A stretch of 64,000 bases of DNA, from assembly GCA_020152595.1 (NCBI GenBank), contig JAIGNY010001454.1, positions 1,338,001-1,402,000 on the forward strand. The letters run 5' to 3'. Source of the DNA: Chiridota heheva (taxonomy: Eukaryota > Echinodermata > Holothuroidea > Apodida > Chiridotidae). The notes beneath the pieces were generated by a model that was given only the letters and a program-made list of their open reading frames with translations, had not been told where the DNA came from and searched no databases. The number at the start of each line of letters is the position of its first letter. Position 1 is the stretch's first letter. Below are positions 1-64,000 of this stretch, one piece after another. The position numbers were made by a program, and so were the translations under genes.

Positions 1-34
1 GTGTGTAGAAATATTATCGAAGTTAATCTGTGGT

Positions 35-127
35 TGCTAAGAGTGGTTGCTAGTGGTGGTTGCTAGTGGTGGTTGCTAAGGGTGCTTGCTAGTGGTGGTT
101 GCTAGGGGTGGTTGCTAGGGGTGGTTG
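35..127. repeat. short minisatellite, about 13-bp unit
   Basis: Several imperfect copies of GGTTGCTAGTGGT follow one another. The array lies downstream of the last visible glycosyltransferase exon (minus strand), in what should be the next intron. I see no next exon between 1 and 405. Confidence 0.6.
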
Positions 128-405
128 CCATGATGAATGTAGGAGTTACCGCACATTAGAAACTGTCAATCTAATGAATATGTTACTGCCTGGTTATCGA
201 CTGAGAGTGCTGTTATTGGTCATTTTTTTTCCAGCTGTTTGTTCAGTGAGTAATAATCGGAAAGTAGGATTATGCGAATGAGGCTTGTCAACCAATCAGG
301 TAGCTTGAAATGAATAACCAGACACTAGTGGTTATATGTTTTCCTATTAATATCTGTGATTATTTCAAAGTGGAAATACACTTGCTCAAACAAATCTAAA
401 CTCAC

Positions 406-503
406 CATTATGTAATCTTCCAAAAGATCGTACTCTGGAAACCCACCAAGCTTATGGAACACTTTTCGGTTCATAAACAAGGCCTGGTCACCATATGGCA
501 ATT
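406..503 (-). CDS. glycosyltransferase fusion, exon 9 (last visible)
   Basis: Residues 402-434: ELPYGDQALFMNRKVFHKLGGFPEYDLLEDYIM, of which LPYGDQ and the ED pair are hallmarks of TIGR04283-type GT2 enzymes. The acceptor is CATTTAG and the donor ATG|GTGAGT. The remaining C-terminal part must lie left of position 1. Confidence 0.87.
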
Positions 504-3500
504 CTAAATGAAGAAACAAAATATCTAAGTTCAAGAACTATGTTGTGCTGAAAAATTATAATGCAAAAATGATATAGATACAAAAGAAATTCATTATCAA
601 GATATAAAGGAAATATATAATGTAAGAACATGTAGCGTCAAAGCTTACACTATTATGATTGACCTCACAGACTTGTTGCATGACAAACAAAAGGACCATC
701 AGACATCAAAGTACCATTACATCATTTCCCACCGTCCAAGAGGTTTCTATTTTCGACAACAATTACACTTGGCTACTGGCACTTATTCTGAAAAGTAGAA
801 TACATATTTAAGAAAATGCGCTCTAAACATCTTGATCGGTTCAAATAAGTCTATAAGTACTGATGATGTCACTTACCAAATGTCTTTGCTCTGTAATTTG
901 TCCCTTTTTCTAATATTTTCATCTGGAATTCAAAAATCTTTTCAAAGACACCTTTTTGAGTAGTACTATGAGAAATAAGAAAAGGAATCAACTTTCAATC
1001 TTCAAGATAATGACCATTCCATATGTACAAACACCATTACATACTTTGCTGACAGAGATGCTTGATGAAAGTAAAGAACGATAACACAAAGGGACCAAGA
1101 ACAAACCTAGAAGTCATCAAAATGAAGAAAATGTACATAGTTACGAGACAAGCTACATGAAATGAATACATGTGTGAACAGTGGCAGTGTGGTAAGCTAT
1201 GGCTTTCCAATCTAGCGTCCCGACTTTGATTCCCGGTGGGTCTCCAACCAGTGCTCCACAACTGGTTAATAAAATGGCCGTGGGCATCTTGACATAAATA
1301 CTCCAATGGAGGTCTGTTGGGACGTTGTAAACCTTGGTAAACCAAACAGACTGACCATTTTATTTCATAACAGATAAGATGAAATTGATTTTCTGCTTAT
1401 TACCCTAATTAACAAGAAACAGCTTGATATGATCTAATATGACACATGGCTGTGATCTTAAATCTTTAGTGTCCTTTTTCTTTTGGATTCCAATGTATAA
1501 GTTTCGATGATTAACAATGAATCACACGTCTATTGCTAGGTTAGGTTTTAGTTTTAAAACTTTACCATTTTTAATTACTGTAAGTGCTTGGAAGTCAAAT
1601 TTCACTTTTGCTTCCCTATTCAATAATTGCTAATGATAAACATGACTTGCAGGTAAACTTTCTGGAAACTTTCCAATCCTTTGTGATTTACTTCAAGAGA
1701 GCAGTAAAGGCAGTGTAGCAACCACTAAAGACTGACATGATCAAACTCAATGGATGTGTTTGGTTCAATCTGTCCTACCACAGCTATTGTATCTATACAG
1801 ACCTGTGTATCCACAGTAAGAGTTCCAGCCCAAATGATCTCTAACTGTTCCGTTTCAACACTTTCTGTAATACTTTGCTGGAGTCTGCAAAATTGCATCC
1901 AAGAACAGTTATCCCCAAGGATGAAGCTACAAAGCTTTATTCGCTATCTGTTCGATTATTAGTTTTACTAATTCTGCAATATCACATATACAGATTGCTG
2001 AGAACATAGTGCTACATGTAGGTACTTTAAGCAGCAAATTTGATTTGTCCAGAAATGTTCTCTAATCATCTTGTCCTATTAAATACAATACACTGACGTT
2101 AAAAGTGTTTGGGTTTCTGGAAATCACAAAGTGATGATAACTGGTTGACCCCGAAACAAAAGTTATGATACTTTTTAAAACTGAATCAAATGAAATGAGT
2201 CGAGCAAACTTCACAGTAAAACAAATAGTGATTTACCGCCCTCAGATTCGAAAAAAATCACCTTAAGTATGGAACATTTCATTTAGAAGTACCCAAGGTA
2301 TGAAAAGGCTACCAGATGTATGAAAAGTCTACCAGATGTATGAAAAGTCTACCAGATGTATACAAATCGGCTAAAAGAGCGACACAGAGATCTGTTAAAG
2401 AAATAGACATGCAAAGCGTGATTATGGTGAAAACAATCAAACTGACCCAATATCAATATAAAACAATAAAACCATTCAAACTAAAATAAGAAAATAAAAT
2501 GACAAGATTCCCTCCGTAGCCCCTCATCAGGGTCACCTCTATTTTCTGATTCTGATACTAAAATCCTTTCACAAAACGATTCACCAACCTTCAATATTTA
2601 ATCTTTTCCAGCCAAGAATTTACATTACAAAATTTCTTGAGAAAATATTGCAGTGGACAATACAATTAAAACAATCACATGGCTCAATGGCAGTACAGTA
2701 AGCTCCAATCACATGGCTCAATGTCAGTACAGTAAGCTCCAATCACATGGCTTAATGTCAGTACAGTGAGCTCCAATCACATGGCTCAATGGCAGTACAG
2801 TAAGCTCCAATCACATGGCTCAATGACAGCACAGTAAGCTCCAATCACATGGCTTAATGGCAGTACAGTGAGCTCCAATCACATGGCTCAATGTTAGTAC
2901 AGTAAGCTCCAATCACATGGCTCAATGACAGTACAGTAAGCTTTAATCACATGGCTCAATGGCAGTACAGTAAGCTCCAATCACATGGCTCAATGTCAGT
3001 ACAGTAAGCTCCAAACACATGGCTCAATGGCAGTACAGTGAGCTCCAATCACATGGCTCAATGACAGTACAGTAAGCTCCAATCACATGGCTCAATGTCA
3101 GTACAGTAAGCTCCAATCACATGGCTCAATGACAGTACAGTAAGCTCCAATCACATGGCTCAATGACAGTACAGTAAGCTCCAATCACATGGCTCAATGT
3201 CAGTACAGTGAGCTCCAATCACATGGCTCAATGGCAGTACAGTAAGCTCCAATCACATGGCTCAATGTCAGTACAGTAAGCTCCAAACACATGGCTCAAT
3301 GGCAGTACAGTGAGCTCCAATCACATGGCTCAATGGCAGTACAGTAAGCTCCAATCACATGGCTCAATGGCAGTACAGTAAGCTCCAATCACATGGCTCA
3401 ATGTCAGTACAGTAAGCTCCAATCACATGGCTTAATGGCAGTACAGTGAGCTCCAATCACATGGCTCAATGTCAGTACAGTAAGCTCCAATCACATGGCT

Positions 3501-6500
3501 CAATGTCAGTACAGTGAGCTCCAATCACATGGCTCAATGTTAGTACAGTAAGCTCCAATCACAGGGCTCAATGTCAGTACAGTAAGCTCCAATCACATGG
3601 CTCAATGTCAGTGCAGTAAGCTCCAATCACATGGCTCAATGTCAGTACAGTGAGCTCCAATCACATGGCTCAATGTCAGTGCAGTAAGCTCCAATCACAT
3701 GGCTCAATGTCAGTACAGTGAGCTCCAATCACATGGCTCAATGACAGTACAGTAAGCTCCAATCACATGGCTCAATGACAGTACAGTAAGCTCCAATCAC
3801 ATGGCTCAATGTCAGTACAGTAAGCTCCAATCAAATGGCTGAATGGCAGTACAGTAAGCTCCAATCAAATGGCTCAATGGCAGTACAGTAAGCTCCAATC
3901 ACATGGCTCAATGGCAGTACAGTAAGCTCCAATCACATGGCTCAATGACAGCACAGTAAGCTGGCTTCACTGTGTAACAATCCATATTATGAGACATCTA
4001 AAATACCACAAAATCCAATTTTGATGCTCACAATATTCCCAACATAAGTATCTACATTTTTCTGGATGTTTCATTGTACAAACCTGTTTTGTTTTTCTTC
4101 TACGGAATCACTTTCATCACCCGAGTTATTCTCATGAAGTATGTCTAAACCAAACTGAAATGCCCCACAAATGACCCCTGGCTGGGTCAACGTGACCAGA
4201 ATATCCCTATCAAAAGCTGGAGGTAGCTTGGTGTCAGCATGAAGAAACAACAAGTGGAAGCCCTTGGCACTCTTGACTCCACAATTCATTTGTTTTGCTC
4301 TTCCTGTACAAAAGAAATCAATTTAAAATTGGCCCAATAAATTTCCAATTTTTCCATGTGTTATACAACTCCTCAAAAAGCACAATTTCATGAAATTATT
4401 GACAAACTATACAGAAAAAACTACATAACAGTCATGCAATAAAACTACAGGTATGCAACAACAGACATCTTTAATAAACCTGTCTGAATTACCAAATACA
4501 TTATTCAGCCTGGTCTGAATTACCAAACACATTATTCAGCCTCATCCGATTTACCAGATACATTATTCAGCCTGGTCTGAATTACCGAACACATTATTCA
4601 GCCTGGTCTAAATTACCGAACACATTATTTAGCCTGGTCTGAATTACCGAACACATTATTCAGCCTGGTCTGAATTACCAAATACATTATTCAGTCTATA
4701 CTGAATTACCGAACACATTATTCAGCCTGGTCTGAATTACCAAATACATTATTCAGCCTGGTCTGAATTACCAAATACATTATTCAGCCTGGTCTGAATT
4801 ACCTAACACATTATTCAGCTGTCAAGATTAAATATAGCTTTGAAATATCAATCCCCAACTTTTTAGATTTCCTAATAATCAAAGCAGCAAAAGAGCTCAA
4901 AAGAAAGCAAACCTTACAAGGCTTCCCTAGAACACTACAAGGAAGCAAACCTTACAAGGCTTCCCTAGAACACAACAAGGAAGCAAACCTTACAAGGCTT
5001 CCCTAGAACACAACAAGGAAGCAAACCTTACAAGGCTTCCCTAGAACACAACAAGGAAGCAAACCTTACAAGGCTTCCCTAGAACACTACAAGGAAGCAA
5101 ACCTTCCAAGGCTTCCGTAGAACACTATAAGGAAGCAAACCGTACAAGGCTTCTCTAGAACACAACAAAGAAGCAAACCTTACAAGGCTTCCCTAGAACA
5201 CAACAAGGAAGCAAACCTTACAAGGCTTCCCTAGAACACAACAAAGAAGCAAACCTTACAAGGCTTACCTAGAACACTACAAGGAAGCAAACCTTTTAAG
5301 GTTTTCCTGAACACAACAAGGAAGCAAACCTTACAATGCTTCCCTAGAACACAACAAGAAAGCAAACCTTACAAGGCTTCCCTAGAACACAACAAAGAAG
5401 CAAACCTTACAAGGCTTCCCTAGAACACAACAAAGAAGCAAACCTTACAAGGCTTCCCTAGAACACAACAAGGAAGCAAACCTTACAAGGCTTCCCTAGA
5501 ACACAACAAAGAAGCAAACCTTACAAGGCTTCCCTAGAACACAACAAAGAAGCAAACCTTACAAGGCTTACCTAGAACACTACAAGGAAGCAAACCTTTT
5601 AAGGTTTTCCTGAACACAACAAAGAAGCAAACCTTACTAGGCTTTCCTAGAACACTACAAGGAAGCAAACCTTACAAGGCTTCTCTAGAACACTACAAGG
5701 AAGCAAACCTTACAAGGCTTCCCTAGAACACAACAAAGAAGCAAACCTTACAAGGCTTCCCTAGAACACAACAAAGAAGCAAACCTTACAAGGCTTCCCT
5801 AGAACACAACAAAGAAGCAAACCTTACAAGGCTTCCCTAGAACACAACAAAGAAGCAAACCTTACAAGGCTTCCCTAGAACACTACAAGAAAGCAAACCT
5901 TACAAGGCTTCCCTAGAACACAACAAAGAAGCAAACCTTACAAGGCTTCCCTAGAACACTACAAGGAAGCAAACCTTACAAGGCTTCCGTAGAACACAAC
6001 AAAGAAGCAAACCTTACAAGGCTTCCCTAGAACACTACAAGGAAGCACACCTTACAAGGCTTCCCTAGAACACAACAAAGAAGCAAACCTTACAAGGCTT
6101 ACCTAGAACAATACAAGAAGGCAAACCTTTTAAGGTGTCCTGAACACAACAAGGAAGCAAACCTTACTAGGCTTCCCTAGAACACAACAAGGAAGCAAAC
6201 CTTACTAGGCTTCCCTAGAACACAACAAGGAAGCAAACCTTACAAGGCTTCCCTAGAACACTAAAAGGAAGCAAACCTTACAAGGTTTTCCTAGAACACA
6301 ACAAGGAAGCAAACCTTACAAGGCTTCTCTAGAACACAACAAGGAAGCAAACCTTACAAGGCTTCCCTAGAACACTATAAGGAAGCAAACCTTACAAGGT
6401 TTCCTAGAACATAACAAGAAAGCAAACCTTACAAGGCTTCCCTAAAACACTACAAGGAGGCAAACCTTACAAGGCTTCTCTAGAACACAACAAGGAAGCA

Positions 6501-9500
6501 AACCTTACAAGGTTTCCTAGAACATAACAAGGAAGCAAACCTTACAAGGCTTACCTAGAATACTACAAGGCTGGAAATTCCTAAAACACAGTTGAACTAC
6601 CAACTGTAAGCAGTTCATGGGAGCAATCAGAGCCAACCAAGCACTCTGGTGGATTTCATCATCACTACTTTACAAAATAAGAGTGATGATTTCATCATCA
6701 CTACTTTACAAAATAAGAGTGATGATTTCATCATCACTACTTTACAAAATAAGAGTGATGATTTCATCATCACTACTTTACAAAATAAGAGTGATGATTT
6801 CATCATCACTACTTTACAAAATAAGAGTGATGATTTCATCATCACTACTTTACAAAATAAGAGTGATGATTTCATCATCACTACTTTACAAAATAAGAGT
6901 GATGATTTCATCATCACTACTTTACAAAATAAGAGTGATGATTTCATCATCACTACTTTACAAAATAAGAGTGATGATTTCATCATCACTACTTTAAAAT
7001 AAGAGTGATGATTTCATCATCACTACTTTACTAAAATAAGAGTGATGATTTCATCATCACTCTTTTAAAATAAGAGTGATGATTTCATCATCACTACTTT
7101 ACAAAATAAGAGTGATGATTTCATCATCACTACTTTACAAAATAAGAGTGATGATTTCATCATCACTACTTTACAAAATAAGAGTGATGATTTCATCATC
7201 ACTACTTTACAAAATAAGAGTGATGATTTCATCATCACTACTTTACAAAATAAGAGTGATGATTTCATCATCACTACTTTACAAAATAAGAGTGATGATT
7301 TCATCATCACTACTTTACAAAATAAGAGTGATGATTTCATCATCACTACTTTACAAAATAAGAGTGATGATTTCATCATCACTACTTTACAAAATAAGAG
7401 TGATGATTTCATCATCACTACTTTACAAAATAAGAGTGATGATTTCATCATTTTGAGCACTGTACAAAATGGGCACACATACACATCTCCAGTTGCAGAG
7501 CAGGTGTTGATAAATATTGCAGTAGAAGTAGAAGGTAGTGGTCAGCAGTGGGGAAATTAGTGCCATGTAAGTAGGTCTAAATGCAGGGTCTCAGGGCAAA
7601 AATTTACATTTGAGGAGAATTTCTAAAAGTTGATCATTAAACTAATTATATTTCACTTTAACTTCACACATCTTTTTCAATAGAGTATATGGATTCATTT
7701 CAGGTGGGTCTGCAACCAGTGAGTTCACAACTGGTTATCAAAGGCCGTGGCCGTCTTAATATAATGTCCAGCACTGGATACTTTCGGGACGTTAAACCTT
7801 GCTATGCTATGCTATGCTATACCATGTCTGCAACTCCTTGCATGCTTACCCTTTGGTGTTTTGAGTAATTTTACAGGAATGTTTGTGCACTTCTTGGCAA
7901 ATTCTTCCACTAGGTTGGTTGTATTGTCTTTGCTGCCCCCATCGCACACCAAGATCTCAGCAAACTGAAAGTATCTACAATTCTGTGAAAAATGGGGCCT
8001 AATTGTGTTAGATGTTTAAATGATATTAGCAATCACATAAATATACATGAATAACCTAGCTACAATTATATTCCTGTATTTGCTTTTACTAAACATAAAA
8101 TTCCCAGTTCATACAACTTTAACAGTGATTTTTGTTTATACACATGCACATGGAACATTTCAAATTTCTGATAACCAAACATGTGAGTAACGTAAATTAA
8201 CTTATCACCAAGCTGATAGTGGAAGAACGCACTTGAAGTACTTCAAATATCAACCAAAAATATGCATGAAAGAAATGAATAATAAATCCTTTTTTTTCCA
8301 TTAAAACTTTCATAAAAAGTGCATGAGAAATGATTTGAATTCCATTTAAACTTACTTTGTGAATAGTTTGTAATGTTGAGATGATGTTAGCTTCCTCATT
8401 GTAGGTCGGTACGATGATGGACAAAGTTGGATTCTTCAACTCCTCCAAACTTATGCCAACGGTCTTATGAAACTCATGCAGATCTTTTGATTCATCCTGC
8501 AAAAAATGTTTTTATTTGCTGGAAAACATTTTAAAATGTAGAAGTTGATAAATATTAATTAAATTGATTAAAAATGAACAGAGCGTTTTTGAATCCTATA
8601 ATTACAGAATATCCTGCATTCATTTTATGTTTGCACTATCCAGATTATAAAAACAATGAAAAAAATGAAAAGAAATATGTTTTTACTTTGTAGTTTAATT
8701 TGCTTGGATATCTGCCCGCAACTTTCAATTTGTTAAATGTATGACTTTTTGAAAGTTTCTTACAAAAAATATGAAATACTATCTACTTCAAGAAATTTTT
8801 TGAAAGTACATTGTGGCTTTGATAACTATGAAATCTGCAAATACAAATCAATCAAAAAATATAATCACTTTTTTAGGTTAAGCTACACTGACATATGTTC
8901 TTTAGGTTAAGCTATACTGACATATGTTCTGTAGGTTGAGCTATACTCACATATGTTCTTTAGGTTGAGCTATACTGACATATGTTCTTTAGGTTGAGCT
9001 ATACTATCATATGTTCTGTAGGTTGAGCTATACTGACATATGTTCTGTAGGTTGAGCTATACTGACATATGTTCTGAAGGTTGAGCTATACTGACATATG
9101 TTCTGTAGGTTGGGCTATACTATCATATGTTCTGTAGGTTGAGCTATACTAATGTATGTTCTGTAGGTTGAGCTATACTGACATATGTTCTGTAGGTTGA
9201 GCTATACTGACAAATGTTCTTTAGGTTGAGCTATACTGACATATGTTCTGTAGGTTGAGCTATACTGACATATGTTCTTTAGATTGAGCTGTACTGACAT
9301 ATGCTCTGTAGGTTGGGCTATACTGACATATGTTCTGTAGGTTGAGCTATACTGACATATGTTCTGTAGGTTGAGCTATACTGACATATGTTCTGTAGGT
9401 TGAGCTATACTGACATATGTTCTTTAGGTTGAGCTATACTGACATATGTTCTTTAGGTTGAGCTATACTGACATATGTTCTTTAGGTTGAGCTATACTGA

Positions 9501-12500
9501 CATATGTTCTTTAGGTTGAGCTATACTATCATATCTTCTGTAGGTTGAGCTATACTAACATATGTTCTGTAGGTTGAGCTATACTGACATATGTTCTGTA
9601 GGTTGAGCTATACTGACATATGTTCTGTGGGTTGCATGAGCTATACTGACATATGTTCTTTAGGTTGAGCTATACTGACATATGTTCTGTAGGTTGAGCT
9701 ATACTGACATATGTTCATTAGGTTGAGCTATACTGAAATATGTTCTTGAATGAATTCTCAGACATTTATCTGTACATATAGTTGAGAAAACAAAGAATAC
9801 CAACCACATCAGTAAGGAGTTGAGGCAGTACATTTACTCTAAGCCCTGCCTCCTCTGCAACCTGGATTTGCTGCTTCAAGACTTTTTCTGTGCCCCAATC
9901 AATCTCTGAAAAAATTACACCTGGAATGTAAATAAGTTTATCAAGATTATTCTTAGGATTTGGTACACAGTTCCTAAGAAAGTCTGTACTTTTTAGATTT
10001 AGATTATACCCAAGTACCAGGTGACCGCTCCTTTTTAATCTTCACTTATCTTTGTTGAAAGACCTGGATCCCATCATTTCTAAGTTCTGGTTTCCTCCCT
10101 GAATACACTTTTAGTATTATTTTGTGTTCAGGTGTAAAAATGAATCATTTGAGGAAAGAATTATCTTTTGAGAGCATTTCAAAATTAGCCGAAGCTATAT
10201 TCACCAAGATGAGGCATACAAGTGGCTCAACAAATTTTCCATGGTTGACCATTTTTCTGATTTCAAAGCAAATCCAGAAGAGGGCAGTGAATCTACGTTC
10301 AAAGTATTGAATCACTCCAAATAATATTTTCTTCTTCTGTGATCTACATAACATAGATCCCCATACTTAAGTTATCTCTGGTACTTCTGTTCAATCCAAC
10401 AAGGTAGTATCCGCCATCAAATGCTGGGCCAAGCACCATGTCACATGACCCACTCTGCAGCTCCTTGAATGCTGCATCCAAAATGTCCTCTGTGATTCCT
10501 GGAATATCTGCACCAATCTTTGAAGAAAAGAGAAACAGAAAATATGTTTGATAAGTAAGTGTAAGGTATTATTATCTCATTTATATGAATATATCTATTT
10601 AAAAATGAAAATGACAAAATTCATCTTCTTTTGAAAGTGAATGGTTATTCATTAACAACCTTATGTTAGTCATTATCCCAGCAATGAATAATTTCAGATT
10701 AATTCATGGTCTCAGTACTTTAATCCACAGCTTCATCTATATGGCACAGCCTTCCCCGCAACCTTTGCTCAAAAATGAAAAATTTGAAGCTCTAATATTT
10801 GAAAAGATATTCAAAACCTATCTCCAAAACTTTATATTTCATCTTCCATCATGTTTCTGTTCAAACTGTTTTAACAAAAAAAACTTAATGGACTTCTATA
10901 CAAATTTTGCAATACTAAACTGGTCACATTTTGCACTTAGCACATGAATCCCCCACCCTCGTCAACAAAGACATATCTACAGTATAAGCTGCATTCCCTT
11001 CAGGTGGTTGCATCTGTTTGGTAGAAGAAAAAAAACTTTGTAAAGTAAGAATAGCTTTCTAACCAGAAGAACGTTGGTAATCTTTTGCTGGAATGATCTG
11101 ACAAACACATCAACAATCCTTTCTCCAAATTTAGCGTTCATCTGAGGATGCCAGGAAAAGTAAGGTGTTACGATCCTCCTGCTGTCTAACCAATACCGGA
11201 CCTCCTTCTGGCTGCCTCCTGAGTAGGCACACTCGATGGCCACTGATGGACTTCCAGAATTCAATACATATTCCTGAAGGATGTTTAAGATACTGTTTGT
11301 CTGTGAGTAGAGATGGAAAAAAAAATATACAAAAAATTCAATTTTCATCTAACATTAACAAATGTTATAAATGGTTTCAATATTCCAACTTGTTATATCA
11401 TTTGATAAACATCTAAAAACAGAAGCAATAACTTCATGTGGCATGCAGTATTTACCATACCCTCAATCTGGGATGGCTGAATACCCTTGACCCTTCATTT
11501 AAGTTTACCTTACTAACATATACAATAGCCCTCAGTCTGGGATCTGAATCTGAATCTGAATCCGTTAGGTCGGCAAAAATCCTTCAAGAGGACATGAACG
11601 CCAAACGAGCGTAAAAAGTATGAGTAAAAAGAATAAAATAATCAATAAATAAAAAAACTAGTTAGCAATACAAGTGTTAGTAAGTTTAGCGACTTGGTGC
11701 ATGTACAATGTCTGACGGTAAAGTATTCCAATCCTTTAGTGTGTGAGGGAAGAAAGAGTGTTTGTATACATTCTTTTTAGCATAGGGAACCTGGAAATTA
11801 AGGTCATGATTATTTCTTGTATTAGTTCTGACGGTGGGGATAAGTTCATCTTTATTGATGGCAACAAGATTGTTATTGATTTTATATAGCATATGTAGCC
11901 GGGTGTTGTATCTTCTTGCTTTTAGCAGGGGCCAATCTAATTTATGAAGCATGTTTTTTACACTAGATTTATAAGAGTAGTCTGCCATACAGAACCTGGC
12001 TACTCTCCTTTGAACAGATTCAAGTTTATCCACATCGCACTGGTGATGGGGGTCCCAGACTGCAGATGCATACTTAAGTACTGGCCTGACTAGAGCTTTA
12101 TAAGCAGTGGATTTAACGTCGGTGGGAGTTTGAGAGGTTACGTTTTAATAGGCCAAGTACAGTTAGCTTTCTTGGTTATGTTATGTATATGCTTATCCCA
12201 TCTAAGTTTAATATCAATTTCAACACCTAAGTATGGGCAATAGTTGACATGTTTTAGTGGCTGAGTACATGAGGTATAAACAGGTGATTTAAAGCATTTT
12301 TTAAAGAAAACTGACAAGATGTAGCATTCAGAGGGGTTGAAATTCATTTGCCATTTGTTTCGCCATTGTTCAAGTTTGTTAAGATCATCTTGAAGGATTT
12401 GTTGGTCAGAGGGTTATTAATTGTTCTGTACACAAGGCAGTCATCAGCAAACAGTCTAACTATGCTGTTTATATTATCAGGGATGTCATTTACATATAAA

Positions 12501-13622
12501 AGAAAACGTAATGGACCCAAAACAGTACCTTGTAGTACACCGGATAAAACCTGGCTGAATACCCTTAACCCTTCGTTTACCTTACCAACATATACAATAG
12601 TCCTCAGTCTGGGATGGCTGAATACCCTGACCCTTTACTCACCTATACTAGTCTAGTTAAAAGCATTGCTTGGAATTTTCATAGTAGGCCTATGGGTCAA
12701 TAATGAGGCTAAAATTAAAATTTTATGATACTCTCATTGTGAAATGATAAAACGATATCTGATTTGCATAAGTATGGCAGACTACTCTTATAAATCCAGT
12801 GTAAAAAACATGCTTCATAAATTAGATTGGCGTGCTGAAAATAAGAAGATTTGAATCTGAATCGGTTAAGTCGGCAAAAATCCTACAAGAGGACATGAAC
12901 GCCAACCGAAGATACAACACCCGACTACATATGCTATACAAAATCAACAACAATGTTGTCGTCATCAATAAAGATGAACTTATCCCCACCGTCAGAACTA
13001 ATACAAGAAATAATCATGACCTTAATTTCCAGGTTCCCTATGCTAAAAAGAATGTATATGACGCTCTTTCTTCCCTCACACACTAAAAGATTGGAATGCT
13101 TAACCGTCGGACATTGTACATGCACCAAGTCTCTACTGTTTCAAAGCTAAACTTACTAACACTTGTATTGCTGACTAGTTTTTTTTATTCAGTATTATCA
13201 TTTTTTTATTTTATTTTTTACTCATACTTTTTACGCTCGGTTGGCGTTCATGTCCTCTTGAAGGATTTTTGCCGACTTAATCGATTCCGATTCAGAAGTA
13301 ACTTGTCACATGCAGGTTTATTGAAATGAACAATGAAAAGGCACTAACAATTATGCAACAGAGATAAAAACTAGCATGCATGAGTACAATGAATATTCGG
13401 CATAGTTTATTCAATAAGTGTATTAGCCTATACCATGTGCAACTGAATATTTGCAGCACCAAACTCGCCCAACTCCTTGATCAATCTTGTTTTTGTCCGC
13501 CCAGGTTCAGGAAATCTTGAAAAAACTACAATTTTGTGTCTGTGAGAATACCATTTAGCTTTCAAAATTAACCATGCCGCTGATATGGTAAATAAACTTC
13601 CTAGACTTATCGCAAGGCTCAT
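406..13622 (-). CDS. DUF2064 - family 2 glycosyltransferase fusion protein, 9 exons visible, C-terminus beyond the window
   Basis: Seen: exons at 13434-13622, 11064-11300, 10367-10517, 9805-9905, 8356-8496, 7850-7964, 4080-4303, 877-922 and 406-503 join in frame through GT-AG junctions to 434 codons. Residues 1-30 hold a hydrophobic segment (SLAISLGSLFTISAAWLIL), probably a membrane anchor. Residues 31-230 resemble DUF2064 / rSAM-selenodomain transferase 1: FSRFPEPGRTKTRL, IGADIPG (143-149), GPAFDGGYYLVGL (172-184). Residues 250-434 resemble transferase 2, a GT2 fold: SIIVPTYNEEANI (252-264), CDGGSKD (280-286), GRAKQMN (312-318), LFLHADT (330-336), ELPYGDQALF (402-411), GGFPE and LLED (428-431). 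Known: bacterial members are usually separate adjacent genes, sometimes near arsenosugar or selenium loci. Inferred: a membrane-anchored sugar or nucleotide transferase; the substrate is unknown. The introns, filled with animal repeats, argue against bacterial contamination. The start ATG at 13622 has A at -3; an in-frame upstream ATG at 13787 is less likely. Confidence 0.88.
877..922 (-). CDS. glycosyltransferase fusion, 46-nt microexon 8
   Basis: It encodes MKILEKGTNYRAKTF plus one base, matching the family pattern RL.EWG.N.RS that precedes LPYGDQ. The acceptor is TTCCAG and the donor G|GTAAGT, both strong, and the phase fits exons 7 and 9. It was found only by family expectation plus splice sites. 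Confidence 0.75.
1165..1345 (+). mobile_element. tRNA-derived SINE copy (variant head)
   Basis: An A-box-like segment (TGGCAGTGTGGTAAGC) and a B-box-like segment (CTTTGATTCCCGG) precede a core ACCAGTGCTCCACAACTGG and AATGGCCGTGG, ending near GGGACGTTGTAAACC. The core is shared with copies at 7.7, 25.2 and 36.1 kb, but the tRNA-like head differs. Confidence 0.6.
2294..2360. repeat. three copies of a 20-bp unit
   Basis: GTATGAAAAGTCTACCAGAT occurs three times in tandem with one base variant (GGCT/GTCT), in intron 7-8 of the glycosyltransferase gene. Confidence 0.65.
2670..3962. repeat. 34-bp minisatellite, about 38 copies
   Basis: The unit is AATCACATGGCTCAATG plus (G/T/A)CAGTACAGTAAGCTCC. 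Copies differ mainly at two positions (GGC/GTC/GAC and GTAAG/GTGAG), and the variants are intermixed. The array lies in intron 7-8 of the glycosyltransferase gene. Confidence 0.95.
4080..4303 (-). CDS. glycosyltransferase fusion, exon 7
   Basis: Residues 312-386: GRAKQMNCG, LLFLHADTKLPP, ICGAFQFGLDI. An acidic insertion (NNSGDESDSVEEKQNR) interrupts the usual short GAFR..F segment. The donor used is GTACAA after NRF. The alternative donor GTTTGT four bases upstream would put an immediate stop in exon 8. Confidence 0.85.
4478..4818. repeat. 31-bp minisatellite, about 11 copies
   Basis: Unit ATTATTCAGCCTGGTCTGAA followed by TTACC(A/G)AACAC. It lies just upstream (minus-strand sense) of exon 7. 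Confidence 0.9.
4890..6572. repeat. 38-bp minisatellite, about 43 copies
   Basis: Unit AAGGAAGCAAACCTTACAAG plus GCTTCCCTAGAACACAAC. The unit contains a weak inverted pair (GGAAGC / GCTTCC), so single strands could fold. Same intron as the 31- and 36-bp arrays. Confidence 0.95.
6652..7454. repeat. 36-bp near-perfect palindromic minisatellite, about 22 copies
   Basis: Unit GATGATTTCATCATCACT plus ACTTTACAAAATAAGAGT. Each unit holds the inverted pair AGTGATGA / TCATCACT around TTTCA, a potential hairpin. Copies are almost identical except around 6990-7075. Because 36 is a multiple of 3, several frames stay open on both strands; these are not genes. Confidence 0.95.
7697..7840 (+). mobile_element. 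SINE 3' fragment
   Basis: It carries the core (CAACCAGTGAGTTCACAACTGG, TTATCAAAGGCCGTGG), then CAGCACTGGATACTTTCGGG and ACGTTAAACC, and a tail of TGCTA repeats. No tRNA-like head is visible. It sits next to exon 6, just past its splice donor. Confidence 0.6.
7850..7964 (-). CDS. glycosyltransferase fusion, exon 6
   Basis: Residues 274-311: AEILVCDGGSKDNTTNLVEEF, with the GT2 DGGSxD metal/nucleotide motif. The acceptor is CTTTCAG and the donor G|GTAAGC, phase 1; the leftover G starts the GRAKQMN motif in exon 7. Confidence 0.88.
8356..8496 (-). CDS. glycosyltransferase fusion, exon 5: interdomain linker and GT2 start
   Basis: Residues 227-273. It opens with DESKDLHEF, completing the DUF2064 end, then about 15 linker residues, then SIIVPTYNEEANIISTL, the nucleotide-binding N-terminus of GT2 enzymes. 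The acceptor is TTTGCAG and the donor AAA|GTAAG. This exon physically joins the two domains, so the fusion is not an artefact of joining neighbouring genes. Confidence 0.9.
8874..9748. repeat. 29-bp minisatellite, about 30 copies
   Basis: Unit TTGAGCTATACTGACATATG plus TTCTGTAGG, with frequent TTCTTTAGG variants. It fills the intron between exons 4 and 5 of the glycosyltransferase gene. Confidence 0.95.
9805..9905 (-). CDS. glycosyltransferase fusion, exon 4
   Basis: Residues 193-226: IDWGTEKVLKQQI, then AGLRVNVLPQLLTDV, the C-terminal DUF2064 helix and LP..xDV segment. The acceptor is TTTTCAG and the donor GTG|GTTGGT. The exon is 101 nt, and the phase closes correctly with exons 3 and 5. 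Confidence 0.83.
10367..10517 (-). CDS. glycosyltransferase fusion, exon 3
   Basis: Residues 143-192, beginning IGADIPGITEDILDAAF and containing GPAFDGGYYLVGL, the most diagnostic DUF2064 motif. The acceptor is TTCAAAG and the donor AA|GTATGG, phase 1. No open frame with an ATG covers it, so a single-frame search misses it. Confidence 0.85.
11064..11300 (-). CDS. glycosyltransferase fusion, exon 2
   Basis: Residues 64-142, the middle of the DUF2064 domain, including YWLDSRR and the FGERIVDVFVRSF helix expected before the IGxDxP strand. The acceptor is CTCACAG. The donor GTTAGA is weak but is the only position that joins LL to IGADIPG in frame (phase 0). Confidence 0.8.
11455..12645. repeat. 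about 62-bp tandem repeat split by a LINE insertion
   Basis: CTCAGTCTGGGATGGCTGAA followed by TACCCTTGACCCTTC and CTTACCAACATATACAATAG recurs on both sides of the CR1-like fragment at 11540-12550. This suggests the retroelement landed in a small tandem array in intron 1-2. Confidence 0.65.
11540..12550 (-). pseudogene. 5'-truncated CR1-like LINE fragment (reverse transcriptase C-terminus)
   Basis: The minus-strand reading holds YLGVEIDIKLRWDKHIHNIT, ESVQRRVARFCMADYSYKSS and LHKLDWPLLKARRYNTRLHM, nearly the same as the element at 28.6-29.5 kb. Frames are broken near 12040-12140. The 3' end (ATGTCCTCTTGAAGGATTTT, GCCGACCTAACGGATTCAG) matches the family terminus. It is a dead copy inside intron 1-2 of the host gene. 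Confidence 0.85.
12779..13300 (+). pseudogene. second CR1-like LINE fragment, opposite orientation, with internal inverted 3' end
   Basis: It contains the MLHKLDW start, RRYNTRLHMLYKINNN, VPYAKKN and the family 3' terminus at about 13228-13296. A short reverse-oriented piece of that same 3' terminus (about 12850-12905) is inserted between two copies of GAAGAT. It faces the fragment at 11540-12550. Confidence 0.75.
13434..13622 (-). CDS. glycosyltransferase fusion, exon 1 (coding part)
   Basis: It encodes residues 1-63: the start Met, a hydrophobic segment, then KIVVFSRFPEPGRTKTRLI, the N-terminal DUF2064 signature. It ends in phase 0 at ATG|GTATAG. The reading frame stays open upstream to 13787, but that part is unlike the family and is read here as 5' UTR. 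Confidence 0.85.
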
Positions 13623-13849
13623 CTTCCTTTCCTGTTTTTCATCACAAAAAGAAGATGAAATTGTTTGGTTCTCAAGTTTGACCGCTTGATAATGCTTGCT
13701 AAGTTGCAAGTTGCAGTGATTATGAAATATGCACAAGTCAGGTGACATAAGCATGTGACACGAATTGTTTTGCATCTGAGACAGCAAGAAAAGATTTATT
13801 TCCTGTTGATTGAAACATGATTAATCAAATTGTGTACAGGATAATTTTA

Positions 13850-14510
<661 letters not shown>

Positions 14511-14841
14511 GGGGTAGGGGCCATTTTTTTTTTTTATCGGGGCCCTGTTGAGCTGACAATGAATACATTTTTTATTTTTATTGAGTAGCTAGGGGCCCCT
14601 CTCGGTGAGGGGTGAGGGTCTGGAGTGTTCATGCGCCTAGCATCACAGCCAGTATTGTTAGGGCCGACTAGCTCACTTACTTAAGTGGGTGAAATTTGAA
14701 AAGCGAAAATTAGTATAGCCTGTGCCCGTCGTTCACGTAAGTCACTGAATTACCCTACATCCTCGTTGGTTCCCCTGGTAACTAGTACTCCAGCTGGTTA
14801 TAGGCTAATACGGCTCTGGCTAAAGGGAGGAAACCCCCGAA

Positions 14842-15545
14842 AAGAAACCTGCTGCGATGGGCTAACAACCCATCCAGTTCAAGAAACCTGCTGCGATGGG
14901 CTAACAACCCATCCAGTTCAAGAAACCTGCTGCGATGGGCTAACAACCCATCCAGTTCATTAAACATGCTGGGATGGGCTGACAAACCATCCAGTTCAAG
15001 AAAGCTGTTGCGATAAGCTAACAACCGATCCAGTTCATTAAACCTGCTGCGATGGGCTAACAACCCATCCAGTTCGTTAAACCTGCTGTGATGGGCTAAC
15101 AACCCATCCAGTTCATTAAACATGCTGCGATGGGCTAACAACCCATCCAGTTCAAGAAGCCTGCTGTGGTGGGCTAACAACCCATCCAGTTCATTAAACC
15201 TGCTGCGATGGGCTAACAACCCATCCAGTTCATTATACCTGCTGCGATGGGCTAACAATCAATCCAGTTCGTTAACCTGCTGCGATGGGCTAACAACCCA
15301 TCCAGTTCAAGAAAGCTACTGCAATGGGCTAACAACCCATCTAGTTCATTGAACCTACTGTGATGGGCTAACAACCCATCCAGTTTATTAAACATGCTGC
15401 GATGGACTAACAACCCATCCAGTTCAAGAAGCCTGCTGTGATGGGCTAACAACCCATCCAGTTCATAAAACCAGCTGCGATGGGCTAACAAGTCGTCCAG
15501 TTCATTAAACCTGCTGCGATGGGCTAACAACCCATCCAGTTTATT
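14842..15545. repeat. 39-bp minisatellite in the LINE leader, about 18 copies
   Basis: Unit GCGATGGGCTAACAACCCAT plus CCAGTTCATTAAACCTGCT. Each unit holds the inverted pair GATGGG / CCCATC around CTAACAA. As 39 is divisible by 3, the minus strand reads as a 13-residue peptide repeat (LLAHRSRFNELDG); there is no sign of a real gene. Confidence 0.93.
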
Positions 15546-15744
15546 CTATTGTTACGGAAACTGCAAGTGTAACTCGTATATCGTAGCATATGTTGGAAAT
15601 GGACGACGGCGATCCAAATTCCAATGGAAAATGATCTGCGGTTTGTGGATAGCGTGACGCCAGTGGGTCAAAGCTTTAAGGAAGCTCACCGGCTCACTGG
15701 CCGAATATGTCAGTCAACTCATCCAGCCAAAAGAAATTACTTAC

Positions 15745-16480
15745 ATTGGATGCTGGAGTGTAAGATCACTTTACTCAACTGTTAAGGCAGCAATACTTGC
15801 CAATGAGATAACACGATACAGCATTGTTATCTTGGGAATGAATTAATGTACAGTAGACGGTTCTGGTATAGTCAGACCAGGGACCTGCTATATAGATTGA
15901 ATACCGGTGAAACCATCTTATTTTCAGGGAGAGAGGATATTATGCATTTCCAAGGAGTAGCAGTGATGATGTCTAAGAAAGCAGAACAGTCACTGCTTGA
16001 GTGGAAACCTATCAATGAGAGGCTGATCTATGTCAGGTTTTTTTTTATAACTTTTCTACCAAATACGTCAAACTTTCTGTCATACCTATGCCCCAACCAA
16101 TGATGCTGGTGATGAGGACAAAGACAACTTCTACGATCAACTGCAAGCTGTAAATAATGGAGTACCGAACACTGATGTACTGATATTGATGAGGCCTCAA
16201 CGTCAAAGTAGGTCATAACAATGAAAGTTATGGGAATGTTATTCTGTTATTGGTAGGCATGGAGCCGGTGAGAGGAATGCTAATGAGAAGCTTCTGGACT
16301 TCTGCGGTAACAATAATATGGTAATAAGTAATACAATTTTCCCACATAAGCAAATACACAAGCAAACCTGGACTTCCCCTGGAGGGAGGACACTGAATCA
16401 AATTGACCATGTGATGGTAACAAAACAGCACTGGACATCTGTACTGGACACCCCGAGCCACGGGGGGTGCTGACATCGCT
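15745..16480 (+). pseudogene. APE-type endonuclease remnant of the RTE/CFDP2-like LINE
   Basis: CWSVRSLYSTVKAAILANEI corresponds to the TWNVRTLY.TGK start of CFDP2-like endonucleases. It is followed, with stops and frameshifts, by NTGETILFSGREDIMHFQGV, MSKKAEQSLLEWKPINERLI, then GAGERNANEKLLDFC and HKQTWTSPGGRTLNQIDHVM. It is unambiguous as a family member and clearly inactive. Confidence 0.8.
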
Positions 16481-16489
16481 AGTAGGGAT

Positions 16490-16720
16490 ACAGGGGCGAA
16501 GCCCCCGGAAGCTTTGCAGATTTCTTGTTGTTGATGCCCCAAAATGGCACTAAAAAAGAAAAGAAAAAAAGCTGGGGTCCAGGGGCGAAGCCCCGGAAGC
16601 TCTGTAGATTTTTTTGTTTTTGATGCCCAAAATGGATTCAAATCAAACAGAGAAATTCAAAACTTAAATTGATGAACAGAAGATAATTTAGATTCTATCA
16701 ACTCAGATAAGCATTTGGGT
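16490..16720. repeat. repeated GGGGCGAAGCCCC motif block
   Basis: CCAGGGGCGAAGCCCCGGAAGC with GATGCCCAAAATGG occurs twice here and once more at about 18960-19015, next to the minus-strand LINE. It probably belongs to an inserted element; the family was not recognised. Confidence 0.5.
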
Positions 16721-17080
16721 TCCCGGGGCGGAAGGGGGGGGGGACTTTATACTAAAAGTGGTAGGGGTGTGTGACCAACCGAAAAACATACCCACAGTAT
16801 GACAGATTTTTTGGTAACTGCAGTATGAAATTAACACAGTAAACACCGCATTTTTTAAGACCTGCACTACGAACATGATGGGAAAAAAAAGCCATTTTTC
16901 TTTTTTTTACTAAATTTATTTTTCTAGTGCAACGATAATAGTGCAAAAAAGGAACCTGCTTGGGCGGCACGTATACATATACCTCACATATGAAAGTGCT
17001 CCCACACCCCCGGGTTTGGGTAACCATTTCTAAACCAGTGAACAGATCATAATTTCCTTTGAAAGTTGAGACAATTCAGG

Positions 17081-19015
<1,935 letters not shown>

Positions 19016-19339
19016 TAGCTGCAGCACTGACCAGAATTTTTCTTTTATTACTTTAAACATTAGAATATAGAATATATTATAATATATAATAACTAACTAT
19101 TAGGACCTATGAATTTGAGGATGGTATGGGGGAAAAGGACAGATAATGTTTGAAATGGAAGTCATCTGTGAAATTTTGATGCCGGTTTTTTATTTGGGGG
19201 TACACGGGGGACACAGCAAAAGTTTTGGGGCATGTGTCCCCTCCCCCACCCCCATTCCCCCTTAGCGACGTCACTGCTATTAAACCGGTAACATATGTTA
19301 CTTGTTATTCTGTAATATAAGAAAACAACACTAGTCATA

Positions 19340-20745
19340 TTACTAGATTCGAAATAAAGGATGCAATGAAGAATTTAAAGAATGACAAGGCTGCTGGTAA
19401 TGATAATATTAACAGAACTACCAGACTGCTTAAAGCGGATACCCATATTACGGAAGGATGGCTAGAGGATTTTTTCAGGGCAATATGGGACACAGAAATA
19501 ATATCAAAATCTTGGAAACAGGGGCTGATTGTGAAGTCCCAAAGAAGGGTGATATTACCAACTGTGACAATTGGAGAGGTATTACCTTAACATCAGTGCC
19601 TAACAAAATGTTGGGGAGAGTTTTGATCGATAGAATCAGAAACGGAGTTGACAGCAAGCTGAGAGTTGAACAAGCAGGGTTCAGAAGAGGAATGAACACC
19701 ACCAAACAAATATTCATACTTCGCAACATATGAACAGGTCGTCGAGTGACAGCTTATGGCATCCCACAGAAACTCATGGCAATGGTTAAAATACTGTATG
19801 AATGTAATGAATGTGCTGTAATAGATGAAGGGGTGGTGTCAGAATGGTTTCAAGTTAAGACTGGAGAGTCAAACAAGACGATGTAATGTTTGGACTGGGT
19901 GATGCGTAAGACAACTGAAGCCAATAGTAATTAAATGGAATAAAATGGAGGTTTATATCAAGGTTAGAAGACCTTGATTTTGCAGATGACACCTCCTTTT
20001 ACATATGCAACAAAACTAACGCGGCTGAACCAATATGCTGCACAAACTGGGTTAAGAATAGATAAGAATACGACTGAACTCATGAAAGTAATAGTAGATG
20101 CTGTGACAAAGTGCAAATTAATAATGAACATCTTAAACATGGTACATACAAGTACCTAGGAGCAACTGTAAACACATAAGGTGGTGGTGGAGAAGATATC
20201 GTTAACATAATTTCTAAAGCAAGAACATCTCTCATAAAATTAAAGAGCTTGAGATATGGAGCTCCAATATATATTCAGTCAAAACAAAGATCAGATTATT
20301 TAACTCTATTGTTAAGTCAGTTTTCTTATACAGTTGTGAGACGTGGAAGACCAGTGAGACTGCCAATAAGAAAGTGGATACCTTTATGTTCAAATATGAA
20401 TGAGAAGAATTTTGAAGATCAGATGGCCATAGCATATGTTGTTTTAAATGATGAATTATTGAGATTTACTAAGCAAAGGAGAATTAGCAACGAAGTCAAA
20501 ATGAGGTGGAGGTGGATTGAGCATGTATTAAGAATGGAAGAGGACAGCCACTGCATGGCAGCATTGACATGGAAGCCAGAAAAGAGACGGAAAGTAAGTA
20601 GCCCAAGAACGACATGGAGAAGAACGGTAGTGAAGGAAAGAGAGGAGCTAGGGTGGAATTCTTGGAATGAAGACAAACACGTTGCCAGAGATAGGAAACG
20701 TTGGAGGGAGTACACTGCAGCCTTATGGGACACATAGCCCGAAGA
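19340..20745 (+). pseudogene. RTE/CFDP2-like LINE, 3' half (reverse transcriptase and C-terminus), decayed
   Basis: Across three frames: LKNDKAAGNDNI, LIVKVPKKGDITNCDNWRGI, VEQAGFRRGMNTTKQIFILR, then after breaks LEDLDFADDT (catalytic box), YKYLGATVNT, and finally RRISNEVKMRWRWIEHVLRM and TTWRRTVVKEREELGW up to RWREYTAALWDT*. It probably continues the endonuclease remnant at 15.7-16.5 kb, split by later insertions. Confidence 0.85.
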
Positions 20746-20879
20746 GGGCAGTGAGTAAATGAGTGAGATCGGGGCCGATGAAGGAGCCCAAGTTTATTTT
20801 CTATTCTGAGAATGCGTTTTGGTTTTTTATTGAGTGGGAGGGTCCCGTAAATGAGCAAATACCCCCCCAAACTTAACGG

Positions 20880-21290
20880 TAAAATTGAGATTATTCAGTA
20901 AATCTGCCAGTATAAGGTCGGTAAACATACCGATTTAGATTATTAACTTTTTTACAGGGAGGCATTTTTTTTCTTCTTCAAATGGAGTGTTAATTTAAGG
21001 CCTTTGGTGAATCTTAAGTTACTTTACACATCCCAGTCAAAATGGTCTACTAACGCGCATGGGCCCTTATAGTCTAAATCATTGAGCAGAAGGGGATCCC
21101 TACTGCGAAAATGTATTGTCTGATTGTGCTTGATTTTTGAATTGGGAAAGGGCCCTTCTAGTCACCTTTTGTCAAAGAACTTGAAAGAAAGAATACAGCA
21201 AAAATGAGTGAAAATCACGGATGAAAAAAACAATAACAAAATGAACAAAAGGAATACTATAAGTGCAGAAGTGAGAGCTGTTTTCAGGGC
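20880..21290. other. no recognisable gene or repeat
   Basis: AT-rich sequence after the LINE C-terminus. I see no coding pattern, tandem structure or terminal repeats. Confidence 0.3.
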
Positions 21291-21910
21291 CTCAATTTTC
21301 TTATTTCTAGGCAAATTTTTTCGATCTTAAGAAAATTGTGTCAATTTTCGAGAATTTGTTGACAAATTTGACCGTAATTTTGAATTATTTTACCAGATTT
21401 TCCTTCAAATTTACCTTCATTTTTTGGCGATTTTGAGGAACTTTTTGTCATTTTCAGGAAATTTACCTTCATTTTCGGGAATTTTTGTTAAATTTCCTTC
21501 ATCCTTAGGCGATTTTAAAGAACTTTTTGTCATTTTCCGGAAAATTTGTGAACAAATTTGACCAGAATTTCAAATAATTTTGCCAAATTGTAACTTAATT
21601 TTACATTCATTTTCGGAAAATTTTCTTCGATTTTAAGGAAGTTTCTGTCATTTTTGGTAATTTTAGACAAATCTGACCAGAATTTGAAAAAAAAATGCCA
21701 AATTTTAATTCAATTTTACATTCATTTTTGGGATATTTTCTTCAATTTTAAGGAAGTTTCTGTCATTTTTGGCAATTTTCGTAAAATTTCTTTTAATTTA
21801 TGGCAATTTTGAGGAAGTATTTGTCTATTTTTGGAAATTAATGGACATATTTCACCAAAATTTCAAATAATTTGATAAAATGTTTATAATTTCCCAATTT
21901 TACCTGCCAA
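21290..21910. repeat. degenerate AT-rich repeat block
   Basis: Loose reiteration of TTTTCGGAAATTTT / TTTTAAGGAA / AATTTTGACC phrases with no fixed period. Similar texture recurs at 34430-34770, 34900-35400 and 49280-49800. Confidence 0.5.
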
Positions 21911-21971
21911 ACGTGAAGAGCGGGAAGCAGGGAAGGTGAAATCCGATCAGGCCATACTATTTTTTTTTGGT

Positions 21972-22063
21972 CTCCGCGGTCCAGGCTCGTGCAGTCATTC
22001 ATTCATTCTAAATGCTTGCTTCGCTGGAATAACATCAATTTACATCTCCGTGGACCGCGGATC
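21972..22063. repeat. short inverted repeat CCGCGGTCCA ... TGGACCGCGG
   Basis: A perfect 10-bp inverted pair lies about 60 bp apart, ending about 10 bp before the left end of the large inverted repeat. It is notable because the surroundings are AT-rich. Confidence 0.6.
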
Positions 22064-23499
22064 AGTATTTCAAGTCTATACATGTTGTGATTATAATCTG
22101 TCAGTCTGTTAGTTAAAGAGAAATATATCTATACAGCAACACTGAATATTTAGCTTAGTTTGATCTTCCTGTGTATTGTATTTTTGCTAGTTAATATTAG
22201 GAATGATTCTTACACCCTTTTAAAGAGTTAGCTAATCCCAAAGGTTGAAAATTACACTATTGAAACAGTTTTGTATGTAACTATCATAAATTTTGTGAGT
22301 TACAATGATTTGATTTGACCCTTCCAGCTTCCTCATGAACATTAAACAAAAGATTTATCAGAAGTATCAGCTCCAAAATGAGTGTGCATGAAGGGTGATA
22401 TATAAATTCTTAAGCGACGAAAATGAGCTGAATTTATTCATTGACAATGAAAAGGAGGCTTAGATTTAACCTCTTGTTGAGAGCTTACCATATTCCAAAG
22501 AATTTATAGTAAAAATTGAGGGCCACTGCCCTCACACAGACACACACTTTTTGAAGGAGAATTACGGTCTTGCAATAGTATTAGAAATTTGGACAACTAC
22601 CAAGTGTTTGTCGTTAAGTACAAAGCAACACTTTTTGTTAGGGGGCCATAATTTTCCTCAAAGTTTTTCAAAAATGTACTTTTTTAAATCCACCTGAAAT
22701 TGGAAGACAAGTGCCCCCCAGGAAATACGTTCCTGCTTACAGTAATTAACATAATTGAGACCGTTTATTTCTCTCTCTGGCGAGTATTATCCCCTAACCT
22801 TTTGATAGTATAGGGCCATAATTCCTCTGGGTCTAGGGGGCATTCCCCCTCCACCACCACTTTCTGGCAGAATTTCTTCTCCCCAATCCCCCCCCCTCTC
22901 CTTCCTTTTTCCTTCCCTTCCAAGACGAAGTGTTCAAATTTAGCCCATTTTTGAAGAAAATTTTGTCTTTTACAAGATACAGAGATAATCCCAATTTTTG
23001 GTTCGCATGCGAAGCATAATGCGAACCTATGTAATAGCGATTCCCGCCGACCACAGTTTTTCCTGAGATTTTCTCAGAAATGTGAAGTTTTTTAAGAATT
23101 CCTTAGAAAATGTTTTAAAGTTTTTTCAGATTTTCTCAGAAAAAAGTAGTTTGTTCAGATATCCTTATGAAAAGTTAGAATTTCCTTATAAAATGTTTAA
23201 AGTTTTTAGAGACACTTAAGACAAGATTGAAGAATAGTTTCTTTAAGAAGTCTTCAATACATTTGATATTTCCTTAGAAGATAAGTGTAAAATGATATGA
23301 TTTTCCAATATTCTTCAGAGATCCTCAAGCGTCTCTCTCGTAGCATTGGAGGTTACAATTCTTCAAAATATTTGGGCACCAACAGTTGTATCGGCATGAT
23401 TATTCAACTCTGCCTCTATTATTGAGGTCATTTGCATGAAGTTGCTACAGTATATGAACTGACCAGCCTTTTATTTAGTATGGTCAGTCAGGGAATGTG

Positions 23500-24020
23500 A
23501 CTGCATATGGACATAGGGAGGGATGCCATGCGGGACATGGATGGGAGCCATACTGGACATATGATATAATATGTACCATGTGGTATACACCAAGGTCTAT
23601 ATCAGGCATAATTATTTGACTCCCATCTTTTTTTTCTTATTCAACAAGCCATTTGCATATAAGTTATTATATGAACTGACACTTTCATACATACTATGCT
23701 CAATCAGGGACTGATAGCTAGGATGACACTTCAAATGGAGCCTATAGGGTGTCATGGGGTGGGATGCCATGTGGGACATGGGGTGGGCAGGTGCCATGTG
23801 GAACGGTGAAATGCCATGTAGGATCTATGGTTGAATACCATGCGGAACATAAGGTGGGATGCCATGGGATGTTATGTGGGACATGGGATGTTATTTGGGA
23901 CATGGGGTTGGATGCCATATGGGACATGTGGTGGGATGCCATGTGGGACATGGGGTGGGACGCCATGTGGGACATGGGTGGGACGCCATGTGGGACATGG
24001 CGTGGGATGCCACGAGTAAC
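23500..24020. repeat. 24-bp minisatellite within the left arm
   Basis: Unit ATGCCATGTGGGACATGGGG plus TGGG, degenerate towards the outer side. The counterpart in the right arm is 37437-37815. Confidence 0.8.
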
Positions 24021-24225
24021 ACAGACTGTGACATGAAATTTCACCCATAAGTCGTTCTTTTTGGATTTTTTAAATGATTTTTTTTTAAATCGGTGCATCC
24101 ACAAACGTACTCTCTCTCTCTCTCCCTCTCTCTAGGTGCAGAGTCTGAAACAGACATTGGCGACCATGGCCCTCCAGTCACTTCTGTTTAGAGCTAAATG
24201 CATAAACTTATTGTTATTTAGGCTG

Positions 24226-24695
24226 TTGTTGGTTGCCCACTTGTTTAAGCATTAGTATGCATAGCGGGCTGGGCTTAATATAATTTTGCCGAAAAAAGCT
24301 TGTAATCACGGTATCTAAAGAATGATAAACTGGATTTAAGTCATGTGTGATACACAGATAGCCCATGGTCCGTGGATGTGCCTTATTGGTTGTGAAGGTG
24401 ATACCATGCATATTAATGAGTAGGTGGGGCTTAACGTAAAATTCTTCAAATATGATACATGAGCAACCGTATGTATGTTTTGCATCATACTTGCTATGAT
24501 AATATTGTTAATTATTGTGCATGCATGCTAATGAGTGTTGTCAATAGGTATGTTTATTTTATTGATCGTGGTGGTCGTGGCTTGTGAATAAATATCCTGG
24601 AGCAAATATTTCACGAAACTTGCGAATCAATTAGCATATGAAAGCAGCATCGGAACCACAAAAAATTTTGGTTCTGGTATACCTATTTTTAAATG
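24226..24695 (-). mobile_element. dispersed element with GGTTCCGATG end, left-arm copy
   Basis: The minus-strand reading starts CCAGAACCAAAATTTTTTGT and GGTTCCGATGCTG and runs through TTAACAATATTATCATAGCA, CACATCCACGGACCATGGGC and TTTATCATTCTTTAGATACC. The same family occurs at 36790-37225, 52990-53545 and 59050-61187. Confidence 0.7.
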
Positions 24696-24864
24696 TTTTA
24701 GTGCCTATAGGCCTAAGGCCCGGGTGTTTCAGCTGATGTCATGAGATCACGTAACTTTGTTTTCTTGGCCATTTGTCGGAAAGAACACTGTCGTTTGCTG
24801 TACACGTATCTAAACTTACAAATGTTTGCATGTTGTTATATCAGATAATTTTTGTAAGATAATT

Positions 24865-25046
24865 ATGCCGGAATCTTGGTGTGTCGTTAGTTGCACTACG
24901 TGTGCCATGAAATGAAAATACTTTTTCTCGATTTCCATCTGATCCTGATGTGATGTTCGACCGTTCGAAGTGGATTTTTGCTGTACGACGCAACGGCTTT
25001 CAACCTGCGATTCACACAGGGATTTACAGCGAGCACTTTATATCAG
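24865..25046 (+). pseudogene. THAP-domain exon, left arm
   Basis: MPESWCVVSCTTCAMK, then after a one-base frameshift FSRFPSDPDVMFDRSKW and IFAVRRNGFQPAIHTG, ending SEHFISG at a consensus donor (CAG|GTATGT). THAP domains are C2CH DNA-binding zinc fingers with FhRFP, a W after an R.KW segment and a terminal CSEHF. Here the Cys of CSEH has been lost with one codon. The start ATG is intact. The frameshift at AAATGAAAAT is shared with the right-arm copy. Confidence 0.75.
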
Positions 25047-25199
25047 GTATGTAGGCTTTGTCGTTCAGATGGCGTTCACGTAAAAGTTGCTCTACGTATG
25101 ATTATATAATACGTAAGGAAAGTATGAAGTAAAATCGGAAGAGACCAAAAACTGCAATCAGTAAAATTCTCTGACCTGGTAGGTAGGTTAACATGCAGT

Positions 25200-25470
25200 T
25201 ATCTACCTACTGTGGTGTAGCGGTTATCATACCTGTCTACAGACCACGAGGCCCCGGGTTCAAGCCTGGGGTGGGTAGACACGCCAGTGCACCACAACTG
25301 GTTATCAAAGGCCGTGGACATTGACTTGGTTGTCGGTGTTACGTCTGTCCGTACGTCGTACCTGTGTTCTCGTCCGGGTCGTATTAAGCGTTTCGTGATA
25401 GCATGTGTACTATCATAACCGAATACGCAGGCGACGACCCCGTCATTGTAATTGTGTGTTCAACTCTCTC
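25200..25470 (+). mobile_element. full-length tRNA-derived SINE, left arm
   Basis: The A box is TGGTGTAGCGG (25213-25223) and the B box GGTTCAAGCC (25257-25266) in a Val/Glu-like tRNA head. The core is CCAGTGCACCACAACTGG, and a CTCTC tail ends at 25470. It is flanked by ATGCAGT at 25193-25199 and 25471-25477, a target-site duplication that differs from that of the right-arm copy. Confidence 0.88.
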
Positions 25471-26053
25471 ATGCAGTATGTTTGTTGTACGTGTGAGAGA
25501 CTGAGCTGTGCGAGGACGTGTGAAACGCAACAACGCTTGACTGCAAAATGGCTTCCAGATGAGTTAAGAGTCATGGATGAAATCCCTCTATTGGTACGTT
25601 ATTGGATGTAACAACTTAAAAAAATTACTTTAAAATTTCAAAGTGGCCGCTTTGACCTAAATGTTATATAGCCTAACACACTATTTGTATTATTACCATT
25701 TCCACGTGTGTTTTTTCAGTGATCGAAACATTATTAATCCTGAGACCTGAGTAAGTTGATTGTTTGTTTTCTATACGTCATTCCATTCATATTCTTTTCT
25801 GTATTACAGTGTTTATTTGCTCTACCTGTGTGTATTTCGTGTTTGTCAAGTATATCCATTCTTCTTTCCATCAATCATGTTCATTCTCACTCACAACCTC
25901 GTCTTCCCTGTACTGTTCTTGTTAACATACTCCCGAGTCTCTGACTCTCTAAACTCCTTGTATTCGTCGCAACCTCATTCATCTCAGGCATCAAATTTGC
26001 CTCTAAACGCCCCAGGAACTGGTTACCATAACTTGTTTGGCTTTAGTGATTAG

Positions 26054-26373
26054 TCAAATCACTCACTTGCAACTTATGTTTGTATCGATGGGCAATTACA
26101 TTCGTACAAATCAAGTTGGAAATTGTCAAAAATCAACTCATGCAAGAGAAAATTACTCCTTTTATTCCTTACCCTTTCTGGTGATATTGAAAGCAATCCT
26201 GGACCTTCCCCAAAATATCCTTGCAAACAATGCAACAAATCTGTCAAAAATAACCAGAAAGGTATTTGTTGTGATGATTGTGACTCGTGGGTTCATAGTA
26301 AGTGTGCAGGCATTAGTAATGCAGCTTACAATATTTGGAATCATCATCTGATGATTAGTTTTGTTCAGAATGT
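26054..26373 (+). pseudogene. retrotransposon ORF start: 2A-like motif and first PHD-like finger
   Basis: The frame is open from 26054. KLLLLFLTLSGDIESNPGP (26150-26206) matches the 2A consensus D-(V/I)-E-x-N-P-G-P, preceded by the usual Leu-rich stretch. The motif causes ribosomes to skip the Gly-Pro bond. The first finger follows (CKQCNKS, CCDDCDSWVHSKCAG) and is completed as CSEC in the next frame. No in-frame ATG lies between the TAG at 26051 and the motif, so the start codon is mutated or lies in another frame. Confidence 0.85.
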
Positions 26374-27447
26374 TTGGCACCTTGTGGCCTGTGTGGACTC
26401 CAGTGTAGGAGATCCGAAAAAGCAGTACAGTGTGACAATTGTGATCTATGGATCCACACTAAGTGCTGTAGCATTGACGACTCAAAATACAGCGATCTCA
26501 TGCATTCTAGCTGTACCTTGGTGTGTGACACTTGTGACTCCATAAACTTCTCTGATTCTTTTTTCTCAACTAACAATTCCATCAACTGTACTAACTCATA
26601 TGAGCCACTTCAAAATTGTTTTTCTGGCCTTGATTCGGGGTCCAACCACCATCCCGATGTCAAATTGAAAACAAATCCCAAAAGGGAAAAAAGGAAGGTT
26701 CTAAAACTTCTTGTTATCAACTTTCAGAGTGTTCGAAACACGACGGCCTCCGTGGAAAGTCTTATCAAAGAAAAAGACCCAGATGTCATTATTGGCACTG
26801 AAACCTGGCTTAATTCCGAAATTATCAGCGCTAAAATTTCCCCGGACAACTATACAGTCGTTCGCAAATATAGAAATTCAAATAGTTATGGTGGTGTATT
26901 ACAGGCAGTAATAAATGACCTGATTTTCACTGAGCTCACTAAATTAGACTCTGACTGTGAAATTATCTGGACCAAATATCAATTTCCTAAGGAAAAGACC
27001 ATGTATGTAGGAACATTTTACAGACCCACTAGCCTACTTGACTGGAAAAAATCCCTCCAAAAGCTTGGTAAAAATGCTGACAAAAACAATGTTATTCTTG
27101 CTAGTGATTTCAACCAACCTAACATTGACTGGAGTCAAAACATTATTTCAGGAACTAACGCTTCCTTCGGAGCAGCCCAAATTCTTCTTGAAGTGACCAA
27201 TTCATTCAATCTCACTCAAACGGTGCAATCCCCCACCAGAGATAACAACATCCTTTATCTTGTTTTTACTAACAATTCACCAGCTGTTACCTCAGCTAAT
27301 GTCATTCCCGGTATAAGTGACCATGGTATTGTTAAACTGACCTTAAATATCTCCCCTCCTCGTAAAAAATTGCCTACACGTAAAATCTATTTAAAGAAAA
27401 AAGCTCACCGTCATAAAACGAATAAACGAAGACCAGACCAAACTTAA
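26374..27447 (+). pseudogene. retrotransposon second PHD-like finger and APE endonuclease
   Basis: CGLCGLQCRRSEKAVQCDNC and DLWIHTKCCSI form a second Cys/His finger. A Lys-rich linker leads to the endonuclease: LLVINFQSVRNTT, DVIIGTETWLNSEI (active-site Glu), YVGTFYRPTS, ILASDFNQPNIDW (usually GDFN) and PGISDHGIVKL (active-site Asp-His). It ends by frameshift at about 27447. The family is CR1-like, Jockey superfamily. Confidence 0.88.
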
Positions 27448-29480
27448 ACTGCAATATTATACTCAATTCAATAACTCTATTGATGTTGATGAAAAATGGA
27501 ATTTCTTTGAACAGGAAATTAAGTTGATTATTGATAAAAATAGCCTCACAAATTCACCTTACCTAAACTAAATCTGCCCTGGTTCACCCGTATCCAACGC
27601 CGTCTCTGCAGGAAAAAACATAAACTGTTTAAAAAAGCTAAGACTAATCAATAAGTCAATGACTGGACGACCTATCTGCCTATACAAGCTTTAGGAAGGC
27701 TGTCCGTAAAAACCTCAAAGAAGCTAGAAACACCTTCATCTGTGATAAACTTAAAAACTCACTTAACGAAAACCCAAAGGCAATCTGGTCCTATATCAAA
27801 AGATTAAGAAGTAACTCTGTAGGTGTGTCTGATCTGCTAAATAATGGTAAACTCTGCAGTGACGGTAAAACTAAAGCTAACATCCTAAATGACCAGTTTT
27901 TCAGTGTTTTCACAGAAGAAAACACCTCCCAAATCCCTGTAACTAAACCACTCACCAAAAGCAAATTAAACCAACTTATAATTACCCCAGAGGGTGTCAG
28001 AAAGCAATTGCATAACTTAGACCCCAACAAAGCAGGTCCTGACCAAATACCACCATGGTTTCTAAAATCACACGCTGATGACCTCTATGAAATTCTAACT
28101 GATCTCTTTCAAACCTCTGTCGATAATGGTACTATCCCTAACAAGTGGAAAGAAGCAAACATATGTAGCGTTTTTAAAAAAAGGTGATAAACAAAACCCA
28201 GCTAATTATAGACCTATTTCCCTCACCTGCGTTTGTAGTAAAATCTTTGAGCATATAATCCACTCACATGTGATGAAATTCCCTGATGAGCATAATATCT
28301 TAATTGATTTACAACATGGCTTCCGTGCAAAAAGATGGACTGAAACACAAATCCTCTTAACAATAAATGATATCTCTGAACAAATTGACTAAAACAGTAA
28401 CGTCTCTATAGCTATTCTTGACTTCTCAAAAGCCTTTGATAAAGTCCCACACCAGCGCCTGTTATCCAAACTTTCCGCCTATGGCATTGATGGAAATCTC
28501 CTGGCCTGGTTTGCATCATTCCTCAACAACCGCATCCAGCGTGTTGTCTGTGATGGTGAAATCTCTGATTCTAAACAGGTTGTATCCGGTGTACCACAAG
28601 GTACTGTCTTGGGTCCATTACTTTTCCTTTTATATGTAAATGACATCCCTGATAACATAAACAGCACAATTAGACTGTTTGCTGATGACTGCCTTGTGTA
28701 CAGAACAATTGATAACCCCTCTGACCAACAAATCCTCCAAGATGATCTTAACAAACTTGAACAATGGCAAAACAAATGGCAAATGAATTTCAACCTCTCT
28801 AAATGCTACATCTTGTCAATTTCTTCTAAGAAATGCTTTAAATCACCTGCTTATACCTTATGCAACCAGCCACTAAAACATGTCAACTCCCACCCATACC
28901 TAGGTGTTGAAATTAATAATAAACTTAGATGGGATAAACATATACATAACATAACCGAGAAAGCTAACTCTGTACTTGGCCTATTAAAACGTAACCTCTC
29001 AAACTGTCCCACCGACGTTAAATCCACTGCTTATAAAGCTCTAGTCAGGCCAGTACTTGAGTACGCATCTGCAGTCTGGGACCCCCATCACCAGTGCGAT
29101 GTGGGTAAACTTGAATCTATTCAAAGGAGAGCAACCAGGTTCTGTATGGCAGACTACTCTTATAAATCTAGTGTAAAAAACATGCTTCATAAATTAGATT
29201 GGCCCCTGCTTAAAACAAGAAGATACAACACCCGGCTACATATGCTAGTGTATATAAAATCAATAACAATCTTGTCGCCATAAATAAAGACGAACTTATC
29301 CCCACCGTCAGTACTAGTACAAGAAATAATCATGACCTTAATTTCCAGGTTCCCTATGCTAAAAAGAATGTATATAGACACTCTTTCTTCCCTCACACAC
29401 TAAAGGATTGGAATGCTTTACCGTCAGACATTGTGCATGCACCAAGTCTCAACTGTTTCAAAGCTAAACTTACTAACACT
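27448..29480 (+). pseudogene. retrotransposon reverse transcriptase
   Basis: Broken into about four frames: KLRSNSVGVSDLL, LDPNKAGPDQIPPWFLK, NPANYRPISLTCVCSKIFEH, FSKAFDKVPHQRLLSKLSAY, SGVPQGTVLGPLLFLLYVND, RLFADDCLVY (catalytic Asp pair), HPYLGVEINNKLRWDKHI, VRPVLEYASAVWDPH and RRYNTRLHML. Domain order and motifs are those of CR1-like enzymes. The fragments at 11.5-13.3 kb are the same family. Confidence 0.9.
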
Positions 29481-29609
29481 TGTATTGCTAACTAGACTTT
29501 TTTAGATATTTTTTTACTCATACTTTTTACGCTCGGTTGTCGCTAATGTCCTTTTGAAGGATTTTTGCCGACTTAACCGATTCAGATTCAGAATCATTAA
29601 GATTTTAAG

Positions 29610-30130
29610 TTGTGATTATTATTATTATTATTGTTGTTGTTGTCGTTGTCATCATTATCATCATCATCATTATTATCAATATTATTATATATTGATCAAA
29701 TCTGAAAGTGTTGTTCATGGAATGGTAAACTGCTTGAATGGCTTTATGCTCAACTGGATCCACTCATATGGCTGGAAATTCGGAAATGACTATCTAGTCT
29801 TTATTTGGTATAAAAGCACAGCTCTGCCAGCCACCTAAGAACAAGCTCACATGAATTCTACATCAAACTTACCAACACTTTATACCAAACCCTCTACAGC
29901 TCTTGTACCAGAGGGATCAGATGATGGTGATGCTTCATTTTATGACCATAACGCAGAACTGCGCAATATTTTCATGTACACTTACTGATTTGATCAATTC
30001 ATACTAAAAATATAATTATAATAATAATCATTCTAATAATAATAATTATAATAATAATTATAATAATAACAATAATAATAATGATAATAATAATTCTAAT
30101 GATGATGATGATGACTGATATTGATAATGA
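29610..30130. repeat. ATT/AAT and CAT microsatellites with unassigned sequence between
   Basis: Simple repeats follow the LINE 3' end (29618-29695) and recur at 30010-30150. The intervening 29700-30000 holds no recognisable gene. Confidence 0.7.
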
Positions 30131-30159
30131 TAATAATGATAATAATAACAACCTAAAAT

Positions 30160-30790
30160 CCTATTATTTGGCGGCCATTTTAAATTTGACCCACAAGGAA
30201 GCCATTTTGGATTTGTAACGTTTTTTTTTAAACATACCAATAAGTACCAAAACGTTGAAAAATAAGTAAAAAGAATGCATCTTTTGAAAAGTTGATTTGT
30301 TGGCAGCCATTTTTGAATTTGACCCAGAAGTCGGTCGTTTTGGATTTTGAAAATGACTTTTTTGAAATCGGTGCACCCACAAATCTATAAATAGATACCA
30401 TAATTACTTTAATCGGTCAATGTTTAGCCTTATAGGACAATGATTGCAGGTCATGTGACAGCCATTTTTAAATTTGACCCCTAAGTCGGCTATTTTGAAT
30501 TTTGAAAATTACTTTTTTGAAATCGTTGCATCCCAAAACCTGCAAATAGGCACCATAAATAAATTAATCGTTCGATGTTCAGCCATACAGTAAATTTAGA
30601 CAAATAGAGGGCCATATGGCAGCCATTTTAAAATTTGACCTCTAATTACTTTTTTTGAAATCGATGCATGTAAAAACCTATAAATAGATAACATAATTAC
30701 TTTAATCGGTCAATGTTTAGCCATATAGGACAATGGCCGGAGTTCACGTGGGGGCCATATTGAAATTTGACCTGAAATTTTTCCAATAAA
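30160..30790. repeat. about 150-bp tandem repeat, four to five degenerate copies
   Basis: Each copy has GCCATTTTAAATTTGACCC, then GTCGG and TTTTGGATTTTGAAAATGAC, TTTTTTGAAATCG, and AATCGGTCAATGTTTAGCCA. Partial copies occur at about 33930-33990 and near 24030 and 37390 in the arms. Confidence 0.7.
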
Positions 30791-31185
30791 TGCTGCCTAT
30801 AGATTACCAGAAATGTTTTTTTTTTGTATTGTTCACAATTCTGCTGAGCATTTTGCCCGAATTCTTGGTTGCCAAAAAAATCGGGGGAACTGTGCCACCA
30901 GCCCCCGCCACATACTTTCCGAAGTACAATTTATTTAAACTCTATTGCGTAGCGATATAGGGGCAGTTTGGGTTGATGCCTCCAGAGTTTTTATGGGGGG
31001 AGGGGGGTGGTACATGTCAAAAGAAGATATTTGTAAAGCAAACAAAAGATCATTGATCAAACTTGCACACCTGGCCAATGTTTTTGACTCCAGAATATTG
31101 AAAAATGAGGGGTTGAGTGAGGTGGCATTGTACTTACTTGGAGTCGAAATGTTGGAAATAAAATTTGACAATCTATCTTACCAAA

Positions 31186-33620
31186 TCATAATTTGAAATT
31201 CAACCGCCGCGCTGATGTTATGGCAAATCTGTCGATGACCGATTTCACGTCTGGGCAATGGGCCCTATGAATTTGTAATAGAATAAGTGCCTCCAGTCGG
31301 GCTTCCGTCATTGTTGACCGAATAGCTGTAAGGCTTCTTTCCATTTTTGAAAAGACTCTCTCGGCCTGTGCAGAAGTCACTGGCAAAGTTGCCAGCAACT
31401 GAAGCAACAGTGATATGTTATGAAACATTTCAGAGCAATGATCCAGGGCACAGACGGATGAAGGTGGTCGGGACTTGCCAGAAACATTTTCCCATTTCTT
31501 CCTCCATAACATGTATTCGCCCTTAACAATCATGAAAGGATCTCTGATCAAACTTGCATACACCTCAATAGCAGTAGTCAAATCATTCTACTGCCCCTCA
31601 CCGTCAGCTTGTTTGGCGAATTCCATACAATTTGGTACAAGGTAGTTAAGTTTCATATTCTGTTGTTGATGTGGACCAAATCTGTGCTTGAGGTCTCCAA
31701 TAATAGAGTCTATGGCTGGATACAAAAAGTTGACTCTGTAATAGCCTTCGGTGGTGTTGTCCGATGTTTGAGCATTTGGTCGGTATGAGCTTCTAGCTGC
31801 AATGCGTGGTTTTCGCAGTTCCACCTCCATCACATCTTGTGCGACTGATTCTGCCATTTGATACAGGTCATGGAAAACCCCTTCAGTTCGCAATTCTTTG
31901 AGAACAGACTAGATACGGTTTACTGAGGCTAACGCTTGGGATAAATCTCCCCCCCTCCCACTGTTTGTAAGACTCGGGAAACTGGTAGCATCAATCCTGA
32001 CAGTTTCTCCAAAATAACTGAAGCAACTGCAAATTCTGAGTTGCAAACCGATTTTTCAAGGCTTTCTGCTTTGTTTCTGTCACAAGGTAATGCCCAGCAT
32101 TTGATTTCCGATAAGGCATTCAGTGTATATTTCAAAAGTTGCATAAATGTTACAACTGCTGTGTGTCGTTCCAAAAAACGTGTTTTGCACAACGTAATCA
32201 GGTGCTTCTTGGTCATGGAAATACCAGAGTCACTTTCTATGAGGCTCTTCAACAAATCCGCTTTTTTTTGCACTTGCTCGAAAAGTCAATGAAATTTCTC
32301 GCACAACATATTCTGCATTTCGAATAGGAGGTACCTTGATTGCAGCGGAAGCACTCAAATTTAGGCAGTGCATGGCGCAACGAAAATAAAAGGCCAATGG
32401 AGCTGCCTTTTTCATTGTTGCTGAAGCACCAACCCATTCACTGGCCATGGTTCCTGCCCCATCATAGCCATGTCCCACAAAGAGACAGACCCAAACCGAG
32501 CCCACGAATCTTTCTTAGCGACGATTCTCCAGTAACTTTGCCACTCAACTTGATTTCATTATGCTCATTTTCACCATGATTATTAGATTTGATGTCAGAA
32601 ATCAAGTCCAATACCATTACCGTGTCCTCATGCAATCTCAAAACTCCAGAATCGCTTGGTATCTTATAACAATTGCCAGTTGTTGACTTTTTGGGCGATC
32701 CATTGTTTCATCAGCTACGATAGACCAGAACTGTACTTTTTTAATGTTAGCAACAACACTTTCCCTAATCATGTCACCAGCAACGCAATAGCTTCATTTT
32801 GAATCGAGGATGATAGGTAGGTTGCATTAGCATGGGAAGTTTTGATATGGTCCTTCAAAAGTGAATCCCCACTACGAAGTCAAAAACGAAGTAAAGCCTA
32901 AAATTTCCGTCATTTTCTGTTGGTTCATCTCCGCTGATAGAAATTGTCCCTAGTTCACCTCTGTGGCCTCTGAGGGGAATGTTTTGTCGAGAACAGGTGA
33001 GAATTGTATCAATAATTGGACGAAGGCAATCTCTGTTTTGCTGAATCTCCCGCTTAAAAGATTCGTTAATGTGTCCTCTAACAGTCTAATATCTGTTCCA
33101 TGTTGAATCACTGTTTGTCGAAAGTGTTCCATTGCAACTACGTTTTCTTGGTGGTATTCAGTGGCCTAATGACTTGATAAAGCTACGTTTTTACCTGTTA
33201 GATCATCAAATTGTGTAAGAAGTTTTGAAACCAATTTTCCTGGTAGCTGACCTTTTCCTCTACTTCTACCACCTACTCCACTACAACCTGAAAATAACAC
33301 ACGTGGTACACAAAACACTCCTTCCATCCCTTCAACTTTGCTTGTGCTCAACCATGGGAACTTCTCACAATGATGGGAAAGCAAACGCCTCTTGCGCATT
33401 TCTCCTGATTTCGTATGAGATAAAGAAGGAAATTCTTCTTCCCTTGATGGTTTCCATAGGGATAAAATTTTAGCTCGGTCTCCTTCATTTAAACTTTGTG
33501 AAAGTACAGCATAACCAATGTTATTGTCAGCTGCTTTTATAGAAACGGTAGCAGTATCAGTACTACATTGTTGGAGTGGTTGGTCTGATGTAATGCCAGC
33601 TTCAGTTTCACCAGGGGGAA
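31186..33620 (-). pseudogene. hAT-type transposase core (TTF-finger, THAP12/ZMYM1-like), decayed
   Basis: On the minus strand: ILSLWKPSREEEFPSLSHTK, KFPWLSTSKVEGMEGVFC (TTF-like finger), LPGKLVSKLLTQFDDL, GHGYDGAGTMASEWVG, FRCAMHCLNLSASAAI, LITLCKTRFLERHTAVVTF, and the C-terminal dimerisation segment VTSAQAERVFSKMERSLTAI then RLEALILLQIHRAHC. The frame is open from about 33617 to 33166, then broken by stops and frameshifts. Known: THAP12-like proteins join a THAP domain to such a hAT core. The right-arm THAP exon lies about 2.8 kb upstream on the same strand. Confidence 0.82.
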
Positions 33621-33649
33621 GAGCGTTTTAACGTGCGCCCGTCAAACCA

Positions 33650-34430
33650 TACAACGCAAATATGATAAGTCAATAGCAGTCCTTTCCCCTCTATTTTTGT
33701 ATAGGCTGGTTCCTGACCATCATACAGCGACATGCTAGTATATGGTCAGGTTGTTTATCTGAGTAGCAACAGCCCTGAATTCTAATAGGAAAATGACGTT
33801 ATTGTACTTTGTAGCCTAGGCAAGCAATTTTTATAATTATAGTTGTAATTTAATTTTTGTTAATATGGGATGGGGGGGGGAGCATGGCCCCCGTGACCCC
33901 TCCCCCATCCCCTCTGGCTACGCCAGTGGGTGCATCCACCTACAAATAGACACCAAAACCACTTTAATCGGTCAATTTTTAGCCATATAGCCACTTTGGA
34001 CACACTTTAGAGTTTATCGGTGTACGCCATGGTATGCAGCGGGAAAAAAATCACTAAAGAATCAATTTTCGATATAAAGTGAACACCATTTCCCACACGG
34101 GTAGCTCTGTGAGACAGACTAGTTATGTGGGAAATATATGAGAAAGATAATTATCGTTTCTTTTCAATGACGGTAATTCCTTAGAAAATTCCCGTTGTAG
34201 TTCAAACAGGGAGATCATAGGCCCGGGCCCGTAGTAGCCACAGCCACGGGGGGAGGGGGATTTTAGGGGCCAAAAAATACCCCCCTCCCCCCACACACTA
34301 ATGTAAGCAAAAAATTGTAACGTGCATAACAATTTGTAATAGCCCTATAATTCTATAGTAAATCGACCATACAGTTACTAATTAAATCTTAATTTACATA
34401 ATATGATAGCTGTCTTGAAATTTTTCTAAA
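33650..34430. other. no recognisable gene
   Basis: It includes G-rich and C-rich runs (33865-33925, 34243-34300) and a partial copy of the 150-bp repeat near 33930. No coding motif was seen. Confidence 0.3.
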
Positions 34431-34770
34431 AGTATGACATTTTCCCCTAAAATTCCGAAGTTTTTAAATTTTCCTCAAAATATATTTGTTTTCCTTAAAA
34501 TTTCCGTAGATTTCCAAAATTTTCCTCAAAATATGCAACATTTATTTCAAAATTTCCAAAGGTTTTCTTCAAAATATCTGACTTTTTCCTCAAAATTTTT
34601 AAGGGGTTTCCTCAAAATATACGAAGACACTTTCATGAAACTATCCAATTTTTTCCTCAAAATATCCAATATTTCCTCAAAATAACCGATTTTTTCCTCA
34701 AAATTGAAAATTTCTGAAGTTTAACCCCCAAAATTCCGACCTTTTTCCTTAAATATGTCTATTTTGTTTT
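34430..34770. repeat. degenerate TTTTCCTCAAAATAT repeat
   Basis: Imperfect reiteration of TTTTCCTCAAAAT(A/T)T phrases at roughly 25-35 bp spacing. Confidence 0.6.
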
Positions 34771-34804
34771 AGCATTTCTCTTGCCCCCCCCCTCCTCAAA
34801 TGCT

Positions 34805-35725
34805 GAAATGTAAAGCTGGCTATGAGCCCGCATGGGCAGGGCACGTTTCGCCCCCAACCCCCACCTCCTACATTTTGCATTTATAAGAAGGATGACCTGC
34901 AAATTTCATTTTTAGCTCAACAAACGTACAAGCATGTATGAGTCTCTTACCACGGTCCAAGAACTATTTGTAAGGAGGAAAGGAAAGAAAGGGGCTGGGT
35001 GGGAAGAATACTTAGTAAAAGTATTGGAAAATTTGGCAAAATTGAAGGAACTTTCCCAAAAATTTAAGAAAAGCTTCTTGAAAATGGAAAAAATCCCGAA
35101 TATGAAATAAATTTCCTGTGTAGTAGTTACTTGACTGCTTGATTTCAGCAATTTTCGCAAAAAATAGGAAAATTTCCCCAAAATTGAAGAAAACTTCTAA
35201 AATATCAGAAAATAAAGATAATTTTCCGAAAATGATGGAAATTTCCCTAAAATTAAAGAAATGTTCTCGAAAATAAATATAATATCCCCAAAAAAAAAGA
35301 AATTTTTCAAAAATTGAACTGTTGAAGAAAACTTACCAAAATTAAAAACATTTAAGTTTCAAGAATATAAAAGAAATTTCCCAAAAATTAATGAAAATCA
35401 ATTTATTTTTCAAAATACCAAAATGGTACTTGGACTCCCAATAAAATTAATGAGAGGGAAGTGTGTGTGTGTGTGGGGAACTTGGTCTCCTTGGCCTCGA
35501 TTCCTATGCCACTGCAATACAACATCGTTTTTAACTCTAAACTGACAAAGTTTTACTGTTTCATGAGAAAATAAAAAGTTGTAGCAATATCACGTCGAAA
35601 CTTTCCTCTTCTTCTTTTGATGGTGGGGAGTTAAAAAGCAACCGAAGAGATTTTTGTTTACCAATTCCTTGACTTTGTTTTTCCGTCTTTCAGATCAGTC
35701 GTTTGAAACGTAAGTCCCCCACCTC
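34805..35725 (+). repeat. dispersed repeat of about 0.9 kb, copy 1
   Basis: Shares with 49190-50175, in the same order: GGTCCAAGAACTATTTGTAA, a block of AAAATTGAAGAAAA(C/T)TT phrases, CAAAATGGTACTTGG, CAATAAAATTA, ATACAACATCG / ATACAACGTCA, AAACTGACAA, TCTTCTTCTT, TTGACCAATTCCCTGAC-like and CCGTCTTTCAGAT(C/T)AGTC. No protein motif and no obvious terminal repeats. Confidence 0.7.
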
Positions 35726-36051
35726 CCCCCCTTTTTTTCCTCCTCCTTCCTTCCCTTCCCCAAAAAATACAAATAGTATGTTAGGCTATATAACATTAGG
35801 TCAAAGCGGCCACTTGAAATTTTAATGTACTTTTTTAAACTTGTTACATCCAATAACGTACCAAAAGAGGGATTTCATCCATGACTCTTAACTCATTTAG
35901 AAGCCATTTTGCAGTCAGGCGTTGTTGCGTTTCACACGTCCTCGCACAGCTCAGTCTCTCACACGTACAACAAACATACTGCATGTTAACCTACCTACCA
36001 ACTCAGCGAATTTTACTGATTGCAGTTTTTGGCCTCTTCTGATTTTACTTC

Positions 36052-36329
36052 GAGAGAGAGAGAGAGTTGAACACACAATTACAATGACGGGGTCGTCGCC
36101 TGCGTATTCGGTTATGATAGTACAAATGCTATCACGAAACGCTTAATACGACCCGGACGAGAACACAGGTACGACGTACGGACAGACATAACATCGACAA
36201 CCAAGTCAATGTCCACGGCCTTTGATAACCAGTTGTGGTGCACTGGCGTGTCTACCCACCCCAGGATTGAACCCGGGGCCTCGTGGTCTGTAGACAGGTA
36301 TGATAACCGCTACACCACAGTAGGTAGAT
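36052..36329 (-). mobile_element. full-length tRNA-derived SINE, right arm
   Basis: Nearly identical to the left-arm SINE, same head and core, with a longer CTCTCTCTCTC tail. It is flanked by GAAGTAAAATCA on both sides (36330-36341 and 36040-36051, minus-strand reading), a 12-bp target-site duplication. In the left arm this target is intact, with a single copy at about 25126. Confidence 0.9.
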
Positions 36330-36434
36330 TGATTTTACTTCATATTTTCCTTACGTTTTATATAATCATACGTAGAGCAACTTTTACGTGAACGCCATCT
36401 GATTGTTCGTTAAACGCAGACAAAGCCTACATAC

Positions 36435-36619
36435 CTAATATAAAGTGCTCGCTGCAGTAAATCCCAGTGTGAACCGCAGGTTGAAAGCCGTTGCGTCGTA
36501 CAGCAAAAACCCACTTCGAACGGTTGAACATCACATCAGGATCAGATGGAAATCGAGAAAAAGTATTTTTATTCCATGGCACTCGTAGTGCATCTAACGA
36601 CACACCAAGATTCCAGCAA
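36435..36619 (-). pseudogene. THAP-domain exon, right arm
   Basis: Same exon as 24865-25046: ESWCVVRCTTSAME, frameshift, FSRFPSDPDVMF, WVFAVRRNGFQPAVHTG, then YCSEHFIL with the Cys of CSEH retained, and a GTATGT donor. The initiating ATG is changed to TTG. The strand and position make it the natural 5' exon for the hAT core at 33.6-31.2 kb. Confidence 0.75.
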
Positions 36620-36789
36620 AATTATCTTACACAAATTATCTGATATAACAACATGCAAACATTTGTAAGTCTAAATACGTGTACAGCAAACGACAGTGTT
36701 CTTTCCGACAAATGGCCAAGAAAACAAAGTTACGTGATCTCATGACATCAGCTAAAACACCCGGGCCTTAGGCCTATATGCACTAAAAC

Positions 36790-37225
36790 ATTTTAAAATA
36801 GGACCAAAACCAAAAGTTTTTGTGGTTCCGATGCTGTTTTTCATATGCTAAAAGTTTGGTGAAATATTTGTTCCAGGATATCTATTCATAAGCCACGACC
36901 AATAAAATAAACATACCTATTGACAACACTCATTAGCATGCAAGCACACTAATTAACAATATTATCATAGCAAGCATGATGCAAAACATACATACGGTTG
37001 CTCATGTATCATATTTGAAGAATTTTACGTTAAGCCCCACCTCATTAATATGCATGGTATCACCACCACAACCAATAAGGCACATCCACAGACCATGGGC
37101 TATCTGTGTATCACATATGACTTGACTCCAGTTTATCATTCTTTAGATACCGTGATTACAAGCTTTTTTCAGCAAAATTATATTAAGCCCAGCCCGCTAT
37201 GCATACTAATGCTTAAACAAGTGGG
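36790..37225 (+). mobile_element. dispersed element with GGTTCCGATG end, right-arm copy
   Basis: Mirror copy of 24226-24695, reading TTTGTGGTTCCGATGCTG, GATATCTATTCATAAGCCAC, CACATCCACAGACCATGGGC and TTTATCATTCTTTAGATACC, ending at GCATACTAATGC. Confidence 0.7.
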
Positions 37226-37436
37226 CAACCAACAACAGCCTAAGTAACAATAAGTTTATGCCTTTAGCTGCTCTAAACAGAAGTGACTGGAGGGCCATGA
37301 TCGCCAATGTCTGTTTCAGACTCGGCACCTAGAGAGAGAGAGTACGTTTGTGGATGCACTGATTTAAAAAAAAATCATTTAAAAAATCCAAAACGAACGA
37401 CTTATGGGTGAAACTTCATGTCACATTGTGTTACTC

Positions 37437-37815
37437 GTGGCATCCCACATGGCATCCAACCCCATGTCCCAAATGACATCCTATGTCCCACATGACATTC
37501 CACCCAATGTCCCGCATGGTATTCAACTATATATCCCACATGGCATTTCACCGTTCCACATGGCACCTGCCCACCCCATGTCCCACATGGCATCCCACCC
37601 CATGACATCCCATAGGCTCCATAAGAAGTCTCATCCTAGCTATCAGTCCCTGATTGAGCATACTATGTATGAAAGTGTCAGTTCATATAATAACTTATAT
37701 GCAAATGACTTGTTGAATAAGAAAAAAGGTAGTCAAATAATTATGCCTGATATAGACCTTGGTGTATACCACATGGTATATATTATATCATATGGCCCCC
37801 ATCCATGTCCCGCAT
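37437..37815. repeat. 24-bp minisatellite within the right arm
   Basis: CCCACATGGCATCCAACCCC-type units, the reverse complement of the left-arm array, with fewer copies. Copy number has diverged between arms. Confidence 0.75.
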
Positions 37816-39190
37816 GGCATCCCATCCTATGTCCATATTCAGTCACATTCCCTGACTGACCATACTAAATAAAAGTCTAGTCAGTCTATACACTGTAGCC
37901 ACTTTATGCAAATGACAACAATTAATAGAGGCAGAGTTGAATAATCATGCCGATACAACCGCTGGTGCCCAAATATTTTGAAGAATTTTAATCTCCAGTG
38001 CTACGAGAGAGACGCTTGAGGATCTCTGAAGAATATTGGAAAATTATATCATTTTACACCTATTTTCTAAGGAAATCTCAAATGTTTTGAAGATTTCTTA
38101 AGGAAACTATTCTTCAATCTTGTCTTAAGTGTCTCTGAAAAACTTTAAACATTTTATAAGGAAATTCTAACCTTTCATAAGGATATCTGAACAAACTAAC
38201 TTTTTCTGAGAAAATCTGAAGAAACTTTAAAACATTTTTAAAGGAATTCTTAAAAAACTTCACATTTCTGAGAAAATTTCAGGAAAAACTGTGGTCGGCG
38301 GGAATCGCTACTACATAGATTCGCATTATGCTTCGTATGCGAACCAAAAATTGGGATTATCTTTGCATCTTGTGAAAGATAAAATTTTCTTAAAAAATGG
38401 GCTAAATTTGAACACTTCGTTTTGGAAGGGAAGGAAGAAGGGGGGAGAAGAAATTCTGCCAGAAAGTGGTGGTGGAGGGGGAATGTCCCCTAGACCCAGA
38501 GGAATTATGGCCCTATACTTTCAAAAGATTACGGGATAATACTCGCCAGAGAGAGAAATAAATGGTCTCAATTATGTAAATTACTGTTTATCAATCTTCT
38601 GCTACAAATTTAAGGGAAGAATGCAGTTTTATCTGTAAGCAGGAACGTAATTCCTGGGGGGCACTCGTCTCCTAATTTCAGGCGGATTTTAAAAAGTACA
38701 TTTTTTGAAAACATTGAGGAAAATTATGGCCCCCAAGCAAAACTGTTGCTTTGTACTTAACGACAAACACTTGGTAGTTGTCCAAATTTCTAATACTATT
38801 GCAAGACCGTAATTCTCCTTCAAAAAGTGTGTGTCTGTGTGAGGGCAGTGGCCCTCAAATTTTTCTATAAATTCTTTGGAATATGGTAGGCTCTCAACAA
38901 GAGGTTAAATCTAAGCCTCGTAAGTTCAGCTCATTTTCGTCGCTTAAGGATTTATATATCACCCTTCATGCACACTCATTTTGGAGCTGATACTTCTGAT
39001 AAATCTTTTGTTTAATGTTCATGAGGAATCATTCCTAATATTAACCAGCAAAAAGACAATACACAGGAAGAACAAACTAAGCTAAATATTCAGTGTTGCT
39101 GTATAAATATATTTCTCTTTGACCAACAGATTATAATCACAATATGTATAGACATGGTGACCATGTACATAAGAAAATGTTTCGTCTTAC

Positions 39191-39338
39191 TAACACAATA
39201 GGTTTGGTCCAATCAGCATTCAAGTCTTTCTTTAATGTGTGATAAACTTTCATTTTTACTTTTAACCAACTGTGATAAGTTGGCTCAGCCTCAATCCACA
39301 GAGGATAAGGCGAGGTTGTTGGGGGATCCAAGTTGAAT
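39191..39338 (-). CDS. possible isolated exon of an unidentified gene
   Basis: A 148-nt segment bounded by acceptor TTTATAG and donor TTA|GTAAGA. It encodes about 49 residues (FNLDPPTTSPYPLWIEAEPT then YHSWLKVKMKVYHTLKK and DLNADWTKPIVL) with protein-like composition. It lies just outside the right arm and does not fit the UBAN gene, whose stop codon is upstream at 42263. I do not recognise the family, and no neighbouring exons were found. Confidence 0.35.
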
Positions 39339-40205
39339 CTATAAAGGTATAATATTTTACTTTTTGAATACCCTCATTTTCTGAGAAGAAATTTCTGCCG
39401 TGATAATTTGTTAATAAGTTTTGTTTACTTAATAGAGAATGTAAATGTCTTTGAATTATAAGTAAATAATGAAAGTTGTTCTTTTATTTGCCCCTCCATG
39501 CTTTTCCAACCTAAAAAATCTTATTCCCAGTGCACAGCTACCATTCATAAAGTATTGGCTCGCAAAAAATCATATCAATCCACTATGCATTTGCACAGTG
39601 TGAAAAAAATCAACTTCAAATCTAGAAGTTTTTGTTTGCAATTTTAAGCCATAACTTCTTGATTAATTTCTCTCTCTTTAACAAGCTCCACATTTCCTTT
39701 TCAGTGCTACAACAAAAAGGACCTAATTGTTCATAGGATATGTGCAGACACAACATAAAAGATTATTAATATGTATATGCAATGCATAAAGTAAGATATA
39801 CATTAACCTAATCAAACTAAATTGCACATTACTCTAAATGAGAAGATTTTGATCTAATTTTATGTCATGAATGACACAAGCCTTCCCCATGCTTCCATTC
39901 CATAACGACTATTCCTAAAAATTAAATAAGAAATTCTTTTAACTTTGAACCAAGAAAATTTTAACCAACTGCAACTAGTACAAAGCTGGTTTAATTCTTA
40001 ATTCTTATTGCTCCAAAATCTCACAAAGTTATAAACCGGTTTAAGTTCTGATTGTGAATGAAATTTTGTTGATTATCAAGTGAGCATTCTGTTTACATTC
40101 AATTGTAAATTCTAACTCAATACTTGTAAACAAACAGGTTGATGCTTTACATCAAAAATCAATAGAAACACAAATAACTAGAAATTGACTGAGCCAGAAA
40201 TAATG
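39339..40205. other. no recognisable gene
   Basis: AT-rich unique-looking sequence with no splice-bounded coding segment that I could support. Confidence 0.3.
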
Positions 40206-41757
40206 CATGATATTGAAGCCAGAAATAATGCACAGCCAGAAATAATGCACTGATTTAAAGTCAGAGATAATGCACTGATTTGAAGCCAGAGATAATGCAC
40301 TGATTTGAAGCCAGAAATAATGCACTGATTTGAAGCCAGAGATAATGCACTGATTTAAAGTCAGAGATAATGCACTGATTTGAAGTCAGAGATAATGCAC
40401 TGATTTGAAGCCAGAGATAATGCACTGATTTGAAGTCAGAGATATTGCACTGATTTGAAGTCAGAGATAATGCACTGATTTGAAGCCAGAGATAATACAC
40501 TGATTTGAAGTCAGAGATAATGCACTGATTGAAGTCAGAGATAATGCGTTGATTTGAAGTCAGAGATAATGCACTAATTTAAAGTCAGAGATAATGCACT
40601 AATTTAAAGTCAGAGATAATGCACTAATTTAAAATCAGAGATAATGCACTGATTTGAAGTCAGAGATAATGCACTGATTTGAAGTCAGAGATAATGCACT
40701 GATTTGAGGCAAGAGAAAACGCACTGATTTGAAGCCAAAATAATAAACTGATTTGAAGTCAGAGATAATGCATTAATTTGAAGTCAGAAGTAATGCACTG
40801 ATTTGAAGCCAGAAATAATGCACTGATTTGAAGCCAGAGATAATGCACTTATTTGAAGCCAGAGATAATGCACTGATTTAAAGCCAGAGATAATGCACTG
40901 ATTTGATGCCAGAGATAATGCACTGATTTGAAGTCAGAGATAATGCACTTATTTGAAGTCAGAGATAATGCACTGATTTGAAGTCAGAGATAATGCATCG
41001 ATCTGAAGCCAGAGATAATGCACTGATTTGAAGTCAGAAATAATGCACTAATCTAAAGTCAGAGTTAATGCACTGATTTGAAGTCAGAGATAATGCACTG
41101 ATTTAAAGTCAGAGATAATGCACTGATTTAAAGCCAGAGACAATGCACTGATTTGAGGCAAGAGAAAATGCACTGATTTGAAGCCAAAATAATAAACTGA
41201 TTTGAAGTCAGAGATAATGCACTAATGAAGTCAGAAGTAATGCACTGATTTGAAGCCAGAAATAATGCACGGATTTGAAGCCAGAAATAATGCACTGATT
41301 TTCAGAGATAATGCACTTATTTAAAGTCAGAGATAATGCACTGATTTAAAGCCAGAGATAGATGATTTGATGCCAGAGATAATGCACTAATTTGAAGCCA
41401 GAGATAATGCACTTATTTGAAGTCAGAGATAATGCACTGATTTGAAGTCAGAGATAATGCATCGATCTGAAGCCAGAGATAATGCACTGATTTGAAGTCA
41501 GAAATAATGCACTAATTAAAGTCAGAGATAATGCACTGATTTGAAGTCAGAGATAATAATGTCAGAGATAATGCACTGATTTGAAGATAATGCACCATTT
41601 GAAGCCAGAGATAATGCACTGATTTGAAGTCAGAGATAATGCACTGATTTGAAGTCAGAGATAATGCACTGATTTGAAGTCAGAGATAATGCACTGATTT
41701 GAAGTCAGAGATAATGCACTGATTTGAAGTCAGAGATAATGCAATGATTTGAATGAG
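40206..41757. repeat. 25-bp satellite, about 62 copies
   Basis: Unit CTGATTTGAAGTCAGAGATAATGCA. Variants GCCAGA / GTCAGA and AATTTAAAG form clusters. A block containing GAGGCAAGAGAAAA occurs twice about 460 bp apart (40705 and 41155), suggesting higher-order duplication. The array lies downstream of the UBAN gene. Confidence 0.95.
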
Positions 41758-42262
41758 TTGTGATTAATAACCATATAAGAAGCAATTACATAAAAACACA
41801 AGAACATAGGACTATTGTATTTTTCTCAAATGGAACAAATTGCAAAAGTAATAAACAGAATTTTAACACTGAATGCCATCATCCAATGTCATCATGTCAG
41901 CATTATACTGCCCTGGATTACAGCATTCATTCTTTACCAAAAATTCACCAGAATTACTAGCATCACCATTCCCATCTTTCTAAAAGATCATGTAACAATC
42001 TAAAAAAAAACTCCTTTCCACGCAAAATGTTTAAAATCTCTTGCAATACAGTTTCTGTTAAGAATTTACTATAATACATAGAACAACTTTACTGAACAAT
42101 TTAATTGTATGTGTGCCTCTCTAAATCTTTCTATACATGCTTGATGCTTTATAATCTTCCAAACCAATAAATTCAAAATAACTTCAACTTCTGATTTCCA
42201 AGAAAACCAAAAATGAAGAATAGACTGTCAATGTTTACACCATATTGTGGCAAATGCACTCC

Positions 42263-42346
42263 TCATTGTATGCAGTCCTGGACATGAATAGTCAGTGATT
42301 CCATCTCAGCATATTTCTCTCCACACTTTGGACATGAAAATTCTTG
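42263..42346 (-). CDS. UBAN adaptor, exon 10: NOA-type zinc finger and stop
   Basis: QEFSCPKCGEKYAEMESLTI then HVQDCIQ and TGA. The Cys-Cys-His-Cys spacing matches the NEMO/optineurin C-terminal finger, which contacts ubiquitin. The acceptor is TTTTGCAG. Confidence 0.9.
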   Translation of the reverse strand, partial: QEFSCPKCGEKYAEMESLTIHVQDCIQ

Positions 42347-45300
42347 CTGCAAAATAGAAAAGATGAGAAAGCATTAGAATTTGTTTTTTAAATGCTATCA
42401 TGTTTTACAAAGCCCCATTATATTGCATCAGTAAATATGTGACTCTGCCACAATTGTAAGCTTATATTTTATTAACAGATACACTTATTATGGATTCTTA
42501 TCACAAATGCAGTTCTCTAACATTCTCTTAAAACAAATTAATGAGGACAAAATCCTAACAATTGTGTGAGGGTTTCATTTGAATTATTAACTCCACCAAG
42601 CTTGAACTGTAAATCAGTATATTCTCAGTTTTGCAGTTAGCATAAAGGAGTGTTTTTCATAAGAGAAATAGGTTTGCAAAAAAAAAAAAAAATGGTTTCT
42701 TTGTTTTTCATGACATATCACAAAAAAACTAAATATATGAGCATCATCTTATCATGTACAAGTATAAAACCAAAAATATGCATAAATGTATACAGGGAAT
42801 TTTCATAAGTTGGTATTACACAATAAAATATGTATTGTTGTAGTTGACAATAAATATGACTGAATTCACTTGATTTGAGATCGATAGCAGATGCTTACCT
42901 GCTGTTCCGCATCAGAGTTTCTGTTCATGCCCCATTCCTGGTTTCTCATTGGCTGATCATATGACTGTGCATACATACCGGGAGAAGGTGGTCCTGGATT
43001 ATAAAGAGCGTAGTTACTACTGTACTGTCTTTCCATTCTATCTTGCATCTGACGAAGCTGCTCCTGGTTGTGTTGATCAACTTCCCGTTCCAAGTGAGCA
43101 TTCTTGTCTCTAAGAACCTGGAGCTGCTGCTGGCACTCCTGTATCACCTGATGATTACGCTCCTTGGCACTCCTCTCTGCCTGAAAATCCCTCTGAAAAT
43201 GATTGATCTACACAAATACAAGAGTTATATGGGAAGTTTATTTCTTCTCATATTATATGAACCTAAAGAAATAGAACACTAGCTTCCCAGCCCTCTCATT
43301 GAAGGAATAAATAGAACACTAGTTCCTCAGCCCTCTCATTGGAGGAATAGAACACTAGCTCCCCAGCCTTTCATTAAAGGAATAAAACACTAGCTTCCCA
43401 GCCCTCTCATTGAGGGTATAGAACACTAGTTCCTCAGCCCTCTCATTGAAGGAATAGAACACTAGCTCCCAAGCCCTCTCATTAAAGGAATAGAACACTA
43501 GCTCCCAAGCCTTCTCATTGAAGGAATAGAACACTAGCTTCCCAGCCCTCTCATTGAAGGAATAGAACACTAGTTCCTCAGCCCTCTCATTGAAGGAATA
43601 GAACACTAGCTCCCCAGCCCTCTTATTAAAGAAATAGAACACTAGCTCCCAGGCCTTCTCATTAAAGGAATACAACACTAGCTCCCAAGCCCACTCATTG
43701 AAAGAATAGAACACTAGCTTCCCAGCCCTCTCATTGAAGGAATAGAACACTAGCTCCCCAGCCCTCTCATTGAAGGAATAGCACACTAGCTCCCCAGCCC
43801 TTATTAAAGGAATAGAACACTAGCTCCTCAGCCCTCTCATTTAAAGAAATAAAACACTACTTCCTCAGCCCTCTCATTGAAAGAATAGAACACTAGCTCC
43901 CAAGCCCTCTCATTAAAGGAATACAACACTAGCTCCCAAGCCTTCTCATTGAAGGAATAGAACACTAGCTTCCAGCCCTCTCATTGAAGGAATAGAACAC
44001 TAGTTCCTCAGCCCTCTCATTGAAAGAATAGAACACTAGCTCCCCAGCCCTCTTATTAAAGAAATAGAACACTAGCTCCCAGGCCTTCTCATTAAAGGAA
44101 TACAACACTAGCTCCCAAGCCCACTCATTGAAAGAATAGAACACTAGCTTCCCAGCCCTCTCATTGAAGGAATAGAACACTAGCTCCCCAGCCCTCTCAT
44201 TGAAGGAATAGCACACTAGCTCCCCAGCCCTTATTAAAGGAATAGAACACTAGCTCCTCAGCCCTCTCATTAAAGAAATAAAACACTACTTCCTCAGCCC
44301 TCTCATTGAAAGAATAGAACACTAGCTCCCAAGCCCTCTCATTAAAGGAATACAACACTAGCTCCCAAGCCTTCTCATTGAAGGAATAGAACACTAGCTT
44401 CCAGCCCTCTCATTGAAGGAATAGAACACTAGTTCCTCAGCCCTCTCATTGAAAGAATAGAACACTAGCTCCCCAGCCCTCTTATTAAAGAAATAGAACA
44501 CTAGCTCCCAGGCCTTCTCATTAAAGGAATACAACACTAGCTCCCAAGCCCACTCATTGAAGGAATAGAACACTAACTTCCCAGCCCTCTCATTGAAGGA
44601 ATAGAAGACTAGCTCCCCAGCCCTTATTAAAGGAATAGAACACTAGCTCCTCAGCCCTCTCATTAAAGGAATAAAACACTAGCTTCCCAGCCCTCTCATT
44701 GAGGGTATAGAACATTAGTTCCTCAGCCCTCTCATTGAAAGAATAGAACACTAGCTCCCAAGCCCTCTCATTAAAGGAATACAACACTAGCTCCCAAGCC
44801 TTCTCATTGAAGGAATAGAACACTAGCTTCCCAGCCCTCTCATTGAAGGAATAGAACACTAGTTCCTCAGCCCTCTCATTGAAGGAATAGAACACTAGCT
44901 CCCCAGCCCTCTTATTAAAGAAATAGAACACTAGCTCCCAGGCCTTCTCATTAAAGGAATACAACACTAGCTCCCAAGCCCACTCATTGAAGGAATAGAA
45001 CACTAGCTTCCCAGCCCTCTCATTAAAGGAATAGAACACTAGCTCCCCAGCCCTCTCATTGAAGGAATAGAACACTAGCTCCCCAGCCCTCATTAAAGGA
45101 ATAGAACACTAACTTCCCAGCCCTCTCATTGAAGGAATAGAACACTAACTTCCCAGCCCTCTTATTGAAGAAATAGAACACTAGCTCCCAAGCCTTCTCA
45201 TTAAAGGAATACAACACTAGCTCCCAAGCCCACTCATTGAAGGAATAGAACACTAGCTTCCCAGCCCTCTCATTAAAGGAATAGAACACTAGCTCCCCAG

Positions 45301-48300
45301 CCCTCTCATTGAAGGAATAGAACACTAGCTCCCCAGCCCTCATTAAAGGAATAGAACACTAACTTCCCAGCCCTCTCATTGAAGGAATAGAACACTAACT
45401 TCCCAGCCCTCTTATTGAAGAAATAGAACACTAGCTTCCCAGCCCTCTCATTAAAGGAATAGAACACTAGCTCCCAAGCCTTCTCATTAAAGGAATAGAA
45501 CACTAACTTCTCAGCCCTCTCATTGAAGGAATAGAACACTAGCTTCCCAGCCCTCTCATTAAAGGAATAGAACACTAGCTCCCAAGCCTTCTCACAAAAG
45601 GAATAGAACACTAGCTCCCCAGCCCTCTCATTGAAAGAATAAAACACTAGCTCCCCAACTCTCTCATTAAGGGAATAGAACACTAGCTCCCCAGCCCTCT
45701 CTAGGAAACATCGAAAAAATGGCAGCTTCATATCACAAATGGGTAAATTCCAAATTTGATCTTAATTCATGCTTGTGGAAATGAATATGCTCATTAAAGT
45801 TGACTAAAATGGGCTAGGACTTGTGAAAACAGTTGAAAAAATCATTTGAAAATAATACCATATTTTGAAAATCCCATTAAAGCATTAATAATGAAGGTGA
45901 ACCATTCATTTAAAGCCACAGTTTACTTTCAGAATCACTCACTTCACAAAAGTCAAAATGGGAATTTGTTTCTGATCAGGATTTATGAGGGTCCATGCAT
46001 CAACAGTCGACCAAACTGCTAATCATGGCTCAAAGGCAAACACTTGAGTATGCACAATACAATTCCAGTTTCTTTGAGTGTATCTATAAAAACATCCAAA
46101 GACCTACACCCTGAAAATGTTATTCTTTGCCGAGTTAGTCCAACAGCACAGTACAGAAATTGGTTATCATTATTTTGATACTGTAAGTCATCATTCCTCA
46201 AAGAATCATAGTGCAGAGGTAGTAAATACACACAACAAATGAATGAATCATTTAAGGCACCAGATTCTAGGGACCAATTTGGGCACATCGTATAAACATT
46301 GTACATCATATATCCACAATGGAGAAAAAAATGAAAAGTGGAGGGGAAAAAATGAAAAGAAGAGAAAGAGGGATGCCTTACCAGTGGTGATGATTCTACT
46401 AATACTTTCCCATAAAACAAAAACATTATTGTTCAGATAAAGATGTATGTAATTCTAGATAGCTACCATAAGAACCCTTCTGACATGACTCCTCTGCAGA
46501 GGATTATATATAAGTCAATGGATTAAGACAGGGGCCTATAAGGTATGGAACAGGGTGGATTCAGAAAGGGGCCTATCAGGTATGCAATGGGGTGGATTCC
46601 GACAGGGGCCTATCAGGTATGCAACGGGGTGGATTCAGACAGGGGCCTATCAGGTATGCAATGGGGTGGATTCCGACAGGGGCCTATCGGGTATGCAATG
46701 GGGTGGATTCAGACAGGGGCCTATCAGGTATGCAATGGGGTGGATTCAGACAGGGGCCTATCAGGTATGCAATGGGGTGGATTCAGACAGGGGCCTATCA
46801 GGTATGCAACGGGCTGGATTCAGACAGGGGCCTATCAGGTATGCAACGGGGTGGATTCAGACAGGGGCCTATCGGGTATGCAATGGGGTGGATTCAGACA
46901 GGGGCCTATCAGGTATGCAATGGGGTGGATTCAGACAGGGGCCTATCAGGTATGCAATGGGGTGGATTCAGACAGGGGCCTATCAGGTATGCAATGGGGT
47001 GGATTCAGACAGGGGCCTATAAGGTATGAAACGGGGTGGATTCAGACAGGGGCCTATCAGGTATGCAATAAGGTGAATTCAGACAGGGGCCTATCAGGTA
47101 TGCAATGGGGTGGATTCAAACAGGGACCTATCAGGTATGCAATGGGGTGGATTCAGACAGGGACCTATCAGGTATGCAATGGGGTGGATTCAGACAGGGG
47201 CCTATCAGGTATGCAATGGGGTGGATTCAGACAGGGGCCTATCAGGTATGCAATGGGGTGGATTCAGACAGGGGCCTCTTAGGTATGCAATGGGGTGGAT
47301 TCAGACAGGGGCCTATCAGGTATGCAATGGGGTGGATTCAGACAGGGGCCTATTAGGTATGAAACGGGGTGGATTCAGACAGGGGCCTATCAGGTATGCA
47401 ATAAGGTGGATTCAGACAGGGGCCTATCAGGTATGCAATGGGGTGGATTCAAACAGGGACCTATCAGGTATGCAATGGGGTGGATTCAGACAGGGACCTA
47501 TCAGGTATGCAATGGGGTGGATTCAGACAGGAGCCTATCGGGTATGCAATGGGGTGGATTCAGACAGGGGCCTATCGGGTATGCAATGGGGTGGATTCAG
47601 ACAGGGGCCTATCAGGTATGCAATGGGGTGGATTCAGACAGGGGCCTATCAGGTATGCAATGGGGTGGATTCAGACAGGGGCCTATCAGGTATGCAACAG
47701 GCTGGATTCAGACAGGGACCTATCAGGTATGCAATGGGGTGGATTCAGACAGGGGCCTATCAGGTATGCAATGGGGTGGATTCAGACAGGGGCCTATCAG
47801 GTATGCAATGGGGTGGATTCAGACAGGGACCTATCAGGTATGCAATGGGGTGGATTCAGACAGGAGCCTATCAGGTATGCAATGGGGTGGATTCAGACAG
47901 GGGCCTCTTAGGTATGCAATGGGGTGGATTCAGACAGGGGCCTATCAGGTATGCAATGGGGTGAATTCAGACAGGGGCCTCTTAGGTATGCAATGGGGTG
48001 GATTCAGACAGGGACCTATCAGGTATGCAACGGGCTGGATTCAGACAGGGACCTATCAGGTATGCAATGGGGTGGATTCAGACAGGGACCTATCAGGTAT
48101 GCAATGGGGTGGATTCAGACAGGAGCCTATCAGGTATGCAATGGGGTGGATTCAGACAGGAGCCTATCAGGTATGCAATGGGGTGGATTCAGACAGGGGC
48201 CTCTTAGGTATGCAATGGGGTGGATTCAGACAGGGACCTATCAGGTATGCAACGGGCTGGATTCAGACAGGGACCTATCAGGTATGCAATGGGGTGGATT

Positions 48301-51300
48301 CAGACAGGGACCTATCAGGTATGCAATGGGGTGGATTCAGACAGGGCCTATCAGGTATGCAATGGGGTGGATTCAGGTATGCAGGTATGCAATGGGGTGG
48401 ATTCAGACAGGGGCCTATCAGGTATGCAATGGGGTGGATTCAGACAGGGGCCTATTAGGTATGCAATGGGGTGGATTCAGACAGGGGCCTATCAGGTATG
48501 CAATGGGGTGGATTCAGACAGGGGCCTCTTAGGTATGCAATGGGGTGGATTCAGAAAGGGGCCTATCAGGTATGCAATGGGGTGAATTCAGACAGGGGCC
48601 TATCAGGTATGTTACCCCTATTGTCTACCTGATCTAAACTCAACAGGATCTGAATCGAAATCCTGAAATTCAGGGAATTTGCACAAAGCAAGACATGATA
48701 TTTACACATATTTTAGTTTTCAAAACCAGATCCAGAAAGATGCAGTTGGTAATTAGCAGAAACCTAATCAATATTCAGGTGTGTATTTAAAACTATACAT
48801 TTCTTTAATAGTGTGTCTAGTGTAACAATAAAGACAACTCCAAAATTGGAGAACAAAGTAAAACAGGATCCTGCTACGACATCTAGGGTTGCGATCTTTA
48901 GTTTGTTGTTATACACAATAAATAGTTATTCATAACCCATTTAATGGTTGATGACAGCAAAGAATTTGGAAGCATCACTGTTAACCTAAAATCAACATTT
49001 GGGTCCTTAGGCATACATTGAAAAATATTCAATGAAGGAGAAAAATGTGAAAATTGTCATTAAACATTAAAATGTATACTTTAGCAGAAAAAAAATATCA
49101 ACAGACATTCTTCTGCATGTCTATATATTCCTCATAATCCTTCGGTATTTGGATATTCCTATATCATAAATCATGAGGCACGAAGCAGGAAGGGGACGTG
49201 ATCCCCCACTTTTTTGCAAATCATAAGAATGATAAACTTTAAATTTCAGTCTGTTGCCATGGTCTAAAAACTATTTGTAAAGGTGTGTTTCCCGAAAATA
49301 AAGGACATTTCCTGAAAATTGAAGAAAACCTTTCGAAAAGGAAAAAATGATATGAAAATCATAAAGGAAATTTCCCAGAAATTGAAGAAAACTTTTCGAA
49401 AATTAAAAACTTTTCATGAAAATAAAAAAAACTTTATGTGTACTAGTTCCTTGATTTAAACAAATTTTACCAAACAGATGAAAACTTCAAAAAAATTGAA
49501 AAAAAAATTCTGAAAATCAAAGAACTTTCAAGTGTAGTAGTTCCTAGATTTAAGAAAATTTCTGGAAAAAGAAAGAAATTTCCCGAAAATGGAATTAAAT
49601 TTCACAAAAATGAAAAAACTTCCTGAAAATTGAAGATAATTTCTCGAAAATGTAGGAAATTTCTTCCTGAATTCCCCAAAATGAAGAAAATTTCCAAACA
49701 TTGAAGCTTATTGCCAAAAATAAAGGACATTTTCCCAAAATGAAGTTTTCACAAACATTGCAGTTAATTTGACAAAAATGAAGATAATTTCCCAAAAATT
49801 GATGCTATAGAATCTGACTCTTCAAAATCAATGCATATTTCAAAATACAAAAATGGTACTTGGCCCCCAATAAAATTATTGGGGGGAGCCTTGGCCCCTC
49901 TTTTCTATGCAACTACAATACAACGTCATTGTAAACTTTAAACTGACAAGACAACATGATAACATGTATTGTTTTTCCATTTCATAACAAAATAAACATT
50001 TGAAGCAATATCATTCCAAAACTATCTTTTTCTTCTTCTGAGGGAGGGAGAGGAAAGGAGGGGGGGGGGGTTAAGTTTTAAAGGAACAGAAGAAATTAAT
50101 TATTGACCAATTCCCTGACTTACCATATCCGTCTTTCAGATTAGTCATTTTAAACGTGTGACCCTTGCCCCCCCCACTCCACTTGAAATACTGTAAATAT
50201 ACATGTAAATATTGAACGCATCTGTTTGTTTAGTTAATATCCTATTCACAGTAAATGGCAGTAACATGACATCATCTACACTCAAACCAACCTGTTCCCT
50301 TAAGAGACGGTCTTCCATCTGTAAATCCTTGATATCCTTTTTGAGGCGTGATATATCGTTACTTCTTGCCTCTAGCGACTCTTCTAAGGATATTTTCTCT
50401 GCTGCGACCCTACCAAGGTCATCACTCATAACTCGAACCTAAGAATGAACAAGAGGAAGAAACAAGGACAATCTTGACATCCAATCTTGACATCCAATCT
50501 TGATATTGAATCTTGATATCGAATCTTGATATCGAATCTTGATATCGAATCTTGATATCCTATCTTGATATCAAATCTTGATATCCTATCTCGATATCCT
50601 ATCTTGGTATCGAATCTTGATATCCAATCTTAATATCCAATTTTGATATCCTATCTTGATATCCTATCTTGATATCCAATCTTGATATCTTATCTTTATA
50701 TCCTAACTTGATATCCAATCTTGATATCTTATTTTGATATCAAATCTTGATATCTTATCTTTATAAACTATCTTGATATCCAATCATGTTATCCAATCTT
50801 GATATCCAATCTGGATATCTAATCTTGATACCCAATCTTGATATCTTATCTTGATATCCAATCAAAGCATGGTGGCAAAAAACAAGATCAGAAAAAACAA
50901 GTTATAACAATAAAAACCATAATAGCAATCACATGCATGACCCTATTCCTTGAATTTGTGCTACAAATCTTGGTAACATAACTCTTCCTTTATACATGTA
51001 AACAATAAATGATCACAGAGATTCGACTGTTAAATACAAATGGTACGATGCAGGCAGTGTATCAGTGGAAATTAATTTCTTTTCATATTTCATGCAACAA
51101 GGGACCTACCTCATTCTTTAATTTCCAATTCTCCTGGTAGAACTTATCTTTTTCTTTCTTGAGTTCTTGGTATGTTTTTTCCAATCGCTGTTTATCATTT
51201 CTAGATATGGATGGAAAATAATAAATCTATAGTCACGTTCTTCCTCCATTTTCAACAAAGTAGAAGTGATAGACAAAGTGTATGTTCATATTTATACTTT

Positions 51301-54300
51301 GTACCAAAGACCACTTCTTATTGAAATATAGTGGGGAGAATGGAAGTTCTTGTTAATTCTAGCCTTATGAAAGTTTCTGTTATTGATAAGAGGAAGCATT
51401 GTGCAGTTGATCAGTTAGTCCTTTCTAACTTTAAATCTGTCAAAGGCCAAGCTTTTTATTCTGAAAAGGAAGGGTGTTTGTTTTGCTAATCATTAATTGG
51501 CACACATAAGATCAACAAGTCATAGTCAAAATCAATAAAGGTCAACAAAGTTTGCTGTTTCACACTTATATCAGCTGAAATATCAAAGTCTTTTGATATT
51601 TGCAATTCTTTACCACTCTGACCAACTTCAAATATTCCTTCTCACAACTACTGCTCTCTCAAATATGTCTGGTACTTCCCTGATCTGAAGCAGTGGTTTC
51701 ACAAAAAAGGGTGTGGGGGTGAGGGGGTCCAAATAAAACCTATACACTTCCTAACACGCTCCAACATATTGAATACATTTTCCATGACAGGGTGACTAGA
51801 GGTCTTATAGGAGAGAAGGGCACACCTGAACTGCAAGAGAATGTCTCAATGGGGGAAAAGGGCACTCCTGAACTGCAAGAGAATACAAAAATATCAGGAA
51901 ATAGTGAAATGAGGGTGACTCACAGGTCGGTGTGACTCCTATGTTGCTCTTGTTGTAGTTGATTCTTGAGATACATCACCTGTGTGTTGTGTCGCTTCTC
52001 AGAGGATTGCCTATCCACCTGAAAGCGGTCAAGCTGCTCATCGTACATGCTGAGCTTACTCTGCAGGGCCTTGGTACTAGATGAAAAAATAATTACATGT
52101 AAGGTGAGGAAAAATCCTGTATAAAACCTTAAAAGCTCAGTCTTGAAGGAAGCACATTGTATATACAAATATATTGAGGTACTCAAACTTTTACAAGCTA
52201 TCAGATTTGTACAGAAATGACTGAAATCAAGACTACATGACAAACTCACACATCAAAGATCTCTCTGCTTTTTGATTGAAGTAAGTGTTGGGATTTTGTG
52301 AATTATTACCACTAGATAAGTCAGGAGTTGAGAAAAACATGGTCTAGTAAGGTAACTTTTGTCCATTAGCTGAAGAAATTTTGGAGTAAACAATGTGTTT
52401 AAAGAGGAATAGATATAAAGTTAACTTTCATCACATTAGCAAGTATAAAGAAAATAAAAGCGTGTCATCACTCTTCCATTACAGACATTCTGCATCTACC
52501 TTTTGAACGGAAAAAGATATCAAACTTGTTTTGTTCATCTTTTTCTGCACTATCACAATAGACAGACATATATGACGACAGAACTATTTAAGCATTCCCT
52601 AAAACAACACCAGACCCTAGCGTTGCTGTTTTACAGAAGCAACCCACCCCGCCCCTCCCGACTCCCCTTGTGGTCCGCCCTGCCTCTCATCAGAATTTTT
52701 GTATTTGTTTTAACTAAATAATCTTAATTAAACTCATAAATGAAATACCTTACATGGATACAGAACACAGAATGATAGCATAGTAAGAAACTGTCCTGTT
52801 TGGTTAATGACCGTTTCTTATAAGTCAGAATAGTTTTATTCTGAGGTATGATTATAGCTAAAATCCCAGAGCTTTACCAGGGGCTTTAGCCTTAAAGGGG
52901 CCCCTGGACTCCATGCAGAAAAGACACAGGGCTTCACGCGTACATTAATGTGCACCAACACGTCTAGCACCCTGCCCCTTTTTAAATCAAGCTAGGGCTT
53001 TTGTGGTTCTGATGCTTTTCTCTATATGCTGATTGATTTGCAAGTTTCGTATTAACTGTCATGTCATTGCATATCATTAACTGTCATGTCATTGCATATC
53101 ATTAACTGTCATGTCATTGTATATCATGAACTGTCATGTCATTGCATATCATGAACTGTCATGTCATTGCATATCATGAACTGTCATGTCATTGTATATC
53201 ATGAACTGTCATGTCATTGCATATCATGAACTGTCATGTCATTGTATATCATGAACTGTCATGTCATTGTATATCATGAACTGTCATGTCATTGCATATC
53301 ATGAAATATTTGTTTCAGGATATTTATTTATAAGCCACAACCACCATGCATGATGCAGATCAATAAAATAGACCTACCTATCGACAACACTAGCATGTGC
53401 ACAACAATTAACAACATTATCATGGCAAGTATGATGCAAAACAGACATAGGGTTGTTCATGTATCTATTTGAAGAATTTTAGGTTAAACCTCTCCTACTC
53501 ATTAATAGGCATGGGTCACCACCAAAACCAATAAGGCACATATCAGGTAGGCTATACCTACATAAGCTGTTTGCTCATATCAGGTAGGCTATACATCATA
53601 TCAAGTAGCTTTAACCTACATATGCTGGCTGTACAATCATATCAGGTAGGCTATACCTACATATGCTGTACACTCATATCAAGTAGGCTATACTATACCT
53701 ACATATGCTGTACAATCATATCCAGTAGGCTATACCTAAATTTGCTGTACAATCATATCAGGTGGGCTATACCTATATATGCTGTACACTCGTATCAGGT
53801 AAGCTATACCTACATATGCTGTACAATCATATCAGGTAGGATATACCTACATACGCTGTGCAATCATATCAGGTAGGCTATACCTACATATGCTGTACAA
53901 TCATATCAAGTAGGCTATACCTACAAATGCTGTACAATCGTATCCGGTAGGCTATATCTAAAATGCTGTACAATCATATCAGCAGACCTGCCAACTTTTA
54001 GGATCACCAAACTGTACTCTGGAACTACAAAAGTTGTATTTTTGATAAAAAAAACTGTACTCTTCAAACAAAATGTACAAAACAAAGGTTTACTGTGGCT
54101 GAAAAAAAATTACCATTATCAAAGCCATATTTAAACATTAATACCACTCACAAAATTACCGCTTAATACAAATTACAACATGCTTGAAACACTGTTAAAA
54201 CTGTGTGTATTACAATTTACACATGTAACGTTAGTTACCGGACCACATGTTTCGTTTCTTTATAGGCACCGTGACAATCATTCATCTCTCGTATGCAACG

Positions 54301-57300
54301 TTCTGATTGGCTACACTCGGACGAAAAATTGTTGTTTACATCCCATTGCACCAATCACGGATGCCCTAGCTTAAGGTAGTAAAAAGTATGAGTAAAAAAA
54401 TATAAAAAAATATAAAAAATAATAATAATGAAAAGAAAAATAAATAAATCGTATTCTGGTGCCAAAAATCATACAATCGTATTCTCAACATTTTCCCGTA
54501 TTAAATACGGCAAAATAGTACTAGTTGGCAGGTCTGTATCAGGTGGGCTATACCTACATATGCTGGACAATCATATCAGGTAGGCTATACCTACATATGC
54601 TGTACACTCGTATCAGGTAGGCTATACCTACATACGCTGTACAATCATATCAGGTGGACTATACCTACATACTGTATGCTGTACAACCATATCAGGTGGG
54701 CTATACCTACATATGCTGTACAACTATATCAGGTAGGCTATACCTACATATGCTGTACAATCATATCAGGTAGGCTATACCTACATATGCTGTACAATCA
54801 TATCAAGTAGGCTATACCTACATATGCTGTACAATCATATCCTGTAGGCTATACCTAAATATACTGTACAATCATATCAGGTGGGCTATACCTACATATG
54901 CTGTACAATCATATCAGGTAGACAATACCTACAAATGCTGTACAATCATGTCAGTTAGGTAATACCTACATATGCTGTATAAGAATATCAGGTGGGCTAT
55001 ACGTACATATGCTATACAATCATATCAGGTGGACTATACCTACATATGCTATACAACCATATCAGGTGGGCTATACCAACATATGCTGTACAATCATATC
55101 AGGTAGGCTATACCTACAAATGTTGTACAATAATAACAGGTGGCTATACCTACATATGCTATACAACTATATCAGGTGGGCTATATCTACATATGCTGTA
55201 CAATCATATCAGGTAGGCTATACGTACATATGCTGTACAATCATATCAGGTAGGCTATACCTATATATGCTGTACAATCATATCAGGTAGGCTATACCTA
55301 CATAGGCTGTACAATCATATCAGGTAGGCTATACGTACATATGCTGTACAATCACACCAGGTAGGCTATACCTACATAGGCTGTACAATCATATCAATAA
55401 GGCTATACCTACATATGCTGTACAATCACATCAGGTAGGCTATACCTACATTTGCTGTACAATCACATCAGGTAGGCTATACCTACATATGCTGTACAAT
55501 CATATCAATGAGGCTATACCTACATTTGCTGTACAATCATATCAGGTAGGCTATACCAACATATGCTGTACAATCATATCAGGTAGGCTATACCTACATA
55601 TGCTGTACACTCATATCAAGTAGGCTATACCTACATATGATGTACAATCACATCAGGTAGGCTATACCTACATAGGCTGTACAATCATATCAATAAGGCT
55701 ATACCTACATATGCTGTACAATCACATCAGGTAGGCTATACCTACATTTGCTGTACACATCACATCAGGTAGGCTATACCTACATATGCTGTACAATCAT
55801 ATCAATAAGGCTTTACCTACATTTGCTGTACAATCATATCAGGTAGGCTATACCTACATATGCTATACAATCATATCAGGTAGGCTATACATACATATGC
55901 TGTACAATCACATCAGGTAGGCTATACCTACATATGCTGTACAATCATATCAGGTAGGCTATACCAACAAATGTTGTACAACAATAACAGGTGGCTATAC
56001 CTACATATGCTATACAACCATATCAGGTGGGCTATACCTACATATGCTGTACAATCATATCAATAAGGCTATACCTACATATGCTGTACAATCATATCAA
56101 TAAGGCTATACCTACATTTGCTGTACAATCATATCAGGTAGGCTATACCAACATATGCTGTACAATCATATCAGGTAGGCTATACCTACATATGCTGTAC
56201 AATCATATCAGGTAGGCTATACCTACATATGCTGTACAATCATATCAGGTAGGCTATACCTACATTTGCTGTACAATCATATCAGGTAGGCTATACCAAC
56301 ATATGCTGTACAATCATATCAGGCAGGCTATACCTACATATGCTGTACAATCATATCAGGTAGGCTATACCTACATATCAGGGTTCTAGCTAGACAAGCT
56401 TGAGTGCCGGGCTCCAAATACAATGGATATTCAACTGTCAAAAGTCCCCCCTTCCCGCAAAAAACAAAAAAAAAAAAACCAAGTACAACATATGCCGAAA
56501 ACTCTTCTCTTAATTCCTATTGTTATTCGTCTTGCCCAAACTTGTTACGTCCCAGTATCATTCAAAGAAAGTCATGCAGCACATGTTCCTATGAACTACG
56601 CAACAACTTTTGTTAATATCAAATCCCCCACAAATCAAAAGAATATCGATCAGTCCGTTATAATGTTAAGTGTATATGGGGTTTATAACAAATGTAATTG
56701 GTTACATTTGGACCTGTCAATAAGCACAGCTTGGACTTGTGGGGGTGTAGTATTTACTTTGTTAATGTTTGTTTGTATGGTATAAGTGGGGACTTGGCAA
56801 GCTGCCAGCAGTGATTCACAAGGATTAAAACGTGAACCTGAACTTTGTGTATGTACATATCTTTATGCAAAGAGCGTTCAATTGAGTTAAATTCCTATAG
56901 TTCAGTTGTTTTGCTCGGAATTCAATTTGCGTAATGTATGTTACGTTATGTGTGTAAATCAGCGGATGACATAAATAGAGCGAGATTAAAAGGAGACCTG
57001 TTTAAACAATTCATTAACTAAATTCAACTTTTGAGTGCTGGTGGAAGAGTGAATCTTAGAGCCGAGTGCTGGGCGGAAATTGCGAGTACTGGGCGGGCCC
57101 GCCCAGCGCCGCCCACCATAGCTAGAACCCTGCTACAGATGCTGTACAATCATATCAGGTAGCCTATACCTACATATGCTGTACAATCATGTAAGGTAGG
57201 CTATACCTACATATGCTGCACAATCACATCAAGCAGGCTATACCTACATATGCTGTACAATCACATCAGGTAGGCTATACCTACATATGTTGTACAATCA

Positions 57301-60300
57301 TATCAGGTAGGCTATACCTACATTTGCTGTACAATCACATCAGGTAGGCTATACCTACATATGCTGCACAATCACATCAAGCAGGCTATACCTACATATG
57401 CTGTACAATCATATCCTGTAGGCTATACCTAAATATACTGTACAATCATATCAGGTGGGCTATACCTACATATGCTGTACAATCATATCAATAAGGCTAT
57501 ACCTACATTTGCTGTACAATCATATCAGGTAGGCTATACCTACATACGCTGTACAATCATATTAGGTAGGCTATACCTACATATGCTGTACACTCATATC
57601 AAGTAGGCTATACCTACATATGATGTACAATCATATCAATAAGGCTTACCTACATTTGCTGTACACTCATATCAGGTAGGCTATACCTACATATGCTGTA
57701 CACTCATATCAGGTGGGCTATACATGTACCTACATATGATGTACAATTTTATCAATAAGGCTATACCTACAAATGATGTACAATCATATCAGGTAGGCTA
57801 TACCTACATATGCTGTACAATCATATCCAGTAGGCTATACCTAAAAATGCTGTACAATCATATCAGGTAGGCTATACCTACATATGCTGTACAATCATAT
57901 CAGGTAGGCTATACCTACATATGCTGTACAATCATATCAATAAGGCTATACCTACATATGCTGTACAATCATATCAATGAGGCTATACCTAAATATGCTG
58001 TACAATCATATCAATAACGCTATACCTACATTTGCTGTACAATCATATCAGGTAGGCTATACCTACATATGCTGTACAATCACATGAGGTAGGCTATACC
58101 TACATATGCTGTACAATCATAACAATAAGGCTATACCTACATATGCTGTACAATCATATCAATAAGGCTATACCTACATATGCTGTACAATAATATCAGG
58201 TGGGCTATACCTACATATGCTATACAATCATATCAGGTAGGCTATACCTACAAATGCTGTACAATCATATCAGGCAGGCTATACCTACATATGCTGTACA
58301 CTCATATCAGGTAGGCTATACCTACATATGCTGTACAATCATATCAGGCAGGATATACCTACATATGCTGTACAATCATATCAATGAGGCTATACCTACA
58401 TATGCTGTACAATCATATCAGGTAGGCTATACCTACATATGCTGTACAATCATATCAGGCAGGATATACCTACATATGCTGTACAATCATATCAGGTAGG
58501 CTATACCTACATATGCTGTACAATCATATCAATAAGGCTATACCTACATATGCTGTGCAATGATATCAGGTGGGCTATGCTTTTTGTGTGATTTGGGATT
58601 TTCTTACCCTTACCTGACACTCATTACAAACAGGCAGGACAACTTTGTGTTCTATCAGTCTATCTCTTGGGTGGTGGGCTTCATTATCTCTGCAGTAACA
58701 GCAACAATCAACAGGCAAAAGTGTTTGCCACGTCATTTTTTAGGGATTTTTACGAAGCGCAAATAATGTTTGAAAAAAAAAGAAAGAAAAAAAAAAGCCA
58801 CCACTATTTTTTGGCGAGGTAAGGACGATGAAGGAAGGTGGGAAAAAAAATGGTGAAAAACAAATAACTGTTTTAAAGATAAGGTGTGGTGTAAGCATAC
58901 AACTACACACCCTCCATAGAAGTATGGAAAATATCACCATCTAATCAGTACACAAATCAGGTTTTCTCAAACTGCCAAACACTGAAGAAATTTTTCTTCT
59001 AACAGGAGCAAGCTGTTTAAAATGTAGCAAACTTTGAACAAGAAATATGCAGAAACTGTAACAAACGTGGCTCATAACCAGAACCAAAATGTTACGTGCA
59101 TCCGATGCTTTTGTTCATGCTAATATGCTGATCAATTTTGTATTAACTGTTAGGTCATTGCATATCATGAAATATCTTGACATGATATGAATCAAGTGTA
59201 CTTGACAGTATTTAAACTAAGGTGCACGATTGCAGGATTCCCGCACATATTATCAAACTTTCCCTAAAAAATAATTGAAATGGGGAAATTCCTGCAAAAT
59301 AGACAAAACAATTAGCCAAAAAAATGCCAAAATTGACCTTTTCTGGGTATTTCAGGTCGTTTTTGGTATTTTGGGTCTTTTTTTTGTATTTTTGGCCTTT
59401 TATCCAAAAAGAAATCCCCCCTCTCAAAAAAAAAATTTCCACAAGGGGGAATATCCCCCCGCCCCCCGAATAAAACTTTGATCTCTAGTGTGAACACTGG
59501 TGTACAGTTTTTGAGATACCATGTTTACAAGCTCGCTAAGCCCCACCCACTATGCATATTGATTAAATTCAATGTTTTTATCAAATGAACACGTACAAAC
59601 TAGCTAACTAAATATGTAACAAAACGGATATGCAGTTTGATATGCGGTTGTTAAAATATGAGCAATTTAAGATTTTTACATTAAGCCGGCCTACTGACAC
59701 CATCACCTAAAATACTACGGCATATATATGGCTTATCTGTGTACCAAATATGACATGAATGCAGTTTATTGTTCTTGAGATACCATGCTAACAAGCTCAT
59801 TTCAGAACCAGAACCAAAAGGTTTTGTGGTTCCGATGCATTTTCATAAGCTGATTTATTTGCAAAATTTGTATAAACAGTCATGTAATTGCATATCATAA
59901 ATAATTTGTTCCATATTTATTCGTAAGCTACATCCACCATGCAGATCAATACAAATATTGACAACAATAGCATTTGCACAATTAACAACACCATCAAAGC
60001 AAGTATGATACAAAAACGATTGCTCATTTATCCTATTTCAAGAATTTGTCAGCAAGCCCCGCCTACTCATTAGCATTCATGACAGCACTACCACAACATT
60101 AGAACATATATACATACCCATCTGTGTAACACATATAGCATAAATCTGATATACCATTTATGAGGTTAACATCATTTACCACTTTCATGTTAAGCCATGC
60201 TCACCTTGCATATTAATGACACCTGAAGATAACATAAGCATGTAGACAATAACCAACAAAATTATCATGCCCAATATGAAGCAAAACCGACATACAGTTG

Positions 60301-63300
60301 CTTATTTGTGACTTTTTCAAAATGGGATGGTGGGGAGGGGGAAATCTTGCAAAAAGTGTCAATAAAATCCCCAAAATACCAAATCTAAGACCAAATTTCC
60401 AAAAAAAAGGCCAACTTTGGCATTTTGAGCCATAGTGTGGCATTTTCGGTAGTATTCTTTAGGTCTCTTTTCCCCCACAAATTTGAAATCCTAGTGTAAA
60501 TGCTGCCGCGCCCACTATGTATACTAACGAATTTCAGCGTTTTTACATCATGCACATGTACACATTAGCTAACATCATAAATATACCAAACATGAAACAA
60601 AAATGTGGTTGTTAAAAAATGAACATTTCAAGATTTTTAATTTCAGCCCTGCCTATCCATTAATATGCATGACATCGTCATCAAAAACAATAGGGCACAT
60701 CTACAGACTATGGGCTATTTGTGTACCACATATAACATTAATCCAGTTTACTGTTCTTGAGATACCGTGTTTACAAGCTCTTTTCAGCAAATCATATTAA
60801 GCCTCGTCCACTATACATTTTAATGAAATTCAGCGCTTTTACATCATGAACATGTACACACCAGCTAACATTTGGTCAAATATGAAAACAAAACAGACAT
60901 GTGGTTGTTAAAATATAAGATTTCAAGATTTTTACAATAAGCCCCAACTACTCATTAATATGCAAGACATCACCATTAAAAACAATAGGGGTAATGTACA
61001 GACCATGGGCTATCTGTGTACCACATATGATATGAATTTAGTGTACCATTCTTGAGATATCACGTTGACGAGCTGGGCGTCACATACACGCATACATACA
61101 TACACACACATACACGCACCCATACGCACATACGTACACACGCCATCATGACCGCATAGGTTCCTGATGCTATCCCATCGGAACCAAAAACTTACAGACT
61201 GTCAAATTCATTATTTGCTTTGTGAAGCTCGGTCATCTTGCTCCTCTGCGTGGTGATGATTTTATCTTTGTCCTTGAGTTCATTTAGCACTGACGTGATC
61301 TGCTGCTTGTAATTGGTGATTTCTTTTTGCTATTAAAGTTAAAAAGTACCAAAGATATGTGAATTACTTAAAGCTAAAGCAATATATAAAAACAATTAGC
61401 ATGAGCCTAACAAAAGAAAACTAATTGGTTGTGAAATTCCGCCTTCACATTTTGCCACAAACTCTGCTACATCTTCATGACAGTACATTAGAGTGATATA
61501 AGCCCATCCAACATGACATCAACTCTGAATGTTTCCAAATTGATCTCAACTTTACGCCCAATGCTTAAGGGTTAAGGGGAGAAACTTTACAAGGGTCCAT
61601 ACGCATGGAAAGGTCAAGAAGCTCAGGGACCAGAAACAAACTTTAGGGGTCTACCTTATATTGCCCAACTTTGTACTAAACTGCTTAAAGTCCAGCAAGA
61701 ACTGTCTGATTGACACACAAATCCACGCATAACTACAATTTCACAGGGGTACCTGTCTTAGAGGCACAGGAACCTGTCAGGGTTTTTGGTGGCCCTATTG
61801 AACTTATCATGCAATTTACTTAAGTTGTAGAATCACCACATATTAACATGAATCTCAATAATAGTAGGTTCCAAATTTCAGTACATGATAAATGTACAAT
61901 CGGGTTGTTTACATTATTAGAGAGACTTTCATCCATCCTGGCTCTCAGCATTTGAAAGTCTCTGCGATGAGTTTCTTTGCTCTTCGTGAACTCCTCCGTG
62001 GTCTGCCTCAGCTGCTTCTCTAACTTCTCTTGAGCTTCTCCAGATTTCTGCAAATCTAGAGTGAGAGACTTTGATTTAGCAGCTTCCGCTTTCAGCTGAT
62101 TGGCCAAATTATGAAGTTCTTGAGCTGTAAAGTAGGGAAAAAATACTGTATGTTCATGATTCAAACATAAACTTCCATTAACACCACTAATTGTTGTCAA
62201 ACATTACATTGTTGTTTTTATTATTGCCCATCAAGTCGTGAATGACCCCCGGTGATGCAATGACTCCGCTTTCCCCACTTCAACCTATTCATAGCATCCT
62301 GTTTTAACACTTTTTTGTTCTGCTGAGTAACATTTTTGATATTATCAAGCCATTTGATTGGTGGCCTTCCCCTCTTTCTTCTTCCATCCATTCCCCATTC
62401 AAATATATCTTTTTCCCGGCTACCATTGCTCCTGGTGATGTGGCCTTAATAACTGTTGCTGTTTGAAGATGACATTCAAAAGGAATCTTTCATTGTGTTA
62501 ATGTGCGTCATTGGTCTTCTTCTTTGTCCATGGGATTCTAAGCAGTTTGTGACAAATCCACATTTCAAAAGCATCAATTCTTCCAATGTCCACTTTCCTC
62601 ATTACATTACATAGGTCTAAAATGGACACACATGAATTAATCAATACAAGTTATGGCAACTAGTGGCACATCCTGAAAACGTAATATACAATAAAGCACC
62701 ATATCACATCAGAATATTTATGTTAAAAGCGTTCATTGTATCGAGTAACTATACAAGTGTAAAAACGTAACCATAAACAAATGTGTGTACTATGTGAGAA
62801 TTCATTGTTATTATTTGATAAAAACAACTTAAACTTTAGAATGATGGTCACATCATACAACATGCACTAACCACTTGATGCTGGGTAACCTGTTGGGTTT
62901 TGCATTTTCTCTTTTTCCAATCTTTCAATTCTAATGGCAGCTTCCTGAAGCTCTCTCTGGAGTCCTGCAATTAATTTCTTTGCTGTTCCCTCACTTGGCT
63001 TGTATCCCTGATTGCTATTGGCCATTCCTCCCGACAGTTGCATTTCTCTCTGATACAAAACAAATCATTTCAATTTTCAAGAATTAATCAGATGATTAAC
63101 TCAGTACTAAAAGTCATTCCAGTCATTAAGGTCCTTAATATATTATATTGAATGATAAGAATTATTCCACCACACATACATATTAAACATCTTTTGTTTT
63201 CATATAGATTAAAAGGAACAAAAATCTACTAGAAAAAGGTAAACCACTAAATTATATTTCAAAAAATTGTAAAAAGGTGCCAAGTTGGTCAACTACAGGT

Positions 63301-63849
63301 AGGTATGCTTTACACAAAAGGGTTCATTTTCAAGTTGGCAAATTGATGACCTTCTTCTAAGGCTTGTTCAAAATGGAGGCAAATCAATTGTATGATTTGC
63401 AGTCAACAAATGATGTGTTCAACTCTAGAGCAGCTGTGCTTGTAGCTAAAATGTTATTTCATTTCTTTCATATCTTATCCACTCCTTGTCTTACCATCTG
63501 CTCTTCTAAATTCTTTTTCTCTTTACGCAGTTTCCGCATGTACTCAGATGTTTTCTTGTGTTTTTCTCTCATCTTTTCAGCCCAGGCTTTGCTGGTTTCA
63601 TCCATGTCACGAAGCATCTGAAGCTTTGCTTGCATCAAGTTATTTGCTTCATCCAGGGTATCTGACATGAAAGACAAAGTCGGGATCTTCATTCAAATCA
63701 ATAACGGGGCACTGAGTATCTATTTCATATATTTAATCACTGCCCTCTCTCACATATGCATACAATACTACCTAATATCTTGAATAGAATACTACCTAAT
63801 ATTGAATGTACCCTTTATAATCTAAAGTGCTACCTCCTTGATCTGCCAT
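42263..63849 (-). CDS. UBAN-domain coiled-coil adaptor with C-terminal NOA-type zinc finger (NEMO/optineurin/ABIN family), complete
   Basis: Ten exons (63834-63849, 63495-63661, 62872-63049, 61913-62124, 61196-61329, 51924-52076, 51110-51200, 50292-50438, 42899-43207, 42263-42346) join in consistent phase from ATG to TGA: 1491 nt, 496 residues. Residues 6-366 are almost entirely heptad-rich coiled coil (SLTLDLQKSGEAQEKLEKQL, QQITSVLNELKDKDKI). Residues 367-400 contain FQRDFQAERSAKER, the UBAN motif that binds linear or K63 ubiquitin chains. A Pro/Tyr/Gln-rich linker (PGPPSPGMYAQSYDQP) leads to CPKCGEKYAEMESLTIHVQDC (474-494), a C-x2-C-x12-H-x3-C finger. Known: this pairing defines NEMO, optineurin and ABIN-2. 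Inferred: a cytoplasmic ubiquitin-reading adaptor in NF-kB signalling or selective autophagy. CPKCGE and the UBAN spacing slightly favour optineurin or TNIP; I do not assign an orthologue. Confidence 0.88.
42899..43207 (-). CDS. UBAN adaptor, exon 9: ubiquitin-binding motif and linker
   Basis: INHFQRDFQAERSAKERNHQ carries the UBAN core (Asp373, Phe374, Glu377, Arg378). A coiled coil (LQVLRDKNAHLEREVDQHNQ) and the Pro/Tyr/Gln-rich linker follow. The acceptor is TTGTGTAG and the donor CAG|GTAAGC, phase 0. Confidence 0.9.
43278..45705. repeat. 36-bp minisatellite, about 67 copies, with higher-order structure
   Basis: Unit GAACACTAGCTCCCCAGCCC plus TCTCATTGAAGGAATA. Being a multiple of 3, the minus strand reads as a 12-residue peptide repeat (FYSFNERAGELV) across hundreds of codons. 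Distinctive units recur about 430 bp apart (43790, 44220) and about 250 bp apart (45085, 45335). It lies in the intron between UBAN exons 8 and 9. Confidence 0.95.
45706..46530. other. intronic sequence without recognised features
   Basis: Between two satellites in the same UBAN intron. No coding segment bounded by splice sites was found. Confidence 0.3.
46535..48612. repeat. 37-bp G-rich satellite, about 56 copies
   Basis: Unit CAGGTATGCAATGGGGTGGA plus TTCAGACAGGGGCCTAT. As 37 is not a multiple of 3, each frame cycles through the same three peptides (QVCNGVDSDRGL, SGMQWGGFRQGP, IRYAMGWIQTGAY), which explains long open frames on the plus strand. Each unit contains CAG|GTATG, which looks like a splice donor on the plus strand, opposite to the host gene. 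Confidence 0.95.
48613..49190. other. intronic sequence without recognised features
   Basis: AT-rich, with no repeat or coding pattern that I can support. Confidence 0.3.
49190..50175 (+). repeat. dispersed repeat of about 0.95 kb, copy 2
   Basis: Same orientation and order of landmarks as 34805-35725. It ends about 115 bp from the donor side of UBAN exon 8. Confidence 0.7.
50292..50438 (-). CDS. UBAN adaptor, exon 8
   Basis: VRVMSDDLGRVAAEKISLEE, SNDISRLKKDIKDLQ and MEDRLLREQ; the last residues lead into the UBAN motif. The acceptor is TTCTTAG and the donor CAG|GTTGGT. Confidence 0.85.
50474..50872. repeat. 14-bp minisatellite, about 28 copies
   Basis: Unit ATCTTGATATC plus CAA/CTA/GAA. 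Nearly every unit holds the 6-bp palindrome GATATC. It lies in the intron between UBAN exons 7 and 8. Confidence 0.93.
51110..51200 (-). CDS. UBAN adaptor, exon 7
   Basis: NDKQRLEKTYQELKKEKDKF then YQENWKLKNE. The acceptor is ATATCTAG and the donor GAG|GTAGGT, phase 0. It was missed by simple ORF searching because it lacks a usable ATG. Confidence 0.82.
51201..51923. other. intron between UBAN exons 6 and 7
   Basis: No repeat array. A short duplicated phrase (GGGCACACCTGAACTGCAAG / GGGCACTCCTGAACTGCAAG) lies near 51819 and 51862. Confidence 0.35.
51924..52076 (-). CDS. UBAN adaptor, exon 6
   Basis: TKALQSKLSMYDEQLDRFQV then RQSSEKRHNTQVMYLKNQLQ. The acceptor is CATCTAG and the donor CT|GTGAGT. 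It is separated from exon 5 by a 9.1-kb intron filled with satellite and MITEs; the phase is compatible (CT + T). Confidence 0.83.
52985..53545 (+). mobile_element. dispersed element copy with internal 25-bp tandem expansion
   Basis: It starts at GGCTTTTGTGGTTCTGATGC and follows the family sequence. The phrase CTGTCATGTCATTGCATATC plus ATGAA is repeated about ten times (53056-53312). The family sequence then resumes (GATATTTATTTATAAGCCAC) and runs straight into the 37-bp satellite near ATAAGGCACATATCAGG. Confidence 0.75.
53983..54536. mobile_element. hAT-like MITE, 554 bp
   Basis: Terminal inverted repeats CAGACCTGCCAACT ... AGTTGGCAGGTCTG. It interrupts the 37-bp satellite, and TATCAG is present on both sides (53977-53982 and 54537-54542). 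No transposase is encoded. Confidence 0.88.
56379..57132. mobile_element. hAT-like MITE, 754 bp
   Basis: Terminal inverted repeats CAGGGTTCTAGCTA ... TAGCTAGAACCCTG. Flanked by CTACATAT and CTACAGAT, an 8-bp target-site duplication with one mismatch, the hAT length. The 3' end is unusually GC-rich (GGGCGGGCCCGCCCAGCGCC). No transposase motif. Confidence 0.9.
58590..59050. other. intronic sequence without recognised features
   Basis: It contains an A-rich run (58768-58795) and unique-looking sequence; no supported gene. Confidence 0.3.
59050..61187 (+). mobile_element. dispersed element cluster, several tandem units, ending at UBAN exon 5
   Basis: A partial copy (59070-59200) is followed by a long copy from about 59805 (CAGAACCAAAAGGTTTTGTG, GGTTCCGATG) to about 61186 (CATCGGAACC), so the ends are inverted. 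Inside, 300-450-bp units repeat: CATTAATATGCATGACATC, CAGACTATGGGCTATTTGTG, TTCTTGAGATACCGTGTTTA, TCATATTAAGCC, then CATGAACATGTACACA. CATACACACA repeats lie near 61090-61140. No coding capacity was seen; probably a non-autonomous DNA element. Confidence 0.65.
61196..61329 (-). CDS. UBAN adaptor, exon 5
   Basis: QKEITNYKQQITSVLNELKD through MTELHKANNEFDS. The acceptor is TAATAG and the donor CT|GTAAGT. A repeated element begins within a few bases of this donor. Confidence 0.85.
61330..61912. other. intron between UBAN exons 4 and 5
   Basis: No repeats or extra coding segments recognised. Confidence 0.3.
61913..62124 (-). CDS. UBAN adaptor, exon 4
   Basis: AQELHNLANQLKAEAAKSKS, EKLEKQLRQTTEEFTKSKET and RRDFQMLRARMDESLSNN, regular heptads. 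The acceptor is TTACAG and the donor AAT|GTAAAC. Confidence 0.85.
62226..62615 (-). pseudogene. LINE reverse transcriptase C-terminal fragment
   Basis: On the minus strand: KVDIGRIDAFEMWICHKLLR, IPWTKKKTND, then after a frame change GRRKRGRPPIKWLDNIKNVT and RLKWGKRSHCITGGHSRLD. This is the C-terminal order of CFDP2-like LINE polymerases (AFEMW..R.L.I.W, GRP...W.D). A heavily truncated insertion in the intron between UBAN exons 3 and 4. Confidence 0.75.
62872..63049 (-). CDS. UBAN adaptor, exon 3
   Basis: REMQLSGGMANSNQGYKPSE, then AKKLIAGLQRELQEAAIRIE and RLEKEKMQNPTGYPASS. A Gly/Asn/Ser linker interrupts the coiled coil. The acceptor is TATCAG and the donor G|GTTAGT. Confidence 0.82.
63495..63661 (-). 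CDS. UBAN adaptor, exon 2
   Basis: DTLDEANNLMQAKLQMLRDM through RKEKKNLEEQM, a charged coiled coil. The acceptor is ATGTCAG and the donor ATG|GTAAGA, ending in phase 0. Confidence 0.85.
63834..63849 (-). CDS. UBAN adaptor, exon 1 (coding part)
   Basis: MADQG plus one base. The whole exon appears to start at 63860 after acceptor TTGTAG, so an upstream non-coding exon is expected. The donor is GAG|GTAGCA. Confidence 0.7.
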
Positions 63850-64000
63850 GTTTGAAGCTTCTACAATAACAGAAAACAATGATTTCACAGCTACCAACAT
63901 CCTTCTCTGTCTCTGCATTCTTTCCAAACCAAACAATTTTTTTCTTTTTAACAGAAGTGCATCTAGTTCCAATTTCAATGATAATTTTCACATTTATGAC

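What the first reader, a model, noticed from the sequence alone, without database searches (positions are those of the whole stretch)
406..13622. Animal gene fusing two bacterial-type 'selenodomain-associated' transferases
Exon 5 alone carries both the end of a DUF2064 domain and the start of a TIGR04283-like GT2 domain, so one protein holds both. In bacteria these are usually two adjacent genes, some in arsenosugar or selenium contexts. Key motifs survive (IGADIPG, GPAFDGGYY, DGGSKD, LFLHADT, LPYGDQ, ED), and an N-terminal hydrophobic anchor is added. A bacterial gene pair may have fused and become animal-like with at least eight introns. Its product could be an arsenosugar, selenosugar or other unusual conjugate; the substrate is inference only.
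Basis: partly seen in the sequence, partly recalled or inferred. Interest (0 to 1): 0.78.

Follow-up and report, generated by a model that had tools for sequence, protein, structure and literature searches.

The report
Likely animal arsenic-sugar enzyme, bacterial origin
A sea-cucumber-like animal carries an ordinary spliced gene for a two-domain sugar-transfer enzyme of bacterial origin, and its genome also holds the partner enzyme that in bacteria starts arsenic-sugar synthesis, so some marine animals may make arsenic sugars themselves instead of only eating them.

Summary
On the minus strand one spliced gene encodes DUF2064/TIGR04282 followed by a TIGR04283 glycosyltransferase: nine exons in the window and two beyond its left edge, 520 residues, all introns GT-AG. 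Both halves pass NCBI's cut-offs and keep their catalytic residues. The origin story changes: the same fusion, in the same order, is common in bacteria (62 of 80 fetched loci), and the 43 sampled animal, protist-like and unassigned rows form one group with full support. It is an old animal gene, most simply acquired already fused. The function gains real support: ArsS, the radical-SAM enzyme of bacterial arsenosugar synthesis, lies within 10 kb in 20 of the 62 bacterial fused loci, and the window's own 1.1-Gb genome holds a spliced, intact ArsS gene (seven exons, 378 aa; joined 319-aa part scores 423.8 bits for TIGR04167, cut-off 300). I read the gene as the sugar-activating and sugar-transferring enzyme of an animal arsenosugar pathway. 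ArsM in this genome, the chemistry, and ArsS in other animals remain unproven or untested.

The parts
13434..13622 (-). exon 1 (189 nt): start codon, N-terminal hydrophobic anchor, start of DUF2064/TIGR04282 domain (FPEPGRTKTRL)
   Evidence: donor CACATG|GTATAG
13563..13613 (-). hydrophobic anchor, residues 4-20, followed by a K/R-rich flank
   Evidence: mean Kyte-Doolittle 1.91 over 17 residues; similar anchors in 26 of 34 animal rows at threshold 1.5 (recounted)
11064..11300 (-). exon 2 (237 nt): middle of DUF2064 domain
   Evidence: CTCACAG|ACAAAC...CTTCTG|GTTAGA, phase 0
10367..10517 (-). exon 3 (151 nt): IGADIPG and GPAFDGGYY motifs
   Evidence: the one PF09837 match at E <= 0.001 in the whole genome
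9805..9920 (-). exon 4 (116 nt): WGT and DVD (D230, D232) of DUF2064 domain
8356..8496 (-). exon 5 (141 nt): end of DUF2064 domain, linker and start of GT2/TIGR04283 domain (the fusion joint lies inside an exon)
7850..7982 (-). exon 6 (133 nt): NCRYFQ..., DGGSKD of GT2 domain; start corrected from 7964 to 7982
   Evidence: acceptor TTTTTCACAG|AATTGT; aligns with NCSFPTFLEIVV of relatives
4084..4303 (-). exon 7 (220 nt): LFLHADT and GAFQF of GT2 domain
877..965 (-). exon 8 (89 nt): STTQKGVFEKIFEFQMKILEKGTNYRAKTFE; recovered here
   Evidence: profile of 101 relatives, top score on the minus strand; phase 2 to 1 fits exactly
406..503 (-). exon 9 (98 nt): LPYGDQ and ED motifs; donor ATAATG|GTGAGT; gene continues beyond the window start (exons 10 and 11 at C1450:1333921-1333826 and 1331868-1331776)

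Best explanation
The gene is an old animal gene of bacterial descent encoding a membrane-tethered bifunctional enzyme of an arsenosugar pathway. Proposed order of steps: (1) arsenite is methylated to dimethylarsenic by an ArsM/AS3MT enzyme (established in other organisms, not shown in this genome); (2) the animal's own ArsS joins a 5'-deoxyadenosyl group to it (gene shown here, activity inferred from bacterial ArsS); (3) the adenine is removed to leave a 1-phosphorylated dimethylarsinoyl-ribose (inferred); (4) the DUF2064 domain, built like the nucleotidyltransferase CofC/FbiD and keeping its three metal-binding aspartates (D146, D230, D232), activates that sugar phosphate with a nucleoside triphosphate (inferred from fold and residues); (5) the GT2 domain (D292, H344-A-D346, E454-D455) transfers the arsenoribose to an acceptor (inferred). 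The anchor, with its positive flank on the enzyme side, would hold the enzyme at the cytosolic face of a membrane, which suits a lipid acceptor such as phosphatidylglycerol, giving an arsenosugar phospholipid; the acceptor is the least certain step. Shown: gene structure, family membership, ancestry, intact active sites, ArsS in the same genome, bacterial linkage of the two. Inferred: every chemical step.
Against: Neither family has, in anything I read, a demonstrated reaction; the names appear to rest on gene neighbourhood. 42 of 62 bacterial fused loci show no ArsS at the threshold used in the DNA held (many contigs are short), including several of the loci most similar to the animal protein (L001, L003, L005). 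Eight fused loci (six Bacillota) carry an APH-like kinase, and in seven of these no ArsS was seen, so another product is possible. ArsM in the animal is not shown: the NF008823 search found only weak matches to intron-less methyltransferase frames (5 hits of 33-38 bits, cut-off 263), one bacterial ArsM query found nothing without a positive control, and a better query did not complete. ArsS was shown in one animal genome only; a protein search meant to find it in others showed no row named as an animal (120 of 2642 listed, swamped by bacterial rows). The two genes lie on different contigs. The animal ArsS tree position is unresolved. Eight of 34 animal rows show no clear anchor, some perhaps incomplete gene models, which weakens the lipid-acceptor step.
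Confidence: 0.58

Rival explanations
1. Same gene history, different product: the protein is a bifunctional nucleotidyltransferase plus glycosyltransferase that makes some other glycoconjugate (a selenosugar, a polyprenyl-phosphate sugar or a lipid), and the arsenosugar name is inherited from bacterial neighbours.
For: No demonstrated substrate; 42 of 62 bacterial fused loci show no ArsS in the DNA held; other recurrent neighbours are MerA-like reductase, TVP38, DUF547 and APH-like kinase; some bacterial versions carry an extra N-terminal part.
Against: ArsS in the same animal genome, well above its equivalog cut-off; ArsS, ArsM or AhpD-like gene in 23 of 62 fused loci.
Confidence: 0.27
2. The two bacterial genes were acquired separately, or as an unfused neighbouring pair, and fused in an early eukaryote.
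For: Unfused versions exist in bacteria: 18 of 80 loci, 16 of them cyanobacteria by record title. Sister groups in the two domain trees differ and are weakly supported.
Against: Same fusion in the same order in many bacterial phyla; nearest bacterial rows in both domain trees are fused.
Confidence: 0.08
3. The gene was vertically inherited from the root of eukaryotes (or came with an organelle) rather than by transfer, and was lost very widely.
For: Present in a sponge, bilaterians and some apparently non-animal eukaryotes; one group.
Against: Only two EukProt rows and two unnamed rows grouping with them were seen; bacterial diversity of the fused gene is far broader. My searches list only 120 rows each, so absence elsewhere is not shown.
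Confidence: 0.1
4. Bacterial contamination or assembly artefact.
For: None found.
Against: Ten introns; sister to the sea cucumber Apostichopus with 100/97 support; 1.7-Mb contig with transposon remains.
Confidence: 0.01

Closest known systems
Bacterial fused TIGR04282-TIGR04283 proteins (Desulfobacterota, Planctomycetota, Verrucomicrobiota, Kiritimatiellota, cyanobacteria and others)
   Same: Same two domains, same order, same catalytic residues; listed bacterial rows are 35-40% identical over 93-99% of the query
   Different: Animal form is spliced, usually has an N-terminal membrane anchor and a longer stretch before the PYGDQ motif; bacterial forms sometimes lie beside arsS/arsM, the animal gene does not
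ArsS, arsenosugar biosynthesis radical SAM (seleno)protein (TIGR04167)
   Same: Partner gene present in the same animal genome, 423.8 bits against cut-off 300; 53% identical to the nearest bacterial rows sampled
   Different: Cys form in the animal; 7 of 21 bacterial ArsS rows stop at a TGA where other rows have the cysteine and the frame goes on, as expected of Sec forms
CofC/FbiD, 2-phospholactate / PEP / 3-phosphoglycerate guanylyltransferase
   Different: Far below the family cut-off (27.9 bits against 105); substrate not known to be shared
3cgx, putative nucleotide-diphospho-sugar transferase of Desulfovibrio
   Different: No GT2 half; function not assigned in its title

Membership tests
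TIGR04282 (glyco_like_cofC) | score over NCBI cut-off 134 | tested here: met
   162.7 bits, residues 31-237, profile 1-189 of 189
TIGR04283 (glyco_like_mftF) | score over NCBI cut-off 182 | tested here: met
   202.9 bits for the full 520 aa; the incomplete first join scored 139.9, below it; the sponge relative P0036 scores 177.2, just below
TIGR04282/TIGR04283 | demonstrated arsenosugar glycosyltransferase activity | not testable with these tools
   no biochemistry found; (arsenosugar+ArsS+glycosyltransferase) 0 papers, (arsenosugar+ArsS) 1 paper, on actinomycetes
TIGR04167 ArsS, same genome | equivalog score, radical SAM CxxxCxxC, Cys-rich C terminus | tested here: met
   423.8 bits (cut-off 300), CNQACNHC and CFGCTAGMGSSC; PF12345 181.3, PF04055 32.9
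TIGR04167 as selenoprotein | Sec at the C-terminal site | tested here: not met
   animal gene encodes GSSCQG, cysteine
Arsenosugar pathway | ArsM/AS3MT in the same genome | tested here: inconclusive
   weak methyltransferase hits only; empty without a control; better query did not complete
CofC (TIGR03552) | score over cut-off 105 | tested here: not met
   27.9 bits
CofC-like nucleotidyltransferase mechanism | three Mg-binding Asp | tested here: met
   the three family aspartates align with chain positions 130, 202 and 204 of 6bwg, which are D116, D188 and D190 of PMC6450877 at one offset of 14; all ungapped rows of 123 keep them. The alignments are weak in score (E 0.5; second piece -3.7 bits), and no activity was tested
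GT2 glycosyltransferase | PF00535 and GT-A fold with D, DxD-like and ED motifs | tested here: met
DPM1 (name given to a Branchiostoma copy) | dolichol-phosphate mannose synthase as best match | tested here: not met
   solved dolichol-phosphate mannose synthase 5mlz scores 24.3 bits for the first join and 59.5 for the profile, below other GT2 enzymes; both specific family cut-offs are met instead

The most novel reading that the evidence does not exclude
Marine animals from sponges to amphioxus have kept, since early animal evolution, a bacterial arsenosugar pathway (ArsS plus a membrane-anchored fused nucleotidyl/glycosyl transferase) and make arsenosugars or arsenosugar lipids themselves, possibly at membranes and possibly as the source of arsenobetaine, instead of only taking them from algae.
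Probability: 0.45. Interest if true: 0.88.

Novelty: new variant of a known kind. Interest (0 to 1): 0.74.

Why it matters
The arsenic sugars and arsenobetaine of seafood are usually traced to algae and microbes (general knowledge, recalled). If animals carry and use ArsS and its glycosyltransferase, part of this chemistry is theirs, and its origin becomes a gene-knockout question in sea urchins, amphioxus or oysters. It would also give a first handle on the reaction of TIGR04282 and TIGR04283, which seem to be named by context alone, and a case of an old bacterial gene kept across much of animal evolution.

Tried and rejected
Contamination: rejected (ten introns, sister to Apostichopus). Fusion during transfer: disfavoured. 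Fusion joint marked by an intron: no, it lies inside exon 5. First exon-6 start (7964): replaced after alignment. The literature gave little: DUF2064 and selenodomain 0 papers; selenoprotein+amphioxus+RSAM and selenoproteome+Branchiostoma+S-adenosyl 0 papers; a recollection that a metazoan radical-SAM selenoprotein was reported is not borne out by PMC3473315 ('radical' 0 times; passages). Seen as listings only, not read: the other 4 of 5 papers, all 3, all 5 (arsenosugar+sea cucumber), the other 7 of 8. ArsM in the animal: inconclusive. The ArsS tree has three long branches, the animal row (1.52), L004 and L061, and does not resolve the donor; its sampling follows a planctomycete query. A first attempt to align domain 1 with CofC chains gave only partial matches; one search gave the correspondence. 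Bacterial ORFs were called crudely (longest ORF from the first start), so neighbour tallies are approximate, and the thresholds (ArsS 1e-30, ArsM 1e-60, MerA 1e-100) drop weaker hits listed. Tree rows were chosen by hand: 34 animal rows including the window, 6 unassigned, 3 protist-like, 18 further bacterial proteins and 62 loci; other listed rows, several animals among them, were left out. The labels 'protist' for P0261, P0275 (EukProt, organism not shown) and P0256 (unnamed) are my inference from their place beside the animals; the branch that keeps them outside the animals has 89 and is not resolved.
Full report
What is there. The minus strand from 13622 down to 406 holds nine coding exons of one gene. 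Eight introns in the window and two beyond it all begin with GT and end with AG, and every phase fits. The window cuts the gene: it is stretch C1450:1338001-1402000 of a 1.10-Gb genome in 3744 contigs, and the last two exons lie at C1450:1333921-1333826 and 1331868-1331776. The 400-base overlap of the fetched piece with the window head was checked and is identical. The complete protein has 520 residues. PF09837 has one match at E <= 0.001 in the whole genome, our exon 3.

Which animal. The protein's nearest relative among the rows compared is that of the sea cucumber Apostichopus japonicus (54-55% identity; sister with 97, 100/97), inside echinoderms plus hemichordates (99/99). Apostichopus is a holothurian.

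Where it comes from. In the first search (120 of 4675 matches listed) 27 of the best 30 rows are named animals and three are unnamed metagenome proteins (P0003, P0005, P0021); below them come mainly bacterial fused proteins of about 450 residues with a few more animals. Together with a second search (120 of 1629 listed) the gene is listed for sea cucumber, urchins, brittle star, starfish, crinoids, acorn worms, amphioxus, bivalves, gastropods, a chiton, Lingula, two nemerteans, Owenia, Priapulus and the sponge Sycon, and for two EukProt rows without organism name (P0261, P0275), with P0256 and P0254 grouping with them in the tree. No vertebrate, insect or nematode is named in these listings, which does not prove absence. 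Of 80 bacterial loci fetched, 62 have both domains in one ORF, domain 1 before domain 2 in each; the query was a fused alignment, so this sample leans towards fusions. In a tree of 123 rows the 43 animal, protist-like and unassigned rows are one group (100), as they are in each domain tree (100 in both) and, for the 25 such rows used, in a careful tree of 57 rows (100/100; bootstrap not fully settled). Inside it the echinoderm-hemichordate (99) and protostome (97) groups are recovered, as expected of vertical descent; in the smaller tree Priapulus and the sponge are unplaced. The donor is not resolved: sister rows are seven fused deltaproteobacterial or Desulfobacterota-type proteins for domain 1 (support 86) and a fused cyanobacterial protein for domain 2 (81) (supports read after re-rooting). 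Roots are not inferred; that bacteria were the source rests on their far wider diversity and on unfused forms being bacterial.

What it works with. Among the 62 bacterial fused loci, ArsS is present in 20 (2 nt to 8.4 kb away), ArsM in 12, the AhpD-like TIGR04169 in 7, any of the three in 23; among 18 unfused loci ArsS is in 1. On single representatives NCBIfam identifies these neighbours as ArsS (443.5 bits, over its cut-off), an ArsM relative (187.6 bits for NF008823, under its cut-off of 263) and TIGR04169. Seven of 21 ArsS rows stop at a TGA where other rows have the SSC cysteine and the frame then goes on (GFT-TGA-GGA and similar), as expected for selenocysteine; a 2026 review tabulates TIGR04167 among prokaryotic selenoproteins (PMC13188914, passages).

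The decisive result. The TIGR04167 model, run on the window's own genome, hits six stretches of contig C2229, all on the minus strand, in order, from 340307 down to 293783, covering profile positions 2-302 of 303. I fetched the region and joined the exons: GT-AG introns, matching phases, one open frame of 319 codons to a stop, and a first exon at 343539-343365 whose phase fits, 378 residues in all (that exon's ATG is a prediction without a profile match). The joined 319 residues score 423.8 bits for TIGR04167, cut-off 300, and contain PF12345 and PF04055. The radical-SAM cysteines and the Cys-rich end are intact; the Sec site is cysteine. The contig is 999,670 bases. The control genomes show that the model rings weakly in all 14 (over the cut-off in 1), and no single stretch in the animal genome passes the cut-off, so single short hits would mean little; six ordered hits that join into a protein over the cut-off do not arise that way. 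[quoted passage not shown]

Mechanism. The best account is an animal arsenosugar pathway in which ArsS makes the arsenic-carbon bond and the fused enzyme first activates, then transfers, the arsenic-bearing ribose. A hydrophobic N-terminus is clear in 26 of 34 animal rows, with net positive charge between it and the enzyme in all 26; three protist-like rows have a hydrophobic C-terminal end instead. Two ways of reaching a membrane suggest a membrane acceptor; phosphatidylglycerol is my guess, because algal arsenosugar phospholipids have that head group (recalled, no call).

What is missing. ArsM/AS3MT in this genome is unproven (the better request did not complete). ArsS in other animals is untested beyond the swamped search. 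No reaction has been measured. The two genes are not linked in the animal.

Noticed in passing
window 42866-43207, 51920-52252, 61820-62203 (-): Coiled-coil-like frames on the minus strand; the first matches NEMO CC2-LZ below Pfam's cut-off (22.1 bits against 35.3), so a NEMO/ABIN/optineurin-like gene may lie upstream.
   Followed up: partly
window 26359-29283 (+): Non-LTR retrotransposon remains: PHD-like finger (below cut-off), endonuclease (PF14529) and reverse transcriptase (PF00078); similar-looking fragments inside intron 1 at about 11686-13150.
   Followed up: partly
window 31186-32285 (-): hAT-type transposase remains: PF05699 at 31186-31587; the frame at 31929-32285 has no Pfam match.
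   Followed up: partly
window 2684-3966, 4478-4830, 4930-6530, 6627-7456, 14044-14517, 17047-17883, 46489-48585: Large tandem-repeat arrays seen as periodic ORFs; several fill introns 6 and 7 of the gene.
   Followed up: no
C2229:293774-343539 of the window's own genome (loci L090-L095): Spliced animal ArsS gene, seven exons, 378 residues.
   Followed up: yes
P0256, P0261, P0275: Protist-like versions have a C-terminal hydrophobic end in place of the animal N-terminal anchor.
   Followed up: partly
P0034, P0071, P0255 and others; loci L013, L022, L030, L035, L049: Some bacterial versions are longer (666-799 aa); in the three proteins read (P0034, P0071, P0255) the extra N-terminal part looks like another GT2 domain, a triple-transferase protein.
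   Followed up: no
loci L019, L038, L052, L055, L056, L059, L065, L080: Fused gene with an APH-like kinase nearby; six of the eight are Bacillota; the representative tested (L065) matched no NCBIfam model at 1e-10.
   Followed up: no
loci L004, L006, L011, L035, L050: A distinct ArsM-like protein of 384-404 residues near ArsS; no match to the L006 copy in the animal genome (no positive control).
   Followed up: partly
P0010, P0020 (Branchiostoma lanceolatum): Deposited under the name DPM1; related animal copies meet both specific family cut-offs, so the name looks wrong.
   Followed up: partly
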